Part shown: positions 1 to 64,000 of the stretch, in pieces | Layout of the letters: every line of letters starts with the position of its first letter | Numbering within the stretch: the first letter of the stretch is position 1 | DNA from: Odontesthes bonariensis | Lineage: Eukaryota; Chordata; Actinopteri; Atheriniformes; Atherinopsidae | Assembly (NCBI RefSeq): GCF_027942865.1 | Contig: NC_134524.1 | Span: 20,637,536-20,701,535 of the forward strand | Length of the DNA: 64,000 bases | Reading direction: 5' to 3' | Notes under the pieces: model-generated | Told to the model about the DNA's origin: nothing | The model's database searches: none | Seen by the model: only the letters and a program-made list of their open reading frames with translations | Program-made: the position numbers and the translations under genes

Positions 1-19
1 CTCTTCTGTCTGCTCACTT

Positions 20-322
20 TACATTGGACACAGTGATAAAGGGAGGCAAAAATAGCGCCAAGCGATGTGAGGTCTGAGTTTTTCTGGCTAACGATTTTGT
101 GATGCAAATGTATTACTCTTTTGAACGCATATTGTTTTGAGAAGCAAGACGCTTTATTTTCGGGACCCTGGCAAACTAGCCGGACTACCTTCGTCAACGC
201 CAAAACGAGGCTGGAACTCGGCTCACAGGACGCAGCAGGGGGTAAGTCACTGTTCATAAATGATATTGCTAATATGGGATGTCATACAGCTTCATGTCAA
301 AAGAGGCGAACTATCCCTTTAA
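20..322 (-). repeat. TTAA-ended MITE family R1, copy 1
   Basis: This is one end of a dispersed element seen at least six times here (7196-7330, 18028-18490, 39524-39800, 45134-45410, 60101-60235). Read on the minus strand it begins TTAAAGGGATAGTTCGCC. The copy at 18028-18490 shows that both ends carry the same roughly 90-bp inverted sequence, so the family is a non-autonomous DNA transposon with a TTAA target. The short open frame inside it recurs only because the repeat recurs; it is not a gene. Confidence 0.7.
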
Positions 323-691
323 AAACACTGAGAAACTGATCATGAGCATTCAAGAAAAGATGGTCATCTCGTGATCTCAAAAACCATCGGTAAATTACCT
401 CGTTATCTCGAGAAAACCATTAAAAAAAAGTTATACGTACCACGTCCGCTATTTACATTTGGCCAGACCTCTGTCCTTACTCAAATTATTATTTGATAAG
501 CCAGCATTTTGTATTTGTAGTTTGAAAATGCGCGTGGGAAGTAATGCTGAGGTCACTAACAGCACAGTTCCAGTGAGGAACATCACAGGAAAGGATCGGT
601 GCGGGAGATAAACAGTGTAATACATACTGTGTCAGACAGTAATCAGTGATAATCTGTGAAGCAGAAGTCGGTCAGTTTGGTTTGAGAATGA

Positions 692-3600
692 ATGGAAACC
701 TACTTTGGAGTTGGAAACATGAATTCTGCATTCGACTCATTTGAACTGTCCACGCTCTTTTTGCATCAGAACGCGAGCGCTGAAGTGTCAGCAACAACTG
801 CAGTTACGGAGGAGAAGAAGTCACGTATGTACAAGATGATAACCATAAACATCCAGAAAAAATGAAGAAGCCAGTGCTGAGAGGGATTGTTTTTCTCTCC
901 GTACAGCTTTTCCATCAGCACAGCGATCTCTCAGAACAGCAGGCCATCAGCTGCCGGATCTTTGTGCTGCTGAGCAGGTGAAGCACAAAAACTTCTTGTT
1001 GCGCGTTACCTCAGTTTAGTTGTGCTTCGTGAGTTTAACTGGCGTCATTTCAGGTAAACAGATCGGTCAGGGAGCGTCCAAAAGCTCCGCCCAAGGTGCC
1101 ACCAAAGAAGGAGGACTCGTCTTTATTCAAGGCAAGGCTAAAGAAGTCTGAATCAGGGCTGGAGCGAGAAGTTCAGAGTTCTTTGGGGGAGAAAACTAAG
1201 ATGAGACGAGAAAAACTGGATGTCATCAGACCAGCGGAGACGGCTTGCAAGGTGATTCACTGTGGCAACATTTGGCCTTTTTCATCTTGGGTTGACACAA
1301 ATTTAGTTTCAATGCCTTTTCAAGCAAATAAAGTTGACTTAATGGTGTTTTAGAATGATTGAGATGGGATCAGCCAGCTGTACCCCCTTTTTTCGATAGA
1401 TTGTCAGAGATGCATCAAGCGCCCAAATAGCACCAGCAGATGCAGAACTCTCCCAGAAAGAGGATCCAACATCATGTAAGTACAGTATGCGTGTGAGTGA
1501 AGTACGAGATATTTTCACAACGTTCAAGAAAAATGAGGACGGAGCCGTTGTTGTTCCCTACAGTGGATGAAGCTGCACAGCCAGATTTCTGCACTGGCCT
1601 GAAGGTACAGTAGACTCTTGGAAAAAAAAAACAAATGAAATCAATCTTGGACAGAACAGGAACGTCATCATTTGAATGTGGCTTTCACTGTGTGTTACAC
1701 AAACTTCAGGTGAGGGAACTGGCACGGATGTTCTCGGCTACCACAGCCCAAACAGACCCAGCCGGACCAGAGGAGAAACTCGGAGGAGGGCACAGACTCT
1801 CACAGGTATTGAAGCAGGCCCTTGTGAAATCACGGGTGCGTTCAAATGGCCTACTTGTCCACGGGGGTGCGGCTGAGTGAGTACAGTGGCTAGGTTTGAT
1901 CCCCACTGTGCCAGGGTGTTGAAGTGTTGTGAAACAAGACACAGAAACGCACATATTAAGCGTTTAGTAGATCCTAAACTACATTAAAAAGGCTACATTT
2001 TTAACCAACCAAAACTTTTCTGTCACTACATAGTGTGCTACTAACCCGTGGCACACCAACGGTAGTGTAAAAAAAAGTTGTTTAATGTATCAGACGAAAC
2101 TAACCATCATGCATTGGGTCCTGGAGCCAGAAGCTGACGGAACATACTGACACGAGCGACCACCACTACTCGTGGGGGCTTGTCTTTTTCTGCCTGCGAT
2201 GCAAGCTCAGAACGATTGTTAGTCGAAAATATGTACAGACATCATTTTTAAAAATCAAGTTGTTCAAATGTAAAATATAAACGGTAAACATTTTAGGAAT
2301 ATATTGGACTGTAGCTTGCTACTGAAATGTTTGCTTGCCAATATTTGATATTTGGGTTACACTGTATTGCCGAAGGCATTCACTCACCCATCCAAATAAT
2401 TCAATTCAGGTGTTCCAATCACGTTCATGGCCACAGGTGAATATATTCAAGCACCGAGGAATGCATTCTAGGGATGTCCCGATCAGGTCATTTGATTTTG
2501 AGTATCTGCCATTAAAGGATAAGACCGGTTTTTTGACATTGGGCCCTTGATTTCACATTATAGCATGATGTTCTACTCACCCCTGCTTGTTGTTTGTCAT
2601 TTGGAGCTGTTCCGAAGATATTCGCGAGGCGTCTGGCTGCTCTCTTGAGATATTCGGCCATGAAACGGTTTCCTATGGGCAAGCTCATACAGGCACAAAC
2701 TATGCTGTTTATAATTTATTAATTACTCTACACTAGCACTGATAACGTGGAGGTGCGTCGCTTACTTAAAAAAATCCGGGTTATTGTAATTTTGATTTTT
2801 TTGTCGTAAAGTGGGTGTTACTGACGTCATCGTCGTGCTACTGCCACAGGCAGCCCACAGACCTGCTGCCTATTTATTCATTCGGCTAAAATTCAAAATT
2901 AGTAACCCGGATTTTTTTAAGTAAGCGACGCACCTCCACGTTATCAGTGCTGGTGTAGAGTAATTAATAAATTATAAACAGCATAGTTTGTGCCTGTATG
3001 AGCTTGCCCATAGGAAACCGTTTCATGGCCGAATATCTCAAGAGAGCAGCCGGACGCCTCGCGAATATCTTCGGAACAGCTCCAAATGACAAACAACAAG
3101 CAGGGGTGAGTAGAACATCATGTTATAATGTGAAATCAAGGGCCCAATGTCAAAAAACCGGTCTTATCCTTTAACCAAGTCCCGATCTGATACTTCTACA
3201 GTTCATATAAAAAAAAAAAAATGAAGAACGGCAAAGAAACAGATCTAGGATGTCCCTGAATTATTTTTTTAAATTTTTTTTATTCACCTTATTATGAAGG
3301 CTAGCCGCAAATTCAACATGGCAGACTCACCAGGTGTTGGCAATCGCTCATCAACCTCCAGGTGTTGGCAATCGCTCATCAACCATTCAGATCCACATAT
3401 AAGGCGCTCCTGCATGGGGCTTTACCGGTTCATCGGCAAGCTGCATCCCACCACCTCCCCATCTCCACCCGCTGTCTCAAGTCTTGAGATCTCCTTCCTT
3501 TGTATGACTCCGCCACCAGGTTCGGGTCCCAAGGGGGAAGATATTCAGCATCTATCTCCCTATGCCGGACTTGCAAGCTCACAGCGGTTCAGCTTGCATG

Positions 3601-6600
3601 TCCTCCGCCGGGGCCCGAGCGCCAAAGAAATATTGACAATAAACCTTGCAATTGTCTCCTATCTCTCTGTCTGAGTCTCTCCAGGTTGAATTATCATTTA
3701 ACACTTATAAACAGAGCACGTCTGTGAGGTAGATTGAACAAAAAAAGTAATCAAGTAATAAACAAATTCTTCACATTGGAGTTTAGTGCAACAATGTCTA
3801 TAAATAAAAACGAGCAGCAGCTCTACTTGAAATACCTGTCAGGCATGTAAACAAATAAGCAAATAAAAGTGGCACAGTGTTTTAAAGTAAGGCCAGTAAT
3901 GTGCTTTTCGGAACTGCACTCCTAATTCTTACTCTCCTCCTCTGGCTTCACAGAAGGAAATGTAAGTTTTTCTTGATGAAAACCAACATCTCTACTATGT
4001 CAGGTTTGAGCCTGTTCCTTTTCTCATTAAGGATGTTAGCGAAGTCTTTGCCACCTCTTGAAATCCCAAGTTTCCAATCGCAACGTTTTTGTCAGACCAT
4101 AGCCTAGACATAAAAATTCGGGGAGTTATGATTATTGTAGTTGGGGATATACACCTTCCTCAGTTGAAATAAAGGCAATGTGGAGGCATTGGAGACCCAT
4201 CCAAGATGGCGGCCGCGCGTCAGCTCCAATAGGCAGCGTCAGTCGGATATGAAAAGCACGAAGCAAAATTTCAACGCAGTTAGGTGCTTTTTCTTTCGGC
4301 ATCAGGCCATTCTGTTGTGTCCGTCTGATACAAATGGAATTTGGTCAACGTCTTTTTCACTGAAACAGAACTGAATCTCGTTGTGTGAACGCACAATTTT
4401 GTGTGCTGTTGGTGTCAGTCATGTTGAATGGATGAAAACGGATCGAACCGAAACAACAAGGCGGATATAGAGCACACCCAATAAAATCTGTAATAGTTAA
4501 TTCGACAATGTTAAATAAGTTCAGCCCAACGGATCATTTGACACACAGCCCTGGTGACTAAGTTCAGTCAACCTGAATGAATGATGCTGATCAACCCACG
4601 TGAATTCATTTGGTAGCGCAGGATGACTTAAGGCCTCGGTATGCTTCACCGTCGCCATCCGTCAATCTGACTCCGTGGTCAAAAAAACCTTTCTAAGTTC
4701 TCCGTAGGGACGTCGGATACACAAGGCAATTCACCTCCCGATCAGTAGGCGTCGCTACGTTAAACGACCCAATCTCACAACGTCTATCGTGAAAGTCGTT
4801 GATTGATTGTTTACCTTCCGGCTCTGTTCCACTCCTCACAGTGAACGATGGCGACCGAGAGAGAAAGACTGTTGTTGGAGTTTATTGATTTTGAAATGCA
4901 CATAATTTTCACCAAATGTTGACCGGCACACGGTAAACTCTTTCAAAAATGGCGGTGTTGTTGTTCTGAGAGCAAGGAGCTAAACCGGAAAAGTGATTCC
5001 GGAAACGATGTTGTTAGCCGACCAATCACAACCCTTGCGGTCTCCGTCACCTTGACGGATAGAAAGGAATTTTGGCCGACGCACGCAAGCGACGGAGAGC
5101 GTCTCCGAGAGGGTCTCCGTAACTCTCCGTAGATGACCATAAATCAGCCTTTAATGCTCGAAGAAGATCATGTAATTTACTTGGAAATACAGCCAAGTTT
5201 TAAGCGCTTGATTTTCATCCATCCAACAGGAATGATTCACTGAGCCAATCTAAACTCAGTACACTTGTGTTATGCAGGCATATTCCAGTTTAGTCATCAA
5301 AACACGGACAAAAAAAACATAAAGTAGTTTGATAACACATTGTGTTGTGCTCATAACCCTGTTTTTTGCTGGGTTTGGCAAACTGTATTCTTAGATACTC
5401 AACATTTTCAGGCAAAGCCTCTGGCTCAGAGATTCCCAGCTGTAACAGGACAGGAAACGGACGTACAGGGTGTCAGAGGTACCGACATCCAGAAAGCAAC
5501 AACGGCAGCAGAAGTCTCGCAGAAAGACGGTCTGACATCACGCAAGTATTGTTCTGATTCAGCACAGGAAATCTTCTCGATTATCACGTGAATAACGATA
5601 TTCCTGCTGTTCTCCGCAGCGGGTGAGGCTGCGCAGGCCGATTTTCCCACAAGCAGGACGGTATGGTGGACTTCCGTATTAACGAGTGAAATATCTCGCT
5701 GTTGCTCTGTTTCTTCAAGTCGCACTTTCACTGAAGATATGACCTATTTCAGGTGAAGGAACTCGCCCGGATGTTTTCAGTCCTGGAGCCAGCAGCCCGA
5801 CCAACAGAGAAACAGGGAGCGAAAAGCAAACTCTCGCAGGTAGTCGACCCGCCTCAGTCCTTGATCTCACTCTGACATGGTGACAGACTGTTGTTGGAGC
5901 GCAGAAAACAATCTGTGTTCTCCCATCTTTGTATTTCCCGCTCCATTTCTGAACTCATTCTTTACTTCATCTTAAAAGGACACTATCAACGTTTGTGTGA
6001 TTTACACAAGACAAGTACCGAATGTAACCTGTGAAAAGACAAATGCAGAAGGCAGGAATGAGTTTTGCTTTGTTTTTTTTCACCGCTATAAACCATCATC
6101 CACCTGTTTCTGGCAGAAGTCAATGGATTCAACAAGGGCTGCCACCAAAACCAAGCCTGCCGCAGCAGAAACCGCAGCTGAGGACCACTCCACCACTCTC
6201 CTCTCGGGTTTCCCCAGGGGGCTGAAGGTACACTCTCAGAAATAGGGGTACAGTACGAGTCCTTTTTTGTCCCCTGAGGTACAATCTATACTAATATACC
6301 CCCTAGGGTTAATTATTGGACCTAAAGGTACCTATATGTACTTTTTTATTTATTTATTTTTTTTTTTTACATGCTGGGGTACAATAGACAGTCTGTGTTA
6401 GGCTACTTCAGTATAAGGGTCCAAAATTGCCACCAGAGGTACAAGATTGATCTCTGTAAGGTACAAATCACAAGGGCACAAAACTATACCTTCTGAGGGT
6501 ACTGCCCCAGTGACAAGCCATCGTACCCCTAAAGGTACAATTCTGTACTTTGTTTTCTGAGAGTGTAGGACATGGCTTCGGTTCCATTCTGACGCCCCCA

Positions 6601-6820
6601 CAGACGTCCCGGGCGCACTTTGTACACACAGCGCTGCTCAGCAGCTCACAACGTTCTCTCCCTTTCCTGTCCGGGTCCAGTTTGCATGAAATATTCCAAA
6701 TGTTCGCAGGTCAAGGATCTGGCTCGGATGTTTTCAGCGACAGCAGCGCGAGGAGCAGTCGGGCCGACGGAGAGGCAGGCAAACGGAGGAAAGCCCGCAC
6801 GGGTGGTGGGCCCAAAGTAA
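692..6820 (+). CDS. Unrecognised modular gene, about 364 aa, repeated exon triplets
   Basis: Predicted coding exons: 692-824, 907-977, 1054-1251, 1400-1475, 1564-1604, 1710-1805, 5412-5541, 5620-5660, 5753-5839, 6117-6227 and 6710-6820. Every junction keeps the frame, and the last exon ends in TAA. The start ATG at 692 directly follows an in-frame TGA. Exon phases repeat as start/0-to-1, 1-to-0, 0-to-0. The two 41-nt exons (1564, 5620) encode related peptides (DEAAQPDF, GEAAQADF). The exons at 1710, 5753 and 6710 begin VRELARMFS, VKELARMFS and VKDLARMFS. The product is rich in Lys, Pro, Ala and Gln, with no signal peptide or membrane segment visible. I do not recognise the family and give no function. 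A further module could lie undetected in the 3.6 kb intron 1806-5411. Confidence 0.6.
2512..3174. mobile_element. Foldback element with about 285-bp inverted arms at a TTAA site
   Basis: The sequence from TTAAAGGATAAGACCGG at 2512 is repeated in reverse complement up to 3174, with only a few mismatches and a spacer of about 90 bp near 2800-2890. The ends are TTAA. The flanks (gtcccgatcaggtc on the left, gtcccgatctgatac on the right) look like parts of one older repeat split by this insertion. It lies in the long intron of the modular gene. No transposase is encoded. Confidence 0.85.
3175..4627. other. Intronic stretch without a recognised gene
   Basis: This is part of the 1806-5411 intron. 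A 28-bp direct repeat sits at 3330-3357 and 3358-3385. From about 3390 to 3690 there is a TATAAGG motif followed by AATAAA near 3640, which might be an old LTR fragment, but no partner LTR is present and I would not assert it. Confidence 0.4.
4628..5154. mobile_element. TTAAGGC-ended MITE, PIF/Harbinger-like
   Basis: It starts TTAAGGCCTCGG and ends ATAAATCAGCCTTTAA. The ends are imperfectly inverted and are both rich in CCGT/ACGG words. The closest look-alike in the window is 55705-56190, which has much cleaner ends. The superfamily is inferred from the TTA-type target and GGCC termini only. Confidence 0.5.
6231..6565. mobile_element. TA-target MITE with CACTCTCAGA ends
   Basis: Inverted ends CACTCTCAGA and TCTGAGAGTG are flanked by TA on both sides (6229-6230 and 6566-6567), the target duplication expected for Tc1/mariner-type elements. 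The interior is rich in GGTAC words. The left end begins three bases after the predicted exon end at 6227, so positions +4 onward of that splice donor are transposon sequence. Confidence 0.75.
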
Positions 6821-6950
6821 ATCTGATTTACGAAAGGGAAAACATGACGCACATGTACACGGAAAAAATGTATCACTGAATGGGGGAAAAACTGACTTCA
6901 AAACCGTCCGACTTCACTGTGTTACACTGTCTACGTGCAAATCTTGTTTA

Positions 6951-6956
6951 AATAAA
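6951..6956 (+). terminator. Polyadenylation signal AATAAA of the modular gene
   Basis: An AATAAA lies about 130 bp after the predicted TAA stop at 6818-6820, giving a short 3' untranslated region. Confidence 0.55.
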
Positions 6957-7195
6957 TTTACTGCCGACGTATAAGTGTCTCGCTACAGGTTTCTTATCTC
7001 TGATATGGAAAGTTAAGAGGTCAGGTTGTGTCTTTTGATAAGCACTTGTGGAAGAGTGTAACAGCACAACTTCTTATCTTGCATTGATGTATACAGCTGC
7101 TCCCAGGACAAAGGACAAAGACTGTGCATTTCTATGTCAAAAACCAAGCTGTAGTTTAAAAGAAAGCTCTCAGGAAACTTTTGAACATATGTGAA

Positions 7196-7330
7196 ACATT
7201 CTTTCCTGGTCTTGGTAATCATTTGGGCTCACAGTACGCAGTAGGGGGTAAGAAAATGTTCATAATCGATATTGCTAGTATGGGATGTCCTACAACTTCA
7301 TGTCAAAAGAGGCTAACTATCCCTTTAAAG
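7196..7330 (-). repeat. MITE family R1, truncated copy
   Basis: Matches the minus-strand end of the R1 element (GGGGGTAAG, then TATGGGATGTC, then AACTATCCCTTTAAAG). Its terminal TTTAAAG served as target for the hAT MITE that follows. Confidence 0.7.
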
Positions 7331-7519
7331 CAGTGTTTCTCAATTCCGGTCCTCAGGACCCACTGCCATGCATGTTTTCTGATTCAAATGAATGGCTCCT
7401 TATCAGGCCACTGCAGAGCTTGATGACGAGTTGATCATTTGAATCGGGTGTGCTGGAGGAGGGAAACATCTAAAACATGCAGGGCAGTGGGTCCTGAGGA
7501 CCGGAATTGAGAAACACTG
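7331..7519. mobile_element. 189-bp hAT MITE
   Basis: Termini CAGTGTTTCTCAA and TTGAGAAACACTG are perfect inverted repeats extending well inward. The 8-bp flanks CTTTAAAG (7323-7330) and CCTTAAAG (7520-7527) differ at one base, as expected of an old hAT target duplication. Confidence 0.85.
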
Positions 7520-7527
7520 CCTTAAAG

Positions 7528-9379
7528 AGTTGTTGTTTTGACAGACTTAGAAAACAATGATCAGAATTTTTTTTTTTTTTTCACAGCTTGCCTTTCACCG
7601 CTCTTAAAGTGAGGAGAAAAAGTGGGTCAGGCTTTAAAAAAATCAATGCCCAGAATAATTCCGTACCATAGACTATAACACGTTCTGTTTAAGTTATGTC
7701 AACCTGAGCACAAACTGGAAAAAGCTGCTCATATTGGTGCGGCCGTAAGTTTACCAGTCGTACTTTGACTTTTTTATAATGCTTATTTATTAACAGATGT
7801 TAGAAATAGAAAAGAAAAAAAAAAACCTGGAGTGGATTGTAACTTTGCATCCCTTTCATGTGTTCTAAATGAAAAAGATCCAGCCGTTTTAAAAGGTTTG
7901 CCCCTGAAAGAGGAAAGTAGGTATTGCTGCAGGTTATTTAGTAACTATGCATGCATATCAGGCGAGACTCGCCTTGTTTTTTTTTGGGTTTTTTTTGGCA
8001 CGCTTGTGTAAAGGTTTTTCTTTTTCTTTTTTTTTTTAACTGAGAGATATGCCCCTATTTCAGCGTGCACCTCAAAGGGAAGGGTTTAAGTGCGGAACCC
8101 TCTGATCTTCTCACCTGTTAATCCTCAGTAATTCAGCATCTCGGTGCGGTGGAGCATCCTCATTTTACACTCTTTCCCACTTGTTTGGCAAAATTACTAG
8201 GATTTTACATTTTAATCATCTGGCTTGCTGAATTCTTATTGTTTATGTTGGAACTCTCATGGAAGCGTTTCATTTCAGGGAAGACAAAAAAGAAAGGATG
8301 GTAAAATAAAGAAATAGTCATGTTTCGAGAAAGTGGAATTTTAGCACAGTGGGATCGTTAAAGCGCACAATTTCACTTCTAAAGGGCGCAGTTTGATTAA
8401 AATATTTGTCTCAAAACATCCAAGAATGAGCTGTTAGCCAACTCTGGTCCATACCCCCATGGAATACCATTATGTGCCATACAGACCGAGATGGGATCAT
8501 GCATGGATTACTGAAAGTCCATAACAAGCACAAGATTTATAGACCCCTTCAGCTATATGTGCCTGAAAAAGACACACTGGCTACAAAAAAGAGTTTTTAA
8601 AATTTTTTTTATAAAAGTCGTCAAAATGGCAACAAAGATGCGAAAGGCCCCCCCAAAAAAGATAATTCCAGGTTGTCTGTTCATCACACCACAGATCACC
8701 ACCCAGAAAAATACACATTTATAGGCATATCTAAGGACGGACTCATTCATTGCAGCAGCAACACAGCCACCTCTCAGTTTGCTCATACTGGGATGAAATC
8801 AGTGAGAGTAGCGGCCACACAATAAAGTCTTCACTTGGAACCAAAGCTCTCATTCTCACTCATCACTCATTACTGTTTTCCATCTGGGTCTCCAGGGGGG
8901 GCTTTTGGGATCCTACTTGTGCTTTTTTACGCAAGATTTTTAACCTTTTGCCTTTTTATGTGAATTTTGCGTAGTCTTCAAATTTCTCTTTATGTCTAAT
9001 GAACCATATTCTGCTTTTGTTTCTTGGTAGCTTTGTATTCTTTAGTGTATGTGCAAATAAGCACAAGTTACAGCAGACAAAAAGAAAAAAAAATAGACAA
9101 TCTTCCGCTGAAATTTCTGTATTTAAATAGTGTATGTACCCTTTGAGTATCCAGAAGAAGAAAAAAAAATCAAAAGACAAATAAAATGTGTAACCAACAA
9201 GTAATGCTGTAAAACCCATTATTGCTGAACGCATGACTTTTTAAAAAAAAAAATTTTTTAGCTTCCCTCAGGTTTGAAAGATCATGTAGAAACAAACAGG
9301 GTTTTATGAGCTGCAGGGCTCCTGGTTACTCCTTCTTTAACTATCCGCAGCAGTGGAAATAAGCCCAAGGCTCGTTTGA
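7528..9379. other. Intergenic, no gene recognised
   Basis: AT-rich spacer with several poly-T and poly-A runs (7568, 7977, 8026, 9241). No open frame shows a recognisable domain and I see no coherent splice chain. Confidence 0.5.
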
Positions 9380-9387
9380 CATGCAAA

Positions 9388-10989
9388 CAGTGGCGGTCCG
9401 ACACTGATTTACGCCCCGGGCGAAACCCGGTGCTGGTGCCGCCCCCCTCCCCCCTCCCCCCCTCCCCCTCCCCCTCCCCCCTCTCACCCTCACTTTTTTT
9501 TTTTTTTTTTGGGATCGTTTTTTTTTTTTTTTTGTATTTTTTATTTTTTTTTTGTACCTAACCCCCCCCCCCCGCGATGCCGGCCCGGGCGCCTGCACCT
9601 CTGTGGCCGAAACGCAGTCCCGGTCCGACACTGATTTACGGCTGGCGCCCCCAACCCCCCTACTGCTCACAGAAAGACACTTCACTGTGCGTTGTGGTGG
9701 GAGCATCGGTGTAGTGTAGTGTTAGGTTAGCAGACTGACCTGTCTTTATTTCGTTCTCCGTCCGTTTTCACCCGTTTGGTCCATCACCACCTGTAATACT
9801 GTGCTGGCTCATTCTGTCTTCTTCACTTTTCCATTAGTACTATTATTGATACCACGTTCGTCGCCCTCTGGCACAGAAACACCTCCAATATCTTTCTGTC
9901 CGTATCCATCAGGAGAACGAGCCCAGTACAAATGTTTTGGTCAAAATCCTCACTTTAGGTCCACCAAAAGCATGAATATGCAGCGTAAATGTTGCCGCAT
10001 CGAAATAACACGACGTTTATTTGCGTAATTAATTATTTCCATCCACACGAAATGCCATCAAACATCCTGTTTTCTGTGTTTATTTGAAAGCCGCGCGCGT
10101 TCATCCCCCTCGCTAAACATGTCCTGTTTCAGCAGTCAGGTTGCTGGGTGATTTCTACAACAGCTTCAGCCAATGATGGCCAGGCCCTGCGTAAAGCGCT
10201 TCCCCTCGCTCCATCGCATTTCTTTCCTATTGGTCAACGGAGCCCAGCTCAAAGAGAGGCTTCCTTCAAGCCATGAGGAAAAGGCTCATATGTAGTTTTT
10301 CCTGTAGAATAATCTACAGTGATCGTTTAAGAAAAAGTGCAGTTTGCAGGCGTTCCTTCAGGCAAATCACCAGGAATGCTAAGGGGTTAAGGCAGTTATG
10401 ATACTTTATTGTGTCATAATGATAATGATTACACTTGACACTTTTTTTGTTATCACCCTGTGAGTGAATGAAAGGCTTGAAATCACAAATGACCGACCAA
10501 GGGGAAAAATACAATCAACAAAAGGAAAAAAAAAACATAATAATAACAGTAATAATAGTAATAGTAATAGTAATAATAATGCACTCTCATTCAAAACTAT
10601 TCATTAATAATTAAAAAAAATATATATTGAATCATCCCCCCTCCCCCCTGCACAAACTCTGCACTGTGCTGCGTTGCTCACCTAACACGAGAGGTGAGAG
10701 TCTCAGGAGGGGGCGCCGAAAACAACTGTGGCCGAAACGTGTATTGATGATGTGTGATCTGAGTCTGAGTATGGCCAAGGGGAGGAGGGGAAGATGGGGG
10801 CGCCACGATTGCGCCCCCCAAAACCCCCCCCCCCAAACCCCTCTCGATCTTTTTTTTTTTTTTTACATTTTTTTTTTTACATTTTTAAAAAAAAAATTTA
10901 TTTTTTTTTTCACTCCCCCGTGATGCCGCCCCCCACGCGATGCCGCCCCGGGCGCATGCCCGGTCTGCCCGCCCCTAGGACCGCCCCTG
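9388..10989. mobile_element. 1.6 kb non-autonomous hAT element
   Basis: Left end CAGTGGCGGTCC and right end GGACCGCCCCTG are inverted, and the exact 8-bp duplication CATGCAAA flanks it (9380-9387, 10990-10997). Both sub-terminal zones are C-rich with long T runs. The middle (about 9700-10650) holds no transposase frame. It ends about 90 bp before the interferon-response-like motif of the TRIM-like gene. Confidence 0.85.
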
Positions 10990-11077
10990 CATGCAAAGAC
11001 ATGCAAAGGTAACCGAAACCCAATGGTTAGTCATGTTATATCAAAAAAAAAAAAAAAGCCACAATACTGTATTGGCG

Positions 11078-11094
11078 GAAACGAAACTGAAACC
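11078..11094 (+). promoter_or_regulatory. ISRE/IRF-like element
   Basis: GAAACGAAACTGAAACC contains three GAAA cores. The last two are separated by two bases (GAAA-CT-GAAA), matching the IRF-binding core GAAANNGAAA. It sits just upstream of a probable non-coding first exon of the TRIM-like gene. Confidence 0.6.
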
Positions 11095-11099
11095 GTTCA

Positions 11100-11163
11100 G
11101 GCTTCGGCAAAGGAAGAAGAGAAAAGTCGAGCTCACAGCGGAACATCGACACAGGAGCGACAG
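11100..11163 (+). other. Probable 5' UTR exon 1 of the TRIM-like gene
   Basis: The stretch ends GCGACAG followed by gtaggt, a good splice donor, at 11164. A second probable UTR exon is 15208-15263 (acceptor ttaacag, donor gtaaac). Neither contains a useful ATG. The transcription start is not defined by the sequence; the left edge is approximate. Confidence 0.45.
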
Positions 11164-11848
11164 GTAGGTGCTGCGCTTATTTATTCGCGATAGGTTACAC
11201 TGCCTTCTATGTGTGTAAAGGACGAGTTTTCAGCCATTGGAGGATAGGAAAATGTATATATATCTGAAATTGTATGGCTTAGATTTCTATAGTCGTAATC
11301 TGTTTCACTGGAATGCGCTAAATATTGATGCGCGTAAACATCTGTTTGTGTGACGTCGCGTTCGCAGTGGAGGGTGTAAAACTTTTAGAAAGCCCTTTTT
11401 CTGTTCCTTCTTCCTTTTCTCCGGCTCGGCTTTAAACTACATAAAAGCTGACGGCGCAAATGCCAGTAAACGTTGTCATTACGCAACCTGTCCCAAAGCT
11501 GATGCTGTAAAAGCTCATTTATTTCTGATTGGTGAGGATCTCGAGATCCAAAAAAAAAAATTCACGTTGCTAAATAGATTGTATATGGACATGGTGATAC
11601 TATTTTGTGTATATATGTATTGACAGTGTGTACATGACCCTGACCCCTAAGATTAGGATGGAGTCATTTGTTCCCATAAAATACAAAAACCATGAATGAA
11701 CCATCAGGCCAGAAAACAAACGCGCAAGGGCAGACGTGTGTGTCGAAAGAGTAGATTCCCTAAAGATGAGTACAGTAAGTAAATTAAGATTCAAATACCA
11801 CCACACGCAAATGTGTTTGGATGAAATATAACCTGTTCTGTGACTCAA

Positions 11849-12900
11849 CTCAGCTTTATTTATAAAGCCCTTTAAAACAGCCGTGGCTGAAACAAAGTGC
11901 TGTACATAAACCTTTTTTTTAACATATACCTTGTCTTCAAAGCTTAGTTCAACCGTCAGAAATCTGGGAGTGACCTTTGACCTTTGACAGTCATCTGAGA
12001 TTGGACAAACAAATGAACAATGTCGTCAGGACTGGTTTTTTCCAGTTACGTCTCCTGGCCAAAGTTAAAATGTTTTTAAGTCGTCATGACCTCGAGAAAG
12101 CCATCCATGCCCTAATAAGTTCAAGGTCAGACTATTGCAATGCGCTTTATGTCGGCGTCTCCCAGTCTTCTCTCAGTCGCCTTCAACTTGTGCAGAACGC
12201 TGCTGCCCGTCTTTTAACCAACACCAACAGACGTGTGCACATCACTCCTGTTCTTAACTCACTGCATTGGCGTCCTTTATAGAATTGATTTTAAACTTTT
12301 AATGTTTGTTTTTAAAGCTCTTAACGGCCTCGCCCCATCATATTTATCTGAGCTTTTAACAGTCCGCAATCCTGGTAGAGCTCTGAGGTCAACAGATCAA
12401 TTTCTGCTGGAACTGCCCGGGTCAGAATACAAACCCTGGGGTGACCGAGCCTTTTCTGTCGCTGCCCCCAGGCTCTGGAATAAGCTCCCCGTCTTATTTT
12501 ATTTTATTTTATTTTGTTGTATTTTATTGCTTTCACTGTTCTTATATCGTTTTTATTTGTTTTTACTTATTTTTCTCTTCATTAATTACCTGCTGTAAAG
12601 CACTTTGGTACATCGTAAGGATTGTCTGTAAAGGGCTGTATAAATAAAGTACATTGACATTTACATAAATAAAAACACGAAGTAAAAGGCATAAAACATA
12701 AGAACAACGTAAAAACAATAACAATATTAAAAGAATAAAGACAATAAAACAATAACAGAAACAGTCTCATGGGGGTTAAAAGCCGGGGAATAAAAATGGA
12801 TTTTAAGACGAGTTTTAAAAATGGACAGTGAAGGGGCTTGTCTGATGTGACATTTAATCTGCCAAGCCACAGCAGACGTGGACATCTCAATCCACACGGT
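11849..12900. repeat. L2-group LINE inserted in another LINE 3' end
   Basis: Plus-strand LINE fragment at about 11926-12660. It encodes the C-terminal part of a reverse transcriptase ORF (LVQNAAARLL, then ITPVLNSLHW, then FKALNGLAP), broken by a TAG at 12280, and ends in a 3' tail with AATAAA. It splits a minus-strand LINE 3' end whose halves lie at about 11849-11925 (TTTATTTATAAAGC) and 12661-12900. All of it is in the first intron of the TRIM-like gene. The spoiled frame means no activity. Confidence 0.65.
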
Positions 12901-13019
12901 TAAGAAAAAATGCAAGATTGCTTGTTTCACACTTATCCTCTCCTGCACACAGCAGAAATCTGACTAAAATGAATAGCAAAATGTGCCGTAAATACACTTA
13001 AAGGTCAAAGTGAGGGAGA

Positions 13020-13366
13020 CAAACCCCAGCTGGTGGAGGCGGATGGCCACCCTTCCTGAGTCTGGTTCTGCCAGAGGTTTCTTCCTGTTCAAAGGGAGTC
13101 GTTTCTCTCCACAGTCGCCTCAGGCACGCTCAGGACGGGAGATTGGACTGAAGACAAGTTTCGATGCAATCTGTTGGTTTCCTTAGCTAGGCAATTGTTT
13201 TTGAATTGGCTCTATATGAACGAATTGGATTGTTTTATAAATAATTATGATTACAATTAATTCAATTCCAATTGGCTTGAATTGGACTTTATTATTATTA
13301 TCATTAAGTGCCTTGAGATGACGTTTGTTGTATTTGGCGCTATATAAATAAAAATGAATTGAATTG
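13020..13366 (+). repeat. LINE 3' end with GAATT-rich tail
   Basis: Contains GCCAGAGGTTTCTTCCTGTT, then the 3' signature TTGGCGCTATATAAATAAA and a GAATTGAATTGA tail. The same family occurs on the minus strand at 35085-36091, where reverse transcriptase coding remnants are still attached. Confidence 0.65.
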
Positions 13367-14121
13367 ACTATGGTTAGGTTTGTCAGTATAAGAATCAAAA
13401 GCAGATAAGTAAACGGAGTATATATTTGGTTTAAATGTGAATCGTATACCTATCTAGACTGGAAGGCAGCCACAGCCCCCTGCTAGAGACACACAGGTGA
13501 CTGGAATTGTATTTTAAAATTGTAGAAGAAGAATAAAAAAAAACATGTTTGTCATGCGGTTGAAAGGCTCAGCAACATTAGTTCTTGGAGAATTTGTTTT
13601 TGTTTTTCCCCAACGGTCAGAAACCATTAAGAATACACATACTAATAGTGTGTATGAGATCAAACAACATATGTCCAACAAGGATTTTAGCAAACTTAAG
13701 CAAAAAGGTGGAATCAGAGTTGTTGTTTTTTTCTTTTTTCAAAAAAAAAATAATTATTTTCCTGAGGGACTGCTTACTGTGTCAGGCTGTGAAAGCAGCT
13801 GTTCTTAGAGAACCGAAAAAAAAACACCATTTTATTGGCTGGACGGCTTGAGTGTATACCCTTGCATCTATGCTTATTTGCCTTAGGCACTTAGTCCAGG
13901 TATACTCCCTCGCCAAACATGGATCACAGCCAGTCGCTGACAGAAGTTCACCTCAGCTGCTCTCAGGTGTGTCAGTGCAGGAAGGAAAAACCAGCTTACC
14001 TTGGCTCTGGTACAGTGTCTGCGTTAAGCCAACAGAAGTTTTAATGCACATGTATTGGGAGTTTTTCTTCTCATGCTGATGCCTAATTCAGTTCATTACG
14101 CACAGATGTCAACCTAATCAT

Positions 14122-14703
14122 AAAACCCCATTTTGTCGAACACTGTGTAAAATGTTAATAAAAACAGTGCAGTGGTTTCAAATCTCATGAACCAATATCG
14201 TATTTCACAACCAAAGAGACAAGACGTATCAAATGTTTCAACTGAGAAATGAAAAACATCAGCTCATCTTTAAATTGATGGCAGAGACGCATGCAAAGAA
14301 GTTGGGACGGGTGCAGTGAAGTGCTGGAACTCTAAGTGGTGCTAAGAGGAAACAACTGAAGGAGCCTGTTGCAACTAATTAGGTTCATTGGCAAAAGTTC
14401 CCTTTCATTATTGGATTTAAAAAGAGCACTTTGGAGAGGCAGAGTCTCTCAGAAGTAAATATGAGCAGAAGTTCAAACGTCAGCAACATGTTATCAAAAA
14501 TATTATTTTCATTTTTAACATTTGAGAGATATATTTTTATCGTTTTATTTGTTTTAAAACAACAGATGCTCTTATCTAGGACTTTTTTTTCCAGGAAAGG
14601 CCTTTCATATATCAGCAAAACCATGATAAACCCCACACCGCATGTATTACAACAGCATGGCTGCATAGTAGAAGAGTCCGGGTGCTGGACTGGCCTGCCT
14701 TAA
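14122..14703 (+). repeat. DNA-transposon remnant, left inverted arm
   Basis: Starts AAAACCCCATTTTGTCGAAC and ends at TGGACTGGCCTGCC. It is a diverged inverted copy of 15590-16130: GTATTACAACAGCATGGCT here pairs with AGCCATGCTGTTGTAATAG there, and the outer CCCCATT/AATGGGG ends also pair. I recognise the family as a common teleost repeat containing AAGTTGGGAC but do not assign a superfamily. Confidence 0.6.
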
Positions 14704-15348
14704 GTTCAGACCTTTCGCCTAAACACTCATGAAACAAAATACGACAAAAAAGACTGTTGAGCAGATAGAAACCTATACCAGACAGTGTACAGTATACTGT
14801 GCGAAATTTATTGAGATAACCTGTGTACATTCAACTCATCTCATTATGCCAGCTGATATTATTGATCTAAGTGATACTCTTTATTATTTTTCTTTGATGT
14901 GATCAACACTGACACCCACCGTAGCTTCATTTAAATGCTTCCTGGTTGCGTTTGGTAACTGCCGGATAGCCCATACTGTACAATACACACTGTGCCACTA
15001 GAGGGCAACTCATCACTGCCCTACACATGCAGGTTGTCATCACATCAATCAACATTGATTTGAAAGTAATGAAATTGCTCAGGATAGGAAATACATTTAT
15101 CGTGACATTCCACTGCAGATGTAACCGCTGTGTAGATGTAACAACATAAGCAGGAGATTTGTCAACCCTCTTCATATTTCAGCATCTTCTCAAACTTTAT
15201 TTAACAGGAGCCTTTAGACTAGCCTCAGCAACAGGAGTCAAGAAAGCGGAGTCGAGAAAAAAGGTAAACACTGGTTAAACAGCTTGTGACTGTTGGGGCA
15301 CCTCGTGCATTTTTTTAACTACATCATATACACTTACATCCTCCCCAG

Positions 15349-15568
15349 ATATTTAACATGAGCCTCCAGGTTTGCTACTGTGGCTGGTCCAAAGTGACGA
15401 CCTACCATGGCCTGAGAACCCACCAGGGAAAAATGGGATGTACACCCAAGGGAATGAGGATCCCCGAGGGTGAAACATTCGGTTATCTTCCTAGGATAAC
15501 TTACTCGCCTGCTCCAATCAAACTCGAAGAGCCTTTGGTGGATATCTTCAAGAGTCCAGGAAAGTCTT
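15349..15568 (+). CDS. First coding exon: Cys/His module 1
   Basis: The acceptor is ctccccag and ATG follows at 15358. The module reads VCYCGWSKVTTYHGLRTHQG with a further Cys after KMG, i.e. C-x-C-x8-H-x4-H-x5-C, a likely metal-binding pattern. The exon ends in phase 1 at gtaagt. Together with UTR exon 15208-15263 it lies between the two inverted transposon arms. Confidence 0.75.
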
Positions 15569-18500
15569 GTAAGTGCTGCACAACCTTTTCTGCTGTTTTT
15601 TTTTATGCTGCAGGTGGGCCAGTCCAACACCTGGACTCTTCTACTACAAAGCCATGCTGTTGTAATAGATGCAGTGTGTGGTTTGGCATTGCCTTGCTGA
15701 AATGTGCAAGGCCTTTCTTGACTAGTCTGGATGGGAGCATATGTTGCTATAAAACAAAGACAATGTAATATTCAGTAATATTCAAGTTTTTGAATTTTAT
15801 GGTGGGGTACATTATTCTGAAATTGCTCCACAATCATATAATTTCCCTTTGGAATAAATAAAGTCTTTTTTTTCATCCAATATAGATAATAATAGATACA
15901 GATTGATGAATTTTTACCATCGTAACTTTTTTGAGACTTTTGCTGCCATCGAATTCAAAGTGAGCTGACATTTTTCATGAAATATTAAAATGCCTCAGTT
16001 TCAATATTTGACTCTTTCTATTTTCTATTGTAAACTAATATTGTTTTTTTTTTTAGCTCTGCAGCACACTGCATTTTGTTTTTATTTGCATTTTACGCAG
16101 CATCCCAACCTTTTTTTGGAATGGGGTTTGATTTTTAATTTTTAATTTTTTTTCAACTTAAAAAGCCACATCAAATTGGATTCTTCCATTATGTCTCAAA
16201 CAGACTATTCGCCAGCAGACAAGAGCCTGCAGGTTTGCCACTGTGGCTGGTCCAAAGTTACAAATTACCATGGCCTGAGAACTCACCAGGGTAAGATGGG
16301 ATGCACACCAATAGGAATGAGGATCCCTGAGAGTGAACAGTACCGCTGGGGAAATAAGTGGGAGGACTATCATCAAAAGGACAATGGACCATTTGTCAGC
16401 ATACAAGACAAGGATGAGGTATCACAAACAGCAATAAGATTCAAAGAGACTCGTCAGTTTGACTGAATAATGTGAGAGTTGTTTCCACATGTTAACCTAT
16501 CTTCCACCTCTCTCTGACAGAAAGCGCTCATGCCTCCAAACTTCATCACCCAAGCGAGTCTTGCAGCCAGTCGAGCTTCAGCGATGGATTTATTCCAATC
16601 GTGTATGCAGCGGGATTTAAGCTTATTCCTGACAGAAACCAAGACGAAGAAAATGAAAACACTTTATTTGACAGTGAACCCTCCTCTTTCCCTACAGCGG
16701 TTAAAACTGAGCAGCAAGACGTTGACTTGGACAGAAGCAAGCGTGCACTTGGTTTTACTTTGGGAGCGCAGGTACGACAGATTTCTTGTTGTGGAGAAAG
16801 ACATGTTTGCCCAAATACACTGCACCCAAGAGAATTTGACTTTTTTTGGGCTGTAATTTCCATCCTTTTTTTTTTTGTTGTTGTATTTTTGCAACATGTT
16901 TTAAAACAAATTCAATTGTTGCGGAGCTCTAAAATCTAATTCGTCCACTTTTCTCTTGCAGGCCAGTGTGATGCCGCCGTCACAGATCTTTTTTACCCAA
17001 ATGAATCCTGTAGCCATGCAAACCCCAGTAAAGGATGCATACAAACCATGTAAGCTTTATACGTGCTTTTGATTCACAACAGGACTAAAACAAGAGTAAC
17101 CTGTAAAGACCTGTAAACCGTCTTATTCTTCTACAGTTTTTGAGTCTCCAATTTTCTCACATCAAACCCTCGCTAAGCCCTCCGACAAAGCGCGTCGAGT
17201 GCTGGACTTCTCCGCTGGAGTAGGTGTAAGTGCAGTAGATTTTTGTAGACTTAAAACTGTTTAAATAAGTGTGTTTGCTGAAATCTGAATTAGCCTATTT
17301 GAGTTGTTTTTAGGAGATAGAAACACTTAGGGTCTGGTTGAAGGTTCCCGACTGAATAAAATGACCCCGAAGTATCAAAGGAGCCGCCATGAAAAGAGTT
17401 GGTGGAATTCTCTAAATGCTAAGGCGATGAGGCTCAGCGCTTTCTTTTTTAACTCCCTGAACTCCTTTCCGAAACAAAAGGAGATCATTTTGTCCCATAG
17501 TTCCTTGTGGCTGCAACAAAGAAATGCTTGATTATTTATTTTGCAGCCTGTGACTGTATCTTTCACTTTTCTCCCTTTTGAAATGAGTTTTTACTACCAA
17601 CCTTTATCATAAAGTAATATTTATATCTTTTGCATGTACCATCTATACTAACATAGTCTATATATAATGAGGCCTCGACAAGACTGCAAGCAGAGATTGT
17701 CCTATATTTCCCACATACTGAAGAAAATGAGAGAAGTTAAAGCTAAAGTCGTAGCGGTTGTATGTAATGTGTGTGAAGCAACGTGGTAAAATTGGAAAAG
17801 ATGACGTATCTAAAGCACTTTTTGTAGAACAATCACGAAACAGCTTTAGTTTCGGTGCTGCAGATCCACGTCACAGCTTAGTGTGGATGGACTCTCATTG
17901 CGATGCGGTTGTCTTTTAAGTAAGTTCTTAACAATTTCTTTCACCAACGTTCCTTGACCTCATGACATCTTCCAATCAGGTCAAAGAAAAGACCTGAGGA
18001 AACTTCATTTTTCGACTATACCCATAGACTTAAAGGGATAGTTCGCCTCTTTTGACATGAAGCTGTATGACATGCCATACTAGCAATATCGTTTATGAAC
18101 ATTGACTTAACCCCCGCTGCGTCCTGTGAGCCGAATTCCAGCCTCGTTTTGGTGTTGACGAAAGTAGTCCGGCTAGTTGGAAGGGGCCACAAAAACAAAG
18201 CGTTTTGCTTCTCAAAACAAAATGCGTTCAAAAGAGTAATACATTTGCATCACAAAATTGTTCTCCAGGAAAAAATCAGACCTCACAATCGCTTGGCGCT
18301 ATTTTCTCTCCCTTCTTATCACTGTGTGCTGCCGCCTGCCGATAGCCGCGCCTGTTTCATGGTGTAGACCGTGCAGACCGAAGTGCAGACCAAGCAATCC
18401 CCTGCTTCCGAGCAGTAGGGGGTAAGTCAATGTTCATGCACGATATTGCTAGTATGGGATGTCATACAGCTTCATGTCAAAATAATCCAAAGTGGGCAAT

Positions 18501-21500
18501 TCATTTAAGATTTTGTGGGCTCTAGCAGCCTTTATTCACAGAGGAGAGAGGATAGGAAAGTGGGCAAAGAGATATAGTGACATGACAGCAGAGGACCATG
18601 GGCCAGGACTGACCCTAAGCCGACTGTGATGAAGACCTTCAGCCCCTGTACATGCAGGGCCCGCTCAACCACACATCATATTTCTGCCAAAAGCTTCTGC
18701 TACGAAGTCTACTAGGTCTCACAGAGCTCCATTTCAGGTGGCGCTTCACCAAAAGGACTCTGGTGCTGCGACTTAAAAGGGGTTCAAACAAAATTACCCC
18801 AGTAGATAGCATTGTTTTGCCCCATGAAAAGGGTTCTGTTTCACGCACTGGTCAAAATTGTCCAACATCAGAGCCAGTGAAACAGTAGTCCCCCCTTGTG
18901 CCAAACTGCCATTAACTTTTATGTGCTTTCACATTAAGTGAGAGTAAATTCATGAGCTGATTTTGTCATTCATACCACACTGCTATCAGAAGAATGCAGA
19001 AGGGAGGACCTACAGTAAAAGCAGGACATTATGATTGCATGAGGCAGAAAAAATGGTGCAATTTGATTCAAGTTGCTGAATGCACAAAAGTTGGTGCACC
19101 AAAAAGACAGGAAATGCAAAAGGCCAAAACAAAAGAAAATCCAAAGTGGGAAACAGAAGTCATTAAGAAACAAACAGGCTGGAAAGGGGAAAAAAGGTAG
19201 ATTAAAACGAGCAGAGACGACAACTTCCTGTGAATCACTTATCTTTTATTTTTGTTTCTGTTTTCTTTTTTTCCTGCTTTTCTGCAACAAAAAAGCTGTT
19301 TAGACATTAATGGATCCAAATGAAAAGCCTTACTGTTGGTTTCTCATTATTTTTATCATATGTTTGACCTCATGCCTTTTTGATTTAGGAACAACAACTA
19401 TGGGAGCCTTCAACAACCACAGCTCAGGAAACAGTGAATTATCTAAAAGAGAAAAAAAAGGAAGAAGAAAGGGAGGCCGAAAAACAGCTACAGGTAATAC
19501 AAGATTAATGGCACAGTGTATGTTTTTAGCCAAAACCAGCTAAGCAAAAGCGATAGCAAGCAGTTTTCCATGCTATTTGTGTATTGGATGGTTCAACATT
19601 TGGTTGTGTGACCCTGAATAACTCGCAAGTCATGAGATGTAACAGATGTTCTGCTTTTAGTTTTTTGCTACTTCCCACCACATTGTCCTGATAAACCTAC
19701 TACCTTTCAAAATTTTGAGAAGATAAGCTAAATGTGCTCAAAGTGGCCTGCTGTTAATTCACAGTTCCTTTCGCAAATTCATCGCCTTGGAATTTGCTAC
19801 AGCATGAGTCAGGCTAAGACTCGCAATGTATGACTTTCTCAAAAGGCTGTTTTGTTTTCTGTATTAATTAGCAAGTACTAACCTGCTGTAATGCTTATCT
19901 AGGATTGTCATTGGGCTATTTTCCCTTTTTGAATATCCAAAAGTAAGCATTGTTTATGTGTGTTGTGACATCAGAATGCTGGCGGTGGCTTCAAGCCCTA
20001 AATACAGCAATGCTTACACTTTGTATAAACCGACTTAGCTGCTGGCATTCATTTTATTGTTTCTTTCACTTATACATTATGCCTTCTCTCAAGGCAAGAA
20101 AGGACAGGATGAGGGCCGATTTACAGCAGAAAATTCACACCAGAGAGCAAAAAAAGGTTGAAGTCAGATCATCTGTAAAAACCTGCGAGGTAAGCTGTAG
20201 AGTCTTTTCCACTTAATGATTTTGGTGTTGAGATATTTTTGACTCCATCGCTCTTCTCAGGGCTTTTTGGAAGCCGAGTGGCTGGAGATATATAATGCGT
20301 TCTCAGAGGTGATGAGAGTTGTGGATGATGCTCGGAGGAAAGCCCTTGAGCCTTTGGAGAAGAGGTCGGTCCCATGCGGCTCCATGACAGGTATTACAGT
20401 GCATTGTTTTATGGAAACTAAAAGTCAAATGTGCTCTGTTATTTCTAGGAAACAGAAAATGAAGAGAGAAGCACAAGACCTGGAGCAAAAGCTGCAGAGA
20501 GAAATTGACCGACTGAAAGAAAGCATGAATGAGTTGGACAATAAGCCAGACTTGAAGGTGAGACAGCCCTATAGCATCAAGCCGTTCTGCCATTGACACG
20601 TTTTGTTCACTTTTCCAGCTTCATGCATTTTGCCCACTTGTGTCTTCCATGTGATTCATTACAATGGATCTTGTATACTGTCAGTAATACACCTCCTCCC
20701 TGTCCATACACAGGTCCCTGGCTTGGGTGAACCTTCAGATTGGAAAAATGTAAGTGTTGACACGTCATTGTCCTTTGGTACCCTGAGAGTTACAACTTCT
20801 ACCATGGTGAAAGAGATCCAGCAGAAACTAGAAAACCTCTCTTCACTTGGTGAGTCCTTTCATCTGTTATTCTTATATTTTAGTCTTTTTTTAAATTTTT
20901 CGATTGAAGTCTGTCTTCAGTGTGTTGCCACTTAAGTTTAAAAGCATATCTCTTTTCACAGAGATCAAGAGGATTCCAACATTTGAAGGTGCGTATACGA
21001 TTGTATGTATATTGTGTCAATGCTCAGAAAAAAAGACGGTGAATCAATAGGCATTTATGTAAAAGCTGGGGAGACTTTGGTGACTTTTGTATTTGGTTCC
21101 TTTTATTTGTTTATTTTATGTCTGTTTGTTAGAATGGTTAATAAAAAAGTTATGGTAAGATTTGAATGAAAAACTTTCCCAGACATGGGGAGTAGACCTG
21201 GAAGGCATTTTGTTTTAATGTTCATTTAGATTATGATTACACAAGATAATACTGTTTCACTTCCTTTTCTTCTTGATAATTTCTGAAGAAATGAAAGTGT
21301 TGAACGAGCTAAAAAATCTTTCTATTGACACATAAAAACAGTTGCCAATGGCATCTCCACAATACGCCTGCGGACACAAAAATATAATACGTATAAAGTT
21401 AATGTTAAATACAGTTTATTCTTGGTGAATAAAAACATGTGAATCATAAGTTGGCTACATCACATTCTACATAACCTGGCTCTGAAGTGGCAACAGCATT

Positions 21501-22850
21501 GAAAAGACATTGCTTGAAAATCATTGGTTCTACTGTCATGAGAAATAATACTTCAAATTCAATACATATTCTTAATTTACAGTTTTCATTTATTTTCCCT
21601 TTAGCGGTTACTCCTTTTTCAGTTTAAAAAAGTTAAAAGTTGGCTTATTTTGCTTAATGTGCCAAAACTCTACCTGATTTAAATTCCACTGATTTCATTT
21701 AAAGTAGTCCCTGCTCCCAGTGGTCCTGTCATGATTATCGGTCTTCCTAGAAATCTTTTCCTAGCGACTTGCAGGTGCACATTTGCTAACCTCAGATTTA
21801 GTTGTTAATCTAACTATTCCTTCATGTGAATAACAATCGTCCGACCAGGCGGCGCTGTTCAGTGGAATCACCTTTAGTCTCTGAGACCAAAAACAGACGT
21901 GTCAAGTCAAGAGCGCACCAAAGCCATGCTTGATTACTTCAATTACTTGACTTCTTTCAATCAAGCACATTGAATTAGCTTCTCGGGATCAGACCGCTGA
22001 ATGTGAAGTTTACAAATACACACCTGCAAGTGATCACAATGCATTTCCAGGTGTTTGGAGTGTGGCAGGTGCACTGGGAGCAGTTGATTACGGCACAAGG
22101 TTGACTGTTTCAAAAATGGTAACAACTAACTTTTGACCAGGTATTTGATTTTTATAGGTGCAGTCTTGGAACATGAAAGTGTTTTCCCCAATATTCTGAT
22201 ACGTTCTTCGATGCTTACACTTAATGTGAGAGTACTCTCTCACGATTCTCAACCCTTTAACTGTTCAACTGTTTTTTTTGTTGTTGTTTTTTTGTCTGGT
22301 CACAGTGGACGTCAAGCTGGACTCGGCCACCGCTCATCAGTGCCTTGTTCTTTCTGGTGACTTGAAGACCGTGCAAGACGGTGGAGAGAAACCAAAAGTT
22401 CCCGATGCCCCTGAGAGCTTTGATGTGTTCGGCAGCGTCCTGGGGCTAAACAGCCTCACCTCTGGAAAGTCATACTGGGAGGTCGAGGTCAACAACAAAA
22501 CCGGGTGGGATCTGGGTGTGGCACGACGCAGTGCAAATCGCAAGGGGGTTCTCGACGTTAACACAGAGAACGGTTACTGGGTGGCTGTGCATTATGGAGG
22601 CAAAAAATACGCAGCCCTGACCGTACCACCAGTCAGCCTGCCTCTGAGAGTGAAACCTCAGAAAGTGGGGGTGTTTGTAGACCACGACGAAGGCCTCGTG
22701 TCCTTCTATGATGTGAAAACTCAATCTCACATTTACTCATTTACTGAGTGTTCATTCGGTGGTGAGATTGTTCCGTACTTCAGCCCACATCTTAAAGAAA
22801 ATGGTAGAAATGCCGATCCTCTGATTATCTCTGCCGTGCGAAAGCAGTAG
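15358..22850 (+). CDS. TRIM-like B30.2 protein, no RING, twin zinc modules
   Basis: Coding exons: 15358-15568, 16204-16452 (or 16418), 16521-16771, 16962-17049, 17137-17225, 19389-19493, 20094-20189, 20261-20364, 20449-20557, 20714-20849, 20962-20988 and 22306-22850, for about 669 residues. All junctions keep frame except exon 2 to 3, which needs a weak donor (C|gtcagt at 16453). Order of parts: two Cys/His modules, an acidic linker, a coiled coil (19389-20557, Glu/Lys-rich), then PRY-SPRY. Fish proteins of this layout are usually named TRIM- or zinc-binding-A33-like and belong to large immune families; B30.2 domains bind ligands. No RING or B-box is visible, so ubiquitin-ligase activity is not supported. 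Five other introns hold transposons. Confidence 0.8.
15590..16130 (-). repeat. DNA-transposon remnant, right inverted arm
   Basis: Inverted mate of 14122-14703, ending GGAATGGGGTTTG at 16130. It starts about 20 bp after the donor of coding exon 1 and ends about 70 bp before coding exon 2 of the TRIM-like gene. Confidence 0.6.
16204..16452 (+). CDS. Second coding exon: Cys/His module 2
   Basis: The acceptor aaacag leaves two bases that join the single base of the previous exon to make a sense codon, so both modules can lie in one protein. The module VCHCGWSKVTNYHGLRTHQG repeats module 1 almost residue for residue, including all Cys and His. The best-looking donor is GAG|gtatca at 16419, but this leaves phase 0 while the next exon needs phase 1. 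The weaker donor at 16453 restores the frame. The exon end is therefore uncertain. Confidence 0.65.
18028..18490. mobile_element. MITE family R1, nearly full length
   Basis: Left end TTAAAGGGATAGTTCGCC at 18028; the right part (18413-18485) is the reverse complement of the first 90 bp, slightly decayed at the tip. This copy defines R1 as a terminal-inverted-repeat element of about 460 bp. It lies in the intron between coding exons 5 and 6 of the TRIM-like gene. Confidence 0.7.
18522..18670 (-). repeat. Possible diverged tRNA-derived SINE
   Basis: The string CTTTATTCACAGAGGAGAGAGG followed by GACATGACAGCAGAGGACC and CCTGTACATGCAGGGC parallels the clear SINE at 59660-59836 in order and spacing. 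The box B equivalent is decayed, so this call is tentative. Confidence 0.3.
19389..20557 (+). CDS. Coiled-coil exons of the TRIM-like gene
   Basis: Four exons (19389-19493, 20094-20189, 20261-20364, 20449-20557) encode a charged helical stretch, for example EKKKEEEREAEKQLQ and KREAQDLEQKLQREIDRLKE. Heptad spacing of Leu/Ile is visible in the last. In TRIM proteins such a region drives dimerisation. Donor for 20261-20364 is AAGAG|gtcggt; it is weak but keeps the frame. Confidence 0.7.
21713..22082. repeat. MITE-like inverted repeat in the last TRIM intron
   Basis: CTGCTCCCAGTG at 21713 is mirrored by CACTGGGAGCAG ending at 22082, and the inner strings CTTGCAGGTGCAC and ACACACCTGCAAG also pair. 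No clear target duplication was found. Confidence 0.5.
22306..22850 (+). CDS. PRY-SPRY (B30.2) terminal exon
   Basis: One exon of 181 codons including the TAG stop. PRY motif: VKLDSATAHQCLVLS. SPRY signatures: SGKSYWEVEV, GWDLGVA, NGYWVAVHYG, VGVFVDHDEGLVSFYDV and VPYFSPHL. The domain is uninterrupted and of normal length, so binding function is plausible. The usual LDP/LDYE-type motifs read LDS and VDHDEG here. Confidence 0.9.
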
Positions 22851-23297
22851 TGGTTCTCTGAGATGTGTGGCACTGGTGTGCTGAATGCACAGAACACACT
22901 ACTGGGTGCACAGGAAGAGTTTACTTTTTCATATCTTAGCAGTTTTTGCATTAGAGATCCTTTTTCCCATTCCTTTGTTTCTATTAATCGTACACAGATG
23001 GTCATGTTTTGATTAAGATACCAGCTTTGAATGTTCAGCTCAAGAAATAATCTAGAAACATCATGCGACTTTTTAAGCCCAAGATTGATTGAATAAGATA
23101 TTTTCATGAACACTATATGAACTATAGCTTTAACACCATAACAATTTGTGATATGTTAGACATACAGTCTGTAGTGTGATTACATACCTACAAATTATAG
23201 GTTTTGCCGTCCTTTTTATGTTATATTTGTCAAGCTTTTTTTTCATCACTCATTCTCTAAACAGCTTAAATCAATGTACTGCAGCCCTAATATTCTT

Positions 23298-23303
23298 AAT
23301 AAA
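23298..23303 (+). terminator. Polyadenylation signal of the TRIM-like gene
   Basis: AATAAA about 450 bp after the stop codon and 75 bp before the 5' LTR of the Gypsy insertion. Confidence 0.5.
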
Positions 23304-23738
23304 ACTTAATTCGTTATCCCCTCAGTTAATATCAGGTGTCCAGGTTCTATAGCAGCAAAGCAGCTCTAAATCACAATTGTGTAGTGCTCTCAACACTGAC
23401 GGCATAATTCACTTTCTTATATGTGTTCTGTTATCTGTTATGTTGTTGGTTCATCGTCTTTAATGTTATGATGCATTTAATAGTTGCGGTCTCTTTAAGA
23501 GATCCGGTGACGTTTCATGATAACAGCTGTTCTGTTGATGCGCGAGCTGTCAGTTGGAACTGTGAGTTTTTGTCAGTTGGAACTGTCAGTTTTTGTCAGT
23601 TAATAAACGCGACTCACAGAGTCTTAATGTGAGAAGTTTTCGGCTCATCTTTTCGCCTAAAGGCAACTTCCACACTGGTGACCCCGACGTGATATAGACT
23701 GCCTCTCCCGTGCTGTTGCGGGGGCGGTCCACCTCGGT

Positions 23739-24098
23739 TTGGACTACGGCAGCATGGCAACGGAGCAGGCCACAGACCCGGACGTGCAGGCTTGCCGTTC
23801 ATCCGCTACTGGGCTGCAGCTTCAGGATGTGGCATTCGACAACGCTGGCACCACTCTGCTTTGCGACATCTCTATGGGCTCCCCTAGGCCTGTTGTGCCT
23901 GCGAAGTGGAGGCGGCCTGTTTTCGACGCCATCCATAGCCTCTCACACCCCGGAACCAAGGCCTCACAACGGCTGGTGGCAGCAAAGTTTGTGTGGCACG
24001 GACTTAAAAAGGACGTGAGGGACTGGGCGAACACCTGTGTAGAGTGCCAAAGTACACCGCCACACCAAAGCGCCACTGGAACAATTTTAAGTGCCTGA
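23739..24098 (+). pseudogene. Integrase N-terminal (HHCC) fragment
   Basis: The frame holds the zinc-binding H-x3-H (HSLSHPG) and C-x2-C (NTCVECQ) of a retroelement integrase, preceded by a short leader abutting the deleted region. It stops at 24096-24098 and the following integrase core is in another frame, so one frameshift separates the two parts. Confidence 0.75.
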
Positions 24099-25074
24099 AC
24101 GACGTTTCGACCACGTCAACATCGACCTGGTTGGCCCACTTCCACCCTCGCAGGGTTACACTCATGTACTCACTATGGTCGACAGGACCACACGGTGGGC
24201 AGAGGCTGTTCCACTGTCATCCATAACATCAGCGGACGTGGCACGGGCATTTATTGGCACCTGGGTGTCCCGTTTTGGCGCCCCTTCAGACATCTCCTCA
24301 GACCGTGGCGCTCAGTTTACTTCCGAGCTTTGGAACGCTGTCGCAGGGAGCTTGGGAGTTAAACTCCACCGCACCACGGCCTACCACCCCCAGAGCAATG
24401 GCCTCTGTGAACGATTTCACAGGTCCATGAAAGCCTCCCTGCGTGCCAGCCTGAAGGACAGTTCCTGGGCTGACAAGCTCCCATGGGTCATGCTGGGCAT
24501 CAGGACAGTACCGAAGGAAGACCTCCAGGCCTCCTCCGCAGAGCTGGTCTACGGTCAGCCACTGCGGGTCCCCGGGGATTTCGTCCCCAGCACCACGACC
24601 CCTTGGTCAGCCACACTCCAGCGCTCCAGCCTGTTAGACAATGCCAAGCTGTTTGCTCCACTTGCTACCTCCTGCCATGGTCTACCAAACTCTCACGTCC
24701 CCAGTGGCCTACAGTCTGCTGGGTATGTTTTCATTCGTGTGGATGGGCACCGCGGACCTCTCCGTCCGCCTTACGAGGGCCCTTTCCGTGTTGTGGAAAC
24801 TGGGGACAAGCACTTTGTGGTGGACATTGGGGGCAAACCGGAGTGTATTTCTGTGGACCGCCTTAAACCAGCTCACCTTGATCTGGCCAGGCCAGTTGAG
24901 TTGGCGCAGCCCCCAAAACGGGGACGGCCTCTGACTAGGCCCCCCCTTTCCGTTCCTCCTGCCCCTCGACCATGCCGCAGGGGAGCCCCACAGACAGCCA
25001 CTGAGGGGGCGGTTCCGCACTCTCAAATTCGGCGGAGCCGCACTGGACGTTTGATTCGCCCCCCACGCCGTTGA
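24091..25074 (+). pseudogene. Integrase core and C-terminal fragment
   Basis: The DDE catalytic core is visible: VNIDLVGPLP, SSDRGAQF and NGLCERFH supply the three acidic residues with normal spacing. Downstream come a chromodomain-like/GPY-type stretch (GPFRVVE) and a basic Pro-rich tail. The core itself has no stop, but it is cut off from its N-terminal zinc part by the frameshift near 24090, and the element lacks the rest of pol. Confidence 0.85.
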
Positions 25075-25391
25075 TATTTTTTTATCAGGTTTTCTGTTAG
25101 AGTGAATTCTGGGGGGGCATGTGTAGTGCTCTCAACACTGACGGCATAATTCACTTTCTTATATGTGTTCTGTTATCTGTTATGTTGTTGGTTCATCGTC
25201 TTTAATGTTATGATGCATTTAATAGTTGCGGTCTCTTTAAGAGATCCGGTGACGTTTCATGATAACAGCTGTTCTGTTGATGCGCGAGCTGTCAGTTGGA
25301 ACTGTGAGTTTTTGTCAGTTAATAAACGCGACTCACACAGTCTTAATGTGAGAAGTTTTCGGCTCATCTTTTCGCCTAAAGGCAACTTCCA

Positions 25392-27420
25392 CAATAGTGC
25401 TTCTTCTTACGGATGAGATTTTAGTGCTGATTTTTAGTGCCTTATTGCTCCAAATGTAGCATTGTTATGTTTTGCCAAAAAGGTGCACTTGTTGTCTCTG
25501 TCAGCAGAGGAATCTTGGGAAACACCATGTTATTTATTTGATTATTTTTTTACTTCTTTCTCAGTTGTTGCCCACATGGTTTTTCTCTTCTTTATTGCCA
25601 TTTTTTTCAGTGTCTGTATATTGTGAGCTCACTTGCATAGGTTAAAGGAAGATGCAGAGATTTCTGTTCGTATTTTCCATATTGTTACCACTTGGTTCCA
25701 TTTTTTGCAAAAAAATAAAATAAAACCTCTTTCAAAAAATGCCTCACCTAGGGAGATTAGCAACAGTCCTGAATTTCTTCCATTTGTTGAATATTTGTCT
25801 TATCGAAGATTAAACCTTAAGAAATGGAGCATACCTTGGGGCCTAGACCCAAAACTTAAATCATACACTTTAATAAAAAGTCACATTCACAAAGTGCAAC
25901 TGTGTTTGCCCAAATTCAGGCCAGATTTTAGGAATAATCAAAGAAAATGTTTTTCTTTTTCCAGGGGTTGACTAACTTCTTTCTTTTTTGAGCAACTGTA
26001 TATGATTTGCCCTCACACTCTGTTTAGATACAATGTTTAGCATTCGTGCGCAAAAGCTATTTCTTTTTAACAAATTTGTCTCAAACACATCCATCATTTG
26101 GTTTCCGTGGCCACTGATGTTCAGTCTGGCTGTTTTAAATATCGTCTACATGAAATATCAAAATTTACTGATTTAGATTATATTTTATTGTGTGATTCAA
26201 GTGGACTAATGGAACCAGCTTTTGGGGAATATTTAGTATTTTATTGATTTTCTATTTCCTAGTTTTGGTAAGAAATAAAAGAAAACAAAGTCACTCCGTC
26301 TCTTTCCTCTCCCTTTAGCTGACAAATGTGAGTGCCGGGTGATATTAACTTAGTTAGCTCTCCATAGTTTTGTTTGCTCTTTTAAGTAGTTATTTTTGAA
26401 GGTTTTTAATGTGTTCTTCAAAATAACCCGCAGCACGAACTGTTCTCCGCAAAGATGGAAACCGAGGTCACGGTGGGGTCAGTTTGATTTTGGTGTGAAT
26501 TCCCCCAGCACTACAACATTCAGCCTTGACCACTTTCTACCACCATGTTTCACAATAGGTTTGTGGTTTCATTCTTCCTTACACAACACTCTGTTGCAAC
26601 CAGAAATCTGTACAAAGGACATTTTCCCTCATCCTCTGAGATAAACATATAATCCTTGGCTCAGAAGTGGTTTAGAGACACTACTCCTGCTTACTTTTGG
26701 GCAGCACTCATGTTTATCAGAGTCTTACCCTTTTTTTCCAGTTAATTATGTAATTTGGTGTCTGTACATTTTATTTATTTATTTATTTTTTTAAATCTCT
26801 CAGGGAACAAAGCTTGACGTATGGTTCTTCTGATGGTGTGTTCACTTTTGGTGTGCTGTGGTTACAACTGATCCAGTTTCCACAAAGCCTCAGAGTTCCA
26901 TGCAGAAGACCTTAGTTCAGTTATCACTCACTCTTAACGCTGCTCATTCTCTGACCCCTTGGGGAAAAAAAAAATCCAAAATGCTAGATGTTTAGACAGA
27001 GAATGGGACATCTCCATGAGCCTCACAAGTTACATCTTTGAAGCTTTCACACACAGTGATTGAACCGGCCATTTGTCTCCAACTTCCGCTATTTGTCTGC
27101 GATGTGACATTTAGGCATAAAATCTTGTTGTGAGAACTACAATGATGCACAGACATATTTGCAACAGGCCAAAAACTGCATGTTTATTGGCTTGATCAAA
27201 TCTTTTTGAGTTAATCAAACTTGCTGCTTGCAAAATGTTGGTCTTACGAACAACGGTCACAACACATTAGGTACCTCCCGTTCTTTCATATTTCATTTGA
27301 CTGTATGAAAATGATTGAGCATCTCTAAATATGACAGTCACGAAGAACTGTGGAGAAGAATTATCTCTTTTTCTTTCATAAAGGATGGTCCAGCGTTTTA
27401 TATGCTAAAAAAGATAATAT
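25392..27420. other. Intergenic, no gene recognised
   Basis: Follows the Gypsy insertion. The part near 25590-25680 (ATTGTGAGCTCACTT) recurs at 29150-29200, part of the duplication that also made the TRIM pseudogene. The remainder looks like old repeat remnants and I see no coding domain. Confidence 0.4.
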
Positions 27421-27534
27421 ATCCATCCATTTTCTATACCCGCTGAATCCGTCGGTCGGGTCGCGGGGGTGCTAGAGCCTATCCCAGCAGTCATCGGGCG
27501 AGAGGCGGGCTACACCCTGGACAGGTCGAGATGA
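27421..27534 (-). repeat. tRNA-derived SINE tail, truncated
   Basis: Begins ATCCATCCATTTTCTATACCC and matches the 3' part of the full SINE copies at 40911-41275 and 47517-47886. The tRNA-like head is missing. Confidence 0.6.
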
Positions 27535-27896
27535 TAAATCAAGCACTGAATTTCCTTTACTTAGCATTTAGAAAACTCAACCAGCTCTGATCATGGCTGT
27601 TATTTCCAAGTCATTTCACTCAGTTAAGAACTTCTCTAATCTATGAAAGATAAGTCGACCTGAACCTGAAGAAGAATATGTGCAAATACAGCTGTCGTTA
27701 CAACCTCAGGCGTATCATATTGTATTTATACAATGGAAAACTTGATATGAATGTCATAGACGTAAGTGGTACCGGTACAAACGCACTCTGTGAAGGCCTG
27801 TCTTTTGAGGTGTTTTTAGTTAAAGTTTTTAGGTAAAGTAAACATTTCGTTATTTGAGAAGGAAGTCTGATGAAAATGGAAGTTTACTGTAAGCAG

Positions 27897-28985
27897 TTTT
27901 GGTTCGACCCCATAAACCCCAATGATGGAGGCAAACAAACCATGTAAGCTTGATAGATAGTGTTCATTTAGAGGTGAAGGTTAGATCCAGCAGAAACTAG
28001 AACACCTCCCTTCACTTTGTGAGTCCTTATATTTGTCAAAGGATGTTTTTTTTATGTAAAAAAAAAAGATTTGATAAATGTTTGTACTTAGAATGGTTAC
28101 TAAAAAGTTATGGTAAGATTTGAATAAAAAGATTTACCAGAGAGTAGCTTGAGAAGTGATTTTTTTTGTTTGTTTTGATAATCATCTAGATTAGGATTGC
28201 ACAAGATTTTTCACTTCCTTTTCTTCTTGATCATTTCTGAAGAAAAGGAAGTTAAAGTGCTTAACAAGAAAAAAAAAACTGTCCACAGAGACACAATATT
28301 TTTCCCAAAAATAGTCACCTCCCTTTTCTGAGAATATGTGTTCGGCAGCGTCCTGGGGGTCAACAGCGCGATGCGATGCAATCCGTAAGGAGATTCTTTA
28401 TGTGAAGGCAAAAAGCACGCAGCCATAACTGAACCACCAAGTCAGCCTGTCTCTTAGAGTTAAACCTCAGAAAGTGGGGGTGTTTGTATACTATGAGAAA
28501 GGCCTTGTGTCCTTCTGTAATGTAAAAACTCAGTCCTACATGTTCGTTCTGTAGTGATTGTCCCATATTTCAGCCCACATGTATAAGCTGCAAAAGCAGT
28601 AGTGGTTCTCTGAAATGTGTGGCACTGGTGTGCTGAATGCACCAATGCATACACAGTACACACTACTGGGTGCACAGCAAGAGTATACTTTCTATATTTT
28701 AGTGGTTTTCTCATGAGACTTTCCTTTTCCCTTTCCTTTGTTTCTATTAATCATACACACAGATAATCACGTTTTGACTAAGACACCAATTTTGAATGTT
28801 TAGCTCAAGAAGTGATCTAAAAACATAATATAACATTTCATGCCTAAGATTAATTGAATAAGGTGTTTTTATGCAGACTATGCATACAGTTAAGCACAGT
28901 AGATTTAGACAGTTCAGTCTATAGTATAAGTACATACCTACAAATAATAGGTTTTTCCCATAATACAGTAACAAGAAACTCTTTG
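27897..28985 (+). pseudogene. Decayed copy of the TRIM-like gene 3' half
   Basis: Pieces in order: an exon-4-like end (ACAAACCATgtaagctt, 27943), the end of exon 10 (GATCCAGCAGAAACTAGAA, about 27983-28019 with gtgagt), intron sequence equal to 21120-21310, B30.2 fragments (GTGTTCGGCAGCGTCCTGGG near 28339; AAAGTGGGGGTGTTTGTA near 28470), and the 3' UTR through about 28960. Exons 5-9 and most of PRY-SPRY are lost, and stops and indels are present. It is a dead segmental duplicate of 16.9-23.2 kb. Confidence 0.8.
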
Positions 28986-29297
28986 GAATAACTAAGATTT
29001 CTGCACTAATTACTCATAAAAATGTCTCAGTCTTCCACTGTGTCACAGTGATGGACTGTGTCATTTCTATTTCTTTTATTTTCTTTGACACGGTTTCCTT
29101 CCCTGAACCCTTACTTTATTCTGTGTTCTCTGTGTTTTGTAGTGTTCACATATTGTGAGCTCACTTACACAGTTTTTAGGAAGTTGCCGAGATTTCTGTA
29201 CATATACATATTTTTCTTCTGGGTTCCTGAAATTCTTCCATTTGTTGGTTTTATTTTTTCAACTCTTGGCTTGACTGAAATATTGGCATGATTAACA

Positions 29298-29492
29298 GTG
29301 ATGCAACTTTTCCAGTCGTGTCATGCACACGCTTTGGCCTCTTTCTGGTCATGGGAAGAGTGGAACACTGCAATCCTCACCCCTCAATCACGAAAATCAA
29401 AGACAAAAGTGCATACAACAAAATTTGTTCAGAGGCACATACTAAAGCAAATCTTTTATCATTCACCAAAGAGTGAATGGAACAGATAAGTA
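29298..29492 (+). pseudogene. Fossil RNase A-like signal/His exon
   Basis: In one frame the end reads TKFVQRHIL, then KSEWNR, matching NNFVHKHIL and KSEWQT of the first coding exon of the RNase genes at 31.3 and 50.6 kb, including the F-x3-H catalytic-His motif. The base run at the exon end reads cagATAAGT where the genes have a gt donor, so the splice site is lost. No second exon was seen before 29.7 kb. Confidence 0.6.
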
Positions 29493-29854
29493 AAATTGCC
29501 TTTATTCTCCTATGCTGAACTAGATGGATAGATCATTAGATTGTTCCACATCTGTATGTTCTGTTTTCTCACTGAAATGCAGACATATCACGCTAAACTT
29601 TGATTTATTTTTTGAAAGTCAAACCCAAGAGACCATTGTGAGATAAAATAGATAATTTTATAATAATATCTAATGTGATTTGATTGCAGTGTAAATGGCA
29701 TGAGTTTAAGTGATCATTCTTAATGTGGTTAAGAAGGAAAACTGTCTTGATAATGATCTTGAACATGTGTGGTGAGGGGGAAGTTTACAGTGGTTTGATT
29801 GGCTGTTTGCTCTGGGTTGAGGTGATAGGTTGAGTTTTTTCACACGCAGAGCTT

Positions 29855-29860
29855 TATAAA
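29855..29860 (+). promoter_or_regulatory. TATA box of RNase gene 1
   Basis: GCTTTATAAAGGACGC is conserved exactly in the promoter of gene 2 (50199-50204). A non-coding exon follows, ending TGAGCAG|gtgaga at 29967. Confidence 0.7.
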
Positions 29861-30548
29861 GGACGCAGTATTACCAGGCTCTATCAGAGACTTCACCTTC
29901 AGCTGATATTCATCTCCTTCAGACAGACGCCAGTGTTGATCTTCCAGAGACAGACTGATCTGAGCAGGTGAGAATAACCTATTCACAGCTAACAAACATT
30001 AAAAGTTTTCTTTTACAGTGGACATTCAGTGAACAACAAATAATGACATACTTAATATCTCAGGATTATTCAGTTTTTAAATTGACATTTGACAACAAAT
30101 AAAATATGAAAATGAATAAAATGGCAACAAAAACTGTGAAATTAAAAAAGGGAATGTCGTTTAATCTGTCCAACAGCAGAATTTCAACTTTAAAATCTTT
30201 CTTCTTACATGGCATGCCCACTTCCTCTTTTAACATTTTCACTGAAGCGCACACGCCATAGCTGACTTTCATATTACCTTTCTGTTTTCTATTTACTCTT
30301 GAATACATTTTTTTAAAAAGTATGTTCCACAGATTTAATTTTAAACTTATTGACAAATTCTGCTCAATAATTCCATGCCAGGTGGAGGTGTGATTCTTGG
30401 GCACGTGGGGGCTCTTGGGCCCGCGCTCATCTTTAATTCATGTAAAGCCTTTGGCGTATAATTAACACACACACATATGCTCTATCATTCATTCACTCAC
30501 ATGCTCACCCCACTATTACAATGTGAGTTTTAGTTTTAATAATAATCA

Positions 30549-30972
30549 TTAAAGCTGCAGTCGGCAGGTTTTCAAAATTGCGAGTCTAAAGTCGGAAAAT
30601 TCGAACTGACACAACTTTCAGGTCCCTCCCCCAAACTCTAACGAGCTCCGAATCGCTCCCCAAACCCCTCCCCCTCTGTGGACGAGGTTGTGCACGTGAG
30701 TTCACACCAGTGTGAGCGCACACAAACTGGGGCAGACTCACGCTCAGCAGCGTGTGCACAAGCTGTGATTGACAGGTAGGATTCCTCCACCCTAACTTGA
30801 TTGGTTAAAAACAGCCGGGAGCGCTCGATTTTTGCAAGCACGATTACAGGCTTCAGAGGGAGCTACAGATTTCGTTATTTTTCCTAAACAGCCTATTTAA
30901 TATTCTACTTCCAGAATCCCATGACAGTTCAAGCTAATATGACTAAAAATAAGTTGCCGACCGCAGCTTTAA
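30549..30972. mobile_element. TTAA MITE in intron 1 of RNase gene 1
   Basis: Ends TTAAAGCTGCAGTCGGCA and TGCCGACCGCAGCTTTAA are inverted, with TTAA at both tips. Gene 2 lacks it. In the related sequence of unit 1 (39.5 kb) the same TTAA site holds an R1 element instead. Confidence 0.8.
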
Positions 30973-31325
30973 CTACAGTGATTTTCCTTTTCATATACTT
31001 GCTGCTGGTGATATTGTTGCTGTTTGTTTGTTTGTTGTGTGTTTCTTCCCATTAATGATTCTGCAGGTGATCTTAACGATCCAATGTATGGCCGCAGTAC
31101 TTTTCTTTCCACAGATGCAGCAGTTGGTTACCTGGTTTTTGGCTATTGGTGTCTATGTTTTCTTCGGTTGATAACTTGATTCCACTCTCTGACATGTAAA
31201 ATGGGACAAGGAAGGTGTTCAAACTAAATAGCCCAGTTACAACTGTAACCGTAGCTCAACTGTGTATGTAGCCTTGCTGATTGCTATTTTGTGAACTAAA
31301 TATATTTCTTCTCACTCCAGACAAG

Positions 31326-32156
31326 ATGAACATGGCTATCCTGATCACTGTCATGTTCACTATTGCCCTTGTTCTGATCCCGGAAGGGGTAGGAGCCTAC
31401 GGCAATATTCCATGTACGACCAGACGTAACAACAATGCTTACAACAACTTTGTTCACAAACATATCCTTCAGGGGTCCTTCAACACTGCATCAAAGAGTG
31501 AATGGCAAACGTGAGTTAAACTCTAAAGTTCCCACTGCAGACCACAGGAAAATAAATGGGATCTCTTTTTTATGATTATTATGATGATTTCACTAGAACT
31601 TCCTCACCCGATGATATATCCTACTGTCTATATTATTGTGCAGTATATTAGCTGTATACAGCTTCATATTGGCACAGATTACATTTGAAAGAGAATAATT
31701 CTGACAGTTTACTTTGTAGTAAACATTTAGTAAACATTCATGCACATTTTTTACAGCCAATATTTCTTTGGAAAAACACAAATGTTTTATAAACAAATGT
31801 TTCATTTCCAATAACTCTGGCCATTGATCTCAATCTGCAGGTACATTAGCAACATGAGACTCTGTGACAGACCTTTTCAGTCCTTCATCAGGAGTTCGGA
31901 TCAGAACCGTGTTGAGCAGATCTGTAATGGGTCAGGAAAGCGCTGGTCTGGCAACTTGTGCTTCAGTACCTCAAGCATGCTGGTGTATGATGTCACAGTT
32001 AGAACCTGGGATTGCACTGTCAGTAGAGTAGTGTCGGGTACAAAATATGTGTATGTGGCTTGTGACAATGTTGCGAACCAATGTCGTCCTGTTCATTATG
32101 AAAAAAGTACCAACCAACCACCAACCAGCAATGAGATCTGCGGTCCATTGGCTTGA
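31326..32156 (+). CDS. Secreted RNase A-like protein, copy 1
   Basis: Coding exons 31326-31510 and 31841-32156, phase 2 junction, 166 residues. A non-coding exon ends at 29967. A hydrophobic signal peptide covers about residues 1-24. RNase A landmarks: F-x3-H (Phe42 to His46, equal to His12), VAC at 134-136, PVHYE with His147 (equal to His119). The CKxxNTF block is altered to CDRPFQSF, so the catalytic Lys is not obvious; Arg72 may stand in. There are eight Cys in the mature part, but the pair equal to Cys26/Cys84 is missing and Cys30, 102, 143 and 162 are extra. Likely an extracellular ribonuclease or antimicrobial relative; activity is not proven. AATAAA at 32213. Confidence 0.8.
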
Positions 32157-32218
32157 AATTCAAGTCGTCTGACAAGCTTCTTTTTTGCCTAAAAAATTAA
32201 ATTCCACATATAAATAAA

Positions 32219-33570
32219 GCTTTTCTACTTTGACGACAATACACTCACTTCTTCACATATCTCAACACGTTCCAACAGCATTTAGTTTGATGAACACAGT
32301 TAAATGAACATGTGCTCTGAACGACAAAATTCCAGTTATTACATTAAGGCTGGATGTACGATTGATGTATTAACCACTGTGAGAGAGATTTTATTACAGC
32401 AAAAGCTTTGCAGCCATGAAAAATAACAATGCTTTATGATTCTTTTATAGGGGAACTATTACTTTAATCCACTGTATCCAAATAAAACATTTCCATTTGT
32501 TCTGCTTCATACAGGATATTGTCAAATACATTGTAGTAGTCGATGTAGTTCAACAGGCCTCAAATGGGCTCGGGTGCTCTGTACCTGCTCTGAACTTCCA
32601 TCTTTTTGTAAGAACAGCAAAGTGTAACTGTGTAGTCATACTGCTGAATACCCAATAAAACTGCTTTCGCTCGCATGTATTTTTGTTTCTTTTGTCCAAA
32701 AGCTAAACGTGTCACATATCAAAATGTTTGCAGGCAAGGCTGCTCTCTGCTTCTGTAAAAGCCACACACACACACATGCAGAAATGTTTTATTCATGGTG
32801 TGCCACGCAGCCATATTGGGGATGGTAATTATGATGGAACTTTCTGTACAGCAGTTCATATGAATGAATGAGATTTTCAAGGCAGGGGCCTAAAACACTC
32901 AAAGGCACTTTGCTCCAGGTGCCAGCATGTTCAAACGTGAGAGATTTTGAGCATTTGTACCCCGTTCAAATGAAAACAGAACTGTCAGGCTGTTTGAATG
33001 AATGTATCTGACTGGTAGAAGTCATTTGCCTCGTAGTCCACCAGAGGCCACCCTTGTATCAACTTAACCTATTCCTCCCTCCTCCCCTATTAACCTCCAA
33101 GTGAAATAATCTTATGATAACATTGTCTTTGTTTCAACAAAAAAGGAGGAAACTAAAGATACAAGGCGTTCCAAGAGGGTTATTCTGATAACACAGGTCT
33201 GAGAGGTGTTTTGGTTTGTTTAATCTTTTGGATTTGACAAGTTATAAAGTAATGAACGACGGTAAGGACGCTGCGTTTGAACGCATTCAGAGAATTGCAT
33301 GTTTATTTCATATTTGTTCCTATTTGAATTTCATTTTTGCCAAAGTGGACAAAGTGTTATCCTGACTTTTCAGCCTGCCAGCCTGCCACTCTGGCCATAC
33401 GAACAAGGCTGGAAAGCCTTTGCACTGTTTATGTGGAGTAAAGAGTCAAAGTGACCCGGGACTTTTTGTATGTACGTGTGTAATCCTTGCAGAAAAAATT
33501 ATCAGAAATAAACAATTACAAAAAAAAAAACAAGTGTTAAAAGAGGTTTGGACAGCGCTGGCTGTCTAAA
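32219..33570. other. Duplicated spacer downstream of RNase gene 1
   Basis: Matches 51470-52156 joined to 57566-58196, the spacer after RNase gene 2, which is interrupted there by the 5.4 kb hAT nest. I see no coding domain; short frames are not preserved as proteins. Confidence 0.6.
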
Positions 33571-33578
33571 GTCAAAAT

Positions 33579-34704
33579 TAGGGCTGGGCAACGATTAAAA
33601 TGTTTAATCTAATTAATCACGATTTCCCTGATTAGCTAATCACGATTAATCGCGTTTGTACGCAAAATCCAAAAATTTATTCAAAAGTAGTGTATAGCCT
33701 TTAGCATTTAGTTTTATTTTAAATGTGCTGCCATATCAATGAAAGTGCCATAACATTTGTTGTGCAAACACACTTTTAACATCAGCATTTTTATGTAGTT
33801 TTTATGTAGAAGCCTCGCTCCACTGTCTGTTTCCTTGAATGACTTGCTGGTATCAATTGTGTGTTTTGCCTTTAAGTGATATTTTAGACTGGAACTACTA
33901 CGGTGATAAGACAATTCAACTTGGCTGTAAATGCAGGAGTTTTTTTTATATTTATTTTGAAATACGTGCTTTTATGTTAAAACAAGTAAAACAGGAAGTA
34001 GCGCCGGTTAGCTCCGTGAGCTTCACACAGAGACCGAGGAGCACCTGTAGCGGTGATGTTACCTGCTAGTTTATTTTTATTTTATTACTCTATGCTTCGT
34101 GGTGTTTGCTGAAACTGTGTGAATCTGATGCACAGGAGAAGTGGAAGTTAAAGAATCCTAGTTTTGATCGTGAAGATTGCCTCTGGGGAATGACTCTGCC
34201 GTTGGTTGAGAAGCAGGCTAAAGTGGCCAGTATTACTTTGATTATTTATTGGTACCAGCGACAATGATAAGAATGCTGTTTCTTTAATGATTACAACAAC
34301 TAATGTTGTCTTTTACTTTGTTTACTTGAACATTTAATTCTACGGTGTTGATGTGGCATTAATAAACATCTGTGAAAAGAACCGGAGTCTCGCATCCAAT
34401 CAATGGGCGGCATATTGGCAGCGTTTAAACATGACTTTGGTTCTGTCGACTCTGTCGTCTGGAAGAACTTTAAAATGAAAATGTCGAGTAAAAGTTCCGT
34501 ACCCTTCTCCATGTTTGATGGATCCGCTAATTATTTTCTTTTCCGGTCCCGCAGCAGACAGCAACAGACTTTTACAAAATAAAAGCCTGTGAGCAACAGA
34601 CTTTTACAATAATAAAACCTGCGTTAATGCACAATAAAATATTTATCGGGGTTAAATAATTAACAAGTTAAGGCGATAATAACGAGTTAAATCGTCCAGC
34701 CCTA
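33579..34704 (-). mobile_element. Internally deleted hAT element with BED-finger remnant
   Basis: Ends TAGGGCTGGGC and GCCCAGCCCTA-like (TCCAGCCCTA) with 8-bp flanks GTCAAAAT (33571-33578) and GTCAAAGT (34705-34712). On the minus strand near 33860-33914 the frame reads YHRSSSSLKYHLKAKHT, the C-terminal half of a BED zinc finger typical of hAT transposases. The catalytic core is absent. Copies are at 58262-59075 and, truncated, at 44101-44284. Confidence 0.8.
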
Positions 34705-35084
34705 GTCAAAGTTGAACAAAAATTTGGCAAAATCTGGAAAGACTCTTGCTGCTGCAGCTGCGTGTGTTGAATATCCAGTAACTTAAAGACAAACATCTCT
34801 GCATGTACAATAATCACCCACAGAGAAAGTGATAGAAGCATCAGAATATCACACATTCAGCACGGTCGCTATGTACCCTAGCCCAGAGCTATATATAGAT
34901 ACTTCTTTCCATAGCTCTGCCCTAGCCAACTTACGGTGGCAATAGCGAAAATTAAAACAAAGTTTAGACAAAGTTTATACCAACAGAGCTCAGTTTGAAT
35001 GCATGGACACGTTCAGTGAGTTTGGTTTTCTTAATAAAACAAAGGACTAATGAATAAATTGACTAAATAAGTAACACTTGTTCA

Positions 35085-36091
35085 ATTCAATTCAATTCAT
35101 TTTTATTTATATAGCACCAAATACAACAAATGTCATCTCAAGGCACTTAGATAGTAAGTCCAATTCAAGCCAATTGGAATTCAATTAATTAATAATAATC
35201 ATAATTCATAAAATAATCCAATTCGTTCATATAGAGCCAATTCAAAAACAATTTCCTAGCTAAGAAAACCAACAGATTGCACTGAAAACTTTTTGTTTTT
35301 CGGTCCAATCTCCCGGCCTGAGCGGCGTGCCTGAGGCGACTGGAGAGAAACGACTCCCTTTTAACAGGAAGAAACCTCTGGCAGAACCAGACTCAGGAAG
35401 GGTGGCCATCCGCCTCGACCAGCTGGGGTTTGAGAAGACAGAAAAGGGGGGGGGGGGGGCACCGCGACGGCGGCACTGTAACACCATTCAAAGGATATCT
35501 GTTGGAACAGGGAAACACGAGTTAATGACCATAATAATATCACATATACATAAAGAGAGTAAAGTGAGGAAAGGTGTGACAGATGAGGCCCCCCAGCAGT
35601 CTAGGCCTATAGCAGCTTAACTATGGGATGTTTCAGGGTCACCTAAGCCATCCCTAACTATAAGCTTTATCAAAAAGGAAAGTTTTAAGCATGGTCTTAA
35701 AAGTGGAAAGGGTGTCTGCTTCCCGGACATTTACTGGCAGCTTATTCCACAATAGAGGGGCCTGATAACTGAAGGCTCTGCCTCCCATTCTACTTTTAGA
35801 AACCCTGGGAACCTCAAGTAAACCTGCAGTTTGGGAACAAAGTGCTCTGTTAGGAAAATATCTTACAATGAGACCTTTAAGATATGATGGAGCTCGGTCG
35901 TTAAGAGCTTTATATGTAAGGAGAAGAATCTTAAATTCTATTCTGAATTTAACAGGGAGCCAATGAAGAGAAGCTAAAACTGGAGAAATATGATCTCTCC
36001 TGTTAGTTCTCGTCGTTGTTGCATGTAGTATGCAAAATAATAACACAAACTTAAGTAAAGATTCCAAAAGTAGGCCCTTGTTGTTAAACAT
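35085..36091 (-). repeat. L2-group LINE, 5'-truncated
   Basis: On the minus strand, a frame from 36091 to 35654 encodes the C-terminal reverse-transcriptase ORF region (SPVLASLHWLPVKF, then LLTYKALNDRAPSYL, then GRAFSYQAPLLWNKLP). It ends at 35085 with an AATTGAATTGAA-type tail and the 3' signature TATATAGC. A run of G (35448) interrupts it. Same family as 13020-13366. Confidence 0.75.
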
Positions 36092-36957
36092 ATATTTATC
36101 AATGTCCTAAAATAACCTATTTTACCTAACCTAATCTAACAAACCTAACTAACCCCCTAATCTATCTACTAAACCCCCCCTACTGCCACTGCAATTTACA
36201 GTCAAGCTGCAGAATTCAGGCCGTGAAGGAATGGCGGAATAAAAACGATTGTTTAATATTATTGAGCGGGACATTTACTGTACTTTTTAAGGTCGTAATA
36301 CTAAACCATGTATATTGACACGTTGAACACACGAATAAGAGACTCAAATTCCATTTATACCCATGTACTTTCACAATACATATATAACGATCTGAAAACA
36401 AAAGTGCCCGCAGGAAGAAATAAGTTACTATACACAAATATTAACTTAAATATTAATAGCAGGAAGGTCCTCCTTAAGATTCTGTTTCATATTCCATTCT
36501 GGACATCCACTGCTTTGGCTTCAGCTGCCATCAAGCGGGGTCTCTGGTCGTAATCAGTTGCATGTCCGTCACTGACCAATCAGCATTCATTAGCAGAATG
36601 CTAGCGTTTTATGGCCAACAACGACCCAAACTGAAAGAAATTGAAAGGACATAAATACTCATTAATTCGACTTTCGACCTATAATCTATATTGAACTTGC
36701 CGAATCTAGAATAAAATATGCGATGTTTCAACGACAAGCAGGTGAAATAAATATATTTAGCCGTTTAGCCCCATAGACCCCCATTCATTCTGGACTCGCC
36801 CGCGATCACCCCCAGTGGAATTCTGGTGGGACTGCATACAATGGGGCTTACGGAGAGTGGCGAGGCTCTCCGTAGACGGGCTCTGGTTTGCTGCAGGTAC
36901 GGCTATTAACTTGTTTTACTTTGTTCTTTGCCTTTATTGAGCACTGATCTCTTATAC
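36092..36957. other. Intergenic, no gene recognised
   Basis: A CTAA-rich simple stretch (36110-36180) is followed by AT-rich DNA. A short GC-rich segment near 36770-36890 resembles MITE ends (CTCTCCGTAG) but has no partner. Confidence 0.4.
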
Positions 36958-37489
36958 CAGAGGTCTTCAACAGGGGGTCCGCGACCCCCAGGGGGTCCAC
37001 GGAGGTACTGCAGGGGGGTCGCGAAATCTTTGGTTGATTAGACGATTTTTAACATTTAAAAAAAAAAAATAAATAAAATTTTTTTTTTTTTTTAAAACTG
37101 TTTTTTCTCACAAATTGTGTGCAAACGTGTGCCATCCACAGATGGTTTGAGGATTCATTGTCCCATCTACATGTATGTTTAAAGTTAAAATCTGTGGATT
37201 ATTTGAATAGCTCAGTGTTGTATGCAAGATGTTTGTTTATAAATGGCAGTGGCACGGCCACCCTGTACCTTGCACATGTTTAAAATAAAAACATGAATAT
37301 ATTAACCTGTGTATTATTTGAATAGCTTAGTATTGAATGTACAATAACAGAGTAGCTATATTTATACACGGCACTAGGCCCCGTTAAATATAAAACACAA
37401 TTGTATGCCATATAAATAGTAGGGGGGTCCCTGCTCCAACTCTCCATCAGTTTGGGGGTCCCTGGCCTGAAAAACGTTGAAGACCCCTG
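36958..37489. mobile_element. 532-bp hAT MITE with exact target duplication
   Basis: Ends CAGAGGTCTTCAAC and GTTGAAGACCCCTG with the perfect 8-bp duplication TCTTATAC (36950-36957, 37490-37497). The sub-terminal zones are rich in GGGGGTCC words. A truncated copy is at 43968-44060. Confidence 0.9.
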
Positions 37490-37497
37490 TCTTATAC

Positions 37498-39208
37498 TAT
37501 GCATTACCTAATCGTAGGAGCCGAGCTACCATGTCCCAAAGTGCTATATAGGAGTGTTGGTTTAACAAAACGCGTGGAATTGGTAAGCTTTGCATTTGTT
37601 TGCATCTTAGTTTAGCATTAGCCGCTCCCTGTGTTTTAATGGGTCTGGTTAGCATTGTTAACACTTATGCCAACTTTCTACACTTGTTTTATACTTATTA
37701 TGATCTAAACTTAATCCCGATCATGTTGATTTGGACAATACATCGATTTAATACTGTTTAACTATTTCTAGGTACATCGTGGCATTTTTAGCCTTACATT
37801 GTGTCATATTGACTGTTTCCAAGCATTAGCACTTTAGATGCCGTCTGCTATCAAACTTTTAAATGTATTGAATGTGTATTAGCACTCTGCACTTTCTAAT
37901 TGAATGTAAATTATTTTATTAAGCATTTAGTCAATGTCTTAATTTAATGCAGAATCTTATGTGCAATAGTAATTTATACAAATTATTTATTACATTATGA
38001 CTTGCATATTGACTAACTTTACAAGATTACAAGTTATTTATTATTGTAATTTATATATAGACAGACAATTTGTATTGAGTGGTCCTGTTTCTATTATACA
38101 GACCAGGTCCCTGATGGCGAGCTAAAAGAAACCTGAACTAGCCTCTGAGCTCAACCGACTTGCACCTACCTCCATGGGCTGGTAGGAGGCTCTTGCAGCA
38201 AACTTGTCCCCTCTCACACCTTATACTCTGTTCTATAGCCCCAACACACAAACACACACTTCCCTCACGAACCCTTCCCTTGATTTTGGGGCTTGTATGA
38301 ACAGTTTTGCTCATTCAGAGCTGTGCAAAGGCTGGACTTTTTGGCATGTGGTTTCACGCCACAGCCACATGTTGTTGAACATTTACACCATTATTTCATT
38401 CGCAATTATATGTTGGATCTTGTTTTGTCTAGTGAACTGATTATCTATCCCGAATGGCCATTTCATTCATTTATGCAATTATTCTAAATGTTTAATGTTG
38501 TTTTGTCTCAATACATGGTACCTTTTTATTTTGCAACCCATCTCCAGTCTCCGTCTCCTCTCTCCTAGAGTAGAATCTAACCTTCTGATACTAGCCTGTG
38601 TATACATATCAGCCATACGTTATTAATACAATACATATTTTACTAGCGTATATGCTACACATAGTTTTCAGAAAAGCATTGTTCATTGCACTTGTTAAAA
38701 TGCTGTTCTGTTGTACAACTCGATTGATTTTGTGACATTATCTTATCTATTTGTTTTAAGCATTTTATTTATTTATTTATTTTTATTTGAACTATTATTA
38801 TGCAACAAGACAATGTCAATGTCATTTGGTTTATTTAAGTTGTGAGAAATTGCACATTTGTTGTGAATTTAAAAGAAATTAAACGGGTAAACTTTTAAAT
38901 ACAGTGTCTTGTCTGCTGATTTTTACTTTCAAATGGTAAAATTAATATGCCACGCATGTTCACTCCAGTGTACATTTTTGTTTTAGTTCAATCCACAAGT
39001 AAGATTAAAACCAGTCAGAATGACAGTGGTATGTTTTAAGCAATGAAGCATAAGGCATTATGCATGAAGCATTATGGTAATGAAAGTGGATATGTTACAC
39101 GCATTGTGTAGCCTATAGGATGATGACACATCTGATGCTGAGATGATGATATGGGGGGCCCCCTAATGAAATTTTGCTTAGGGCCCTATAAAGGCTTGGG
39201 CCGGCCCT
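37498..39208. other. Unit-1-specific insertion, no gene recognised
   Basis: AT-rich sequence that replaces the roughly 390 bp found at 44436-44819 in unit 2. Its right edge (GGGCCGGCCCTG at 39197-39208) looks like a hAT terminus, but no matching left end or 8-bp duplication was found. Confidence 0.4.
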
Positions 39209-39523
39209 GCTGTGGGGGCTTCACCTGGGGCCTTCCTCTGCTGTCCGCTCAGCTGGAGCATGGCTTTCTTGTGATGGGCTGTCTGGTTTCTCTCTTCCTT
39301 ACCTCATGGGGGTTACTGGTTGCCCGGGCCCGGGGGCCTTGCCTGTCTGCTGCTGATCTCTGGAGTGGGTGTGGTTGTGGCCCCCTGCCCCCATCAGTAT
39401 ACACAATTCATTTGGAGCCTATGGCATATAATTGACACACACATATGCACAAGCATTCATTCACTCACTCACATGCTCACCCCACTCTTACAATGTGATT
39501 TGTAGCTTTAATAATAATCATTA

Positions 39524-39800
39524 AAGGGATAGTTCGCCTCTTTTGACATGAAGCTGTATGAGATCCCATATTAGCAATATCATTTATGAACATAGACTTA
39601 CCCCCTGCTGTGTCCTGTGAGCCGAGTTCCAGCCGAGTTTTGGTGTTGACGAAGGTAGTCCGGCTGGTTTGCTAGGGTCCCGAAAATAAAGCGTCTTGCT
39701 TCTTTAAACAATATGCGTTCAAAAGAGTAATACATTTGCATCACAAAATCGTCCCTCCAGAAAAAGTCAGACCTCACATCGCTTGGCGCTATTTCTCTCT
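39524..39800 (+). repeat. MITE family R1, partial copy
   Basis: Starts TTAAAGGGATAGTTCGCC after AATAATCA; the right inverted end is missing. Also present in unit 2 (45134-45410) and unit 3 (60101-60235), so it predates the duplication of this block. Confidence 0.7.
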
Positions 39801-40910
39801 CCATTCTAAGGTGATTAACTAAAGTGATTTCCCTTCTCATATACTTGCTGCTGGTGATATTGTTGCTGTTTGTTTGTTGTGTATTTCTTCCCATTTATGT
39901 TTTCTGCAGGTGATCTTAACGATCCCATGTATTGCCTTTTTTTTTCTCTCCACAGATGCAGCAGTTGGTTACCCACTTTTTGGCTATTGTTGTCTATCTT
40001 TTCAAGCTCTCTCCTTTCCTGCATCTTCAGCCCCCCTCTTTATTTAATCTCTCCTTTCGAAAAACAATGGTGCTACAAACTATGATGAGAACACTGGCAC
40101 TGTGGACTTTGGCTTAGCTGAGGCCTGTAACTCTGAGTCGAGGAAAAAAAAAAAAGAAAAAAATCTGTTCATCCAACAGTTAAACTCAGCTGGGATGAAA
40201 TAAAAACACATCTAATATCCACAAAGTCCAATTCATTTGCTGGGATGTGATGCAAAGTTTGAAGATTTTTCAGAAAATATTACTTGCGCAACACATTTTT
40301 AGCTCCATGGAATTTTAAGTTGCTTTCAACGTGGGGTGGCGTGGAACAAAAGATTCACCTCAGAGTTGGTCCCAGCAGTGGTGTAGCTTTTGTTTTACAA
40401 TCTCAAAATATGGCATTTTATTATATAGCACATTTCATTGCATATAAACTCAGTGAACTTTACAGTAAAAGAAAAAATAATTATGAAAACAAAAGTTAAA
40501 CAAGCAACACTGTCAACAGAAGATATATAGAATCTCATTTACTTAATCATATCCCGAGTGTACATCAAAAGCACTGCATAGTAACTCAACCCCAAAAGCA
40601 CAAACCAGTAGCAGCACATGTCGAAATTAGTACACATGGAGTACCAACCAAGACACGCTCAGTGATTAACCAATGCCTTTTGAGAAAAGAGAAGTTTTAA
40701 GTTTGATCTTGACATGGTTGTGTCAGACCTTAGGTCAGCAGGCAGCTTGTGCCAGAGATAAGAACCCGTGACACAATCTGAATTAAAATATCATAGATAA
40801 CAAACATCTGTTTGTTTTCTCAACTGTTACTGAGCTTTAAGCCCAACAGTTACTGTCGAACAAAACATCCCATTGACAAGGTAAATGCAGCAGGCGTTGT
40901 AATAGAACAT

Positions 40911-41275
40911 TCATTTCCATTCATCCATTTTCTACACCCGCTTGATCCAATTCAGAGTTGTGGGGGGACTGCAGCCTATCCCAGCTGTCATTGGGCCAGA
41001 GGCAGGGTACACCCTGAACAGGTCGGCAGTCCATCACAGGGCCACACAGAGACCAACGAGACACACAACGCACACTCACTCCTAAGGACAATTTAGAGTC
41101 ATCAATTAACCTAACATGCATGTTTTTGGACGGTGGGAGGAAGCCGGAGTACCCGGAGAGAACCCACGCATACACGGGGAAAACATGCAAACTCCACACA
41201 GAAAGGCCCCAGCCGGGACTTCAAACCCTCTTGCTGTGAGGCGACGGTGCTAACCACCACACCACCGTGCAGCCC
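40911..41275 (-). repeat. tRNA-derived SINE, full length
   Basis: On the minus strand the head reads GGTGGTGTGGTGGTTAGCA (box A-like), followed by GGTTTGAAGTCC (box B, 41217-41228 on the plus strand), a conserved body (CTCCGGCTTCCTCCCACC), and a tail with AAAATGGATGAATGG. Its ortholog in unit 2 is 47517-47886. Confidence 0.75.
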
Positions 41276-41484
41276 CATTCAACCTTCAGTATGATCCAAA
41301 GAACCAACACAGAGGGGCTGTAGACAGTGAGGCTCTGGGTGAAGAACCACATCCACCAGGAACTGACCAGGGACTCGAGCGCAGTCGTCCTCTTCTCAAG
41401 TCTCACCTTGTTTAAAGTTATCTTACAGCTGAGATCTCTTGAGGTCTGAATTTCCACACATTCCTGTAGTTCTGCTTTCTTACT

Positions 41485-42215
41485 GTCACACCCAGGGAAT
41501 GCAGGACGCAGGAGCAGGTGATGTTTAATCCACAAGCTTTATTTGGAGGAGCAGGTGTTTCCAATAACTCTCCAAGAGAGAACAAAACAGACTAAATAAG
41601 TTTTCAATAATATATATACACGTCTCCCAAAATGAGAGAAGAATATCTATGAAAATTTATCAAAACAATAATCACTCCACTAAGGAGGAAAACAAAAAGA
41701 TTATCAAACTTGATCTTTAACTTAAAGTCATTCCTGCTGCTGAGGAAAACAAAAAACCTCTCCTGTAAAATAGGAGGCACTATAATATGAAATCTTATCC
41801 AAACAAAAGATCACTCCACTTGGAGGAAAAAGCAAGAACGCTATAAAACTTAAATTATACTTTATCAAGACTATCTTATAAAAGTTATCAAAAAACAAAA
41901 ACTCTCTTAGCGAGGAATTGATCAGAACAAAGGCTTGGTACATGGACTATGGTTTATCAAAGGCGAGAGTGAAGCACGTTGGGAACAACAGATACGACAC
42001 ACTGGCACAAGACAAGGGGAGACGCAGACTCTTATACACACAGGGTTAACAGGGAACAGGTGGAATCATTCATGCGACAATCAGACAGGAACACGAGAGG
42101 AAGGGCAAGTGACCTGAAACGAGAGGAGAGTTAATCTTTCAAAATAAAACAGGAAATGACGAGACATGACATGGAGACGAGACAAAAAACCCGCTTGACC
42201 TCACCGCGGTGTGAC
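41485..42215. mobile_element. TIR element with GTCACACC ends
   Basis: Starts GTCACACCCAGG and ends CGCGGTGTGAC, flanked by ACT on both sides (41482-41484, 42216-42218). The interior has AAAACAAAAA-rich repeats and no transposase. The unit-2 copy is 48094-48821. Superfamily not assigned. Confidence 0.6.
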
Positions 42216-42411
42216 ACTGTAACTTGACATCTCTCTCTCTTCTTTCTCAACAGCGCACATGAAGAGGAACTGATGAAGCAGTTTTGATTATGCAGAGAGA
42301 CACAGTGTTGATTTTGAAGGTGTTCCTGTTTATCAAAGATGTGATGAGGAACTGGATATACTTCCGTTTATGACATTCCTGCAAATATGCTGTTAACATT
42401 ATACCTGTAAT

Positions 42412-43621
42412 GCTGTAATGCAAGGGAGTGTTTTAGGACCTCTTCTTTTTCTTTTATATATTAATTATTTAAAAGTTGTCTGTTTATCAAGTTTGTTTTT
42501 ATATGCTGATGATTCTGCACTGGTAGTTTCCCATAAGGATAAAAATATCATTGAGCAATCACTTAGTGCTGAGCTTCTTAATGTCAGCAGATGGATGTCT
42601 GACAATAGATTATCATTGCATATAGGAAAAATAGAATCCATTCTTTTTGGTTCAAAGATTAGATTAAAGAAAGCCTCAACCTTTAAGGTTTTAATAGGGG
42701 ATTCTGAAATTGCAGCCAAGGAATCAGTCAGTTACCTTGGCTGTGTTATAGATTTAGTAATCTTAGTGGCATAAGTCAGGCACAGAAGGCAATCACTAAA
42801 ATAAACCATAGAGTGCGTTTTATGGCTAGAATTTCTACATTTTTAGATACAAAACTTTGGCTATTTTGGCAGGAGCCTTATTTCAGCCATACTACGACTA
42901 TGCATGTGGCTCATGGTATAATAGTTTGACAGTGAATTTGAAACACAGGCTACAGACATCACAAAATAAACTAATTAGACTGGTTTTGGATCTCCAACCC
43001 ACCTTGAGTCATCCCATTTTGATAAGGTGGGATGGCTGAAGGTGGAGGATAGAGTGGCTTTGATTCAGTTGTGCATTGTTCACAGGATTGTGTATGGGAA
43101 GGTTCCAAAGTATTTTAAATACTATTTTAGTAAAGTAAATGAAGTTCATCACTACTCCACTAGGGAGAGCACAACAGATTTAGTCCCTCCCATAGTTAAG
43201 ACAAACATGGGCAAAGAGTGTTTTTCTTATGTTGGTTCTGTACTGTGGAATAGGTTACCTGGCCCACTCAAAGCAATAAGTAGTTTAGACAGTTTCAAGC
43301 GAAACTTGAAAAAATGGTTTCAACAACAATACTAGACTGAGTGCCAATATTATGTGTCAGGTGTATTCAGAACCATTTCAATGTATTTCTTTTTCTATGT
43401 GTTTTGAATGAATGTTGGTATGAATATGTATGTATGTAGGTATGTAAGAATGCTGCCCTACTTGCCCTTGTTTTCCTACCATCCAGCGACCACAATGGAA
43501 ATAAGCCGTAGGGCTTTTTTGTGTTATCCCTGACTATTTATTTCTTTTAATTTATGGTTCAGTTGCTGTACCATGTTTTACAAAATAATAGTCAAATAAA
43601 TTCATTCATTCATTCATTCAT
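42412..43621 (+). repeat. 5'-truncated non-LTR retrotransposon with ATTC tail
   Basis: A frame at 42418-42774 encodes reverse transcriptase motifs QGSVLGPLLFLLYI and FLYADDSALVV; later pieces at 42857-43039 and 43027-43335 continue the C-terminal region (NKLIRLVLDL, then GKECFSYVGSVLWNRLP). The 3' end is an (ATTC)n run at 43598-43621. Unit 2 lacks this insertion at the same place (49020), so it entered unit 1 after the duplication. Frameshifts make it inactive. Confidence 0.75.
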
Positions 43622-43967
43622 TAAAGAAAAGTTTTTATTGTGTTTGGTTCTGCAACTGATCATTGAAAGTGTTACATTTGAAGCAAACCTTGAAGAAAGT
43701 TTGGACACCCCTATCAAAGGCTATGAATGGCTAAAACCCTGCATTTCTTTGAAATGTACATTTGAATCTAAAGAACAAGTTTCCATCTTTTTTTCCTGAC
43801 TGATTGTTTGAAATTTGCTCCCATATTTCGGCGGTGTTTGATTCATCCCTCTAACAGTGAAATGTTCTCTACGCCACTGGATGCAACACAAGCTCCAATC
43901 ACGATCAATCCGCATTCTCGGTTTGAAAGCTGCTCTTTTCCTGAAATTCTGCATCACTTCTTTCTAG

Positions 43968-44060
43968 AACAGAGGTCTTCAACAGGGGGTCCGCGACCCC
44001 CAGGGGGTCCGTGGAGGTACTGCAGGGGGGTCGCGAAATCTTTGGTTGATTAGACGATTT
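43968..44060 (+). repeat. Truncated hAT MITE at the unit 1/2 junction
   Basis: The first 90 bp match 36958-37050 (CAGAGGTCTTCAACAGGGGG), then break off in an A-run. Immediately after the A-run comes GTTTGGACACCCCTATCAAAGG, also found at 43700 and 49100, and then hAT sequence of unit 2. Confidence 0.75.
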
Positions 44061-45133
44061 AAAAAAAAAAAAAAAAAAGTTTGGACACCCCTATCAAAGG
44101 ATCCGCCAATTATTTCCTTTTCCGGTTCCGCAGCAGACAGCAACAAACTTTTACAAAATAAAAGCCTGTGAGCAACAGACTTTTACAATAATAAAACCTG
44201 CGTTAATGCACAATAAAATATTTATCGGCGTTAAATAATTAACAAGTTAACGCGATAATAACGAGTTAACTCGCCCAGCCCTAGTCAAAGTTGAACAAAA
44301 ATTTGGCAAAATCTGGAAAGACTCTTGCTGCTGCAGCTGCGTGTGTTGAATGTCCAGTAACTTAAAGACAAACATCTCTGCATGTACAATAATCACCCAC
44401 AGAGAAAGTGATAGAAGCATCAGAATCTCACACAGACCACAGCACTGCAGCATCACATCACTTAAGTTGATAACTTGATTCCACTCTCTGACATGTATAA
44501 TGGGACAAGGACTGTGATCAAACTAAACAGCCCAGTTACAACTACAACCATAGCTCAACTTAAGACACCAAAAAGCACAATAAGCCATGGAGAACTTCAT
44601 CTTCTTTGGGTGTCACTCTCCAAATTTTTGATAAGTGAGATCCCTCGACCTGCTTTTATGTTGTCTACTCACCACCTGTTAATTATGACTGACCTATGTC
44701 AGTCTGTTCATCCATTTCTGGGCATGTGGGGCTTTTAGTCCCACACTTGGCGAGGTGGACAGCGCCCAGCAGGGCCATGGCCTGCCGCCCCTGGTTTCCT
44801 GACTCCTTCACTACATGGCTGTGGGGGCTCCACCTGGGGCCTTCCTCTGCTGTCCGCTCGGCTGGAGCATGGCTTTCTTGTGATGGGCTGTCTGGTTTCT
44901 CTCTTCCTTACCTCATGGGGTTTACTGGTTGCCCGGGCCCGGGGGCCTTGCCTGTCTGCTGCTGATCTCTGGAGTGGGTGTGGTTGTGGCCCCCTGCCCC
45001 CATCAGTATACACAATTCATTTGGAGCCTATGGCATATAATTAACACACACATATGCACAAGCATTCATTCACTCACTCACATGCTCACCCCACTCTTAC
45101 AATGTGATTTGTAGTTTTAATAATAATCATTAA

Positions 45134-45410
45134 AGGGATAGTTTGCCTCTTTTGACATGAAGCTGTATGACATCCCATATTAGCAATATCATTTATGAAC
45201 ATAGACTTACCCCCTGCTGTGTCCTGTGAGCCGAGTTCCATTCGAGTTTTGGTGTTGACGAAGGTAGTCCGGCTAGTTTGCTAGGGTCCCGAAAATAAAG
45301 CGTCTTGCTTCTTTAAACAATATGCGTTCAAAAGAGTAATACATTTGCATCACAAAATCGTCCCTCCAGAAAAGGTCAGACCTCACATCGCTTGGCGCTA
45401 TTTCTCTCTT
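45134..45410 (+). repeat. MITE family R1, partial copy
   Basis: Unit-2 counterpart of 39524-39800, with small differences such as GTTTGCC for GTTCGCC near the tip. Confidence 0.7.
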
Positions 45411-45808
45411 CCTTCTAAAGTGATTTTCCTTCTCATATACTTGCTGCTGGTGATATTGTTGCTGTTTGTTTGTTGTGTGTTTCTTCCCATTTATGTTTTC
45501 TGCAGGTGATCTTTACGATCCTATGTATGGCCGCCGTTCTTTTCTCTCCACAGATGCAGCAGTTGGTTACCCACTTTTTGGCTGTTGTTGTCTATCTTTT
45601 CAAGCTCTCTCCTTTCCTGTATCTTCAGTCCCCCTCTTTATTTAATCTCTCCATTCGAAAAACAATGGTGCTACAAACTATGATGAGAACACTGGCACTG
45701 TGGACTTTGGCTTAGCTGATGCCTATAACTCTGAGTCCAGAAAAAAAAAGAGAAAAAAATCTGTTCATCCAACAGTTAAACTCAACTGGGATGAAATAAA
45801 AACACATC

Positions 45809-46916
45809 TTAGGCTACGTTCAGACTGCAGGCCTTGATGCTCAATTCCGATTTTTTTGTGAAATCGAATTTTTTTGTGAGGTCGTTCACATTGCAATTAA
45901 ATGCGACCTGTATGTGGCCTGCTGTGTGAACGGCTTACCGCCCCATACTATCCCGCATGCGCAGAAGAGCGTACGATGACGTCATACGTCATGAGCATGC
46001 CCAGTGTTTGCGGAAGTGAACATGGATGGTAAGAGTAGGAATGCATATTGAGAATGAGGAGTCACATGAGCCGGTCGGCCATGTTGGCAGGAGACGCTAT
46101 TGGTTGCCAGGGGCAACGCCATCAGAACTTAACGGAGGCGCGCCAATATATTCCAGATATCTTTAAATTTCCCGCATTTATCATTTTGGCAGGACAGAGA
46201 CAAATACAATAAAAAAAAAGAAATAAAGCAAAGCAATTCAGAAAGATAAGGCGAAAGAAAAGGGACCTTACAGGGACAAGCTTATTACAAGCGCAAAGCA
46301 GCGGTATTTGGAGAAGCTCTCAAACATCCAAAATATTGATCCTTATGAGCTCCCTGCAGCAGAATGGCACAGAGACCTGGACCAGTTACCTCCGTGCACA
46401 TATATGGACATAGTAAATGATCTTGTCTTTGGTGTAAGTTACTACACTTGCAGGAGTTTAAAAGTCACAAATCTTTAGAATCTTACGAGACTTTCTGCTG
46501 TGGCTGGGTGGAGGACTTGGCCATCTACAATCGATTTTAAAGTTGTTGTCCAGCCGGAGCCAGCACATTAATCACGGCATAATTTTAAAGAGGATATTAA
46601 AAAGAAAAAGAGCTAGGCTTTTGGCCCTGGTCTTTTGTGGGGCAGTGGCTTCGTCTATCCAAAGACACGTTTGGGTGCGTCGTCGTAGCCAGGAGTGGTG
46701 GGACTGTGATGTGAGCGGCTTTTCAGACGCGTAGGTCGGATAAATGCGCCCTGGCCGTTCAGACTGCAGTCGCATGGCAAAAGATCAGATACGTATCGGA
46801 ATTAGGACCACATATCCAAGTGGCCTGGATCGGATTTGAAAAAATCCGATCTGTGCTGTTCAGACTGTCATGAAAAGATCAGATACAGGTCGCATAGGGC
46901 CAAAAAAAATCGGATC
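45809..46916 (+). mobile_element. Unit-2-specific transposon remnant with coding fragment
   Basis: Starts TTAGGCTACGTTCAGACTGC; repeated GTTCAGACTG words near 46755 and 46858 suggest sub-terminal ends, but the right tip is truncated. Between about 46262 and 46433 one frame reads IDPYELPAAEW, LPPCTYMDIVN and then YLEKL-type context before a gtaagt, resembling the widespread fish transposon-associated ORF often found with YqaJ-type nuclease proteins (inference from memory of the motif). Stops and frame changes follow (CCGWVEDLA near 46495), so it is a pseudogene. Confidence 0.5.
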
Positions 46917-47516
46917 TCAAAATATGGCATTTTATTAAATAGCACATTTCATTGCATATAAACTCAGTGAACTTTACAGTAAAAGAAAAAATAATTATGA
47001 AAACAAAAGTTAAACAAGCAACACTGTCAACAGAAGATATATAGAATCTCATTTACTTAATCATATCCCGAGTGTACATCAAAAGTACTTTATAGTAACT
47101 CAACCCCAAAAGCACAAACCAGTAGCAGCACATGTCAAAATTAGTACACATGGACTACCAACCAAGACACGCTCAGTGATTAGCCAATGCCTTTTGAGAA
47201 AAGAGAAGTTTTAAGTTTGATCTTGACATGGTTGTGTCAGACCTTAGGTCAGCAGACAGCTTGCGCCAGAGATAAGAACCCGTGACACAATCTGAATTAA
47301 AATATCATAAATAACAAACATCTGTTTGTTTTCTCAACTGTTACTGAGCTTTAAGCCCAACAGTTACTGTCGAACAAAACATCCCATTGACAAGGTAAAT
47401 GCAGCAGGCGTTGTAATAGAACATTTTTGCTTTTCTGATGCTGCATCATCTTAAAACATGCAGATGAGCAGCTTTATGAACATCAGTTCAGCTGTGTCTA
47501 TTTTTCATTCAACCAT

Positions 47517-47886
47517 CCATTCATCCATTTTCTACACCCGCTTAATCCAATTCAGAGTCGTGGGGGGACTGCAGCCTATCCCAGCTGTCATTGGGCCAGA
47601 GGCAGGGTACACCCTGAACAGGTCGGCAGTCAATCACAGGGCCACACAGAGACCAACGAGACACACAACCATGCACACTCACACTCACTCCTGTGAACAA
47701 TTTAGAGTCATCAGTTAACCTAACATGCATGTTTTTGGACGGTGGGAGGAAGCCGGAGTACCCGGAGAGAACCCACGCATCCACAGGGAAAACATGCAAA
47801 CTCCACACAGAAAGGCCACAGCCAGGACTTCAAACCCTCTTGCTGTGAGGCGACGGTGCTAACCACCACACCACCGTGCAGCCCCA
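47517..47886 (-). repeat. tRNA-derived SINE, unit-2 copy
   Basis: Same SINE as 40911-41275, same orientation and same flanks, so it was present before units 1 and 2 separated. Confidence 0.75.
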
Positions 47887-48093
47887 TTCAACCTTCAGTA
47901 TGATCCAAAGAACCAACACAGAGGGGATGTAGACAATGAGGCTCTGGGTGAAGAACCACATCCACCAGGAACTGACCGGGGACTCGAGCGCAGTCGTCCT
48001 CATCTCAAGTCTCACCTAGTTTAAAGTTATCTTACAGCTGAAATCTCTTGAGGTCTGAATATCCACACATTCCTGTAGTTCTGCTTTCTTACT

Positions 48094-48821
48094 GTCACAC
48101 CCAGGGAATGCAGGACGCAGGAGCAGGTGATGTTTAATCCACAAGCTTTATTTGGAGGAGCAGGTGTTTCCAATAACTCTCCAAGAGAGAACGAAACAGA
48201 CTAAATAAGTTATCAATACTGTAATATATATACGTCTCCTAAAATGAGAGAAGAATATCTATGAAAATTTATCAAAACAATAATCACTCCACTAAGGAGG
48301 AAAACAAAAAGATTATCAAACTTGATATTTAACTTAAAGTCACTCCGGCTGCGGAGGAAAACAAAAAACCTCTCCTGTAAAATAGGAGGCACTATAATAT
48401 GAAATCTTATCCAAACAAAAGATCACTCCACTTGGAGGAAAAAGCAAGAACGCTATAAAACTATGCTTAAACAAGGCTATCTTATTAAAGTTATCAAAAA
48501 ACAAAAACTCTCATAGCGAGGAATTGATCAGAACAAAGGCTTGGTACATGGACTATGGTTTATCAAAGGCGAGAGTGAAGCACGTTTGGAACAACAGATA
48601 CGACACACTGGCACAAGACAAGGGGAGACGCAGACTCTTATACACACAGGGTTAACAGGGAACAGGTGGAATCATTCATGCGACAATCAGACTGGAACAC
48701 CAGAGGAAGGGCAAGTGACCTGAAACGAGAGGAGAGTTAATCTTTCAAAATAAAACAGGAAATGACGAGACATGACATGGAGACGAGACTAAAAACCCGC
48801 TTGACCTCACCGCGGTGTGAC
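48094..48821. mobile_element. TIR element with GTCACACC ends, unit-2 copy
   Basis: Counterpart of 41485-42215, flanked by ACT at both ends. Confidence 0.6.
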
Positions 48822-49464
48822 ACTTTAACTTGACATCTCTCTCTCTTCTTTCTCAACAGCGCACATGAAGAGGAACTGATGAAGCAGTTTTGATTATGCA
48901 GAGAGACACAGTGTTGATTTTGAAGGTGTTCCTGTTTATCAAAGATGTGATGAGGAACTGGATATACTGCCGTTTTTGACATTCCTGCAAATATACTGTT
49001 AACATTATACCTGTAATGGTGTGAAGAAAAGTTTTTATTGTGTTTGGTTCTGCAACTGATCATTGAAAGTGTTACATTTGAAGCAAACCTTGAAGAAAGT
49101 TTGGACACCCCTATCAAAGGCTATGAATGGCTAAAACCCTGCATTTCTTTGAAATGTACATTTGAATCTAAAGAACGAGTTTCCATCTTTTTTTCCTGAC
49201 TGATTGTTTGAAATTTGCTCCCATATTTCTGCGGTGTTTGATTCATCCCTCTAACAGTGAAATGCTCTCTACGCCACTGGATGCAACACAAGCTCCAATC
49301 ACGATCAATCCGCATTCTCGGTTTGAAAGCTGCTCTTCTCCTGAAATTCTGCATCACTTCTTTCTGGAAACATAGCCTTCTTCATTGCGGCCAAAAACGT
49401 CCATCCAAGCTTTCTTAATCCACAGACGTGTTTGCAAAATTTTAAAGATTTGTTTTAAGATGTT

Positions 49465-49731
49465 GGGTCGGCGAGGTGGTGTGGTGGTGAGCAACTTTCT
49501 GTGTGAAGTTTGCCTGTTGTCCTCATGTGTGGGTACTCCGCCTTCCTCCCACCACCCAAAAACATGCATGTTAGGTTAATTGGTGACTCTAAGCGAGTGA
49601 GTGTGTCTGTGTGGCCCTGTGATGGACTGCCAAGCTGTCCAGGGTGTCCACTACCTCTCGCCCAATGACAGCTGGGGTAGGACTCAGCAAACCTGAACTG
49701 GATTAAGCGGGTATAGAAAATGGATGGATGG
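49465..49731 (+). repeat. tRNA-derived SINE, plus strand, with target duplication
   Basis: The head GGGTCGGCGAGGTGGTGTGG is truncated or diverged in box B; the body matches the other copies and the tail is (ATGG)n. TTAAGATGTT occurs just before the head and just after the tail, a 10-bp target duplication as expected for retroposition. Confidence 0.75.
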
Positions 49732-50198
49732 ATGTTAAGATGTTACTTTGAAACTTTGGGAGGCTGAATTCTACGCTGAAGATGCAGGAAAACTTTCCTT
49801 CAGAGGAGACCTCCATGCATGATATTTCTGCAGGGGTGACTGCAAAGAAAACTGTGAACCACCTTTCCAGAGTCAGTTAGACATCCCTGAAGACCTTTCA
49901 CAGTCAATCATAGGTTTGGATTTGCCTTTCATGCAATCCCGCACACAGTTCTCGGACATTTTAGGTCTTCCAGACCTCAACTTGACCTCCATTGAAGCTG
50001 ACATTTCTTAATCATAATGACAAACAGTTTGATTTCTTAATCATATAAAGAATTTTTTGTCAAACACTTGCCTATTGCGCCACTGTCTTGATAATGATCT
50101 TGAACATGTATGGTGAGAGGGAAGTTTACAGTGGTTTGATTGGCTGTCATCTCTGAGTTGAGGTGATAGGTTGAGATTCTCTTTCACACGCAGAGCTT

Positions 50199-50204
50199 TA
50201 TAAA
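50199..50204 (+). promoter_or_regulatory. TATA box of RNase gene 2
   Basis: Identical core to gene 1. The non-coding exon ends CTGAGCAG|gtgaga at 50311, and intron 1 is only about 260 bp here because the inserted block of gene 1 is absent. Confidence 0.7.
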
Positions 50205-50575
50205 GGACGCAGTATTTCCAGGCTGTGTCAGAGACTTCACCTTCAGCTGATATTCATCTCCTCCAGACAAACGCCAGCGTTGATCTTCCAAAGACAGACT
50301 GATCTGAGCAGGTGAGAATAACCTATTCACAGCTAACAAAAATGAACAGTTTGATCACAAGGTGGAATCTGTGTTTTATCTATTTAATGAGCAACAGAAG
50401 CTCTAATATTTTAATGGTTTATGACTCCATTCAACTCTCTGACATGTATAATGGGACAAGGAAGATGTTCAAACTAAACAGCCCAGTTACAACTGAAACC
50501 GTAGCTCAACTGTGTATGTTGCCTTGCTGATTGCTATTTTGTGACCTACATATATTTCTTCTCACTCCAGACAAG

Positions 50576-51407
50576 ATGAACATGGCTATCCTGATCACTG
50601 TCATGTTCACTACTGCCCTTGTTCTGATCCCGGAAGGGGTAGGAGCCTACGGCAATATTCCATGTACGACCAAACGTGGCAACAATGCTTACGACAACTT
50701 TGTTCACAAACACATCCTTCAGGGGTCCTTCAACATTGCATCAAAGAGTGAATGGCAAACGTGAGTTAAACTCTAAAGTTCCCAAGTGCAGATCACAGGA
50801 AAATAAATGGGATCTCTTTTTTATGATTATTATGATGATTTCACTAGAACTTCCTCACCCGATGATATATCCTACTGTCTATATTATTGTGCAGTATATT
50901 AGCTGTATACAGCTTCATATTGGCACAGATTACATTTGAAAGAGAATAATTCTGACAGTTTACTTTGTAGTAAACATTTAGTAAACATTCATGCACATTT
51001 TTTACAGCCAATATTTCTTTGGAAAAACACAAATGTTTTATAAACAAATATTTCATTTCCAATAACTCTGGACATTGATCTCAATCTGCAGGTACATTAG
51101 GAACAAGGGTCTCTGTGACAGACCTTTTCAGTCCTTCATCAGGAGTTCGGATCAGAACCGTGTTGAGCAGATCTGTAATGGGTCAGGAAAGCGCTGGTCT
51201 GGAAACTTGTGCTTCAGTACCTCAAGCATGCTGGTGTATGATGTCACAGTTAAAAAACAGGATTGCACTGTCAGTAATGTAGTGTCGGGTACAAAATATG
51301 TGTATGTGGCTTGTGACATTGTTGCGAACCAATGTCGTCCTGTTCATTATGAAAAAAGTACCAACCAACCACCAACCAGCAATGAGATCTGCCGTCCATT
51401 GGCTTGA
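50576..51407 (+). CDS. Secreted RNase A-like protein, copy 2
   Basis: Coding exons 50576-50760 and 51092-51407, 166 residues, same splice phase as copy 1. The signal peptide, His46, His147, the altered CDRPFQSF block and all eight Cys are kept. Fourteen residues differ: 13, 33, 35, 40, 54, 65, 67, 68, 116, 117, 118, 124, 138 and 163. Several change charge or bulk (Met67Lys, Trp118Gln, Thr117Lys, Asn138Ile, Gly163Arg). Both splice sites, promoter and AATAAA (51464) are intact, so the gene looks functional. It is followed by the 5.4 kb hAT nest. Confidence 0.8.
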
Positions 51408-52474
51408 AATTCAAGTCGTCTGACAAGCTTCTTTTTTGCCTAAAAAATTAAATTCCACATATAAATAAAGCTTTTCTACTTTGACGACAATACACTCACT
51501 TCTTCACATATCTCAACACATTCCAACAGCATTTAGTTTGATGAACACAGTTAAATGAACATGTGCTCTGAACGACAAAATATCAGTTATTACATTAAGG
51601 CTGGATGTACGATTGATGTATTAACCACTGTGAGAGATTGTTTTATTACAGCAAAAGCTTTGCAGCCATGGAAAATAACAATGCTTTATGATTCTTTTAT
51701 AGGGGAACTATTACTTTAATCAATTACACTGTATCCAAATAAAACATTTCCATTTGTTCTGCTTCATACAGGATATTGTCAAATACATTGTAGTAGTCGA
51801 TGTAGTTCAACAGGCCTCAAATGGGCTCAGGTGCTACCTGCTCTGAACTTCCATCTTTTTGTAAGAACAGCAAAGTGTAACTGTGTAGTCATACTGCTGA
51901 ATACCCAATAAAACTGCTTTCGCTCGCATGTATTTTTGTTTCTTTTGTCCAAAAGCTAAACGTGTCACATATCAAAATGTTTGCAGGCAAGGCTGCTCTC
52001 TGCTTCTGTAAAAGCCACACACACACATGCAGAAATGTTTTATTCACGGTGTGCCACGCAGCCATATCGGGGATGGCAATTATGATGGAACTTTTTGTAC
52101 AGCAGTTCATATGAATGAATGAGATTTTCAAGGCAGGGGCCTAAAACACTCAAAGGCAGGGTTTAAATTGGGACGGAGCGCTCCGGAGCGCAGCTCCGTC
52201 TCCTCACTTCAGACGGACCGGCAAACGGAGCTCTGCTCCGCCTGCTCCAGTGTTCATATTGTATGTGATATTGTAATGACTCCACGGAGGCTCTGAGACC
52301 GGCTCGCAGTACAATCACAGAACACGGGTGACTCTCAGGCCCGGATTAAGGTGGGTCTGGGCCCCGGGGCAAGGAGATTGCAAGGGCCCCCCCTCCCGCT
52401 CCGAGCCCATACCAACCCAACCCAACCCCCCCCCGACACACACTCCCCTACAAAAGTCTCTTTCTGCTCTTCCT

Positions 52475-53793
52475 TCATGCAAAATCATCTACCAACTCAA
52501 AGTTCAGCTGTTGCACAAACTGTGATTCAATTGCAAGAAGTGAGAGGGAGTTCAGACGATTTTGGGTCATTTTCATCCTGAGCTCATTTTTTATTCGAGC
52601 CATTCTGGAGAATGACCGTTCCCCTTCACAGTTCGTAATTGGCAGAGTCAAGAACAGTCGAAGTGCAATGTAAAGACTTGGAAAAGTGGACTGCAAATCC
52701 AAATTTACCACGGTCTTTAGCATTGTATTTGGGCATCTTTGTTCTTTTGGAATGAATGATTTGAATTGAACAAGTTCATCTGCCAGGCTCGTGGTTAGAT
52801 CAGTGGGATATGCTGCAGCAAGTGCTTCGGCCCTTGAAGTGAGCTCACTGATTGACATATTATCAGGCATGAAAAGAACATGAAAAAGATTGGTCAAGTG
52901 TGTGTATGCAGTTAACCGATGGTCAAGACAGGACACAAGCTTGTCAATTAGAACATTGAACTTTTCAATTCGAAACTTTTCTTTTCCACCTAATTTAACA
53001 TCTGGCTCTGCACTTTCATCAGCCATATGTTTGCGCTTCTTTGTGCGCTGGAGATCATGTCTGTAGTCTTGGGAGACTGAATCAGTAACACTTAAGGCTG
53101 ATCTTTCAAAATGGGCAAAATTGCCACAAAATCACGAAGAGAACTGAGAAGCTGTGTTGCCGTATTTATGTTGATGTTAGGCTTCTGTAACTGCAGGCTT
53201 GTGGCTTGGAACCGCTGCAGTATTGTATCCCAAAAGTATGCCATGACAGCTATCTCTAGGGAGTCCAGCTTGCCACAAAGTGCAGAGGCCTCACTTCTAG
53301 TGTCACGTTTCTCCTGTGGATCTTTGGAAATATTGTTCAGTGAATCTCTCAGTTGTGCATAATATTTCCACAGAGCATTTGTTGATTCAGCTCTTGCACT
53401 CCAGCGAGTGCCTGACAAGGACTTCAGTGTGAGTTTCACATTTGTATTTCTGAAAACCTTTCCCCACCTGTGTGTTGAAGAGGCACAAAATGTGTACAAA
53501 GATTGCAGGAAGTCAAAGAAACGCCCAGCTTCTGGGCTACTGTCAACAGCATTGACACCAACTAAATTCAATGAATGCGCAGCACAGGGGACATAACAAA
53601 TCAATAGGTTTATGCGTTTCAGATGAGCTTGAACTCCATTGTACTTTCCTGACATATTACTTGCATTGTCGTAAGACTGGCCACGACAGTTACTTATGTC
53701 TAGGCCCAGGTTCTCCACCATTGCAACAACACACTCAGCCAAATTGCTCCCGCTATGATTCTTTTTGGTTTTGGAAAGGAAAAACGTCCGCAC
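52475..53793 (-). pseudogene. hAT transposase C-terminal part, frameshifted
   Basis: The piece 53793-53092 includes DISNCRGQSYDNASNMSGK, then VPCAAHSLNLVG and GTRWSARAES, motifs of ZMYM/KRBA-type hAT transposase catalytic regions. The piece 53026-52475 includes ITNCEGERSFSRMARIKNELR, the hAT dimerisation domain. A frameshift near 53105 separates them. Upstream the frame shifts again near 53790 (FFLSKTKK versus GRFSFPKPKR), and the N-terminal half is missing. No functional enzyme is possible from this copy. Confidence 0.85.
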
Positions 53794-54197
53794 TTGTGGG
53801 CGTCCCTAGCGACAAAAAAACATTTAGCAACTTTCGCAACCTTTTGGTGAATCTGGCTGCCCGTCTTTAAAGTGACAAAAATCATTGTTCTCAACATAAC
53901 TGTAGTTTTGCGCCGCTGTCAGAAGCATTTCTAACGGTGAATCAGTGCTGCAGATTAGCTCTGATCTGTAAAAATCCGCTAGCACTGTCTTCTTCTACTA
54001 CAGACATAACCGTCCCCACACGTTTTCTAGAGATTGGCATTGCGTGCATGGTGCTGTGACATCATACGTAATGTCATGATGTCATCTGGTGACTTTAAGC
54101 GACTTTTCAGAGAGCCAATTGCGACTTTCTGTGATTTTTAGCAGGACTGAGTCCACTGGAAAATCCATATTGGTTTTTCTCTTACAATGGCTGCCGT

Positions 54198-54577
54198 TCC
54201 TCATGGCCCAGGGATCCTCTGGTTGTCGTCCCCCATGCCCCAGGGGCCCTCTGGTTGCCATACATCATGGCTCAGGGGCCCTCTGGTTGCCATATTCTGT
54301 GGCCCAGGGGCCCTCTGGTTTTCGTACTGCATGGCCCAGGGACCATCTGGTTGCCATATCCTGTAGCCCAGGGGCCCTCTGATTGCCGTCCCCCGTGGCC
54401 CAGGGGCCCTCTGGTTGCCATATCCCGTGGTTCAGGGGCCCTTTGCCATCCCCCGTGGCCCAGGGGCCCTCTGATTGCCGTCCTCCGTGGCCTAGGGGCC
54501 CTCTGGTTGCTGTACGACATGGCCCAGGGACCCTCTGGTTCCTATGTCCTGTGGCCGAGGGCCCTCTGACTGCTGTC
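54198..54577. repeat. Minisatellite, about 12 units of about 32 bp
   Basis: The repeating core is GGCCCAGGGGCCCTCTGGTT followed by a variable 12-bp stretch. The long frames on both strands across it come from the unit length and base composition. Confidence 0.85.
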
Positions 54578-55704
54578 ACTCCCCCCAGCCCATTTCAGTT
54601 AACCCTTATAGACTAAAGAAGTACAACTAAAGAAGATCCTAGAATAGAGGGCTCTATCGCAATCAGCATCGACAACGGTATCTGGATTGTTGTTGGGCCC
54701 CCCCTGGGCCCCCTGGATCCATGGGCCCCGGGGCGCCAGCCCCACTCGCCTGGTTGGTAATACGGCCCTGGTGACTCTAAGTCCTGCTCCGCAACCAACC
54801 CCAGGAGAGCACCTAACCTGCACACAGACTGGCCCACGCCCACTCCTCTCCCCCAATCACCAGCCCACACCTGAGTGACATGACCTGCGGTCCAGTGATT
54901 GACAGGGAGAGGAGGAAACAAGCCAGTCCGTTTGCTTTTACCTTGGTCGTTACAATATTATTATTTTTTTTTTTTTAATGTGATTAAATTAATTTTTCAA
55001 GTCTTCTAAAAAATATTACAATTGTCAGGAAGGTTTGTCAATAATTACGCTGAAAATAAAAGCAAGTTTAGGTGAATCACAGCATTGTGCACATGCGCAA
55101 AGCTATGACATCACAGTTAGCATTATTCAATCCAGCCAGGCAGGCAGTGCAACATGCGCGTCCGAGATTTTCTCATCAAGTCGTGTCATTCTGAGTGAAA
55201 CGAGTTTGCAGTTGGTAGCTGTCTGTGCTACCGAGCCCTTAAAATGACATGGCAGAGTAAAATAAAACCCAAGGGTTTCTCGTGCCCACCAGAAAAGTTT
55301 TGCGTGGGCACTGGAAAGTTTCTCATGCGCACGAGAAACTTTCACTTTATTGTAAAACAGTGTAGGTTAGGCAGCAGGACGGGCAGAGAATTATAGCCGC
55401 GGCTATTCAGAGACAACACGGGAAGCCGGACAGCCTCTCCCATTCTCTGGCGAAATTGCTACAATGTTAAATTGACGATAAAACAGTTATTCACAAAACA
55501 CAAGATATGCCCAATACTGCATTTACTTTCAGAACTACAACATGTTGTCCTGTAGCTTAATGAAGTGATTTGTTCTGAAATCGCCACCGTTCACTGAGGA
55601 AATCATGTTATGAAGCAGCCAGGCTTCCCAGGCAGCCCGGCGTCTCTGGGGGTAAATTAGACCTGGGCGTGTCAATATGAGGGGCTGTGTCGGGATGATT
55701 GGAG

Positions 55705-56190
55705 TTAAGGCCCATTTATGCCCTACGGTAACTACGGAAACGGACGCTTTCACCCGGTTCCGGGGGTCGTTTCATCCGTCAGTTTGTCCGCAGGTCAAGA
55801 GCTTAGCAATCCGGTGAGCTCCGGGCGAAACGGAGCAATACCAGAGGAAGTCGTGGGGGCAGTAGAGAGTCAGGAGTGTGTTGGCTCCGGAAGTTATGGA
55901 GGAAGAAGAAGAACGAAGAGTAGGAGATTTAATTTAGATTTCTTCTTGTGCGCCGACTTTGACGCGGTTTCTTTGTGTGCTGCCATAATAGATAGAGAAC
56001 TGCAACTTCCTCAATTGACGCCATGTTTCTCAAACCCGCGGCCGACAATAACTCAATATATACCGCCCTCTAGAAGATTTCTTACGGACGTGCGCAATAC
56101 GGACGGAGGCATAACCAGAAGCTCCGGGAGCAACGTATGGACCGGACAGACGAATTTCGTCCGGTTCCGTAGGGCATAAATGGGCCTTAA
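55705..56190. mobile_element. 486-bp TTAAGGCC MITE, PIF/Harbinger-like
   Basis: TTAAGGCCCATTTATGCCC at 55705 and GGGCATAAATGGGCCTTAA ending at 56190 are perfect inverted ends. The open frame across most of the element has no recognisable domain. Confidence 0.8.
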
Positions 56191-56212
56191 GTATCCTGGG
56201 CCTAATTCTTTA

Positions 56213-56402
56213 AGTTTCACGTTCCCACCAGAAAGTTTCGGGTGCGCACGAGAAAGTTTCACGTTCCCACCAGAAAAGTTTCAGGTGCGCACGAGAAAGT
56301 TTCAGGTGCGCACGAGAAAGTTTCAGGTGCAAACGAGAAAGTTTCAGGTGCGCACGAGAAAGTTTCAGGTGCGAACGAGAAAGTTTTGCGTGCGCACGAG
56401 AA
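56213..56402. repeat. 21-bp minisatellite, nine units
   Basis: The unit is AGTTTCAGGTGCGCACGAGAA with small variants (GTTCCCACCAG in units 1 and 3). Related but unexpanded words lie at 55273-55345 in the other arm of the same TIR element. Confidence 0.85.
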
Positions 56403-58196
56403 AACCTTGGGTTTTATTTTACTCTCATATGTCATTTTAAGGGCTCCGTACTGTGTTCTATCTTCGTGCTAGTTAAATATCACATCAGAATGTTTAAAAA
56501 AAAAAAAGGTTGGCTAACTGATTGAACGAATGCCTGCTGCAACGTAGCTTTGCGTACGGAAACTAGCAAACTTCTCTCTTGCTAGTGACAAAACCACCAG
56601 CCTGGATAGCGTGCTCGAGTCCCAATCCTATGAGTTTGGCCAAAGTTATGAGGTCGCTAAACTTCGTTATTCGTTACAAATTAGTTATTCTAATGGAAAG
56701 GATGAGTGGTAGCCTACTTCAGCACACCTGGTAAAGGGGTAAATGGCAGTGTTGGTAGGGCAGGCTTTTGAAATACTTTTTTGTTTTTTTTGCTTTGCTT
56801 TGCATCAGATGGATTCATATCAGTGCCACAATGTCTTTAGGAAGCTCAATTCTTTTTCATTCTGTACTGTAGCTCATGTTGATTTTAACTACATTCAAGT
56901 TTGTCAGCCAGTGCATAGTGGACCACCCCCACATACATTGGTATTTAACTTGATTTTTCTGTTCAGACGCTGTAACTCTGACAATGAAGCGGACACAGGG
57001 ACTTTTTCAGTGTTTATGTTGAGGTCATTTTGGCAAAAAAAACAAACAAAAAAACAGCCATATTTAATACATTGGATTATAAATTCCTAAAACCTGTGTT
57101 TAGAATTGGTAACCATCATATTGTATGCATTTAACAGTACCACTGTCAGGAGCAGCAAAGGAGTAAGTGCAGGCCCAGCTGCTAAAAATGTCTATTTCTA
57201 GAATTTCAAAATGGTAGACACCGCGGAGATTAATTTTTTCATGTATGAAAAGTGCAATTTTCCCAGTCATAATAAATACTTAGAATCTGATGGTGGTAAG
57301 TATTTGTGAAAAAGGTAAAAATTGTGAAAGTGCAGCATGAATTCTGGAAAGAAACTGCTAAAAATATTACACGGTGCACCTTTAAAGTTATGTTATTGTT
57401 GTGATATGTGCATATGAGATAAATAACTAATAAAGAACACATAATGTGAATTAACGGTGCTTTAGTAGCAGTGTATTCACATAGTAGAAGTGTTTCGCGA
57501 CATTGACCACTGTGAGTGAAGGGCTCCCCCACTTTACAAAAGCCAATTTAAACACTGCTCAAAGGCACTTTGCTCCAGGTGCCAACATGTTCAAACATGA
57601 GAGATTTTGAGCATTTGTACCCCGTTCAAATGAAAACAGAACTGTCAGGCTGATTGAATGAATGTATCTGACTGGTAGAAGTCATTTGCCTCGTAGTCCA
57701 CCAGAGGCCACCCTTGTATCAACTTAACCTTTTCCTCCCCCTGTTAACCTCCAAGTGAAATAATCTTATGATAACATTATCTTTGTTTCAACAAAAAAGG
57801 AGGAAACTAAAAATACAAGGCGTTCCAAGAGGGTTATTCTGATAACACAGGTCTGAGAGGTGTTTTGTTTTGTTTAATCTTTTGGATTTGACAAGTTATA
57901 AAGTAATGAACGACGGTAAGGACGCTGCGTTTGAACACATTCAGAGAATTGCATGTTTATTTCATATTTGTTCCAATTTGAATTTCTTTTTTCCCCAAAG
58001 TGGACAAAGTGTTATCCTGACTTTTCAGCCTGCCAGCCTGCCACTCTGGCCAAACGAACAAGGCTGGAAAGCCTTCGCAGTGTTTATGTGGAGTAAAGAG
58101 TCAAAGTGACCCGGGACTTTTTGTATGTACGTTTAATGTGTAATCCTTGCAGAAGAAAAAAAATCAGAAATAAACAATTACAAAAAAACAAAACAA

Positions 58197-58246
58197 GTGT
58201 GAAAAGAGGTTTAGACAGCCAGCGCTGTCTAAACCTCTTTTCACAC
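58197..58246. repeat. Perfect 23-bp hairpin
   Basis: GTGTGAAAAGAGG plus TTTAGACAGC pairs exactly with 58224-58246 around a 4-base loop. A third, direct copy of GAGGTTTAGACAGCGCTG follows at 58249-58266. In unit 1 only one copy of the word exists (33543-33560). Confidence 0.85.
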
Positions 58247-58261
58247 TAGAGGTTTAGACAG

Positions 58262-59075
58262 CGCTGGGCAACGATTAAAATGTTTAATGTAATTAATCAC
58301 ATGATTTCCCTGATAAATCATGATTAATCGCGTTTGTACGAAAAATCCAAAAATTAATTCAAAGGTAGTGTATAGCTTTTAGCATTTAGTTTTATTTTAA
58401 ATGTGCCGCCATATGAATGAAAGTGCCATAACATTTGTTGTGCAAACACACTTTTAGCATCAGCATCTTTATGTAGTTTTTATGTAGAAGCCTCGCTTCA
58501 CTGTCTGTTTCCTTGAATGACTTGCTGCTATCAGTTGTGTGTTTTGCCTTTAAGTGATATTTTAGACTGGAACTAGTACGGTGAGAAGACAATTCAACTT
58601 GGCTGTAAATGCAGGAGTTTTTTTATATTTATTTTGAAATACGTGCTCTTATGCTCTTATGTTCTTTTTACTGTAACTAATGTTGTCTTTTACTTTGTTT
58701 ACTTGAACATTTAGTTCTACGGTGTTGATGTGGCGTTAATAAACATCTGTGAAAAGAACCGGAGTCTCGCATCCAATCAATGGGCGGCATATTGGCAGCG
58801 TTTAAAGATGACTTTGGTTCTGTCGACTCTGTCGTCTGGAAGAACTTTAAAATGAAAATGTCCGAGTAAAAGTTCTGTACCCTTCTCTATGTTTGGTGGA
58901 TCCGCCAATTACTTTCTTTTCCGGTTCCGCAGCAGACAGCAACAGACTTTTACAAAATAAAAGCCTGTGAGCAACAGACTTTTACAATAATAAAACCTGC
59001 ATTAATGCCCGATAAAATATTTATCAGCGTTATATAATTAACAAGTTAACGCGATAATAACGAGTTAACTCGCCC
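58262..59075 (-). mobile_element. hAT element with BED remnant, unit-3 copy
   Basis: Counterpart of 33579-34704 with its left tip fused to the hairpin (GCGCTGGGCAACG). The minus-strand frame at 58392-58592 keeps SSSLKYHLKAKHTT. It is shorter than the unit-1 copy by an internal deletion near 58670. Confidence 0.75.
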
Positions 59076-59659
59076 AGCCCTAGTCAAAGTTGAACAAAAA
59101 TTTGGCAAAATCTGGAAAGACTCTTGCTGCTGCAGCTGCGTGTGTTGAATGTCCAGTAACTTAAAGACAAACATCTCTGCATGTATAACAATCACCCACA
59201 GAGAAAGTGATAGAAGCATCAGAATATCACACAGACCACAGCACTGCAGCATCACATCACTTCAGTTGATAACTTGATTCCACTCTCTGACATGTATAAT
59301 GGGACAAGGACTGTGATCAAACTAAACAGCCCAGTTACAACTACAACCGTAGAACAACTTAAGACACCAAAAAGCAAAATAAGCCATGGAGAACTTCATC
59401 TTCTTTGGGTGTCACTCTCCAAATTTTTGATAAGTGAGATCCCTCGACCTGCTTTTATGTTGTCTACTCACCACCTGTTAATTATGACTGACCTATGTCA
59501 GTCTGTTCATCCATTCCTGGGCATGTGGGCCTTTTAGTCCCACACTTGGCGAGGTGGACAGCGCCCAGCAGGGCCATGGCCTGCCGCCCCTGGTTCCCTG
59601 ACTCCTTCACTACATGGCTGTGGGGGCTCCACCTGGGGCCTTCCTCTGCTGTCCGCTTG

Positions 59660-59836
59660 GCTTTCTTTTTTTTTTTAGTATTTTTGTACCTTTAATGATA
59701 GGACAGTTGGAGAGAGAAAAGACATGCAGCAAAGGGCCGATCGGTGCAGGACTCGAACCGGGGCCTGCTGCAGTGAGGACTATAGCCTCTGTACATGGGG
59801 CGGCTGCTTAACCCACTACGCCACCGACCGCCCTGA
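59660..59836 (-). repeat. tRNA-derived SINE, unit 3 only
   Basis: On the minus strand: TGGCGTAGTGGG (box A, 59812-59823 plus strand), GGTTCGAGTCC (box B, 59749-59759 plus strand), then a body and an A/T-rich tail. Units 1 and 2 have uninterrupted sequence at this place (44860). Not a functional tRNA gene. Confidence 0.8.
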
Positions 59837-60100
59837 GCATGGCTATCTTGTGATGGGCTGTCTGGTTTCTCTCTTCCTTACCTCATGGGGTTTACTGGTT
59901 GCCGGGCCCGGGATCCTTTCCTGTTTAATGCTGATCTCTGGAGTTGGTCTGGTTGTGGCCCCCTGCCCCCATCAGTATACAAAATTCATTTGGAGCCTAT
60001 GGCATATAATTGACACACACATATGCACAAGCATTCATTCACTCACTCACATGCTCACCCCACTCTTACAATGTGATTTGTACCTTTAATAATAATCATT

Positions 60101-60235
60101 AAAGGGATAGTTCGCCTCTTCTGACATGAAGCTGTATGACATCCCATATTAGCAATATCATTTATGAACACTGACTTACCCCCCGCTGCGTCCTGTGAGC
60201 CGAGTTCCAGCCTCGTTTTGGCGTTGACGAAGGTA
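60101..60235 (+). repeat. MITE family R1, cut by a LINE insertion
   Basis: Starts AAAGGGATAGTTCGCC like the other units and breaks off at GTTGACGAAGG, where the LINE tail begins. Confidence 0.75.
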
Positions 60236-60427
60236 AGGCAAGGCAAGGCAAGGCATCTTTATTTATGTAGCGCATTTCATACCACAGGCAACTCAATGTG
60301 CTTACATAAAGACAAGGCATTTAAAAGAACAGTATAAAGCAGCATAAAAACAAGCAATTTAAAGAGAAAAAAAAATAGAATAAAAATTAAAGCAATCAAA
60401 GAAGAGGGGAAAAAGAAAAATATAAAC

Positions 60428-63148
60428 TCAACCATAAGCACACCGAAAGAGAAATGTTTTTAACCTGGATTTAAAAGTGCTTACAGTTGGGTCTGATTTC
60501 AGTTCTGCTGGTAGTTTGTTCCAGTTGTGTGCAGCATAACAGCTAAAAGCTGCTTCACCGTGTCTAGTTTGAACTCTGGGCTCCACTATCTGACCTGAGT
60601 CAGTAGATCTCAGAGCTCTGCTGGGTTTATACTCTGCTAGCATGTCATTCATGTATTCTGGACCTAAACCATTCTGTGATTTGTAGACAAGTAGCAGCAC
60701 TTTAAAATCTATTCTGTATCTGACCGGGAGCCAATGTAAAGACTTGAGAACTGGGGTGATGTGATGTGATCTCTTTGTTCTGGTTAAAACTCGGGCTGCA
60801 GCGTTCTGAATGAGCTGCAGCTGTTTGAGACTCTTTTGGGGGAGTCCAGTCAGAAGACCGTTACAGTAGTCAAGTCTGTTGGAGATGAAAGCATGAATCA
60901 GCTTCTCCTGATCTGTTTGGGACATGAAATCTGGATATGTTCTTAAGTTGATAAAAGGCTGATTTGGTGACTGTTTTGATATGATTGTTGAAGGTCAGGT
61001 CTGAGTCTATCAGCACGCCGAGGTTCCGGACTTGGTGTTTAATTTCTAGAGACAGTGACTCGAGATGTTTACTGACAGCACACCTCTTCTCTTTGTTGCC
61101 AAACACAATGACCTCAGTTTTTTCTTGATTTAACTGAAGGAAATTTAGGTTCATTCACCTTTTGACTTGCTCTAAGCAGTCGCACAATGACTCTATAGGA
61201 CTGCAGTCATCTGGAGACAGTGCGAGACATATCTGTGTGTCATCTGCATAGCTGTGGTAGTTGACTTTAGAGTTCTTGAATTTGACCCAGAGGCAGCATG
61301 TATAGAGTGAACAGAAGGGGTCCAAGAACTGACCCCTGAGGAACTCCACGTCATAGCCACTCGATCAGATTGATTACTTCCAATAGTCACAAAATAACTC
61401 CGCTCCTCCAAGTAGGACCTGAACCATTCTAGGACTGTCCCGCTGAGTCCTGCCCAGGTTTCCAACCTGTTCAGCAGTATACTGTGATCCACAGTGTCAA
61501 ATGCAGCACTGAGATCCAACAATACCAGAACTGACACCTTGCCTGAGTCAGTGTTCAACCTTATGTCATTTAACACTTTAATAAGAGCCGTTTCTGTACT
61601 GTGGCGAGGTCGGAAGCTTGACTGAAATTTGTCAAGGAGTCCACTGGAGTTCAAGAAGTTACTGAGTTGATTAAAAACCACTTTCTCAACAATCTTGGCT
61701 ATAAAAGGAAGATTTGAGATGGGTCTGTAGTTGGTTAAAATGGAAGCATCCAATGTTGTCTTTTTTAGGAGTGGCTTGATGGCAGCTACTTTTAAGGGTT
61801 TAGGAAACGTGCCTGATTGAAGTGAGCAGTTTATTATTTGCTGCAAATCTGTTTGGACAGAGCTTACAATAGTTTTAAAGAAGTCAGATGGCATTGTGTC
61901 AAGACAGGATGTCGATGGTTTAAGATGCTGGACTGTTTCTTCTATGGTTTTTTGGTCAACTGTATTGAATTCTGACATCATAGTTAATTGATTCCTAGGT
62001 GGTTTTAAGGTTTGCGTCATTTTATTATTTTGCTGATTTATGTTGATATTTAGCCTTATCATCATAGTGTTCCTCCATGGTGTTCGCTTTCTGCTCAAGA
62101 TCATCTTATTTTTAACAGGTGCAACAGTATCCATGACATTTGAGATTTTCAAGTTAAAGTTATCTAAGAGTTCATCAACTGTCTCTGCACTCGCAGTTGA
62201 TGACGTAGCTATAACTTCCATAAACTTAGCACTGGTATTCTCATTTATGTACCTTTTTCTAACAGACACACGGGTTAACTGAATGTTTGGAGTTAACTGT
62301 AAGTCAGAGAACACACAGAAATGATCAGAGAGCGCCAAGTCCTTGATATCAACGGAAGAAATGTCAACACCTTTAGAGATAACCAGATCCAGTGTGTGGC
62401 CTCGAGTATGTGTGGGTCCATTCACATGTTGAAGGAGGCCAAAAGTGTCAAGTAGAGAGCAGAGTTCTTTGGCATTAGTGTCCATGTTATTGTCAATGTG
62501 AATGTTAAAATCCCCAGTTATGATGAAAAGGTTATAGTCAGTGCAGATAACTGACAGCAGTTCAGCAAACTCATTAAAGAAAGTTCCTGGGTATCTTGGT
62601 GGTCTATAAATGATTAGGAAGATAACTTTTGGATCTCCCTTTACTAAAAAACAGAGATACTCAAACGAGCAAAAATCACCAAGTAAAATTTCTTTGCACT
62701 GAAAGACTGATTTAAAAATGGCGGCAACTCCCCCGCCCTTCTTACCACTTCGACACTTATTGATAAAACTGAAATTTGTTGGTGCGGCCTCATTGAGAAT
62801 GGTATCACAGCTACATTCAGTGAGCCATGTTTCACAAAGAAATAAAAAGTCTAGATTATAGGTCATGATCATGTCATTTACTAAGAGGGATTTGTTGGCT
62901 AGTGATCTGATATTGAGTAGGGCTAATCTCGTGGAGACAACAGGTGATACTGGTGTGTTTCGGGGTTGACACACTATATTCAATAGATTAGTAGATTTAA
63001 CTGAACCTTTTTTATTTCTCACCAGTTTGACCACTTTTCTGTTACCTGTCATCACAGGGATTGAAAAGGCTGTCTGAACTCCATAGGGCCCTGACTTTAT
63101 CTGGGGAAGAGCATTCTTGATATCAGTATTACAGCCTGGACCCGGCAC
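60428..63148 (-). pseudogene. LINE ORF2: endonuclease and reverse transcriptase, broken
   Basis: Endonuclease motifs in order: LNIRSL, FLCETWL, GGGVA, YRPPRYPG, ITGDFNIH, GHTLDLVIS and SDHF. Reverse transcriptase: NYRPISNLPF, FQSSFRPRHST, LLDLSAAFDTVDH and, in a second frame (61349-61155), SYADDTQI. Lesions: a one-base frameshift near 61345, an in-frame stop at 61155 and a frameshift near 60915. The C-terminal part 60925-60428 (LQLIQNAAARVL, then TPVLKSLHWLPVRY) is open. Confidence 0.9.
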
Positions 63149-63151
63149 ATA

Positions 63152-64000
63152 TCAGTCAGACTCACAGATATGATGATTCAGAGGAGGTGGGGGGGCTTGG
63201 TCACTTCTGTTTGAGGGTTGTTTCCAACGTGATGGACGTGGTGGAATGGGAGGGGCTGGATGAGGTGGGATGTTAGGGGGGAAGAATATGGGATTTTGGC
63301 GTGGTGTCAATTGTATTCCAATATTGAGAAAGCTCTTCATCCTGTCCGGGAAATCCAGAAGTGAGGAGTCCAGACTGAGTGGAGAGTGCTGGGGGCTGGG
63401 TGGGGTCCGGAGGGGCGAAGGCTGGGGGTTTCCCACTGGGGCTGGGGGAGACTCCGCCTGTTGGACTGCCGGGGCTGGTGAAGACTCCACTTGTTGGGCT
63501 GTTGGGGCTGGTGAAGACTCCTTATCTTGGGGTGAGGATGATGACGTTGCAGGTTCTTTCTGGATCTGCTGTCCTCCATGGTCAGTCCTTGTCTTAGCGC
63601 CCTCACCAGAGCATTGTCCTATCTGTCGTTTTGGATCGTTTTGTCCTGTCTTGTCCTTGATAGGGGCTGCTGGTGTGTGACGCAGAGAGTAAAAAATGTT
63701 GGAGCTTAGCAACTGTACTCCTGACTTGTTAAGGTGAAATCCATCTGCCTTAAAGAGGTGCCTGCGTCCCCAAAAGATGTTGAAATTGTCAATAAAATTC
63801 ATTGAATGAGCAGCACACATGTCTTTGAGCCATCTATTTAGCATCATCAGTCTGCTGAATCTCTCATCTCCTTTCCAAACTGTTGGTAGATGTCCACTGA
63901 AAAACACCTCTGTACTTGTGCATCGAACTTTGTTTACCAGGTCCATAAAGTCTTGTTTTAATACCTCCGATTGTTGCTTCACAACATCAAGGGCTCCTGT
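63152..64000 (-). CDS. LINE ORF1 with esterase-type domain, partial
   Basis: The frame is open to the window edge at 64000, so its start is outside. The N-terminal part carries the end of an SGNH-hydrolase-like fold (FSRLMMLNRWL, then FIDNFNIFWGRRHLF and KADGFHLNKSGVQLLS, with the D-x2-H pair). The C-terminal half is a Pro/Ser/Gln repeat region (SSPAP, SPPAP words). CR1/L2 LINEs commonly encode such an esterase in ORF1. The stop is four bases before the ORF2 frame opens. Confidence 0.75.
   Translation of the reverse strand, partial: TGALDVVKQQSEVLKQDFMDLVNKVRCTSTEVFFSGHLPTVWKGDERFSRLMMLNRWLKDMCAAHSMNFIDNFNIFWGRRHLFKADGFHLNKSGVQLLSSNIFYSLRHTPAAPIKDKTGQNDPKRQIGQCSGEGAKTRTDHGGQQIQKEPATSSSSPQDKESSPAPTAQQVESSPAPAVQQAESPPAPVGNPQPSPLRTPPSPQHSPLSLDSSLLDFPDRMKSFLNIGIQLTPRQNPIFFPPNIPPHPAPPIPPRPSRWKQPSNRSDQAPPPPLNHHICESD

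Follow-up and report, generated by a model that had tools for sequence, protein, structure and literature searches.

Two RNase-like genes of the fish Odontesthes bonariensis, A and B, are separated by 19 kb of a single contig and carry distinct insertions, and their coding sequences differ almost only at amino-acid-changing sites. This raises the question of whether positive selection has acted on them since their duplication, as in the mammalian defence RNases, a standard example of genes that came under positive selection once duplicated. A sequence-only reading of the window, the whole 64,000-nucleotide stretch analysed here, had proposed such selection, possibly pathogen-driven. The explanation that we favour, with a probability of roughly two in three, is a tandem array of cationic, probably secreted RNase-like proteins that is diversifying under positive selection.

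Layout of the duplicated genes

Both genes lie on the forward strand. In gene A, a putative promoter with TATAAA near 29855 and an untranslated first exon (29741..29967; aligned with the corresponding stretch in B, C and E) are followed by the splice donor GT at 29968, and the coding region comprises exon 1 (31326..31510; 61 codons plus two bases), a predicted GT-AG intron of 330 bp (31511..31840) and exon 2 including the stop codon (31841..32156), with an AATAAA about 57 bases downstream. In gene B, the putative promoter (TATAAA) and untranslated first exon (50082..50311) are followed by the donor GT at 50312, coding exon 1 (50576..50760), a predicted intron of 331 bp within the coding region (50761..51091) and exon 2 including the stop codon (51092..51407). 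Each spliced coding sequence has 501 bases and encodes 166 amino acids without inner stops.

Blast comparison of the two copies, with matches below 150 bases left out of the gap mapping (and those below 80 left out of a second comparison), reveals about 1.16 kb in the first intron of gene A (30009..31165, between the matches 29741-30008 and 31166-32907) that gene B lacks; pieces of this insertion recur elsewhere in the window. About 5.4 kb in the 3' flank of gene B (52159..57557, again a gap between matches) is absent from the flank of A and contains a hAT-type transposase frame on the reverse strand (52475-53131; Pfam Dimer_Tnp_hAT). The first blast match of copy A lacked the 5' part, but loss of its promoter was rejected, since promoter and first exon sit 1.2 kb farther upstream. 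The 3' flank was also considered as a recent genome-wide repeat and rejected as such: only an inner stretch of ~150 bp is an old repeat, with 70-81% identity outside C24, and the near-whole-length matches of the flank in the genome correspond to the four RNase genes (among 219 candidates, 40 were scored).

A tblastn search of the window detected no third RNase copy (best remaining hit, E=0.068). Another two intact paralogs, C and E, lie 5–13 kb outside it, so that A, B, C and E form four intact tandem genes; the same genome also holds one truncated fragment in the array and one distant gene. A GT-AG intron is predicted within codon 62 of A, B, C and E, and gene Z has a single coding exon.

Divergence between genes A and B

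Exactly 21 bases, falling in 16 codons, distinguish the coding sequences of A and B; of these codons, 14 change the amino acid (13, 33, 35, 40, 54, 65, 67, 68, 116, 117, 118, 124, 138 and 163) and two are silent (46 and 99), just as the sequence-only reading had counted. Its further division into 19 replacement and two silent differences needs correction: five of the 14 replacement codons carry two changes each, and path counting yields 18 replacement and three silent steps. At least five double-hit codons among 21 scattered changes would arise with a probability of 0.0002 (20,000 random draws), and the changes are thus clustered. His46, His147 and all eight cysteines are identical in both copies, also as had been reported.

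The standard tests on this pair are not significant. The dN/dS ratio is 1.7 by counting over 166 codons (p=0.30) and 3.0 by maximum likelihood (p=0.11), with p=0.51 when multi-hit rates are included; the binomial comparison of silent with replacement changes gives p=0.14 for at most two silent of 21 and p=0.31 for at most three, and replacement changes set against all noncoding sequence of the duplicated unit give p=0.16. The claim that the coding sequence has diverged faster than the adjacent intron stands against intron 2 itself, where the reported four substitutions in 330 aligned bases plus one 1-base gap are confirmed by alignment (p=0.013), but other noncoding segments diverge by 1.5-7.5% (promoter/exon 1, 5.7%; intron-1 tail, 7.5%; 3' flank, 1.5%; farther 3' flank, 5.0%). 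Because intron 2 is the least diverged segment of those measured, it is on its own an unfair yardstick, although it is not visibly constrained, since its divergence between the AB and CE clades (19-21%) is close to the silent rate (dS 0.19-0.22). The replacement excess for A versus B is therefore only suggestive, and we do not accept that A and B by themselves prove positive selection, given non-significant standard tests and a selective intron yardstick.

Probable selection across the four-gene array

The dN/dS check that the sequence-only reading had proposed was run on four sequences of one genome, with paralogs in place of orthologs from other fish and with home-made code rather than codeml; 164 codons were kept in the four-gene and C/E comparisons, codons gapped in any of the four genes being dropped. 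Between C and E, 59 replacement steps stand against six silent ones and the intron differs at 6 of 141 positions. Counting gives dN 0.172 and dS 0.056 (p=0.004), and maximum likelihood gives a dN/dS of 5.9 (p=0.0003), which becomes 7.3 (p=0.0012) once multi-hit rates are allowed. The excess at replacement sites has p=1.7e-5 against silent plus intron sites and p=6e-8 against all noncoding plus silent sites, and the differences fall at codon positions 1, 2 and 3 in the ratio 21/33/11.

The four-gene site test (M1a-M2a) gives a statistic of 51, reached in none of 66 simulations. With multi-hit rates it is 16.85, reached in none of 87 simulations with the null fitted from three starts; a first and less careful run, with the null fitted from one start, had placed one of 57 simulations above the observed value. 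Removal of the putative signal peptide lowers the multi-hit statistic to an uncalibrated 9.5. Multi-hit rates also weaken the whole-gene test, to a dN/dS of 1.84 (p=0.07), and with them all four pairs compared between the clades lie near 1 (0.92-1.24). Lists of single residues were set aside, as the multi-hit list comprised 74 sites, nearly every variable one. Amino-acid-changing substitutions have outpaced silent and intron ones in the C-E pair and in the four-gene site models. Positive selection across the gene family is well supported once the paralogs outside the window are added, whereas the A-B pair taken by itself does not show a dN/dS significantly greater than 1. A C16 RNase-like pair of the same genome, chosen as a selection-free control, itself leans to replacements (nine to one silent, p=0.055), and the replacement trend is thus perhaps not special to the A/B/C/E array.

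Relaxed constraint combined with gene conversion, in which A and B drift while the intron and the near 3' flank are homogenised, would require no positive selection on A or B. It accommodates their non-significant dN/dS, the patchy noncoding divergence (26/406 in promoter plus intron-1 tail versus 15/1042 in intron 2 plus 3' flank, p=3e-6) and the different trees backed by promoter and coding sequences. We nevertheless regard it as rather improbable: dN exceeds dS in C-E by three methods, which is impossible from relaxation alone, a tract reaching from intron 2 into the 3' flank would have taken in coding exon 2 as well, although this exon is 4.4% different, and A and B have kept an open frame, all cysteines and both histidines. 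Inflation of the signal by multi-base mutations, or by short tracts of conversion whose divergent donor copies escaped sampling, seems less probable still. The double hits in 5 of the 16 changed A-B codons speak for it, as does the finding that multi-hit rates raise the likelihood strongly and lower the whole-gene and between-clade dN/dS; however, the C-E result and the site test survive these rates, 59 of 62 informative coding sites favour the one tree AB|CE, and protein searches of the genome found no further donor copy. The chance that assembly or base-calling error underlies the A-B differences is negligible. The 21 substitutions, 15 of them at codon positions 1 and 2, include no coding indel, and C and E are far more different from A and B than A is from B; we reject such error on the distinct flanks and absent coding indels.

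A different reading accepts the selection but places its cause outside pathogens, in conflict involving gametes or seminal fluid, or in some other partner outside the cell. According to PMC3845642, the male reproductive tract is a site of expression for several non-canonical RNases of mammals, and loss of the lysine motif (see below) speaks against a purely enzymatic role, whereas the rising net positive charge resembles that of the cationic antibacterial RNases described in the same source. We consider such a driver unlikely, if the strongest of these alternatives; a pathogen is a plausible candidate for the driver of the diversification.

Protein framework and known RNases

The proteins show significant sequence similarity to members of the RNase A superfamily, with angiogenins as their closest relatives of solved structure (profile E=3.8e-10); a Pfam search with the A and B proteins gave no hit. 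The label RNase holds as superfamily kinship, but the sequence-only reading overlooked that the CKxxNTF motif with the catalytic Lys41 is absent from all five proteins, where C(D/G)RPxQSF or CDRPTQSF is found instead, with one residue more between Cys and Phe. Of the genome's ten further RnaseA matches, six retain CKxxNTF, one has this motif with an extra residue, two have CHHSSTF and one does not extend over the motif. His46 and His147, the equivalents of His12 and His119, align with the angiogenin positions and are invariant in all five proteins, together with eight cysteines (the full count in A, B, C and Z; E has nine), Trp60 and RPxQSF; the first and last of these cysteines fall outside the angiogenin-aligned stretch. 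Arg72 is likewise invariant. Net charge is +6 in A, +7 in B, +13 in C and +18 in E, and the N-terminus is hydrophobic over about 24 residues (by eye) and signal-like. A structure predicted for the exon 2 part by itself, from two sequences of the window, had a mean pLDDT of 43.7 and was set aside.

We suggest that A, B, C and E, together with the truncated fragment, are tandem duplicates for small, probably secreted cationic proteins from which the catalytic-lysine motif has gone. Their framework has stayed constant, whereas positions outside it and the net charge have changed. Positive selection may favour novel variants of the surface and its charge, as it does in mammalian RNases of the EDN/ECP type; the proteins could serve in extracellular defence or binding, and they may have a weak or altered RNase activity with Arg72 partly standing in for Lys41. 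Since none of the five fish proteins has the motif, its loss probably predates the tandem expansion. More tentatively, and with doubt outweighing belief, the array may represent a fish RNase A branch that lost the catalytic lysine (perhaps with Arg72 instead), gained a coding intron and became a tandem arms-race family, where conversion homogenises promoters and flanks and selection keeps the coding cores distinct. Gene bodies would then be islands of divergence; between the AB and CE clades they differ by ~15-26% and the flanks by 0.3-10%.

If the favoured reading of a diversifying array is true, a fish family evolving like the mammalian defence RNases but devoid of the catalytic lysine would suggest that what is selected is the fold's surface and charge, not its standard catalysis, and offers four natural variants of one scaffold for testing. 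Non-mammalian vertebrates are described with only 3-5 RNase genes in PMC3845642. Like the canonical superfamily (zebrafish RNases ZF-1 to -4, angiogenin, RNase 1-8), the array encodes small basic proteins with a signal-like N-terminus and both histidine equivalents, but it lacks CKxxNTF and Lys41, and the coding region is split by a predicted intron in A, B, C and E, whereas the RNase A family coding exon is described as uninterrupted in the relevant excerpts of PMC5852591 and PMC3845642. Duplication and a higher isoelectric point in some copies are shared with the EDN/ECP, rodent EAR and bat RNase4/5 clusters, as is, for the EAR and bat groups, dN/dS above 1 between paralogs (PMC3845642). Those clusters are of canonical types that keep the signature motif, unlike the array. 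The mammalian non-canonical RNases, which in that partial account (PMC3845642) miss the catalytic triad and/or the signature motif, are likewise RNase A relatives without the motif; the fish proteins differ in keeping both histidines (5/5), and the likeness drawn here is one of description. Snake-venom gene families, for which the abstract-level account in PMC2711939 describes accelerated exon change with segment switching (ASSET), encode unrelated proteins and, as far as that account extends, share with the array fast-changing coding regions and clustered changes, a likeness in the pattern of change.

Genes A and B and the unit they share

The spliced genes A (coding exons 31326-31510 and 31841-32156) and B (50576-50760 and 51092-51407), rebuilt from the window, are each an open frame of 166 aa. 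The sequence-only reading of this pair stands as an observation: 21 of 501 coding bases differ, replacing 14 amino acids and leaving two codons (46 and 99) silently changed, and intron 2, inside the coding region, has 4 substitutions across 330 bases and a single gap. Since five of the changed codons hold two changes each, path counting over mutational routes yields 21 steps, 18 of them replacements and 3 silent. With the intact paralog C as outgroup, six of the 16 changed codons (35, 40, 54, 67, 68 and 117; A identical to C) changed on the B side, all by replacement and none silently, three changed on the A side (13 and 65 by replacement, 46 silently), and seven are assigned to neither copy. 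E, a second intact paralog, matches C at six of the nine assigned codons and carries a third codon at 13, 54 and 67.

The duplication extends beyond the genes noted, comprising the promoter and untranslated first exon (29741-29967 for A, 50082-50311 for B), the coding exons and the 3' flank. About 1.16 kb in the first intron of A is absent from B, and about 5.4 kb in the 3' flank of B, including a hAT-type transposase frame (52475-53131, minus strand), is absent from A. Divergence is uneven along the unit, with differences at 14/246 positions in the promoter and exon 1, 12/160 in the intron-1 tail, 4/330 in intron 2, 21/501 in coding sequence, 11/712 in the 3' flank and 30/606 in the farther flank; the intron originally used as yardstick is thus the least diverged part measured. 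The claim that coding sequence outpaced noncoding sequence holds for the replacement rate against this intron plus silent sites (p=0.0098), but not against all of the noncoding parts listed plus silent sites (18/391 versus 74/2161, p=0.16).

Between A and B lies another tandem unit (39209-43969 and 44818-49369), which contains no RNase exons and whose matching pieces are 95-99% identical between the two copies. The window also contains a retroelement integrase-core frame (24091-25074, plus strand) and a TRIM-like gene (20243-22850) with a PRY-SPRY domain (22230-22850) and a coiled-coil piece under the Pfam cut-off; a diverged second copy of its 3' part (72% identity) lies at 28403-28958 on the same strand.

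Relatives in the genome and apparent exchange between flanks

Searches of the 945-Mb genome, using as queries B, E and the protein encoded on C6, found four intact RNase-like genes on contig C24, which holds the window (20637536-20701535): A, B, C (20706471-20707298) and E (20714079-20714714), as well as one weak match with stops on C3 (E-value 0.003). C and E encode 164 aa each and share the intron with A and B. A truncated RNase 3' exon fragment lies between them (about C24:20710744-20710890, in L010); low-complexity sequence there stops about where the exon 2 match starts. The distant paralog Z (minus strand, about 4541-5119 of L013, C6:24942000-24951999) has a single coding exon and is also without the lysine motif; its C-terminal hydrophobic tail looks, by eye, like a GPI-anchor or membrane signal. 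A Pfam RnaseA search of the genome gave ten further loci, spread over C18, C16 and C28: CKxxNTF is intact at six of them, lengthened by one residue at a seventh and replaced by CHHSSTF at two, and the remaining match leaves the motif uncovered. The C16 pair L019/L020 carries CHHSSTF instead of CKxxNTF, and its usual C-terminal place is without His.

The grouping of A with B and of C with E is supported by 59 of 62 informative coding sites, whereas 5 of 6 informative promoter sites support A with C and B with E (p=4e-6 for the difference). Between-clade divergence is 15-19% in exon 1, 19-21% in intron 2 and 23-26% in exon 2, against 2.4-7.3% in the promoter and 7.4-10.4% in the two 3' flanks, falling to 0-4% around A 32515-32795. 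Upstream of the promoter, B diverges from C and E by 0.3-3.7%, with just 1 of 347 bases different between B and C. Because divergence between clades is high in gene bodies and low in flanks, the flanks have apparently undergone exchange or homogenisation, with the gene bodies remaining distinct. Selection against conversion would shield the coding core and so produce this contrast; chance placement of conversion tracts is a possible alternative.

Selection tests on the gene family

All selection tests were run in our own code rather than in codeml. By counting, dN and dS are 0.047 and 0.029 for A-B (p=0.30) and 0.172 and 0.056 for C-E (p=0.004), and pooling both pairs with rounded counts gives p=0.004. 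Pairwise maximum-likelihood dN/dS is 2.99 for A-B (p=0.105), 5.89 for C-E (p=0.0003) and 1.53-1.86 for the four between-clade pairs, where only B-E falls below 0.05 (p=0.036). With multi-hit rates, which allow double and triple changes, the corresponding values are 1.66 (p=0.51), 7.32 (p=0.0012) and 0.92-1.24. A single dN/dS over the four genes is 2.25 (p=0.001), or 1.84 with multi-hit rates (p=0.07), and that of the tip branches is 4.05 (p=0.0002), or 2.89 (p=0.024). The M1a-M2a site statistic is 51 in the plain model, a value reached by 0 of 66 null simulations. With multi-hit rates it is 16.9, a value that 1 of 57 simulations reached under a null fit from a single start and 0 of 87 under a fit from three starts. 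Removal of the signal peptide leaves raw statistics of 35.3 and 9.5, respectively.

Positive selection after duplication, as originally proposed, is therefore well supported for the gene family, by C-E and the four-gene site test, whereas for A-B itself it is no more than a suggestion. The L019/L020 pair, taken as a control yardstick, has nine replacement changes and one silent change, with flanks differing at 9/599 and 7/584 positions (p=0.055); given this excess, rapid protein change may be common among the RNase-like duplicates of this fish.

Charge of the mature proteins

Defence is the leading guess as to what drives the selection. Assuming signal cleavage after residue 24, the mature net charge (Lys+Arg minus Asp+Glu) is +6 for A, +7 for B, +13 for C and +18 for E, with calculated pI values of 9.0, 9.1, 9.8 and 10.3. 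Primate EDN and ECP have pI values of 9.20 and 10.47 (PMC3845642), a pairing that the A, B, C and E series resembles, and this likeness offers a lead towards a possible cationic defence role.
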